Shown one piece after another: positions 1-31,389 of a DNA stretch of 31,389 nucleotides. The translations under genes and the position numbers were made by a program. Under the pieces are notes generated by a model that saw only the letters and a list, made by a program, of their open reading frames with translations, searched no databases and was not told the DNA's origin. The first letter of the stretch is position 1. Each line of letters begins with the position of its first letter. The stretch comes from Lachnospiraceae bacterium (GTDB lineage: Bacteria > Bacillota_A > Clostridia > Lachnospirales > Lachnospiraceae), in assembly GCA_009911175.1 (NCBI GenBank), contig QXWX01000081.1:1-31389 (forward strand), in the 5' to 3' direction.

Positions 1-3
1 TGA

Positions 4-591
4 AAACACCTTATTTTAAGAGGTTTTTCAGCTGTTATATTGCTGATTTCATATACTGATGTCGAAACTTCCGTTAGCGGGGCGTTCAGCAATAACCTCC
101 TGACTGACCGGATTGACATTGTAAAGCCCCTTGGCTGGTATCGAGACGGGAGCCGCCTGACGGACGTGGATATTCAATATTTAGTTCTGTATCTGGAGGA
201 ACACTACGGGCTGACATCAGAGAAGCGGATTGAGGGGGCTATCAAGGTCGCCGCCAATGAATACCGGTATCACCCTGTCCGTGATTATTTAAACAGCCTG
301 CAATGGGACGGGACGGAGCGGGTGCGTTATGCCCTGCGCCATTTCCTCGGTGCGGAGGTGAGCGATTACAATTACGAAGTCCTCCTGCTGTTCATGCTGG
401 GGGCGGTGGCACGAGTATTCAGACCGGGGACAAAGTTTGAGGTCATGCTCTGTCTGGTGGGCGGTCAGGGAGCCGGGAAGTCCACCTTTTTCCGGTTCCT
501 CGCCGTCCGGGACGAGTGGTTTTCCGATGACCTGCGGAAATTGGATGATGACAACGTATACCGGAAGCTGCAACGGTGGGGGTGTTGTTGA
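4..591 (+). pseudogene. VapE-family mobile-element ATPase, internal remnant
   Basis: The frame is open from just after a TGA at 1-3 to a TGA ending at 591, and the best start is a weak TTG at 40 without a convincing ribosome binding site. The protein matches the middle of virulence-associated E (VapE) proteins, P-loop ATPase/helicase-like proteins carried by phages, phage satellites and integrative elements. It has the family's 'YHPVRDYLNSLQWDG' stretch, then a Walker A motif (GGQGAGKST) followed by FFRFLA and 'WFSDDL'. Full-length relatives are several hundred residues longer on both sides. Here the N-terminal part is absent and homology stops at about 570 ('KLQ'), after which the frame ends in an unrelated short tail. 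I read it as a dead fragment of an integrated element. Bases 592-797 downstream hold no gene I can support. Confidence 0.8.
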
Positions 592-797
592 TGATAATTT
601 ACCATAACCCCAACGAAGTTATGCGGCTTCCGGGGATTTCCCTTCAAAAAAAGTGAAAAAAGTTTGTGACATTAACTTGACATAAGAGGGGTATGGGGCA
701 CTGTGCGTAGCCTCAAGTCTTCCGATTTGAGACAAGATATGCCATCCAAATACGAGTGTGAAATTAACCGGTTTTACAGCGCCCATATTCTGTTTTT

Positions 798-2111
798 TCA
801 CTTCCCGCCCCGCAATATCACATTGGCGGTAAATACGCCGTCCCCGTAATGAAACCGGACATACCCTCCGTTTTTTTCCGCGGAATGGCGCACGGCCTGC
901 AGGCCCACGCCTTCCCCCGGACGTTTGGATGAAAGGAATACGCCGTCCTTCTCCCTGACCTTCCCGTCATAGGTATTTTCCACAGACAACAGCACCATAT
1001 GGCCGGAATGCAGGTGTGCCGCCACTTTGGCCCGCCGCCTCTCGGGCGCGGTTTTCATGCCGGCCTCCATCGCGTTTTCCAGGAGGTTGGAGAGCACGGA
1101 ACAGAGGTCGGTCTCCGGCGCCGGAAGCTGCGGGGGCAGGTCAAGGGCAAAAGTGACCGGGATGCCGCATTCTTTGTACCGCATGGCAAAATAGCCCGCC
1201 ACGCTGTCCACGGCGGTATTTTCACACAGTCCCAGCTTGCTCTCCGGGATGCTGCCCTGCACCTCGTCGAGGTATGAGGCGAGGCGCTCCCAGTTTTCCT
1301 GGGCGGCGAAGCCCTGCAGGATATGGAAGTGGTGGCGCATATCGTGGCGCGACTGGCGCGTCTGCTCAATGGCGGCCTGCAGGCTGTCGTACCGCGCCTG
1401 CTGCATGGATAAAAGCTGGTTTTCCTGCCGGAGGCGGTCATTGCGGTTTAAGCTGGACGCCATGAGGTAGAAGAGCGCGTAGAACAAAAGGAGCAGGAAC
1501 AGGAACGCAAGGCTGAGGAGAAGATAGAGCTGCCGCAGCCGCTCCGGCTCCAGAATGTCCGGAGTCCGGGGGAGTATGAAAAGGTTCAGCCCGATAAACA
1601 GAAGCGGCAGAATCCAGAACACATACCAGGTCTGCGCGAAAGCTTCCTCTTCCAGCAGACGTCTTGCGGCACGGGTGGCCGGACGCCAGGCAGCCAGGAC
1701 GGACAGGCAGCAAATCATGAACCAGAAAAGCGCGCTTCTCAGGGAAAGGGGCAGCGCGGGCTCTCCCGGGTTCAGGAGGCTGTTTACAGCGACAGCGGTG
1801 CTGCACATGCATGAAAACGAGCCGCATATGGCTAGGTATATACTGACGGACTTCCAGCGGGTAATCCTGACCATATGCACATAAAAGGTTCCCATGACAG
1901 CGGCGGCAGGAAAAAGCAGCCAGAGAGCCTCCACATGGAAAAGGCAGCTTACAGCGCCGCCCGCACAGCAGAGGAAAAGTATCAGCGGGACGGTTACCGC
2001 CGCAAGTCTCGCGGGGGACATGCGCAGGTAGCCTTTCACGGGCAGGCAGGCAAGCAGCATACCCGGCAGCAGAACCGTCAGCTCCAGCGAAGAGCGCAGA
2101 AATTCCGTCAT
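798..2111 (-). CDS. AgrC-type GHKL sensor histidine kinase
   Basis: This is a membrane sensor kinase of 437 residues that would phosphorylate the LytTR regulator encoded just upstream. The N-terminal half (about residues 10-225) contains roughly seven hydrophobic segments, as in peptide-sensing AgrC/ComD-like kinases. A short coiled linker leads to the phosphoacceptor box RHDMRHH near residue 255, and the C-terminal GHKL ATPase domain has an N-box (SNLLENAMEAG) and a G-box (GEGVGLQAV). Its ATG overlaps the regulator's TGA by 4 bp (ATGA), so the two are translationally coupled. No agrB/agrD-like peptide gene lies within the window, so the ligand is unknown. The target is plausibly the divergent biosynthetic operon, inferred from the repeat sites at 2972-3000. 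The family call is firm and the ligand cannot be deduced. Confidence 0.92.
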   Translation of the reverse strand: MTEFLRSSLELTVLLPGMLLACLPVKGYLRMSPARLAAVTVPLILFLCCAGGAVSCLFHVEALWLLFPAAAVMGTFYVHMVRITRWKSVSIYLAICGSFSCMCSTAVAVNSLLNPGEPALPLSLRSALFWFMICCLSVLAAWRPATRAARRLLEEEAFAQTWYVFWILPLLFIGLNLFILPRTPDILEPERLRQLYLLLSLAFLFLLLLFYALFYLMASSLNRNDRLRQENQLLSMQQARYDSLQAAIEQTRQSRHDMRHHFHILQGFAAQENWERLASYLDEVQGSIPESKLGLCENTAVDSVAGYFAMRYKECGIPVTFALDLPPQLPAPETDLCSVLSNLLENAMEAGMKTAPERRRAKVAAHLHSGHMVLLSVENTYDGKVREKDGVFLSSKRPGEGVGLQAVRHSAEKNGGYVRFHYGDGVFTANVILRGGK

Positions 2112-2827
2112 CTTCCATCCCTCCTTCCAAAGAGGAAATCACCGAAGGCCATCCTTGCGGCTTTGGCAAGGTCGCGGCTGACGTGGACTCTTTTCCCGTT
2201 TTTCAGGATGAAATCCGCACCGTCAAAATCTCTGGCATGTTCCAGGTTGACGATAACGCCCCGGCTGCAGGGAAAGAAACGTCCGTCCGCAAGGCTGGCG
2301 CAGAACTCCCGGAAGGTCTGCCGCACCACGGTCTCCTGTCCGTCTGTGCGGTAGATATATATCTGGTGCTGGTGATGTTCCGCATAGAGGATTTCCCTGA
2401 AACGCAGCCGGACGGGGCCGCCGGCTGCGTTCACCTCAATATATCTGTCGTCGGCGGGAAGCCGCTTTATGATTTCGTCAAACAGAGCGGCCATGTCAGC
2501 CTCCGTGCAGGGTTTTACCAGATAGTGGAATGCCCGGACGCGAAAGCCCTCAAGGGCATGGTCGGTGGAGGTGGTGGTAAATACAAGCATACAGTCCTCG
2601 TCAAAGCGGCGCAGAGCCCGCGCCGTATCCACTCCGTTTTCATTCCCCATGTAAATATCAAGGAACACAAGGTCAAACCGTTCTTTCCCGGCAGCGGCAA
2701 GAAAATCCGAGCCGGAGGCATACTCAAAGGTCACGGCGTTAAGGGAGAGGCGGGCAAGCTGTACGTCCAGCTCCGCTTTCAGGTGTTCCCGTTCTGATGT
2801 AATGTCCTCCACAATGGCAATCTGCAT
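2108..2827 (-). CDS. LytTR-family response regulator
   Basis: This is a DNA-binding response regulator of about 239 residues, partner of the overlapping sensor kinase. I place the start at the ATG at 2827 (MQIAIVED) because AGGAGAG sits 6 bases upstream; an ATG seven codons earlier would bury that site. The receiver domain (about 1-120) has the acidic pair E7/D8, the phosphoacceptor D57 in 'VFLDIYMG' and the conserved Lys in 'YLVKPC'. The C-terminal LytTR domain (about 135-235) has the typical 'ILYAEHHQHQIYIY' start and 'FFPCSRGVIVNLEHA' core. LytTR proteins bind pairs of roughly 9-bp direct repeats about two helical turns apart, and such a pair lies 145-173 bp away in the divergent control region. 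Confidence 0.93.
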   Translation of the reverse strand: MQIAIVEDITSEREHLKAELDVQLARLSLNAVTFEYASGSDFLAAAGKERFDLVFLDIYMGNENGVDTARALRRFDEDCMLVFTTTSTDHALEGFRVRAFHYLVKPCTEADMAALFDEIIKRLPADDRYIEVNAAGGPVRLRFREILYAEHHQHQIYIYRTDGQETVVRQTFREFCASLADGRFFPCSRGVIVNLEHARDFDGADFILKNGKRVHVSRDLAKAARMAFGDFLFGRRDGR

Positions 2828-2842
2828 GGAAAACTCTCCTTT

Positions 2843-2876
2843 ACTCAAAAGTATCCACTACTCCAAAAATATCCAC
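2843..2876 (-). repeat. Tandem direct repeat in regulator leader
   Basis: Two near-identical 16-17 base units, ACTCAAAAGTATCCAC (2843-2858) and ACTCCAAAAATATCCAC (2860-2876), follow each other with a 17-base period. They lie between the predicted -10 of the regulator promoter and its ribosome binding site, so at least most of them would be in the 5' leader. They could be an operator for autoregulation or for another factor. The function is unknown. Confidence 0.6.
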
Positions 2877-2881
2877 GCAAT

Positions 2882-2910
2882 ATCATAGCATAAAACGGAA
2901 GAAATGTCAG
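2882..2910 (-). promoter_or_regulatory. Promoter of the two-component operon
   Basis: On the minus strand CTGACA (2905-2910) is followed after exactly 17 bases by TATGAT (2882-2887), a good vegetative sigma-A-type promoter. Transcription would begin near 2875 and read into the response regulator and kinase genes. Confidence 0.65.
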
Positions 2911-2971
2911 CCAGCAAAAAGCGAGAATCATAAAAAATGGTTCCGTCAAGCCCCGCCCCGGAAAGTTCACA

Positions 2972-3000
2972 TACAATTCGGGACGGATTTTTACAATTCG
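2972..3000 (+). promoter_or_regulatory. Putative LytTR operator (9-bp direct repeat)
   Basis: TACAATTCG occurs twice, at 2972-2980 and 2992-3000, exactly 20 bp start to start. This matches the known layout of AgrA/LytTR-type sites: short direct repeats on one DNA face about two turns apart, just upstream of a promoter with a poor -35. A third, inverted and imperfect copy (AAAATTGTA, 3027-3035) overlaps the -10 region. The adjacent divergent LytTR regulator gene makes it the natural binder. The function is inferred from arrangement only. Confidence 0.6.
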
Positions 3001-3010
3001 TGCCACGGCT

Positions 3011-3039
3011 ATGGCAAAGAACAGTGAAAATTGTATACT
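3011..3039 (+). promoter_or_regulatory. Activator-type promoter of the large operon
   Basis: TATACT at 3034-3039 is a good -10. The hexamer 17 bases upstream (ATGGCA, 3011-3016) is a poor -35, as expected of a promoter that needs an activator. The direct repeat pair ends 10 bases before that -35. Transcription would start near 3046 and enter the STAS gene, whose AGGAGG (3080-3085) is 7 bases before its ATG. No terminator is evident before 28713, so this may drive the whole run of 13 genes. Confidence 0.5.
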
Positions 3040-3092
3040 GATAACTATATGTCCGTGTGCGGAGAGAACAATAATTTTCAGGAGGAAAAAAT

Positions 3093-3389
3093 ATGAACAT
3101 CATTAAAAACCAGACAGACAAATCGCTGAACATCGCTCTGGAGGGCAGGCTCGACACGACGACCGCGCCGGAGCTGGAGGCGGAATTAAAGCAGAGCATA
3201 GGCGACAGCGCCGAACTCAACCTCGATTTTGCAAAGCTGGAGTACTTATCATCGGCGGGGCTGCGCGTTCTGCTGGTAGCGCAGAAGATTATGAACAAGC
3301 AGGGGAAAATGGTTATCCGCAATGTCAACGACGTTATCTCCGAGGTGTTCGAGGTGACGGGATTTTCGGATATTCTGACCATTGAGTGA
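3093..3389 (+). CDS. STAS-domain anti-sigma-factor antagonist (SpoIIAA/RsbV-like)
   Basis: This is a 98-residue single-domain STAS protein. In partner-switching systems this family, when dephosphorylated, binds an RsbW/SpoIIAB-like kinase and releases that kinase's other partner; phosphorylation on a conserved Ser inactivates it. The phosphosite region is clear: 'LEYLSSAGLRVLL', with S53/S54 before Ala-Gly-Leu. It is the first gene of the operon with a strong Shine-Dalgarno. The matching phosphatase (9554-11170) and kinase (11167-11577) lie downstream on the same strand. No sigma factor is seen in the window, so the controlled partner may be encoded elsewhere or may be one of the transporter-fused ATPase-like domains. 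The family call is firm and the target is unknown. Confidence 0.93.
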   Translation: MNIIKNQTDKSLNIALEGRLDTTTAPELEAELKQSIGDSAELNLDFAKLEYLSSAGLRVLLVAQKIMNKQGKMVIRNVNDVISEVFEVTGFSDILTIE

Positions 3390-3427
3390 GTATTGATTTT
3401 TCCCGCGTTTTCAGGAGGAGGGAACTG

Positions 3428-5017
3428 ATGAATCGGGTTATAAAAAAGTACTGCATACATATCGCGCTGTGCTGGCTGGCGGTTTTGCTGTCCGTGTTTC
3501 TGACGCCGGGACTGTCGGTCCGGGCGGTGGAAACCGTAAACAACGGGGCGGAACCGGAAGCGTCAGAAGCTTCCGGTCAGGCGCAGCCGGAATACGGCAG
3601 TCTGGATGAGCTCACCGGAAAAAAAATCGGGATGATTACCGGATTTGATACGGTGTTAAAAGGCTCGCTGGGCCATGATAATACGTTTGTCTATTATCCG
3701 ACGACGACGGACGCAATCATTGCGCTGCAGAAAGACCGGGTGGACACTGTATGTGTGGATGAGCCGGTTGCGCGTCTGGCGGTCAGCGCAAACGAGGGGC
3801 TCTGTATCATGCCGGAAACTGTCGCCGAGGCGGAATACGGAATTGTTTTTCCCAAAAACAGCCCGTTTCTGGCCTCTTTTGACAGTGTGATAAAGCAGTT
3901 TTGGGAAGACGGTACGATAGAGGCTCTGGAAAAGAAATGGATGGATGGTGACGAAGAGGGAAAAGTGCTGATTCCCCGGGACTGGGAGGGGAAAAGCGGC
4001 ACGGTGCGCTATTACCACGACGCCACCTACAATCCGATGTGCTATATCGGCAAAGGCGGGGAGAGCGCAGGTTACGACCTGGACCTTGTGCTTATGGCGG
4101 CAAGAGAGCTGGACCTGAAGGTGGAAATGACGGTCTGCGATTACGACGCCCTTGTCCCGGCCATTCAAAGCGGAAAAGCGGATATTGCCAGCGGGTGTAT
4201 GGATATCACAGAGGAAAAGAAACAATATGTGGATTTTTCCGAGCCGTATTGCAGGAGCGCTGTGGTTCTGCTCACACGCGACAAAAATGCCGTAAAATCG
4301 ACGGAGAGTTTCGGGGCGCGGCTGCAGCAGAGTTTTTACAGTACCTTTATCGAGGAAAAACGCTGGCGGATGATTTTAGACGGGCTTGGCATTACCGTGC
4401 TGATTTCGGTGCTGTCCGGAATTTTCGGGCTGCTTATGGGGTTTGGCATATGTATGTTAAGGCGCATGAAGCCAAAACCCGCCAGACTGGGAGCCGCCGC
4501 GTATATCCGGCTGGTTCAGGGTATGCCTATCGTTGTGTTTTTGATGATTCTGTTTTACGTCATTTTCGGTTCGGTGGACATTTCCGGAATTGTGGTTGCG
4601 GTTATCGGTTTCTCAATCAATTTCAGCGCCTATACGTCGGAAATGATGCGGAACGGTCTGGAAACGGTGGAGAAGGGGCAGTCGGAAGCCGCTTTTGCGC
4701 TGGGGTACACAAGGTACCAGACTTTCTGGAAAATTGTGTTTCCGCAGGCGGCAATGCGTTTCCTTCCTGTATTAAAGGGAGAATTTATCTCGATGGTAAA
4801 AATGACCTCTGTCGTCGGCTATGTTGCGGTGCAGGACCTGACAAAGGCATCCGACATTATCCGTTCCCGTACGATGGACGCATTCTTCCCGCTGATTGCC
4901 ACGGCGGTGATTTATTTTATGGTCGCAAACCTTATGACCGGCATACTTACCTGCGCGGAGCGCAGGATTGACCCGAAACGCAGAAAGCGCGAGGTAAAGG
5001 GGGTGGAACCGCAGTGA
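3428..5017 (+). CDS. Fused ABC substrate-binding/permease protein, amino-acid type
   Basis: This is a 529-residue protein combining the extracytoplasmic receptor and membrane permease of a polar amino acid (HisM/GlnP-type) ABC transporter. I chose the ATG at 3428, which has AGGAGGAGG 6 bases upstream, over an earlier GTG inside the preceding stop. A signal peptide or anchor covers residues 1-32 (cleavage likely after 'SVRA'). Residues about 58-180 resemble the second lobe of SBP_bac_3 receptors ('GKKIGMITG', 'VDEPVA', '[14 protein letters not shown]'). Residues about 190-290 resemble the first lobe ('[10 protein letters not shown]', '[13 protein letters not shown]', 'DFSEPY'), so the lobe order is reversed. 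The permease domain (about 318-515, about five segments) has the ATPase-contact EAA loop '[20 protein letters not shown]'. The next gene, its ATPase, overlaps by 4 bp. The substrate is not certain. Confidence 0.9.
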
Positions 5018-6108
5018 TACGTGTCACACATTTACGGAAAGAGTACGGGTCGGTGACGCCGTTAAAGGATATCAACACCGAAATCAAAAAAGGAGAAGTC
5101 ATATCCATTATCGGCCCTTCCGGAACGGGCAAGTCCACGTTTCTGCGCTGCCTCAACCTGCTGGAGACGCCTACAGGCGGAGAGATTGTCATTGACGGGG
5201 AAAGGATTACGGATAAAGCATGTAAGATACATCTGGTCAGGCGGAAGATGGGGATGGTGTTTCAGGGGTTCCATCTGTTTTCCCATATGACGATGATTGA
5301 AAATATCATGGCGGGTCCGGTGGACCTGCTGCACAGGCCGCGCCGGGAAGCGTATGAGCGGGGCATGGAGCTGCTGCGTATGGTGGGGCTTGCGGACAAA
5401 GCGCAGGCTTTTGCCGACGAACTCTCCGGCGGGCAGAAGCAGCGGGCGGCCATTGCGCGTACCCTGTCCATGGAGCCTGAAATCATCCTGTTCGACGAAC
5501 CCACCAGCGCCCTGGACCCGACCATGGTGGGAGAAGTGCTTGCCGTTATACGTTCGCTGGCAGGGCAGGGGATGACCATGCTGATTGTGACCCATGAAAT
5601 GAAATTTGCAAGGGACGTGTCCACGCGCATCTTTTATATGGACCAGGGGGAGATTTACGAAGACGGGACGCCGGAACAGATTTTTGAACATCCCCGGCGG
5701 GAGCGCACAAAGCAGTTTATTCAGCGGCTGAAAGTATTTACCGCGTCGATAGACTCGAGGGATTTTGATTTTATCGGCATGAACAGCCGGATAGAAGAGT
5801 ACGGGCGCAGGCATCTGATTCCGCAGAAAATCATTTACCGTTTTCAGGAAATATTTGAAGAGCTGTGCGTGCAGATACTGCTGCCCTTACTGCCGGAGGA
5901 GGTTTCGGTACAGATGACGGCCGCATACTCGCAGGAACAGTCCTGTATGCAATTAAAGGTGCAGTATAACGGTCCTGCGTTCGACCCGGTGGATAGCGAC
6001 AACACGACGGCTCTGGCTCTTGTAAGACACGCGTCCGTGAAAATGGAATATCTCGGGTATTCCGGGGCGGAGGGGACGAATACGGTGGTTCTGGAGATTG
6101 AGGAATAG
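5014..6108 (+). CDS. Amino-acid ABC transporter ATPase with C-terminal RsbW-like extension
   Basis: This is the nucleotide-binding subunit for the upstream receptor/permease, starting at a GTG that overlaps the permease stop (GTGA). Residues 1-245 are a GlnQ/HisP-type ATPase: Walker [10 protein letters not shown] (34-42), signature LSGGQKQR, Walker B '[13 protein letters not shown]' and the H-loop 'THE'. GlnQ proteins usually end near residue 245, but this one runs to 364. The extra 120 residues look like a degenerate RsbW/HATPase_c_2 domain: an N-box-like 'IFEELCVQ' (280-287), a G1-like 'YNGPAFDP' (318-325) and a C-terminal '[11 protein letters not shown]'. The N-box Asn is Gln and the G1 Asp is Tyr, so ATP binding by this extension is doubtful. 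The end of the preceding MATE-like pattern 'GTNTV' recurs in the next gene's own extension. The domain assignment for the extension is mine and moderately sure. Confidence 0.88.
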
Positions 6109-6122
6109 CCGCAATTCGCGGC
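6108..6122 (+). other. Short hairpin after ABC ATPase gene
   Basis: GCCGC (6108-6112), loop AATTC, GCGGC (6118-6122) form a 5-bp GC stem right at the ATPase stop codon. There is no following T-run, so it is not a standard terminator. It sits in the widest gap of the operon (60 bases) and ahead of a weakly preceded ATG, so it might tune expression or mRNA processing. Function is unproven. Confidence 0.3.
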
Positions 6123-6168
6123 GGCCCTTTGAGAACCGTCAGTCTGAACAGGGAGCGAAGACATAGTA

Positions 6169-7899
6169 ATGGGTTTGGAACTTAAGCAGAACGAACTATT
6201 CCTCAAAAAAGCGTATAACAAGGCGCTGCTGCCCTGCGTGTTATCCGTTTTGAGCGGCAGCATCAACATACTTGCGGACGGTATTCTGGTAGGGCAAAAG
6301 CTGGGCACGAACGCTCTGGCGGCAATCAATTTCAGTCTGCCCGTGTATCTGGTATTGTGTATCGCGGGTTCGTTTATCGTGTCGGGAACGGCTGTCCGCG
6401 CCTCGGACGCCATCGGGAAAAACCGGAGCGGGCAGGCGCAGGAGCTCTACGGCATGGCGGTTTTCTGGTGTACAGCGGCAGCGGTTCTTATTACGGTTTC
6501 GGGGCTCGTCTTTCTAAAGCCCCTGTCGCTGGCGTTATGCTCTGACGAAAACGTAAGGCCGTTGGTGGCGGAGTATTCGGGGGTGACGATAGCGGGGGCG
6601 CTGCCGAAAATTCTCATCTACATACCGTTCTGGTTTTTGCGGCTGGACGGACGGAACGGTCAGGTCACGCTGATGATGCTTATCATGGGAGCCGGCAATG
6701 TGATTCTGGACGCGTTGTTTTTATATACTTTCGATATGGGAGTGTCCGGCGCGGCGCTGGCGAGCGTTTTAGCCACAGCCGCCGCGTGTGTTTCCGGATT
6801 TGCAAGGCTGTGCGATAAAAAGAGCGGATTTCAATTCGGATTCCGCATAAAAGCGAAGGGCGCGGCATTTTCGGAGGTTGCCAGAGCGGGAAGCCCGTCG
6901 GCGGCGAACAATCTTTTCCAGACGCTGCGCGTGACGGTCATAAACGCGCTGCTGCTTAGTTACTGCGGCAGTGAAACGGTAGCGGCTTTCACGGCGGTGA
7001 ACTGTATCTGCGCTTTTGCGGAAAGCGTAACGGGCGGCGTTCCTCAGGCGGCTTCAGCCATGCTCGGCATCTACAGCGGCGAACATGATAACGAGAGCGC
7101 GCGTCTTTTGATAAAACGGCAGCTGAAAAGCGGAATCCCGTGGGTCGCCGCCTTTTCCGCAGTGATTATCTCCGGCGCGGATTTGATTTCGAGGGCTTAC
7201 GGACTGAATATTTCCCTGAGATTTGCCTTTATCTGTCTGTCGTTTGGAATGATACCGGCGCTTATCAACTGTATTCTGTCAGGATTTTACAATGTTTCCG
7301 GGCGAAATATCTGGGCGAACTTCATCATATTCCTGCGCGTCTTTTCGGCCTCTTGCGCCAGCCTTTTTCTGCTTTTGGACTTCGGGCATAGTCCCTGGCT
7401 GTTTCTGTTTTTCGGGGAAATGGCAACGCTGATTTTCTGGTTCGCCGCGACGGGGATTTTTCACAGGCAGTCATCCCGTTTCCTGCTGCTGGACACTTCC
7501 CTCGAGCATTCGGGAAAGGTTATCAATTTCTCGGTAAACGGCGACGCGGAGAGCATTTGCAACGCTTCGGGAAAGATAACGGATTTTTGCGCGGACAACG
7601 GAATGTCGCCGAAGCAGACAATGAGAATCAGTCTTGCCCTTGAGGAAATTATGACCCTTATTTCAGTGAAAAACAAGAGCGCGGCCGGGTTCGACCTGCG
7701 CGTTTATTCCCTGCAGGGCGTTATCGGAATACGAATCCGGTATGGCGGAAACGAGTTTAACCCGCTTTTGTACGCGGACAACGACGAAGAGTATCTGGGC
7801 ATCCGCCTGATAGAGGGTATGTGCGAGCAGACGCTTTATCAGCGCACCTTCGGCACGAATACCGTACAGATTTTTGTGGAGGGAGGCGTTTGCGCATAA
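6169..7899 (+). CDS. MATE-family transporter with C-terminal degenerate RsbW-like domain
   Basis: This 576-residue membrane protein has about 12 hydrophobic segments in residues 15-435 in the NorM/DinF-like MATE pattern ('NILADGILVGQKLGTNALAA' near the start). MATE proteins export organic compounds using Na+ or H+ gradients. Usual MATEs end near 450 residues. Here about 130 more follow and resemble an RsbW-type ATPase: 'ISLALEEIMTLI' (487-498) in place of the N-box, 'YGGNEFNP' (525-532) in place of DxGxxFxP, and 'LGIRLIEGM' then 'FGTNTVQIFV'. The N-box Asn is Leu and the G1 Asp is Tyr, so it is probably not a working kinase. The Shine-Dalgarno is weak (GGAG about 13 bases upstream). Its TAA shares a base with the next gene's ATG. 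Confidence 0.9.
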   Translation: MGLELKQNELFLKKAYNKALLPCVLSVLSGSINILADGILVGQKLGTNALAAINFSLPVYLVLCIAGSFIVSGTAVRASDAIGKNRSGQAQELYGMAVFWCTAAAVLITVSGLVFLKPLSLALCSDENVRPLVAEYSGVTIAGALPKILIYIPFWFLRLDGRNGQVTLMMLIMGAGNVILDALFLYTFDMGVSGAALASVLATAAACVSGFARLCDKKSGFQFGFRIKAKGAAFSEVARAGSPSAANNLFQTLRVTVINALLLSYCGSETVAAFTAVNCICAFAESVTGGVPQAASAMLGIYSGEHDNESARLLIKRQLKSGIPWVAAFSAVIISGADLISRAYGLNISLRFAFICLSFGMIPALINCILSGFYNVSGRNIWANFIIFLRVFSASCASLFLLLDFGHSPWLFLFFGEMATLIFWFAATGIFHRQSSRFLLLDTSLEHSGKVINFSVNGDAESICNASGKITDFCADNGMSPKQTMRISLALEEIMTLISVKNKSAAGFDLRVYSLQGVIGIRIRYGGNEFNPLLYADNDEEYLGIRLIEGMCEQTLYQRTFGTNTVQIFVEGGVCA

Positions 7900-9557
7900 T
7901 GAAAACGGATTACGGAAGACTCGGCGGCGAAGCACTCAAACGTCTTGAAGAGTCGGCGCAAGGGGCGGACGCGACGCAGACAAAATTCCTTCTTGACTGG
8001 CTTAACGAAAACAAAGACACCGAATTCGGCAAGCGGCATGGCTTTGCGCAGATAAATTCTCCCTGGGAATATCAGGACAAAGTGCCTCTTTTTAGCTACG
8101 AGGATTATGCCCGGGACATCGAGCGCATTATAGACGGTGAAAAAAATATTCTGACCGCGCGCGACGCCGTATATTTTTGCGTAAGCTCCGGTACTGTCAG
8201 CGATGAAAAATATATTCCCCTTACCGGATACGACCTCGAAGCCCATTATATTTTTATGTACGGCGCGGTTTTCGGGCAGATTCGCGATTACTATAAGGAA
8301 TTAAGCGAAAAGGATATTTTCGGAAAGATATTCCAGACGGGAGAATTCGCGAAGACATATATGCCAGACGGGAGAATGAGCGGAATACGCTCGAGCTGCG
8401 TGTATCAGTGGCTCGATGAAAACGGCGGGTTTGACGCGTCCGATTACTGCGTTCCGAAAGAGATTTTGTTTCCTGAAACGCCGGAGGATAAATTGTATCT
8501 CAAGGTGCGCTTCGCCCTTGCGGAGCGCAATATTACCGCGATACACGGCGTTTTCATCAACCGCATTGCGGGGGTGACAGAGTACATTCTCCACAACTGG
8601 GAGCTGCTGTTAAACGACATCGAATACGGTACGGTAAGCGTGGAGATTCCCGAAGAGCAAAGGCGGTATATTGCAGGGAAGCTGCCGCCGGACCCCGAAC
8701 GGGCGGGGGAATTGCGGAGGATTCCGCGTGAGAATCTGTCTGACGGAATCATCGGAAAAATCTGGAAAAATGTGAAATATATTCTCGCCATAGGGGGCGA
8801 CTGCTTTTCTTATTATACCGGAAAAATGCGCGGTTACGCAGGGGATATTCCGCTGCACCATTTTGTTTACGCCGCCTCGGAGGGAGTTTTCGGGCTGGCG
8901 GAGCATGTGGATTCACCAGACAGGTATATGCTGCTGCCCGAATCGGTTTTTTTTGAATTTATGCCCGTCGGCGAGGATAAAAGGCCGCTGCTTATGGGCG
9001 AGGTGGAGATTGGCGGAAAGTATGAGCTTATCGTCACCAACCGTTCCGGGCTTTACCGTTACAGGCTCGGCGATGTGGTGAGGGTCGTGGGAAGGCACAA
9101 AAAAGCGCCGGTCGTAAAATTCTGCTACCGGCGGAACCAGGTAATAAATGTTGCGGGGGAGAAAAGCAACCGGCAGCAGCTTGATACGGCGGTAAAGCGG
9201 TTCGCCGGGCTGACGCGGACCGAGGTCGTCGAATACTGTGTCCGCGAGGACTTTTCGGGTATCGCGCCGGGATATTTGTTTTATATGGAGTGCAGAAACG
9301 CTCCACGCAACGTCGCCGGGATATTTGAAAGATGTATGTGCGAGGCAAATCCGGAATACAGAGCGTGCCGGAACACGCGGGAAATCAAGCCGCTGCGCAT
9401 CGAGTATCTCCGTGAAGGCAGCTTTAAGCGCTACGAGAGGATGCTTGCCGAAAGCGGCAGGGAGATGGCGCAGAGCAAAATACCGCATTTTCTGAACACG
9501 GAGGAAAAGAAAAAATTTTTTGCGGCGCAGGTCATGGGCGGGGAGGAAAAAGTATGA
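7899..9557 (+). CDS. GH3-family acyl acid-amido synthetase
   Basis: This 552-residue protein belongs to the GH3 family, first known from plant auxin and jasmonate metabolism. These enzymes activate a carboxylic acid with ATP and join it to an amine, often an amino acid. All three nucleotide motifs are visible: 'SSGTVSDEKYIPL' (from residue 96), 'YAASEG' (324-329) and 'YRYRLGDVV' (386-394). I set the start at 7899 (MKTDYGRL) because it overlaps the MATE stop as TAATG; the longer open frame upstream lies within the MATE gene. The stop overlaps the following phosphatase gene by 4 bp. Beside an NRPS it could make a building block or cap the product with an amide. Substrates cannot be read from the sequence. 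Confidence 0.9.
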   Translation: MKTDYGRLGGEALKRLEESAQGADATQTKFLLDWLNENKDTEFGKRHGFAQINSPWEYQDKVPLFSYEDYARDIERIIDGEKNILTARDAVYFCVSSGTVSDEKYIPLTGYDLEAHYIFMYGAVFGQIRDYYKELSEKDIFGKIFQTGEFAKTYMPDGRMSGIRSSCVYQWLDENGGFDASDYCVPKEILFPETPEDKLYLKVRFALAERNITAIHGVFINRIAGVTEYILHNWELLLNDIEYGTVSVEIPEEQRRYIAGKLPPDPERAGELRRIPRENLSDGIIGKIWKNVKYILAIGGDCFSYYTGKMRGYAGDIPLHHFVYAASEGVFGLAEHVDSPDRYMLLPESVFFEFMPVGEDKRPLLMGEVEIGGKYELIVTNRSGLYRYRLGDVVRVVGRHKKAPVVKFCYRRNQVINVAGEKSNRQQLDTAVKRFAGLTRTEVVEYCVREDFSGIAPGYLFYMECRNAPRNVAGIFERCMCEANPEYRACRNTREIKPLRIEYLREGSFKRYERMLAESGREMAQSKIPHFLNTEEKKKFFAAQVMGGEEKV

Positions 9558-11170
9558 AAAGGTTCACCGGAATAGCGGGCAGGCTTACGGCGGGAGTAAT
9601 TCTGTTCGGATTGCTGCTGGGGGCGGTATGCAGTACGGTCGGCTATATCGAGTTTACCGCAGTGCTGGAACAGCAGTATAACGATTCGGCATACGAGATA
9701 GCGGAGACGGCGAGGGAAATTTTAAATCCCGACAAATTCGAACAATATCTGGAAACGGGGCGGACCGACGAGGAGTATGACAATATTCTGGCCATATTAG
9801 ACACGCTCACCGACGCGGCGAACGTAACGTTCATATACGTCGCAAAGGTGAGCGGCGACTACAGGACGCTTACCTATATTTACGATACGGTAAATTCGGA
9901 CACGGAGTTTGAGCGCTATCCCTTAGGCTACACGGCCTCCGACCTTGATGAAAAGCACACCGAAAACGTTGTGAAAATCATGACGAAGGGCGGACGCGCC
10001 GAAAAGTACCTGTACTCCTATTCAAAGGAATCGGGGGCGCACACTACCGCGGCAATCGATGTGAAAAACTCGGACGGAAAAATAATCGCGATGCTTTGCG
10101 TTGAAAAGCCGATGACGCGCCTTGAGGCCGCGCGCAACACCTACGTTCTGCACGTTATTTTGTGGACGCTCACGGCGATAGTCCTGTTTATTATTGTGTA
10201 CTCGGTGATACTGCGCCGCGGGATTATCAAACCCATCAAAACTCTCACAAAAGAGGCGGAGCGGTTTGCAAAGACGAATCTGCCGTCAGGAGAGCCCATT
10301 AATATCAGGCAGAAGGACGAGGTCGGGATTCTCGCGCGGGCAGTCGAAAAGATGGAAACGGATATCGCAAGATACACCGAAAACCTCACCGTTATCACCG
10401 CCGAAAAGGAACGTGTCAACACGGAGCTGTCTGTTGCGACGCGTATTCAGGCGAATATGCTGCCGAGTATTTTCCCCGCCTTTCCCAACAGGAAGGAGTT
10501 TGATATTTTCGCCACCATGAATCCCGCAAAGGAGGTGGGAGGCGATTTCTACGATTTCTTTATGGTGGACGAACGCCACCTTGCCATCGTGATGGCGGAC
10601 GTTTCCGGAAAGGGCGTTCCCGCGGCGCTGTTTATGGTCATCGGCAAAACGCTGATAAAGGACCATACATGGCCGGGAAAAGACTTGGGCAGCGTGTTTG
10701 ACGAGGTCAACGAACTGCTCTGTGAAAGCAACAGCGAGGGCTTGTTTATCACCGCTTTCGAGGGGGTTCTCGATTTGGTGAGCGGCGAATTCCGCTTTGT
10801 GAACGCGGGACATGAGATACCGTATATCTGTAAAAAGAACGGGAAATTCGAGCCCTACAAAATCCGTGCGGGGTTCGTTCTTGCGGGCATGGAGGGGATG
10901 CGCTACAAATGCGGGGAAATGCAGTTGGAGGCGGGCGATAAGATATTCCAGTACACGGACGGCATCACCGAGGCCGCCAACGTGCGGATGGAGTTGTACG
11001 GAATGGACCGGCTGACGGCAGTACTGGGCGAGAATTCCGATTTGCCGCCCGGCGAACTGCTCCCCGCAGTCAAAAGGGATATCGATAACTTTGTGGGAGA
11101 AGCACCGCAGTTTGACGACATCACAATGCTGTGTCTCGAATACAGGGCGCGAATGGAGGCTTTATCATGA
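9554..11170 (+). CDS. Membrane SpoIIE/RsbU-type Ser/Thr phosphatase with HAMP domain
   Basis: This is a 538-residue receptor phosphatase. One membrane segment lies at about 8-32, an extracytoplasmic sensor region at about 33-192 (Cache-like by size and position), a second segment at about 196-218, a HAMP linker at 219-275, then a short coil and a PP2C/SpoIIE domain from about 310 to 530. Metal-binding motifs are intact: 'VGGDFYD' (G329-D334), 'ADVSGKG' (D349) and 'FDDITML' (D521/D522). RsbU/SpoIIE phosphatases remove phosphate from STAS antagonists, and the obvious substrate is the operon's first product (3093-3389). The downstream RsbW-like kinase overlaps by 4 bp. So an outside signal could be read here and turned into the phosphorylation state of the STAS protein. 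Confidence 0.94.
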   Translation: MKRFTGIAGRLTAGVILFGLLLGAVCSTVGYIEFTAVLEQQYNDSAYEIAETAREILNPDKFEQYLETGRTDEEYDNILAILDTLTDAANVTFIYVAKVSGDYRTLTYIYDTVNSDTEFERYPLGYTASDLDEKHTENVVKIMTKGGRAEKYLYSYSKESGAHTTAAIDVKNSDGKIIAMLCVEKPMTRLEAARNTYVLHVILWTLTAIVLFIIVYSVILRRGIIKPIKTLTKEAERFAKTNLPSGEPINIRQKDEVGILARAVEKMETDIARYTENLTVITAEKERVNTELSVATRIQANMLPSIFPAFPNRKEFDIFATMNPAKEVGGDFYDFFMVDERHLAIVMADVSGKGVPAALFMVIGKTLIKDHTWPGKDLGSVFDEVNELLCESNSEGLFITAFEGVLDLVSGEFRFVNAGHEIPYICKKNGKFEPYKIRAGFVLAGMEGMRYKCGEMQLEAGDKIFQYTDGITEAANVRMELYGMDRLTAVLGENSDLPPGELLPAVKRDIDNFVGEAPQFDDITMLCLEYRARMEALS

Positions 11171-11577
11171 AGGAACTTACAGTTGATGCCACAATTGAGA
11201 ACATCGCCGCGGTGACTGATTTTGTGAACGGGCAGTTAGAGAGGCTCGGCTGCCCTTTGAAAACGCAGATGCAGATTGACATCGCCATTGACGAACTGTT
11301 CGGGAACATAGCAAGCTACGCCTACAGCCCCGATACCGGCAAGGCTACCGTGCGCGTTGAGGATACCGAAAATCCTCCCGCCGTGGAGATTACCTTTATC
11401 GACAGCGGCGTGCCCTACGACCCTCTTGCAAAGGAAGAGCCCGATATTACGCTTTCCGCGCAGGAGCGGCCAATCGGCGGCCTGGGGATTTATATGGTCA
11501 AAAAAACCATGGATGATATCAGTTATGAATACAAAGAGGGTCAGAATATTTTAAAAATCAGAAAGGAAATCCGGTAA
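11167..11577 (+). CDS. RsbW/SpoIIAB-like anti-sigma-factor serine kinase
   Basis: This is a 136-residue single-domain HATPase_c_2 protein. Its key residues are complete: N-box 'IDELFGN' with N47, G1 box 'DSGVPYDP' with D79, and G2-like 'GGLGIYMV' (104-111). I chose the ATG at 11167 because it overlaps the phosphatase stop by 4 bp; an upstream in-frame ATG lies inside that gene. Such kinases phosphorylate a STAS antagonist and bind a sigma factor or another target when the antagonist is phosphorylated. It therefore completes a kinase-phosphatase-antagonist set with 3093-3389 and 9554-11170. The partner it holds is not in the window, unless it is one of the transporter-fused domains. Confidence 0.93.
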   Translation: MKELTVDATIENIAAVTDFVNGQLERLGCPLKTQMQIDIAIDELFGNIASYAYSPDTGKATVRVEDTENPPAVEITFIDSGVPYDPLAKEEPDITLSAQERPIGGLGIYMVKKTMDDISYEYKEGQNILKIRKEIR

Positions 11578-13601
11578 TGATGAAAAAGACGGGTAGGAAA
11601 AATGTATTTTGGGTTATGCTTGCGGCGGCTGCCATAAGCATAACGGGCTGCGGGGCGGCAGGACGTGCGCAGCTTAACGCGGACGTCAAGGAGGCGACAG
11701 AGGACACGAGGGAAACGAACGCCTCCGTGTACGAGCTGCTTGATTTCAGCGACGAGCGGGAGAAGGAGTTTGCGCAGCGCGGATTCCTGCGGGCCCCTGA
11801 AACGCTCACAATAAAATCGGAAAACGGCGGCACGGTATGGAGCCAGGATATCTACGACTTCGTCAGGAATGCCGAAGCCCCCGATTCGGCCAATCCGAGT
11901 CTGTGGAGAAACACACAGCTCAACGCCCTTTATGGGCTTTACGAGGTGGTTGACGGCATCTATCAGGTCAGAGGCTATGACATTGCAAACGTCACATTTA
12001 TCAGGGGAGATAAGGGCTGGATTATTTTTGACTGCGGTACGGGCGTTGAAACGGCGGCCGCGGCGCTTAAGCTTTTTGAGGAGGAATTCGGAGAGGCTCA
12101 CATTTCGGCGATTGTCATAAGCCATGCGCACGTTGACCATTACGGCGGCGTCGGAGGGCTTGTCAGCGGAGAGCAGATTGCCGACCCCGCTTTGGCGCTC
12201 GACGAACAGATAGCTTCCGGGAAAACGCTTCTTATCGTTCCGGAAGGTTTTGAGACTGCCGCCATGGAGGAAAACGTACTGGCGGGAAACGCTATGAAGC
12301 GCCGCTCAAACTACCAGTACGGCTCGCTCATTCCCAAGGGGGAAAACGGCGGTCTTTCGGTGGGAATCGGCCTTACCATCTGCGCGGGAACCACGTCGTA
12401 CTACACGCCCTCCTATGAGGTTACGGAAGAAACGGAGGAAATTACGGTAGACGGGGTCAGGATGGTATTTCAACTTACGCCCGGCACGGAGTCGCCTGCG
12501 GAGATGAATACCTATCTTCCCGACTACAAAGCGCTCTGGATGGCTGAAAACTGCACGGCGACAATGCATAACATTTACACGCTGCGCGGTGCGGAAATAA
12601 GAAACGCGGGAGCCTGGGGCGACTACATCATGAAGGCGAACGCGCTTTTCGGCGGCGACGCACAGGTCGTTTTCCAGTCCCACAACTGGCCTCACTGGGG
12701 AAACGAGGTCATTGGCGAATATATGCTGAATACCGCCGCCATATACCGTTATATCCATTCACAGACGCTTCAGTATATCAACGAGGGCTATACCTCCACG
12801 GAAATCGCCAATATGATAGAACTGCCGGCAGAGTTGGAAAAGGTCTGGTATACAAGACAGTACTACGGCACGCTTGCGCATAACGCCAAAGCGGTATATC
12901 AGAAATATATGGGCTGGTACGACGCAAACCCGATTCATCTTGCGGAGCTTGCCCACTCGGAGTATGCCCGAAAGCTTGTGGAATATCTGGGCGATATCGA
13001 CAAGATACTGGAGAAAGCAAGAGCCGACTTCGACGCCGGAGAATATCAATGGGTAGCGGAGCTTACAAGCGCCATCGTATATGCGCAGCCCGATAACCGG
13101 GAGGCGCGGTATCTGTGCGCGGACGCGCTTGAGCAGCTCGGTTATCAGGCCGAATCAGGGGCGTGGCGCAACGCGTATCTTACAGGCGCGTATGAGCTTC
13201 GTCACGGAACCGGCGATTATCCCGACACTTCCATAGGCGGTTCCGGGGCCGCTTCCATGGAGATGAGCACGGAAACGATGCTGGATTATCTCGCAATGTG
13301 CCTGGATTCCAAAAAAATCGAGGATAAAAACTTTGTCGTAAATCTGGAGGTGACCGACGAAAATGAGAGATATCTGCTGCGGATACGCCACGGCGTCCTG
13401 CTCTATGCAAAAGAGGAATGGAGCAATGAGGCGGACGCGGTAATCAGACTCAAGCGCGCGGGACTCATGGGGATTGCCAGAAACAACGAGGCAATCATGA
13501 AAAACACGATTGAATCGGTTGAAGGGCAGGAGGATATTCTGGATATCTTCACCGATAATCTGGCACAATTTGAACCGTATTTCAATATCATCGAGCCGTA
13601 G
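11577..13601 (+). CDS. Alkyl-sulfatase-like metallo-beta-lactamase-fold lipoprotein (SdsA/YjcS type)
   Basis: This 674-residue protein is exported and lipid-anchored: a basic N-terminus, a hydrophobic stretch, then lipobox 'SITGC' with C25. The zinc site HxHxDH is H183/H185/D187/H188 ('SHAHVDHYGG'), with further conserved histidines at H331 and in 'HNWPHWG' (H369, H373). The 'YTLRGAEIRNAGAWGDYI' stretch, the middle dimer-type region and a C-terminal SCP2-like part (about 555-670) match type III alkyl sulfatases, which hydrolyse linear alkyl sulfate esters. The start shares a base with the preceding stop (TAATG). Surface location would fit trimming of an exported product or of a host sulfated lipid. 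The exact substrate is unknown. Confidence 0.87.
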   Translation: MMKKTGRKNVFWVMLAAAAISITGCGAAGRAQLNADVKEATEDTRETNASVYELLDFSDEREKEFAQRGFLRAPETLTIKSENGGTVWSQDIYDFVRNAEAPDSANPSLWRNTQLNALYGLYEVVDGIYQVRGYDIANVTFIRGDKGWIIFDCGTGVETAAAALKLFEEEFGEAHISAIVISHAHVDHYGGVGGLVSGEQIADPALALDEQIASGKTLLIVPEGFETAAMEENVLAGNAMKRRSNYQYGSLIPKGENGGLSVGIGLTICAGTTSYYTPSYEVTEETEEITVDGVRMVFQLTPGTESPAEMNTYLPDYKALWMAENCTATMHNIYTLRGAEIRNAGAWGDYIMKANALFGGDAQVVFQSHNWPHWGNEVIGEYMLNTAAIYRYIHSQTLQYINEGYTSTEIANMIELPAELEKVWYTRQYYGTLAHNAKAVYQKYMGWYDANPIHLAELAHSEYARKLVEYLGDIDKILEKARADFDAGEYQWVAELTSAIVYAQPDNREARYLCADALEQLGYQAESGAWRNAYLTGAYELRHGTGDYPDTSIGGSGAASMEMSTETMLDYLAMCLDSKKIEDKNFVVNLEVTDENERYLLRIRHGVLLYAKEEWSNEADAVIRLKRAGLMGIARNNEAIMKNTIESVEGQEDILDIFTDNLAQFEPYFNIIEP

Positions 13602-13612
13602 GGAGGATTGTT

Positions 13613-15358
13613 ATGAAAAATTATTTGAAGAAAACCGGTGTAGGCCTTGCAGCCCTGTTGTGCGCAGGGCTTTGCAGTTTGACAGGATGCGCGGGAGGCG
13701 CGGAGAAAGGGGCGGCGGTATATCATTCCGAAACCGGCTATACCGCCGAGAAAATCACCCACCCCGAAAAGGGCGTGAAAGAAATCGACGGAATCGTAGA
13801 CTATATGGGGAACGGCACGATGGGAACGGGTCTCGGGACGGGCGACCGCGGGCAGAATTATTCCTGGGGCTCCATCGGGTACGGAGATTATATGTATATC
13901 GGCACCTGCTACGGAGCGTGGATGAATACCCTTACATTTATGAAGACGGCGCTCGGGCGGGAGTTTGACGACGACGTGATGAAGGCGGCGTTAGAGGAAT
14001 ATTATCACGGAGAGCTTTACACCTCCGAGCCTGACGGGGCGGAGGCCCTTGGCATACTCGTAAAGCTGAACGTGAAAACCGGCGAATCGAAAATACTGAT
14101 GTCGAAAGCCGATACAGGACAGAACACGATTTTCCGTAACGCGGTGGAGCTGAACGGACGGCTGTATTTTTGCGGCGCGGTAAACGCTCTGCCCGTAATC
14201 TATGAGGTGAATCCCGAGACAGACGAATGCAAAGAGGTATATGCGGGAATGACCATGGAGGAATATAAGGAAGCGTTTATGAAGGGGTATTCCGTGGGGA
14301 TAAGGGGAATCTGCGTTTTTGAAGACAGGCTTATCGTAAGCTGTATCAATTCGGACGGCGCGGTTATTCTTGAATCCGAAAATCCCTCCGAGCCGGACTC
14401 CTTTAAAGTCATTGCCGACGATGAAAAGCTTTTCGGCTATCCGGCCTATCGCTTCTGCGACAGTATTTACGGCGGTTCTATTTTTGACATGACAGGATTC
14501 CGGGACAGCCTGTATGTAACCATCTGCACCGGGACTCCGGAAAACGCCTCTGACAGGGATACCATGCAGTCCTTCGCAATGGTGCGTGGAGACCTTTCGG
14601 AAAACGGCGAATGGGTGTGGAACAGTGTTATCGGAGATAAAGAGGAAGACGGCGCGAAGTACACTTTCGGGATTGACCCGCAGCGGACGAGAAGCGGCGC
14701 GGCAAATCTGCAGGTTTTCGGCGATTATCTTTACATCGGGGAATATAACGATGAGGAAATCGCCGTGGAAAGAATGCTGTTCGATAATGATTTCACATTT
14801 ATGAACAAGAATTTCGAACAGCCTGTGAATCTCTACCGTATGGATAAGAATGAGGAGATAGAGCTCATTGTGGGGGATGCGGACGAAATGTTTCCGGACG
14901 GCGGGTTATCCGGTTACGGCTCCGGCTTCGGATGCAGCGAAAATCAGTATGTGTGGAAAATGACGGTATATGACGGGAAGTTTTATGTAGGCACCTATGA
15001 CGCGAGCAGCTTTCTGATTCCGTTAGACGAGTATATGAACGACAAGAACGCGTCGGAGGAATGGAAGAGCCGCGTTGACGGTTACATAAAAACTCTCTGC
15101 GCGGATTACAGCGGCGTTCCTCAAAGCGCGGTGACCTGCGCCGAATATCTGGATAAAGCGGTTTTTGGCTTTGACCTTTATGTGACGGAGGACGGAGTCA
15201 ACTTCACCAAAATCACCGACAACGGTTTCGGAGACCCGTATAACCACGGTCTGCGGGCGTTCGGAATCACCTCCGGGGGACTGTATATCGGCACGGCGAA
15301 TCCGTTTTACGGCACGCAGGTGTGGAAATTGACGGAAGAGACAGAGAAACGCAAATAG
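13613..15358 (+). CDS. Secreted lipoprotein of unknown function, probable beta-propeller
   Basis: I do not recognise a named family. The 581-residue protein has a lipoprotein signal (lipobox 'SLTGC', C26) and a good GGAGG ribosome binding site, 11 bases after the sulfatase-like gene. It contains repeated short blocks of the form 'G-x-LY-x-G-T', for example 'GDYMYIGT', 'GRLYFCGA', 'DSLYVTIC', 'DYLYIGEY', 'GKFYVGTY' and 'GGLYIGTANPF', spaced irregularly about 60-110 residues apart. This is typical of beta-propeller blades. No catalytic motif is evident. It is probably surface-exposed and may bind a ligand, or work with the neighbouring sulfatase-like lipoprotein or the phosphatase's sensor domain. 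Confidence 0.85.
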   Translation: MKNYLKKTGVGLAALLCAGLCSLTGCAGGAEKGAAVYHSETGYTAEKITHPEKGVKEIDGIVDYMGNGTMGTGLGTGDRGQNYSWGSIGYGDYMYIGTCYGAWMNTLTFMKTALGREFDDDVMKAALEEYYHGELYTSEPDGAEALGILVKLNVKTGESKILMSKADTGQNTIFRNAVELNGRLYFCGAVNALPVIYEVNPETDECKEVYAGMTMEEYKEAFMKGYSVGIRGICVFEDRLIVSCINSDGAVILESENPSEPDSFKVIADDEKLFGYPAYRFCDSIYGGSIFDMTGFRDSLYVTICTGTPENASDRDTMQSFAMVRGDLSENGEWVWNSVIGDKEEDGAKYTFGIDPQRTRSGAANLQVFGDYLYIGEYNDEEIAVERMLFDNDFTFMNKNFEQPVNLYRMDKNEEIELIVGDADEMFPDGGLSGYGSGFGCSENQYVWKMTVYDGKFYVGTYDASSFLIPLDEYMNDKNASEEWKSRVDGYIKTLCADYSGVPQSAVTCAEYLDKAVFGFDLYVTEDGVNFTKITDNGFGDPYNHGLRAFGITSGGLYIGTANPFYGTQVWKLTEETEKRK

Positions 15359-15368
15359 GATTCATCAG

Positions 15369-15380
15369 GTAAAATTTTAC
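15369..15380. other. Perfect 12-bp palindrome
   Basis: GTAAAATTTTAC lies between the lipoprotein stop and the acyltransferase start, next to a G-rich ribosome binding site (GGGGGA, 15381 onward). It could be a protein binding site or chance; no promoter hexamers flank it convincingly. Confidence 0.3.
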
Positions 15381-15392
15381 GGGGGACGATAT

Positions 15393-16469
15393 ATGTCAAA
15401 AAATATTATCAGGAAAAGCCGGCGGATTGAAACGATTGACATCGCAAAGGCAATCACCATATTCTGCGTGATACTGGGACACACCACAGGGAATCTCGAT
15501 GCGCCCATGTTCCGCAGGGTTCTCTACGCGTTTCATATGCCGCTTTTCTTTTTTCTGGCGGGGCTTTCCATAAAGCCGAAAGCGGTGCAGGGTTTCAGGG
15601 GATGGGGCGCGTTTCTGTACAAAAATGTTCTGGCTCTGATGGCCCCTTATTTCGTCTGGGGGCTGGTTTACGCGCCTTTTTCCTACCCGGATATGGGAGC
15701 TCTTTTTTACGGCTCCTGGGAAGCGCTTAACCGCATGGAAACGCTGACTTCGCTGTGGTATCTGCCGTGCTTTTTCATTTCCCGCGTGCTGGTTCAGATT
15801 GTCGTCAATATTGCCGGATACGCAAAGGTAAAGAACATGCCGCTCTGGTGCGGGATATGCGCGCTGCCGCTGCTTGCGGCCGGGCTTTTGCTTCCGCACG
15901 GCGAAAACGGCGTCCTGTGGTGTGCGGATATCGCGCTTGCGGCGGGCGGATTCATCCTTCTGGGAATCGCGGTCAGGAAATCCTGTCTGGTTATGGCGCA
16001 GCAGAAAACGCTCTGGCTGATACTGTCCTTTATCGGCAGTCTGCTCCTGTTTTGCGCGGGAACGGTTTTCCGGGGCGAGGGACTGGCGCTTTCACTGATG
16101 TGCAAAAGCGATTACGGAAACCGGCTGTGGTTTCTGTACAACAGCGTTTTCGGCAGTCTGGCAGTGCTGACCGTATCCATGCTGATTTCACGGCTGTCGC
16201 GGGAATCGGCGCGGCCCTTTAAGATAGATGCGGTTACCTGTATCGGGCGGCAGACAATGGGCATTTATCTGCTTCACAAGCCCTTTCTGCAGCAGGTGAT
16301 TCTGCCCGCGCTGTCGGGGATTTTTCCCGGGGATTTCCCGTTTCTCGCTATTGCGCTTATGGGGAGTATCCTGGCGCTGTTGTTCAGCATTGCGATGTGT
16401 TATATCATCGGGAAATTTATACCCCAGCTTTTGGGGCGTTTCCCGCGCAACGAATGGGCAAAGGGTTGA
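15393..16469 (+). CDS. Membrane acyltransferase, acyltransferase-3 family
   Basis: This 358-residue protein has about ten hydrophobic segments and the Acyl_transf_3 hallmarks: 'RIETIDIAKAITIFCVILGH' with the conserved His (H30), then 'FHMPLFFFLAGLS'. Members (for example OafA/NodX relatives) move acetyl or other short acyl groups onto sugars, lipids or peptides at the membrane. The context between two secreted lipoproteins and a MATE exporter, upstream of the NRPS, would fit acylation of the exported product or of a surface glycan. The acceptor cannot be read from sequence. It starts with ATG 7 bases after GGGGGA. Confidence 0.9.
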   Translation: MSKNIIRKSRRIETIDIAKAITIFCVILGHTTGNLDAPMFRRVLYAFHMPLFFFLAGLSIKPKAVQGFRGWGAFLYKNVLALMAPYFVWGLVYAPFSYPDMGALFYGSWEALNRMETLTSLWYLPCFFISRVLVQIVVNIAGYAKVKNMPLWCGICALPLLAAGLLLPHGENGVLWCADIALAAGGFILLGIAVRKSCLVMAQQKTLWLILSFIGSLLLFCAGTVFRGEGLALSLMCKSDYGNRLWFLYNSVFGSLAVLTVSMLISRLSRESARPFKIDAVTCIGRQTMGIYLLHKPFLQQVILPALSGIFPGDFPFLAIALMGSILALLFSIAMCYIIGKFIPQLLGRFPRNEWAKG

Positions 16470-16519
16470 GAGAGCAGGCGGCGGATGTACGTCTGTGAAG
16501 AGTATTGGAGGAATGCATA

Positions 16520-18262
16520 TTGGAAAGAAAAAGTTATATTGTCAGCCAGCAGTTTACTAAATTTTTTATACCCACCATACTGATGACCATGGCGCTATCC
16601 ATGAGCATTGTCATAGACGGGATGATTGTCGGCAATATTCTGGGACCGGAGGCGCTGGCGGCCGTCAATCTGGTGCTTCCGGTCACCCTGATTTTCAATT
16701 CGCTGTATGTGCTGTTCGGCGTGGGCGGTTCCGCGCTGTATTCGGTGGCTTTAGGGCGGAGGGAAAAGGAGCGCGCGCGGCAGTTCTTTACAGTCTCGCT
16801 GGCCGCAATGCTGGCGGCATCCCTTCTCGTTTTGTCCGGCGGCCTGTTTTTGTGCGGCGGTATTTCGGAAGCGCTGACAAAAAACGCCCCCAACCTGACG
16901 GAGCCGGTTTACGATTATTTAAGTATTGTGATGCTGGCGGCGCCTCTGCTTATCGTGGTTCCGGGGCTTGTGTATTTTATCCGCTCGTCGGGAAACGTGC
17001 GGACGGCGTCAGCGGCGCTGATTACGGCCAATGTCGTCAATCTTCTTCTGGACCTGGTGTACATAGGCGGGCTGAACATGGGGATAAAAGGAGCCGCGCT
17101 TGCCACGGGCACCGGATATTTTACAGGACTGCTGATTGCCCTTTACGGCGTGTTCCGCTGTGAAACGCTGAAACCGGAGGCGGTTTCGGCACCCGCCGCC
17201 GTCAGTCTGCTGAAGGAGACCGTCTCCACGGGTCTTCCCAATACCATCAACACGGTTTTGAATTTTTTCCGGCTCACATGTATCAATGCCATTGTCATGA
17301 TGTATCTGGGGAGCAGCGGGGTGACGGCCTTTTCCGTGTGCACATCCTGTCTGTCCATTGTATCCATGTTCGTGGGCGGTTCCGCGCAGACGATGGGGCC
17401 CCTTCTGGGCACTCTCTATGGAGAGGGAGATACCAGAGGCGTCCGTTTTGCGGTGAAGAAGGCGGTCTGTATCACGGGGATTTCCAGTCTGATACTGCTG
17501 GCCTTATTTGAGATATTTCCCGGGCAGATTACGGGAATGTTCGGCGTCTCCGACGCAGGACAGACAGCTGTGGCGGTGGAGGCTCTCCGGATTTATGCCT
17601 GGAACCTTCCGGTCATGGGAATTTTATTTGTCGCCATGTGCGTGTACCCGATTCTGGGATTTAAGAAGCTGTCCGGCTTTATTGCCTTGCTGGAAGGCTT
17701 TCTGCTCGTCGTTCCGGCGGCATGGCTGCTGGCGGGGGCGTTTGGTTCGGCCGGAATCTGGGCGGCTTTTCCGGCAGGGGAATTCGGCACGCTTCTCATT
17801 CTTTTCCTGCTCACGGGAAGAATCCGGAAGAAACAACCCCGGGTGCACGGGCTGTTTCTGCTGGAAAAGGAGCAGAAGAAAAATGTGCTGGACGTGACTA
17901 TGATTCAGGAGGTTTCCCAGGCGGTCGCCTTGTCGGAGAGGGCCATTGGTTTCTGCAGGGAAAACACAGTACCGGAGATAACGGCCAATAAAGTGGGGCT
18001 GGCTCTGGAGGAGATGGCGGTTAATATCATAAATCAGAAGAAAAAAGGGCGGAAGCAAAGCTATATAGACGTAAGGATTACCATAGGCGAGAATCATATC
18101 TGCATCAGCGTCCGGGATAACGGCGCGCCTTATCATCCGTTTTTGCAGGAAAGCGCGGACGGAGATTTCGACAATATCCGCATGGTCCTTGCGATTACAG
18201 ACGAGGCGGCTTATGACTATATTCTGGGAATGAACAGCTCCATTTTGAAAATCTGTATATAA
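16520..18262 (+). CDS. Second MATE transporter with C-terminal intact RsbW-like ATPase domain
   Basis: This protein has about 580 residues from a TTG at 16520, chosen because GGAGG (16507-16511) lies 8 bases upstream and no in-frame ATG is near. Residues about 10-440 form a MATE transporter of about 12 segments ('IVIDGMIVGNILGPEALAAVN'). Residues about 450-580 form an RsbW/HATPase_c_2-type domain. Unlike in the first MATE and the ABC ATPase, its motifs are complete: N-box 'LALEEMAVNII' with N502, G1 box 'RDNGAPYHP' with D533, and a C-terminal 'LGMNSSILKI'. The domain may therefore bind ATP and phosphorylate a STAS protein. It is a candidate exporter for the NRPS product. The MATE call is firm; the link between the domain and transport is inferred. 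Confidence 0.9.
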   Translation: MERKSYIVSQQFTKFFIPTILMTMALSMSIVIDGMIVGNILGPEALAAVNLVLPVTLIFNSLYVLFGVGGSALYSVALGRREKERARQFFTVSLAAMLAASLLVLSGGLFLCGGISEALTKNAPNLTEPVYDYLSIVMLAAPLLIVVPGLVYFIRSSGNVRTASAALITANVVNLLLDLVYIGGLNMGIKGAALATGTGYFTGLLIALYGVFRCETLKPEAVSAPAAVSLLKETVSTGLPNTINTVLNFFRLTCINAIVMMYLGSSGVTAFSVCTSCLSIVSMFVGGSAQTMGPLLGTLYGEGDTRGVRFAVKKAVCITGISSLILLALFEIFPGQITGMFGVSDAGQTAVAVEALRIYAWNLPVMGILFVAMCVYPILGFKKLSGFIALLEGFLLVVPAAWLLAGAFGSAGIWAAFPAGEFGTLLILFLLTGRIRKKQPRVHGLFLLEKEQKKNVLDVTMIQEVSQAVALSERAIGFCRENTVPEITANKVGLALEEMAVNIINQKKKGRKQSYIDVRITIGENHICISVRDNGAPYHPFLQESADGDFDNIRMVLAITDEAAYDYILGMNSSILKICI

Positions 18263-18289
18263 AAATCTTAAGAAAGAGGAGAATGGCGT

Positions 18290-19654
18290 ATGAAGGCAAT
18301 CAAAAGAGAGGAAGCGGTGCGGCTGTGTCTGGAGGGCGAGAGGATTTCGCCCGCGGAGAGGAAACGGCTGGCCGCAGAAAGGCTGCGGGAACTGGTCTCT
18401 TATGCCAGAGAGCACTCGGCATATTATAAAAAGGCGTACCGGGAAGTGGGGGAAGATTTCAGGCTTTCGGACCTTCCGCCGGTGACAAAAAAGGAACTGA
18501 TGGCGGATTACGGAGCGTGGGTCACCGATTCCGGGGTGACGGAAGAGGGGGTGCGCGCTTACATTAGCAGCGACGCCGCCCTTGAAACACTGTATCTTGG
18601 CAGGTACACTGCCCTTACCACATCGGGAACTACGGGAAATCCCATGCCCATGGTGCGGGATGCTTACCACAATATGATTCACGGAGCCCTACTTCAGACC
18701 CGTCTGCTGCGGGAAGTGGACCCGGAGCTGATGAATCCGGTCAGACATAAGATTGCGTCGATTATCATTCTCGACCCGGCGGTATCCTCTTATTCCGGCT
18801 TTTTGAAAAGCCAGAGGGCGAATCCGGGATATGAGCAGAACATGCTGGCTATTTCCCTGACGGAGGATATCGACGTGATTGTGGAAAAGCTTAACCGGTT
18901 TCAGCCGGATTTGGTTACCGGCTATCCCTCGATTCTGGCAGTGCTCGGGAAGGCGGGACAGGAAGGGAGGCTTCATATTCATCCGCAGGCAATCGCCTGT
19001 TCTGCGGAAATGCTGACGGAAAAGGTTTATCATACTCTTCGCGCCGCGTTCGGGTGTCCGGTTTTGAATAATTACTGTAGCACCGAGGGCGGAGAGGCGG
19101 CCATGTCCTGCAGCGAAGGGAAGTTTCACGTCAATGAGGACTGGGTTATCATCGAGTCGGTTGACAAAGACGGCAGGCCGGTTCCGGAGGGGAGCTGGTC
19201 GGAAGGGGTGTATATGACCGACCTGACTAATTATGTGCAGCCGGTCATACGCTACTATATGGCGGACAGAGTCCGCATTGTCAAAGAAGCATGCCCCTGC
19301 GGAAGTTCTCTTCCCATTATGGAAATCTGCGGCAGAGAGGCGGAGACTGTGGAAATAGGGGGAAAGGTGCTGTTCAGCTCATCCTTTGAACAGGCGCTGG
19401 AGCATGTGCCCGGGGTGCTGGCCGTGCAGATGGCGCAGAAGGGGGAGCGCAGATTTTATATAAGGCTGGTGCCGTCCTCTGAAGAAGAAAGAGAAAAGGC
19501 CGCAGAGGAAGTGAAGAAGCGGATTCTGGGACTGTTTGAGGGAAGCGGAGCCGGCCCTGTGGAAGTGACGGTTGTTCCGGAAAGGCCAAAGTCGAACAGA
19601 CGGGGCGGAAAAGTGAAATTTTTAGTGAAAGAACCGGAGGAGAGAAAAGGATGA
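18290..19654 (+). CDS. PaaK/CapK-like adenylate-forming enzyme
   Basis: This 454-residue protein is related to phenylacetate-CoA ligases. These adenylate a carboxylic acid and pass it to CoA or another thiol or amine. Visible features are the N-terminal 'LRELVSYAREHSAYYKKAY', the phosphate-binding loop 'TTSGTTGNPMP' (110-120), 'TGYPSIL', an 'NNYCSTEGG' acid-binding/A5-like motif, a metal-site-like 'CPCGSSLPIMEICGR' and a C-terminal lobe ending 'RRGGKVKFLV', with the likely catalytic Lys in GGK. Its stop overlaps the NRPS start by 4 bp, so it is tightly tied to it. It may supply an activated acid starter or a tailoring step. The acid substrate is unknown. Confidence 0.88.
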   Translation: MKAIKREEAVRLCLEGERISPAERKRLAAERLRELVSYAREHSAYYKKAYREVGEDFRLSDLPPVTKKELMADYGAWVTDSGVTEEGVRAYISSDAALETLYLGRYTALTTSGTTGNPMPMVRDAYHNMIHGALLQTRLLREVDPELMNPVRHKIASIIILDPAVSSYSGFLKSQRANPGYEQNMLAISLTEDIDVIVEKLNRFQPDLVTGYPSILAVLGKAGQEGRLHIHPQAIACSAEMLTEKVYHTLRAAFGCPVLNNYCSTEGGEAAMSCSEGKFHVNEDWVIIESVDKDGRPVPEGSWSEGVYMTDLTNYVQPVIRYYMADRVRIVKEACPCGSSLPIMEICGREAETVEIGGKVLFSSSFEQALEHVPGVLAVQMAQKGERRFYIRLVPSSEEEREKAAEEVKKRILGLFEGSGAGPVEVTVVPERPKSNRRGGKVKFLVKEPEERKG

Positions 19655-22600
19655 ACCTGTTTCTGAATCAGTGGAAAGAAAATGTGAAAAAGTATGGTTC
19701 CAGGCCGGCGATAGTTGACCGGGACGGGACAAGAGAGACAACGTACAGCGAGCTTGACGCTTTGAGCGGCAGAATCTGTACGGCGCTTAAGAAAAAGGGT
19801 GTGGGAAAAGGAGACATTATACCGGTTTGTATGGAACGCCGGATGGAGTTTCTGGCGGCGGAACTGGGGATTCTGAAAAGCGGCGCTGCGTTCGCGGCAT
19901 TGTCTCCGGAATATCCGAAGGAGAGGGTCGCTTATATTTTGAAAGACTGCGGAGCCCCTTTCCTTCTTGACGATAATTTTCTGGAAGAAGCCTCCGGCGA
20001 ACCGCTCGCGGAGGCGGAAGAGGTGTCCGGGGAGGACGGCGCTTTTGCCGTTTACACCTCTGGTTCCACCGGAAATCCCAAGGGGATACTCCATTCTCAC
20101 GCAAGTCTGGCGGCGGCTGTGGCGCGGCACAGAGCGTTCTTTTTGCCGAAGGAGAGCGATGTTCAGCTTAGCTGCGCGTCTTTTTCCTTTGTGGCTATGA
20201 TGATAGATATTTATACCCCGCTGTCGGCAGGGCAGAGTGTGCACATACTTCCGGAGGAAAAGAGAAAGGACGTGCGCCGGATAGAGCAGTATATCAGACA
20301 GCATGGAATCACCATGGCTTTTATCAGTCCGCAGATGCTGCGGAATTTCCGCTCGCCCGGCCCTTCCTTACGTCTGGTGGTCACCGGAAGCGAGCGGGTT
20401 TCCCGGGTGAAAGGAAGCGGGTACCGGCTTTTGAACACCTATGGCTGCAGCGAGACCGCGGCGGTGGTGACCGCTTTTGAAATCGAGCGGGAATATGAGA
20501 ATACGCCCATCGGCAAAGCGGGAGAGGGCGTCAGGATTCTTCTTCTGGATAAAGAGGGGAATGAAGTCCCGGCCGGGGAAGAAGGGGAATTGTGCGTGGA
20601 GGGCCATATCGCTGGGGGTTACATCAACCTGCCGGAACAGACGAATAAGGCCTTTGTGCGCCGGGAGGACGGGACAATGCTGTTCCACACCAACGATATC
20701 TGCCGGATGCTGCCCGACGGAAATCTGGAGTATTTAAACCGCAGGGACTGGATGGTTAAGATTAACGGCCAGCGTGTGGAAACCGGCGAGATTGAAGCGC
20801 AGATGAGCCGGGCTCCCTTTGTGAAAACGGCGGTTGTCAAAGGATTTCAAAATCAATACGGCCAGACCTTTTTGTGCGGCTATTTTCAGATGAAAGAGGG
20901 GGCGGAGAAAGAACGGCCGGAGGAAGAGATAAGGCGGCGGCTGGCGGAGACGCTTCCCGATTACATGATTCCGAAATTCTTCGTCCGGGTGGAGGAGTTC
21001 CCTCTGAATCAGAACGGCAAGCTGAACCGTCTGGCCCTTCAGGCGCCGGATGTATCGAATTTCAGAAAGGACTACGAAGAACCGCAGACGGAGTGCGAGC
21101 GCGCGATATGCAGAGGGTTCGAGCAGGTACTGGGAATCCGTCCGGTGGGCCGCAGGGACGACTTCTTTGCGCTGGGCGGAGATTCCATTCAGGCGGTTAT
21201 GCTGCTGGACTGTCTGGAAAAGTACGCGGTGACGGCCATGGATGTCTTCCGCCACAGGACGCCAGAAGGGATTGCCGCGGCCTGCGGCGGCACAGAGAAC
21301 GCCGCTTCTAAGGAAGATATCTATGGAGATATTCCGGCAGACCGGAGAGAATGGTATCCCTTAACCGACAGTCAGATGGGGGTGTTTCTGGAGTGCGCGG
21401 CGTCTCCCCAAAGCACCATGTATAATATCCCTGTCTGCTTCCGGCTTCCCGCGGGAGCCGACCCGGAGCGGTGGAAAGAGGCTGCAGGGCGGATGGCGTC
21501 CCGGTATCCGGCATTATTTGTGTCCATTGAAATGCGGCAGGAGGAACAGACATACGGTATGGCGGTTCATGACACGGACGGCCTTTCCATTCCCGTATAC
21601 GAAGCGGCAGAGGCGGAGATGGACGGTCTGAAAAGAGAGTTTGTAAGGCCCTTTGACCTGGAAAAGGGGCCTCTTGTCCGGATGGCCTTTTACCGGACGG
21701 AGGAAAGCGTTTATTTTCTGGCGGATATGCATCATATCATATCGGACGGGGCTTCCGTCGCCCTTTTCTTTGACGGCGTCCGGAAAATATACGAAGGAGA
21801 GGAGCCGGAGGCGGAGGGAATCAGCCAGTTTGACCTGTCGCTTTGCGAGGGCAGGCTGAAGGATACGGAGGCTTACAAAAAGGCCCGGGAATATTTCGAA
21901 AAGCGTCTGGCGGGACTGGAAGTGGATTCGGTTCCGGTTTTTGATATGGCGGAAAATCCGGAGGCTCCGGAGCGCCCGTCAGGGAGAATCACAGGCTGTC
22001 TGGGAGAAATTCTCGGACAGGAGGAGACGGAATGGTTTGCCGGCAAAAACGGAGTTACGGAAAGCACGCTGTTTCTGGGAGCGTTTGCCTATGCCCTTGC
22101 AAAATATAACGGCCAGACAGAGGTTCTTTTCGGCTCGGTCAATAACGGACGCCGCGACCTTAAGCTGAAACGCACCATAGGAATGCTGGTGCGCACGCTG
22201 CCGGTCTATGTACAGATTCAGGAAGAAGAGACGGTGGCGGAGTATCTGCAAAAGCTGCAGCAGGACTTTTTCGAGACCATGAGCCACGACTGCTGCTCCT
22301 TTGAAGAACTGGCAGGCAGGTATCAGGTGACTTCCGATATTCTTTTCGTCTATCAGTCGGAGACCTTAAACGGCATGCACACAAAGCGGGGGCTGATTCC
22401 CATGGAAACACTGGAAACAGGGAACAGTCTGGCGAATCTGGCGGTTCATGTGTTTAAGAAAGACGGCAGTTATGAAATCCATCTGGAATACAGAAGCGAC
22501 GTTTATCTGGAGCGGACGGCGCGCACGCTGCTGTCTTTGATGGTGAAGGCGCTGGAGGGATTCAGGGACTGCGCCTGCCTTAAGGATATTCCCCTTGTTT

Positions 22601-25600
22601 CCGCGGAAGATGTGGCGGTTCTGGATTCTTATCACGGGAAGCGCACGGACTATGACAGAGCTCTCACCCTGCTGGAACTGTTTCGCCGTCAGGCAGAAAA
22701 GACGCCGGAGCATACGGCGGTGGTTTTCAGGGAGAAGCGGTTTTCCTACAGGGAAATCGACCGGCTCTCCGACGGCGTGGCCGCTTATGTCAGCCGTCTG
22801 GGGATTGGAAAGGACCAGACGGTCTCGATTCTGATTTCCCGCGGGGAATATATGCCCATTGCCTCCCTGGGCGTGATGAAGGCGGGAGCAATCTACCAGC
22901 CGCTGGACCCCGAGTATCCGGCGGAGAGGCTGTCCTTTATGATGGAGGACGCGCAGACAAAATTGCTGATTGCGGATGAAGCACTGCTGGAGCTGGTTCC
23001 CAAGTACAACGGACAGGTGCTGCCGACAAAAGAGATTCCGGGTCTTTCGGCGGAGGGGGCAAAGGAGATTCCCGCCCCGCTGCCGGAGGATACCTATATC
23101 CTTCTGTATACCTCCGGGACTACCGGCACGCCCAAAGGCTGTATGCTCTCCCATGGAAATCTGGCGGCCTTTTGCAACTGGTACTGCCGCTATTACCGGG
23201 TGGGAGAGGACAGCGTGGTCAGCGCCTACGCCAGTTATGGATTCGATGCGAATATGATGGATACCTATCCGGTTCTTGCAGGCGGCGGAACCCTGTGTAT
23301 CGTACCGGAGGAAATGCGTCTGGAACTGCAGAAGCTGAACGAATATCTGATACAGGAGAAGGTGACGCATGCGTTTATGACTACGCAGGTGGGGCGGCAG
23401 TTTGCTCTGGAGATGGAGAATCACTGTCTGAAATACCTGCTGACAGGCGGGGAGACGCTGGTGCCTGTCCGGGTGAAATCCGGTTTTGATTTTTATAACT
23501 GCTACGGCCCCACGGAATGCACGATACTGACGACGGTTTACCCGGTGGACAAAGCAAGGGAATACGATAACGTGCCCATCGGACGGCCTCTGGACAATCT
23601 GGAAGTGTATGTGGTGGATAAGCAGATGCGCAGGCTTCCGGCGGGGGCCGTGGGGGAATTGTGCGTGGCCGGTTATCAGGTAAGCAAAGGGTATCTGAAC
23701 AGGCCGGAGCAGACGGCGAAGGTTTATACATCCAATTGCTTTACTGACCGGGAAGGGTATGAGCGCGTTTACCACACCGGAGACGACGTGCGGTTTCTGC
23801 CGGACGGCAACATTCAGTTTATGGGCAGGAGAGACGGACAGGTGAAAATCCGGGGATTTCGGATTGAACTCTCCGAGGTGGAGGCCGTCATCCGCAGGTT
23901 CCCGGGGATATGCGACGTGACGGTTACCGCTTACGAGGCGGCTGCGGGAGGAAAAGCCATCGCCGCGTATCTGGTGTCGGAGACTCCCGTTGATATCCAG
24001 AAACTCAGGGATTTTATCATGGAGGAAAAGCCGGCCTATATGGTGCCCTCCGCCATAATGCAGATTGACAGGATTCCCCTGAACCAGAATATGAAGGTGG
24101 ATAAACGCTCGCTCCCGACCCCGGTTACCCAGGAGGAGACCTGCCGGGAGGCGGCAAGGCCTATGAGCCTTCTGGAAGAGGAGCTTGCGCAGATTGCCGG
24201 GAAAATTCTGGGGCATGAGGAGTTTTCCGTGGAAACCAATCTGCTTTACGCGGGACTTACGTCTTTGTCCGCCATTATGCTGGCGGTGGAAATCGAGAAA
24301 GAGTACGGGGTGGAGCTGGAAGTGAAGCAGATGATGAGGCAGTGCAGTATCCTGTCTCTGGAAAACGCTGTTTATCAGGCGCTGCGCGCCCGGTCAGGGG
24401 CGGAAGAAAGCCGGGAAAGAGCAGAAGAAAGTCAGGAAAAAGCCGGGGAAAAAGTCCAAACGGAAGCGGAGGATTATCCGCTGACGCAGACGCAGCTGGG
24501 CGTATATTATGACGCCGTGAAGCGTCCGGAGGATATGGCGTATAATATTCCCGCCATGTTCCGTTTCCCCCGCAAGGTCAGCGGCGAAACGCTGGCTAAG
24601 GCGGCAGAGCAGGTGATTGCGGCGCATCCTTATGTCAATGCCCGCATCCGTTACCGGGAGGGAGAACTTCGGCAGATGCCGGGCGCAGAGTCCGCGGCGG
24701 AAAAGAGGATTCCCGTGCTTTCCATGACGGAGGAGGAGCTGAAAGAGTACTGCGCTTCCTATGTGAAGCCGTTTGACCTGACCCGTGATACATTGTACCG
24801 GATTGCGGTGGTGCAGACCGGGACAAGTACCTGCCTGCTGGCGGATTTTCACCATATTATTTTTGACGGGGCTTCTCTGAATTTATTTCTGGAGCAGACG
24901 GCAAAGGCCTGCGAGGGAGTACTGCCGGAGAAAGAAACCCGTACCTATTTTGATTTTGCCCTGCAGGAGCACAGGCTGGAGGGAGGAGAGCATTACCGGG
25001 AAGGGCAGGCGTTTTTCGGGAAAATGCTGGGAGAGTATGAACATGCCTCCTGCCTTACGCCGGACCTTGCGGGAAAGGAAGAGGACGGAAAGAAAGCGGA
25101 GTGCGCGGCGTCCTGTTCCGGGGAGGAAATGGATAAATTCTGTCAGGCACACGGCGTGACGCCGGCGCATCTGTTTCTGGCGGGAACCTTCTATACGCTG
25201 GCCCGCTATATGGACAGCCCGCAATTGTTTATCAGCACCATCAGCAACGGCAGAGCGGACTTAAAGCTGCATAACAGTATGGGAATGTTTGTGAAAACGC
25301 TGCCTCTTATGGGGAATATTGCGGGAGACAAGTCTGTGCTTACATTCGTCAGGGAGGTAAGGCAGACGCTGCTGGACGCGGTCTCGTATGAAGACTATCC
25401 CTTTACGAAGATAGCGGCGGACTACGGATTTGTGCCGGAGATTATGTATGCCTGCCAGCTCGGCGTGGTGGAAGAACACCGGGTGGGGAGCGAAGCCATT
25501 CAGATAGAAAATATGGAATCGGATAAGCCCAAGTTTAAGCTGTCCGTGCATATCGAGGAGCGGGACGGCGGGCCATGCGTGTGCCTTCAGTACAATGACG

Positions 25601-28600
25601 CCCTTTACAGCCGGGAGCTGATGGAGCAGCTTGCGCAGTCCGTCGCCCTCTGCGTCAGCCGTATGCTCGCTAATCCGTCCGGGCTTCTTAAGGAAATTTC
25701 GCTTGTGACAGATAACCAGCGGCGGATGCTGGAGGAGTTTGCCGTATCGGCGCAGACCGGGACGGAGCCGCTTAGCTTTCACGGCGTATTTGAACGGCAG
25801 GCCGCTGCCTGTAAAGAGAAAACGGCCCTGATTGCGGTGGACGGGCGATGGAGCTATGAAGGTCTGGACCGGGAAATGAACCGGGCGGCTAACGGGCTGA
25901 TAAGCCGCGGCTTTTGTCCGGGAGATACGGCGGTGGTGCTGCTTCCCCGTCTGGGCAGGCAGATTATAGCCATGTACGGCGTAATGAAGGCGGGGGGCGC
26001 TTACATTCCCTGCGACCCGGAATATCCGCCGGAGCGGATTTTGCAGATTACAAAAGACAGCGGAGCTTCTTTTATCATTACCACAAAAGAGCGGGCGGAA
26101 GCCTTTGAAAATGCCATAGATATGGAGGCGCTTTTAAGTTGCGGCGACGACAGGAAGCCGGAGATTAAGACGGAGGAAGACGCCCTGGCGTATCTGATTT
26201 ATACCTCCGGTTCTACCGGCAAACCGAAAGGGGTGATGATAAGCCACAGGGGAATCGTGAATTATGTGCGCAATCACGAGGCCAACAGCCACGTCCGTGC
26301 CTGCGTGGAGGACGGCCATGTGATGGTATCCGTGACCACGGTTTCCTTCGATATGTCGCTGAAGGAGACGGCGGTGGCCCTGTGCAACGGGCTGACGCTG
26401 GTGCTTGCCGACGAGGAACAGGCCAATCACCCTGTCCGGCTGACGGAACTGATAGAGGAAACCGGCGGAGATATTTTCAACGCAACGCCCTCGCGGATGC
26501 TGCAGTATATGGAGTCCGGGACGTTCTGCCGGGCGCTTTCCGGCTGCCGGGTGGTGATGTCAGGGGGCGAAGCGTACAGTATGCAGCTTCTTGAGAAGCT
26601 GAAGCAGGTGACCTGTGCCAGGATTTTCAACACTTACGGCCCCACGGAGATTACCGTGTCCTGCAATGCCTGCGAACTGACAGACAGGGGCAGGATTACG
26701 GTGGGCAGGCCCCTTTTGAATTATGTGGAATACATTGCGGACAGCGACGGAAATCTTCTGCCGCCGGGCGTTACAGGGGAGCTGTATGTGGGAGGCCCCG
26801 GCGTCGCCGCGGGATATCACGGCCTTCCGGAAATGACAGCGCAAAGATTCGTACAGTTTCAGGGAATGCGGGTATACAAAACGGGAGATTACGCAAAATG
26901 GACGCGGTCCGGCGAGGTGGTAATCCTGGGGAGAACGGACAATCAGGTGAAGCTGCGGGGACTGCGCATTGAACTGGAGGAGGTGGAGCAGGCAATCCTA
27001 AGATGCCCCGGTATCCGGCAGACTGTCGTCCTTATCCGCGGCATAGAAGGGACGGAACATCTTTGCGCCTATTATACGGCGGAAGAAGCGGTTTTACCGG
27101 AAACGCTGAGAGAGCAGCTGAAAAACTCTCTGACCAGATATATGATACCGGACGCCTACCGGCAGATGGAGCGGTTCCCCATGACGCCAAACGGAAAAAT
27201 CGACCAAAAAGCCCTGCCGGAAGCGCAGCTTGCCGGCGCAGGGGAATATGTGGAGCCGCAGACAGAGACGGAGAGAACTTTCTGCCGGATATTTGCGGAG
27301 GTTCTGCATCTTGACCGGGTAGGCCGCGAGGACGATTTCTTTGAAATCGGCGGGACTTCGCTGGCCGTCACCGGCGTGATTATTGCGGCTACGGAAGAAG
27401 GGTTTGAAATCACCTTCGGCGATGTGTTTTCTCATGCCACGCCCCGGGATCTGGCTGAAATGTTCCGGGAGGAAAACGTGCAGATATCGTCAAAGCTGGA
27501 GGATTTATCTCAATACGATTACAAAAACATAGAGCGGGTGCTGGAGCGCAATACCTTTGAGGAATTTCTGGAAGGAGAGGCGCAGCCTCTCGGAAATATA
27601 CTCCTCACAGGGGCCACGGGATTTCTTGGGATTCATATTCTGCGTGAATTTCTGGAATCGGAGAGCGGGAAAGTATACTGTCTCCTGCGCAGGGGACGCT
27701 TTGGCAGCGTGGAAGAACGTCTGAAATCACTGCTTTTCTATTATTTTGAAAATACCTATGAAGAACTGCTCCGGACGCGTCTGTATGCGGTGGAGGGAGA
27801 CGTGACGGACGCCGCGGTATTCGAGCGCATGGCGGAGGCGTCTTTGGATATTCATACGGTGGTAAACTGCGCGGCGAATGTCAAACATTTTTCCGCCGGC
27901 ACGGATATTGAGGACGTCAATGTGGGAGGCGTGCTGAACGCCATAGCCTTCTGCGAAAAGACGAAAAGCCGCCTGCTCCACATTTCCACCACCAGCGTAT
28001 CCGGATTCAGCGTGGGGGATGTGCCTTTTGCGGATACGGTGATGAACGAGCGGATGCTCTATTTCGGGCAGGCGCTGGATACGAAATACGGACACAGCAA
28101 ATTCCTGGCGGAGAGGGCTGTCCTTGAGGCCGTCTCCCGGGGACTGAACGCGAAAATCATGCGGGTGGGCAATCTTTCCGCCCGGGATGCGGACGGAGAG
28201 TTCCAGATGAACTTCTCCACAAACAGCTTCGTGGGCAGGCTGAAGTCCTATGAACTGATAGGACGTTTTCCGTACTCCATGATGGACTCTGCGGCGGAGA
28301 TGGCGCCCATTGACTGCACGGCAAAAGCGATTCTGACCCTTGCCGCAACGCCAGAGGCCTGCTGTGTATTCCATCCCTATAACAACCACAGTATTTATAT
28401 GGGGGATATCATCTATGCCATGAAAGAGTACGGTATGGACATTGAACTTTCGGAGGATGAGGATTACGAACGGGCGCTGGAGGAAACGAGACAGGACCCG
28501 GAGAAGGCGAAAGTGCTCTCCAGCATGATTGCCTACCAGAATATGGGTCACGGGAAAAAGACGGTGGGGATTGCAAAAGAAAATGCTTACACGATGAAAG

Positions 28601-28713
28601 TGCTTTACCGTCTGGGATACCACTGGCCTACAACCTCCAGGGCATATGTGGGAAAACTGGTCGCGGCTCTGGACGGCCTGGGCTTCTTCAAAGAGCAGGA
28701 AAGGGATAAGTGA
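19651..28713 (+). CDS. Three-module nonribosomal peptide synthetase with terminal thioester reductase
   Basis: This 3020-residue cytosolic assembly line reads A1-T1-C2-A2-T2-C3-A3-T3-R. A1 (about 1-470): ATP loop Y135-TSGSTGNPKG, A10 Lys K457; the usual substrate Asp is V181. T1: GGDS with S512. C2 (about 569-1000): HHIISDG from H694. A2 (about 1008-1490): ATP loop from Y1153, substrate Asp D1199, A10 variant NQNMK (K1482). T2: atypical 'AGLTSL' with S1538. C3 (about 1609-2030): HHIIFDG from H1734. A3 (about 2045-2525): loop from Y2184, D2234, K2516. T3: GGTSL with S2570. R (about 2645-3015): 'TGATGFLG' from T2653 and YxxxK Y2813/K2817. There is no epimerase, methyltransferase or thioesterase domain, and no phosphopantetheinyl transferase gene in the window. 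The R domain should release an aldehyde using NAD(P)H. A2's pocket looks hydrophobic, Leu-like; A1 may take a non-alpha-amino acid. Confidence 0.96.
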   Translation: MNLFLNQWKENVKKYGSRPAIVDRDGTRETTYSELDALSGRICTALKKKGVGKGDIIPVCMERRMEFLAAELGILKSGAAFAALSPEYPKERVAYILKDCGAPFLLDDNFLEEASGEPLAEAEEVSGEDGAFAVYTSGSTGNPKGILHSHASLAAAVARHRAFFLPKESDVQLSCASFSFVAMMIDIYTPLSAGQSVHILPEEKRKDVRRIEQYIRQHGITMAFISPQMLRNFRSPGPSLRLVVTGSERVSRVKGSGYRLLNTYGCSETAAVVTAFEIEREYENTPIGKAGEGVRILLLDKEGNEVPAGEEGELCVEGHIAGGYINLPEQTNKAFVRREDGTMLFHTNDICRMLPDGNLEYLNRRDWMVKINGQRVETGEIEAQMSRAPFVKTAVVKGFQNQYGQTFLCGYFQMKEGAEKERPEEEIRRRLAETLPDYMIPKFFVRVEEFPLNQNGKLNRLALQAPDVSNFRKDYEEPQTECERAICRGFEQVLGIRPVGRRDDFFALGGDSIQAVMLLDCLEKYAVTAMDVFRHRTPEGIAAACGGTENAASKEDIYGDIPADRREWYPLTDSQMGVFLECAASPQSTMYNIPVCFRLPAGADPERWKEAAGRMASRYPALFVSIEMRQEEQTYGMAVHDTDGLSIPVYEAAEAEMDGLKREFVRPFDLEKGPLVRMAFYRTEESVYFLADMHHIISDGASVALFFDGVRKIYEGEEPEAEGISQFDLSLCEGRLKDTEAYKKAREYFEKRLAGLEVDSVPVFDMAENPEAPERPSGRITGCLGEILGQEETEWFAGKNGVTESTLFLGAFAYALAKYNGQTEVLFGSVNNGRRDLKLKRTIGMLVRTLPVYVQIQEEETVAEYLQKLQQDFFETMSHDCCSFEELAGRYQVTSDILFVYQSETLNGMHTKRGLIPMETLETGNSLANLAVHVFKKDGSYEIHLEYRSDVYLERTARTLLSLMVKALEGFRDCACLKDIPLVSAEDVAVLDSYHGKRTDYDRALTLLELFRRQAEKTPEHTAVVFREKRFSYREIDRLSDGVAAYVSRLGIGKDQTVSILISRGEYMPIASLGVMKAGAIYQPLDPEYPAERLSFMMEDAQTKLLIADEALLELVPKYNGQVLPTKEIPGLSAEGAKEIPAPLPEDTYILLYTSGTTGTPKGCMLSHGNLAAFCNWYCRYYRVGEDSVVSAYASYGFDANMMDTYPVLAGGGTLCIVPEEMRLELQKLNEYLIQEKVTHAFMTTQVGRQFALEMENHCLKYLLTGGETLVPVRVKSGFDFYNCYGPTECTILTTVYPVDKAREYDNVPIGRPLDNLEVYVVDKQMRRLPAGAVGELCVAGYQVSKGYLNRPEQTAKVYTSNCFTDREGYERVYHTGDDVRFLPDGNIQFMGRRDGQVKIRGFRIELSEVEAVIRRFPGICDVTVTAYEAAAGGKAIAAYLVSETPVDIQKLRDFIMEEKPAYMVPSAIMQIDRIPLNQNMKVDKRSLPTPVTQEETCREAARPMSLLEEELAQIAGKILGHEEFSVETNLLYAGLTSLSAIMLAVEIEKEYGVELEVKQMMRQCSILSLENAVYQALRARSGAEESRERAEESQEKAGEKVQTEAEDYPLTQTQLGVYYDAVKRPEDMAYNIPAMFRFPRKVSGETLAKAAEQVIAAHPYVNARIRYREGELRQMPGAESAAEKRIPVLSMTEEELKEYCASYVKPFDLTRDTLYRIAVVQTGTSTCLLADFHHIIFDGASLNLFLEQTAKACEGVLPEKETRTYFDFALQEHRLEGGEHYREGQAFFGKMLGEYEHASCLTPDLAGKEEDGKKAECAASCSGEEMDKFCQAHGVTPAHLFLAGTFYTLARYMDSPQLFISTISNGRADLKLHNSMGMFVKTLPLMGNIAGDKSVLTFVREVRQTLLDAVSYEDYPFTKIAADYGFVPEIMYACQLGVVEEHRVGSEAIQIENMESDKPKFKLSVHIEERDGGPCVCLQYNDALYSRELMEQLAQSVALCVSRMLANPSGLLKEISLVTDNQRRMLEEFAVSAQTGTEPLSFHGVFERQAAACKEKTALIAVDGRWSYEGLDREMNRAANGLISRGFCPGDTAVVLLPRLGRQIIAMYGVMKAGGAYIPCDPEYPPERILQITKDSGASFIITTKERAEAFENAIDMEALLSCGDDRKPEIKTEEDALAYLIYTSGSTGKPKGVMISHRGIVNYVRNHEANSHVRACVEDGHVMVSVTTVSFDMSLKETAVALCNGLTLVLADEEQANHPVRLTELIEETGGDIFNATPSRMLQYMESGTFCRALSGCRVVMSGGEAYSMQLLEKLKQVTCARIFNTYGPTEITVSCNACELTDRGRITVGRPLLNYVEYIADSDGNLLPPGVTGELYVGGPGVAAGYHGLPEMTAQRFVQFQGMRVYKTGDYAKWTRSGEVVILGRTDNQVKLRGLRIELEEVEQAILRCPGIRQTVVLIRGIEGTEHLCAYYTAEEAVLPETLREQLKNSLTRYMIPDAYRQMERFPMTPNGKIDQKALPEAQLAGAGEYVEPQTETERTFCRIFAEVLHLDRVGREDDFFEIGGTSLAVTGVIIAATEEGFEITFGDVFSHATPRDLAEMFREENVQISSKLEDLSQYDYKNIERVLERNTFEEFLEGEAQPLGNILLTGATGFLGIHILREFLESESGKVYCLLRRGRFGSVEERLKSLLFYYFENTYEELLRTRLYAVEGDVTDAAVFERMAEASLDIHTVVNCAANVKHFSAGTDIEDVNVGGVLNAIAFCEKTKSRLLHISTTSVSGFSVGDVPFADTVMNERMLYFGQALDTKYGHSKFLAERAVLEAVSRGLNAKIMRVGNLSARDADGEFQMNFSTNSFVGRLKSYELIGRFPYSMMDSAAEMAPIDCTAKAILTLAATPEACCVFHPYNNHSIYMGDIIYAMKEYGMDIELSEDEDYERALEETRQDPEKAKVLSSMIAYQNMGHGKKTVGIAKENAYTMKVLYRLGYHWPTTSRAYVGKLVAALDGLGFFKEQERDK

Positions 28714-28819
28714 CGCCGGAGGGCTGAAAGGAAAACGGCGGGCGGAGATGCAGGCAGAGGATTTGCAGAAAGGAAAACCGGAAAGTGAACTGTCATACCT
28801 CAAATTCCCCGAAACCGGA

Positions 28820-28848
28820 TTGACTGCCCGGCGTCCAGGTAGTATTTT
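28820..28848 (+). promoter_or_regulatory. Candidate promoter after the NRPS gene
   Basis: TTGACT (28820-28825), 17 bases, then TATTTT (28843-28848), followed by an A/T-rich stretch. It would serve the decayed fucosidase and perhaps the antiporter gene. It marks the likely end of the biosynthetic operon, although I see no clear terminator at 28714-28819. Confidence 0.45.
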
Positions 28849-28894
28849 AAAAATATAAGGACAGTCGGCCGGCGGACGGATGAAAGGAGAAGCT

Positions 28895-29258
28895 ATGAAA
28901 AAAATCGACAGAATACCGGACACGGGACAGCAATGGTATAAAGACGCCAAATACGGGCTTTTTATCCATTGGGGATTATATGCAATTCTGGCCGGGGAGT
29001 ATAAGGGACAAAAGACTGACCACATATCGGAATGGATTATGAATACGCTTAATATTCCGGTAGAAGAGTATGAAAAGCTGGCCGGAGAGTTTTGCTCGCA
29101 GCAGTTTTGCGCCGACGAGCTTGTGCGGATGGCAAACCTGCGAGGGGGATTCCATGGTAACGGTGGAACTGCCGCAGGAGCTGCGCAGGCAGGCTTATTA
29201 CTGCGTATGTCTGGAAACAGAGGAGGAATGGCCGGTTTTTGAGCCCTTGCGGGGGTAA
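28895..29258 (+). pseudogene. GH29 alpha-L-fucosidase remnant, internally deleted
   Basis: From the ATG at 28895 (AAGGAG 6 bases upstream) about 85 codons match the start of GH29 fucosidases: 'WYKDAKYGLFIHWGLYAILAGEYKG', then 'EWIMNTLNIPVEEYEKLAGEF' and 'FCADELVRMA'. Homology breaks near 29140, in the region where the catalytic core should follow. A different frame (about 29151-29258) then carries a short 'VTVELPQEL...EEEWPVFEP' piece that could be the enzyme's far C-terminal end. The full enzyme is around 400 residues or more, so most of it, including the catalytic nucleophile, is gone. The identity of the tail is less sure than that of the head. Confidence 0.78.
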
Positions 29259-29341
29259 AAAGGCTGACGGGAAAATTGTGAGAGGAAAGCTGGCGGAAAA
29301 AAGTGGGAGCCGCCTGAGGCAGCATAAAGAGGGATGTGAAA

Positions 29342-30712
29342 ATGAATCAGAAAGCAAAGAAAATAGAATTTCGTCTGGGAACTGCGGGAAAGCTTGCGCC
29401 TCTTGTCGTTGCCGCGGCGATGATTGGATGGGCGGCTTTTAGCCAGTCCAATGTGAACGGATATGTGCTGGCATTTTTTGCGGCGCTGGTGACGGGAGTC
29501 GTTTTTGCAAAGGATGAAAAGGCATACGGGGAGGCGCTGGTATACGGTCTTGGCAAGCCGATGTTTGCCATCATTGTTCTGGCGGTGATACTGGCGGCTG
29601 TTTCGGGGAAGCTGATTTCCGCCAGCGGGGCGGTACAGACGATTGCGGTATATGTAGTGGAAGCGGGTTTTACGGGAAAGCTTTTTGTGGCGGCGAGCTT
29701 TCTCATTACCTGTCTTCTGGCCTTTGCCACGGGGACCACGGTGGGGACTTATTTTGTGGTGATACCGATTTTGTTTCCGGTAGGCGTGCTGGCAGGGGCG
29801 GCGCCGGAATTTATGATTGGAGCTATCGTATCGGGGGCGGCGTTCGGCGATAACTTAGGGCCGATTTCGGATACCACCATTGCATCCTCTGCGACGCAGC
29901 ATGCGGATTTGGGCACTGTGGTAAAAACCAGGACGCGTTACAGTCTGCCGGCAGCGGCGGGGGCTCTGGTGCTTTTTTTGCTGTTTTCCAAAACCACGGA
30001 CGGGAATGCTGCGCTTGAGGCTGCGGGCGGGGAGGCTAAGCCGCTCAGTCTTGTCATGCTGGTGGTGCCGGTGGTCATTATCGTCCTTTGTATGTTGCGG
30101 AAGCACCTTATTACGGCGCTGTCCTTCGGGATTCTGGCGGGAATTGCCGCGGGGCTGCTTTCCGGCGTTTACACGGCGGAGGGACTGATTTCGTTTCCCG
30201 GCGGATTTGCCGTGTCCGGGGCAATTATAGACGCCATTACGGGGACGGCAGGCACGGTAGCCATGCTGATTGCGGTATTTTCGCTTCTGGGTGTGCTGGA
30301 GTGCGGCGGTTTGTTTGAAGATGTGAGGGGACTTCTGGAGCATTTTGCAAAAAAAGAGCGGAGCACGGAGGCAACCATTGTCCTGTCTGTGGGGATATTG
30401 AGCATGGTCACGGGCGTAATTTCGGTAGCTATTGTGGCGCTTGGCGATTTGGTCAATGAGCTTGGAGAAAGGGCAGGAGTGAACCGGTACCGCCGGGCGA
30501 ATCTGATGGACTGTACGGGCTGTGTGTTCTGTTTTCTTGCTCCCTGGACGGTGCATTGCGTGATTCCGGCGCAGCAGTCCGCCCAGTTCGGGGAGGGCTT
30601 TGCAGTAGCGCCGGCCTCGGTGCCTTTCGTGAATTATTATTCGCTCTGCATGCTGGTGATATTGCTGGCGGCGGTGATTACCGGATACGGGAGAAAGAGC
30701 TCCCGGGACTGA
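29342..30712 (+). CDS. NhaC-family Na+/H+ antiporter-like membrane transporter
   Basis: This 456-residue protein has about 11-12 hydrophobic segments and the NhaC-superfamily signature 'GAAFGDNLGPISDTTIASS', which contains the charged residues expected in the ion path. Relatives exchange Na+ for H+ or, in some branches, carry organic anions such as malate/lactate. I prefer the ATG at 29342, 8 bases after AGAGGG, to a GTG two codons earlier. It follows the fucosidase remnant by 83 bases with no clear promoter between. A link to the NRPS operon is not evident; if MATE proteins use Na+, it could help restore the gradient, but that is speculation. Confidence 0.9.
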   Translation: MNQKAKKIEFRLGTAGKLAPLVVAAAMIGWAAFSQSNVNGYVLAFFAALVTGVVFAKDEKAYGEALVYGLGKPMFAIIVLAVILAAVSGKLISASGAVQTIAVYVVEAGFTGKLFVAASFLITCLLAFATGTTVGTYFVVIPILFPVGVLAGAAPEFMIGAIVSGAAFGDNLGPISDTTIASSATQHADLGTVVKTRTRYSLPAAAGALVLFLLFSKTTDGNAALEAAGGEAKPLSLVMLVVPVVIIVLCMLRKHLITALSFGILAGIAAGLLSGVYTAEGLISFPGGFAVSGAIIDAITGTAGTVAMLIAVFSLLGVLECGGLFEDVRGLLEHFAKKERSTEATIVLSVGILSMVTGVISVAIVALGDLVNELGERAGVNRYRRANLMDCTGCVFCFLAPWTVHCVIPAQQSAQFGEGFAVAPASVPFVNYYSLCMLVILLAAVITGYGRKSSRD

Positions 30713-30773
30713 CCTTCCTGGCAGTCCACAGAAGCATCAAACGGAGCCGGCGCTGCGGACATTCATCCGCTCG

Positions 30774-30830
30774 CCGCTTGGGAAATAAGTCGTTCAATAC
30801 AGTGGAAAACTGTGTCGGGCGGCTTTTTTA
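30774..30830 (+). terminator. Possible terminator after the antiporter gene
   Basis: A small hairpin ACAGT-ggaaa-ACTGT (30799-30813) lies inside a weaker GCCGC/GCGGC pairing (30775-30779 with 30819-30823). It is followed immediately by six T (30824-30829). The stem is imperfect and branched, so the call is tentative. Confidence 0.3.
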
Positions 30831-30896
30831 TTTCTGCGGGCAATGAGCCAGGCGTATGCGGAGCATCCATTTGACGAATGCCGCGGAGGCTGGTGA

Positions 30897-31256
30897 ATGC
30901 GGAAGTTATCAGCTATAACAAAAAGAAGCGGGGAAAGGGAAACTTTCGATCAGCAGGCAGAGCCTGCCGACCATTCCGTCATGCAGAATGACCGGAAGGC
31001 GGTGCAGCCGGAGAGTATTTCTGAAAAGCCGGAAAACGCTGCGGATGCGCCGATTCCATATCCGGGAGAAAATGCAGGCTGGGTGCCTATGGCGGGCAGC
31101 GGAAGTCCGCAGGTAATGAGAATTGCGGCAGGAATGGCTGACAAGCCTGCGCCGAAGGCATCGCTCCGGGAAAAACTGGATCTGTTCAAGACGCAGGCAG
31201 CCGGGACGCAGAAACAGGCGGAAATCAAAGAAAAACGGAAAGAGGTGGACATATAA
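30897..31256 (+). CDS. Small hydrophilic protein, resembles tails of integrative-element proteins
   Basis: This 119-residue, charged, low-hydrophobicity protein starts at an ATG with GGAGG 7 bases upstream, directly after a TGA (TGAATG). That TGA closes a 17-codon frame beginning at 30843 which I cannot identify. Most of the protein seems disordered (Pro, Glu, Lys, Gln rich). The end, 'KASLREKLDLFKTQAAG' plus a basic tail, resembles the C-termini of YodL/DUF3849-type and related accessory proteins of Tn916/Tn1549-like elements. It may be a shortened copy of such a protein. No catalytic residues or membrane segments are visible. The family link is by eye and weak. Confidence 0.6.
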   Translation: MRKLSAITKRSGERETFDQQAEPADHSVMQNDRKAVQPESISEKPENAADAPIPYPGENAGWVPMAGSGSPQVMRIAAGMADKPAPKASLREKLDLFKTQAAGTQKQAEIKEKRKEVDI

Positions 31257-31273
31257 ATTTCAAAAAATTTTTA

Positions 31274-31302
31274 TTGCAAAAGCGGCGGAAACATCATAAA
31301 AT
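31274..31302 (+). promoter_or_regulatory. Strong candidate promoter reading out of the window
   Basis: TTGCAA (31274-31279), 17 bases, then TAAAAT (31297-31302) in A/T-rich surroundings is a near-consensus vegetative promoter. No start codon with a ribosome binding site follows before the window ends, so its gene lies beyond 31389 or it has a long leader. Confidence 0.5.
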
Positions 31303-31389
31303 ATAGTTAGAAAAGTATGAATGCTTCTAGCGGTTTGTGACGTAGAAAAGGGTATAAGAAACAACCCTTCCGAAATTCTGTTTTTTGCA

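Follow-up and report, generated by a model that had tools for sequence, protein, structure and literature searches.

RsbW-like domains on three transporters of a Lachnospiraceae peptide-synthesis operon, and a candidate partner switch acting on transport

Three transport proteins encoded in one operon of a Lachnospiraceae bacterium, an ABC ATPase and two MATE transporters (MATE1 and MATE2), each end in an RsbW-like domain. The genes of a switch lie in the same co-directional run of overlapping or closely spaced genes, which holds no sigma factor, and all partner-switching parts are present: a STAS protein with its serine, a PP2C-type SpoIIE phosphatase and a HATPase kinase with a complete ATP site. 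Partner switching is best known as sigma-factor control. Judging from sequence, we give even chances to the reading that this operon is a partner-switching module with the transporters themselves as targets. The DNA analysed, called the window below, is a stretch of 31,389 nt (GCA_009911175.1, contig QXWX01000081.1, positions 1–31,389, forward strand), and the host operon is a peptide-synthesis (NRPS) operon of a gut bacterium.

All features of the operon lie on the forward strand. A direct repeat (TACAATTCG, at 2972–2980 and 2992–3000 of an element spanning 2972–3039) and a promoter-like hexamer pair (3011–3039) directly before the STAS gene are consensus matches only. The single-domain STAS protein (3093–3389, 98 aa; Pfam STAS, E = 3e-13) has a phosphorylatable-type serine, Ser54 in LSSAGL, at what we take, after SpoIIAA/RsbV, to be the phosphorylated position, and the equivalent serine is present in 60 of the 61 distinct STAS sequences of the loci. 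Its gene overlaps by 4 bases that of an amino-acid-type binding protein–permease fusion (3386–5017; SBP_bac_3 and BPD_transp_1), followed by the GlnQ-like ABC ATPase (5014–6108; Pfam ABC_tran at residues 17–165, with Walker A, LSGGQ and DEPTSALD), MATE1 (6169–7899; Pfam MatE, E = 5e-16), a GH3-family acyl-adenylate/amido synthetase-like enzyme (7896–9557; Pfam GH3, E = 1.7e-57) and a HAMP-SpoIIE phosphatase of PP2C type with a hydrophobic N-terminal part (9554–11170; SpoIIE E = 5e-43, HAMP E = 6e-6), in which GDFYDF, ADVSGKG and DDITML are presumably the metal-site Asp motifs. The stand-alone RsbW-like kinase (11164–11577; Pfam HATPase_c_2, E = 2.7e-20) has all ATP-site motifs, including ENDG and GGLG. 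Downstream lie an alkyl-sulfatase-like metallo-beta-lactamase-fold protein assigned by Pfam (11577–13601) and a 581-aa protein with no Pfam family above cut-off (13613–15358), both with a lipoprotein-like start by eye, then a membrane acyltransferase (15393–16469; Acyl_transf_3), MATE2 (16505–18262; Pfam MatE, E = 3e-28), an adenylate-forming enzyme that we take to be of the ‘PaaK’ type (18290–19654; AMP-binding E = 1.3e-6, 27.9 bits against a cut-off of 29.9) and, by domain scan, an NRPS with three A, two C and three carrier domains and a terminal reductase (NAD_binding_4; 19651–28713).

The initial annotation had placed a C-terminal RsbW-like domain on all three transporters, and this is borne out by structure prediction for the ABC tail (5731–6105) and by profile comparison for the tails of MATE1 (7504–7896) and MATE2 (17876–18259). 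The Pfam model PF13581 scored MATE2 above its cut-off of 27.4 bits (36.7 bits; HATPase_c_2, E = 4.9e-9) and MATE1 below it (15.8 bits, or 20.0 for the extension alone), and did not match the ABC extension; comparison of the latter with RsbW gave 34% with 12 close sequences and 96.6% with a wider set. A sequence search of the PDB with the MATE2 extension returned no match at E ≤ 1, so structure was needed. The whole ABC ATPase was also modelled, but a PDB search with that model would have been swamped by ABC ATPases, and the extension was therefore folded by itself for this comparison. The predicted fold matches SpoIIAB, RsbW and UsfX, and the ABC extension is in this model a Bergerat-type fold with RsbW topology; profile comparison indicates that both MATE extensions share the RsbW-like fold. 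Alignment A1, for the ABC ATPase, contains 11 of 13 matches, leaving out P0121, a fragment of the window protein itself, and P0122, whose extension is identical; alignments A2 and A3 contain 43 and 29 sequences, each from the 120 matches listed. The domain tree is built on few columns, with 60 of its 136 inner branches open, and its row L345_HK_136_240 is mislabelled, being really an ABC-type copy on a short chain.

The three domains differ in their ATP sites. MATE2 retains Glu502, Asn507, Asp538 and Gly540 with a reduced G2 glycine loop, whereas the MATE1 and ABC extensions keep the N-box Glu and have lost both Asn (to Leu and Gln, respectively) and the G1 Asp (to Tyr in both). These losses are general: Asn and Asp are each found in 0 of 120 MATE1 family members among the matches listed, and in 0 of 18 ABC extensions as read from the alignment. 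Hence the earlier description of the domains as of the anti-sigma kinase type stands for MATE2 and is too strong for MATE1 and the ABC ATPase. Of the transporter domains, that of MATE2 may have serine kinase activity on STAS. Such activity would also fit transporters acting as sensors, with the intact MATE2 domain a tethered STAS kinase whose activity reports on the transport cycle or on substrate load, the output lying elsewhere, for example in expression or enzymes. The MATE2 family does retain the residues (of 89 sequences, 88 have the Glu, 76 the Asn and 86 the Asp), and all three are kept in 85 of 124 distinct MATE extensions. However, the G2 loop, which reads GGG in 32 of 33 stand-alone kinases, is not retained in MATE2, the MATE1 and ABC copies cannot fit, and no output gene is evident, so that we regard the sensor reading as unlikely. 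The MATE1 extension is conserved like the membrane part (mean top-residue share 0.787 versus 0.804 over the 120 sequences listed), although Asn and Asp are gone, which speaks for the transporters as targets.

With the transporters as targets, the switch may work as follows. An outside signal would set the activity of SpoIIE, which would remove the phosphate from STAS; unphosphorylated STAS would then dock, on the cytoplasmic side, on the RsbW-like domain carried by the amino-acid importer and by each of the two exporters, and alter the activity of these transporters. STAS would be phosphorylated again, and thereby released, by the stand-alone RsbW and perhaps also by the intact domain of MATE2, while the degenerate MATE1 and ABC domains would be receivers, able to bind STAS and unable to phosphorylate it. 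In this way the uptake of precursors and the export of the finished NRPS peptide would be controlled together. Whether the phospho-switch acts on transport or uses the transporters as sensors, we infer it from gene order and domain state.

The initial annotation had held that homologues always lacking STAS or SpoIIE neighbours would refute its reading, which is not what the counts show: 58 of 118 MATE fusions had a STAS or SpoIIE gene within 8 kb, compared with 12 of the 93 plain MATEs (p = 1.5e-8, Fisher test). With long and cut frames removed, the plain set gave 6 of 76 (p = 4e-10), and with tails found by any profile the counts were 60 of 122 fused versus 10 of 89 plain. Because the sets consist of related sequences, 50%-identity clusters were also compared, counting any member, and gave 27 of 54 fused versus 9 of 54 plain (p = 4e-4). 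MATE frames shorter than 380 aa were left out, as were sequences duplicating another in their first 300 residues, and four loci (L251–L254) are in none of the sets. The 40 control MATE regions, hand-picked among the matches listed (one or two per genome, from 30 of 35 genomes searched), gave 41 MATE frames, the open frames being mostly of 440–500 aa; the order set comprised 50 fused and 27 plain loci (51 and 28 before more sequence was added). Five of the seven ‘plain’ named MATEs with STAS/SpoIIE were misclassified, three being cut frames (L034, L068, L090) and two having a tail found by the tail profile only (L042, L049), and under strict rules 2 of 13 ‘plain’ named MATEs had STAS or SpoIIE. 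Two candidate separators were rejected: degenerate domains do not significantly mark switch-linked loci (20 of 33 degenerate versus 38 of 85 intact MATE domains, p = 0.15), and genome-wide STAS number gave no clean separation of fusion from non-fusion genomes, STAS genes being present in 40 of 40 chosen genomes, 17 without a fusion match included. The presence of NRPS condensation-domain neighbours was independent of the extension: in the named set they lay near 48 of 68 fused and 19 of 25 plain loci, in the order set near 5 of 50 fused and 1 of 27 plain, and in the controls near 0 of 41.

Against the transporters as targets stand the fusions that lack a nearby switch gene: in the available sequence up to 8 kb away, neither STAS nor SpoIIE accompanies 60 of the 118 MATE fusions and 32 of 44 ABC fusions, and for 21 of those 32 ABC fusions the total flank is at least 10 kb. 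Separately, three genomes with ABC fusions have a STAS gene at the edge, inside 8 kb and cut by the region in G095 and just past 8 kb in G330 and G452. Relatives of the RsbW-like domain form dimers, and the extension could be a structural or dimerising module unconnected with STAS, which only helps the transporters to assemble or contacts some other partner, for example a carrier domain or an adenylating enzyme. The unaccompanied fusions fit such a module, as do the nucleotide site gone in many copies and related RsbW-like fusions to AMP-ligase, GNAT-like and HD-CE domains. That STAS/SpoIIE genes are more frequent next to MATE fusions than next to plain MATEs tells against it, as does a compact operon combining the switch with two fused importers, and we consider it improbable. 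This operon has four genes, for STAS, SpoIIE-RsbW, an SDF symporter with an RsbW-like N-terminus and a binding protein–permease–ATPase–RsbW-like chain, and is present in L323, L324, L328 and L329 (last gene broken in L329). Its SDF N-terminal domains escaped the RsbW profile at E = 1e-4; their assignment comes from profile–profile comparison.

The stand-alone RsbW and the STAS protein of the window are classical by sequence, which would also suit ordinary sigma-factor switching, the kinase holding a sigma factor encoded elsewhere and the transporter domains being decoys or relics. No cognate sigma gene lies beside the kinase: a Pfam scan of 15 window proteins gave no sigma family, and neither did our own sigma profile match in the window, a profile that recovers 30 of 30 known sigma loci, although these were part of the sequence from which it was built. 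In the nearest genome, G001, where STAS, sigma and HATPase genes were counted, one of two STAS genes adjoins HATPase_c_2 and sigma factor genes and the other is in this operon, and 0 of 36 Sigma70_r2 matches are on the contig of this operon. Sigma genes were near 3 of 68 and 2 of 50 fusions, compared with 2 of 41 controls. Among further fused loci shown from L251–L254, a sigma gene is nearby in two of three and STAS or SpoIIE in two of three; the MATE1-type L253 and L254 have both within 8 kb, in favour of a sigma output, and the L254 sigma gene looks ECF-type and lies ∼2 kb from STAS. On the other side, four archaeal genome bins with MATE fusions all had TFIIB and gave no Sigma70_r2 match, and in three of the four the fusion lies near STAS, SpoIIE and RsbW; these records are mostly metagenome bins, and thus misplaced contigs are possible. 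Together with a MATE1 extension as conserved as the membrane core, these counts make sigma-factor switching very unlikely here.

Beyond this operon, we put at somewhat below even the chances that anaerobic bacteria and some archaea share a general way of controlling transport, in which single-domain STAS proteins, set by SpoIIE/RsbW pairs, would dock on RsbW-like ‘receiver’ domains fused separately to MATE exporters, ABC importers and SDF symporters, the kinase site decayed in many and the domain conserved. The anti-sigma fold would then serve as a docking module, with transporters among its targets, whether or not the organism has sigma factors. The switch kinase fold is found on three unrelated transporter superfamilies, in the four-gene run of four genomes and in archaeal bins without sigma-70 matches. 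If the transporters are targets, phosphorylation would directly control both secondary and primary transport; this would explain the role of some STAS/SpoIIE/RsbW sets without a sigma partner, and offer a handle on the export of gut and rumen nonribosomal peptides.

The window shares with RsbU/RsbV/RsbW and SpoIIE/SpoIIAA/SpoIIAB a PP2C-type phosphatase, a single-domain STAS protein with conserved Ser and a HATPase kinase; unlike them, it shows no sigma factor and has RsbW-like domains on three transporters, two of which are without the ATP-site Asn and Asp. A precedent for STAS control of an ABC ATPase is MlaFB, where, in the available parts of the report, MlaB acts on MlaF with the C-terminal ATPase extension taking part; phospho-mimicry at STAS Thr52 lowered binding in pull-down, while its authors had no evidence of Thr52 phosphorylation (PMC7367683). 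In the window the link between a STAS protein and an ABC ATPase is one of gene order. For MlaFB, those parts call the MlaF portion an elongated extension rather than an RsbW-like domain, in another transporter class (PMC7367683). The non-sigma switches BtrUVW (PMC8256260) and SiaABCD (PMC9239204) consist of these three kinds of protein and act, for example, on type III secretion or a c-di-GMP enzyme, and the sections available describe no transporter with an RsbW fold. In the archaeon Methanobrevibacter ruminantium M1 (mru0066–0071), NRPS clusters likewise include serine phosphatases, an anti-sigma factor antagonist and a MatE exporter; the accessible text assigns these regulators to sensing and NRPS expression, not transport control, and mentions no RsbW-like domain on MatE (PMC2812497). 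Among the matches listed in open-licence PMC, no title or abstract opening described RsbW-like domains fused to transporters. The MATE fusion does appear in automated annotation, under the name ‘Na+-driven multidrug efflux pump/anti-sigma regulatory factor’, and thus the architecture itself is already visible in databases.

The operon of the window comprises 13 + strand genes spanning 3093-28713, whose neighbours overlap or stand at most 60 bases apart. A single STAS protein (start at 3093) is followed by a binding protein-permease fusion, an ABC ATPase with a tail (an extra RsbW-like domain at the transporter's end), the transporter MATE1 with a tail, a GH3 enzyme (7896-9557), a HAMP-SpoIIE phosphatase, a stand-alone RsbW, an alkyl-sulfatase-like protein, a 581-aa protein with no family assigned, an acyltransferase, MATE2 with a tail, an enzyme that we take to be PaaK-like, and an NRPS of 3020 aa that comprises three A domains, two C domains, three carrier domains and, at its end, a reductase (end of the gene at 28713). 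GH3-type enzymes recur next to such modules, and the archaeal locus L109 has two copies at 15805-19282.

Tails of the MATE2 type carry Glu502 in 88/89, Asn507 in 76/89, Asp538 in 86/89 and Gly540 in 83/89 sequences. Among the matches listed, MATE1-type tails have the Glu in 120/120 and the Asn and the Asp in 0/120 each, and in ABC tails, read off the alignment, the Glu is invariant and Asn and Asp each occur in 0/18. All ATP-site residues are present in the stand-alone RsbW proteins of the loci (33/33) and in SpoIIE-fused RsbW (9/9), and 85 of the 124 distinct MATE tails combine Glu, Asn and Asp. Conservation of the MATE1 tail is 0.787 versus 0.804 for the membrane part, with 46/122 and 150/426 positions, respectively, at 98% or more. 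Judging from sequence, two of the three tails, those of MATE1 and the ABC ATPase, both lacking Asn and Asp, are thus conserved but probably non-catalytic. The initial annotation had called all three tails anti-sigma kinase type; the RsbW-like fold stands, and we file them under that name only, because the ATP site is incomplete in two of the three and no sigma partner was found in the operon. A domain tree placed 69/70 MATE tails in one group (SH-aLRT 91) and the ABC tails in a separate one (SH-aLRT 92), neither branch being starred and both groups standing apart from most stand-alone RsbW proteins. This suggests that MATE and ABC tails arose by separate fusions, and perhaps lost their ATP sites separately as well.

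A length sufficient to contain the tail (at least 560 aa) was found in 119/120 MATE1 and 88/120 MATE2 homologues among the matches listed, and 13/13 ABC-tail matches carry ABC_tran. Within the order, the MATE2 profile matched 61/392 genomes, tail present or absent, and the ABC-tail profile 38/392, a few of these being MATE tails or short frames. By record title, fused MATEs among the named loci occur across Bacillota and in Bacteroidota (L038), Spirochaetota (L051), Synergistota (L068, L076, L080), Actinomycetota (L053), Thermodesulfobacteriota (L042, L049; here the tail profile alone detected the tail) and, among archaea, methanogens (L052, L067, L104, L109). Four Bacteroidales loci (L105, L106, L108, L110) have a plain MATE, without tail, and STAS plus a SpoIIE-RsbW fusion about 9 kb off, a comparable gene set in which the MATE is not fused.

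The initial annotation had suggested looking for such fusions beside STAS genes in other genomes, and STAS or SpoIIE genes do accompany many of them. They lay within 8 kb of 58/118 fused MATEs (named set 43/68, order set 15/50) versus 12/93 plain ones (Fisher p=1.5e-8), the latter made up of 7/25 in the named set, five of these seven being cut frames or profile-missed tails, 1/27 in the order set and 4/41 chosen controls; for strictly plain MATEs the count was 6/76. The difference held for order-set fused MATEs against order and control plain MATEs (15/50 vs 5/68, p=0.002) and for 50%-identity clusters with any such member (27/54 fused vs 9/54 plain, p=4e-4). Counting against a switch that acts on transporters, 32/44 ABC fusions had neither gene within 8 kb and 12/44 had STAS or SpoIIE; among these 32, the total flank is 10 kb or longer in 21, and in three genomes with ABC fusions (G095, G330, G452) a STAS gene sits at the edge of the range.

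Sigma genes were found within 8 kb of 3/68 (named) and 2/50 (order) fused MATEs and 2/41 controls. Outside these sets, L253 and L254 have, within 8 kb of a fused MATE, both a sigma gene and STAS and/or SpoIIE; L254 holds STAS, SpoIIE, RsbW, a fused MATE, a fused SDF symporter and an ECF-like sigma. In the genome nearest to the window, the sole other STAS gene is part of a set of the SpoIIA type that has a sigma factor of its own. The archaeal genome bins that carry MATE fusions contained TFIIB in 4/4 and Sigma70_r2 in 0/4; provided that these contigs are correctly binned, a sigma-70 factor cannot be the target of the switch. In L052, L104 and L109 the MATE has STAS, SpoIIE and RsbW all within 8 kb; within the same distance, L067 has NRPS genes and neither STAS nor SpoIIE was found. 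The L109 contig also carries ribosomal protein genes that look archaeal by eye, and the other three contigs are possibly misplaced in their bins.

The RsbW-like domain is also borne by other proteins. SDF symporters carry it N-terminally in L043, L044, L200 and L345, where the RsbW profile detected it at E<=1e-4, and in L254, L323, L324, L328 and L329, where it was assigned by profile comparison (98.1% to RsbW); eight N-terminal pieces entered that comparison, the one from L200 not being among these. One-chain binding protein-permease-ATPase importers also end in it, and L323, L324, L328 and L329 run STAS, SpoIIE-RsbW, fused SDF symporter and fused importer; genes 1 and 2 overlap in the last three, the genes otherwise lie no more than 42 bases apart, and the last gene of L329 is broken. 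GNAT-like proteins with N-terminal HATPase_c_2 stand beside or near MATE fusions, assigned by Pfam in L038, L041 (GNAT part below cut-off) and L052 and by the tree in L045. An AMP-ligase 8 bases from a MATE fusion (L211, 5974-7977, - strand) has a C-terminal HATPase_c_2 match below cut-off (E=9e-5). MATE genes of 884-889 aa in L222, L226 and L227 have one more domain after the RsbW-like one, and in L227, the one scanned with Pfam, the RsbW-like domain lies between MATE and HD-CE. L345 (6008-8318) encodes the SDF symporter and then a 240-aa chain in which a binding-protein-like start is joined to an RsbW-like domain; this may be a shortened importer.

STAS resides in the cytoplasm, and the C-termini of MATE transporters, the N-termini of SDF symporters and the ABC ATPases all face it. 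We infer docking of STAS on the tails, its sign and its effect on transport as follows: the N-terminal/HAMP part would drive SpoIIE, SpoIIE would generate unphosphorylated STAS, and this would dock on transporter-borne RsbW-like domains and alter transport, until RsbW, and possibly MATE2's own domain, reversed the docking. According to excerpts of PMC7367683, the STAS protein MlaB can act on the ABC ATPase MlaF, and a phospho-mimic at MlaB Thr52 weakens their contact. Partner-switch outputs besides sigma release are already known (excerpts of PMC8256260, PMC9239204, PMC10120452), and titles and abstract openings of the papers listed yielded no description of RsbW-like transporter fusions. According to excerpts of the M. 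ruminantium genome paper (PMC2812497), serine phosphatases flank an NRPS gene, together with an anti-sigma factor antagonist and a MatE exporter. That cluster shares NRPS, phosphatase and MatE with the window; however, its authors read the regulators as sensing and control of NRPS expression, whereas we propose control of transport.

Adjoining the operon, a GHKL histidine kinase and a LytTR response regulator (798-2848, - strand) form an AgrC/AgrA-like pair. A 9-base direct repeat at 2972/2992, which resembles a LytTR site, precedes the STAS gene, with a promoter-like pair directly behind it. By eye, a fragment at 40-591 (+ strand) resembles a VapE/primase-type mobile-element protein, and a 120-aa frame at 28880-29242 (+ strand) resembles the start of a GH29 alpha-L-fucosidase and is probably a truncated gene.
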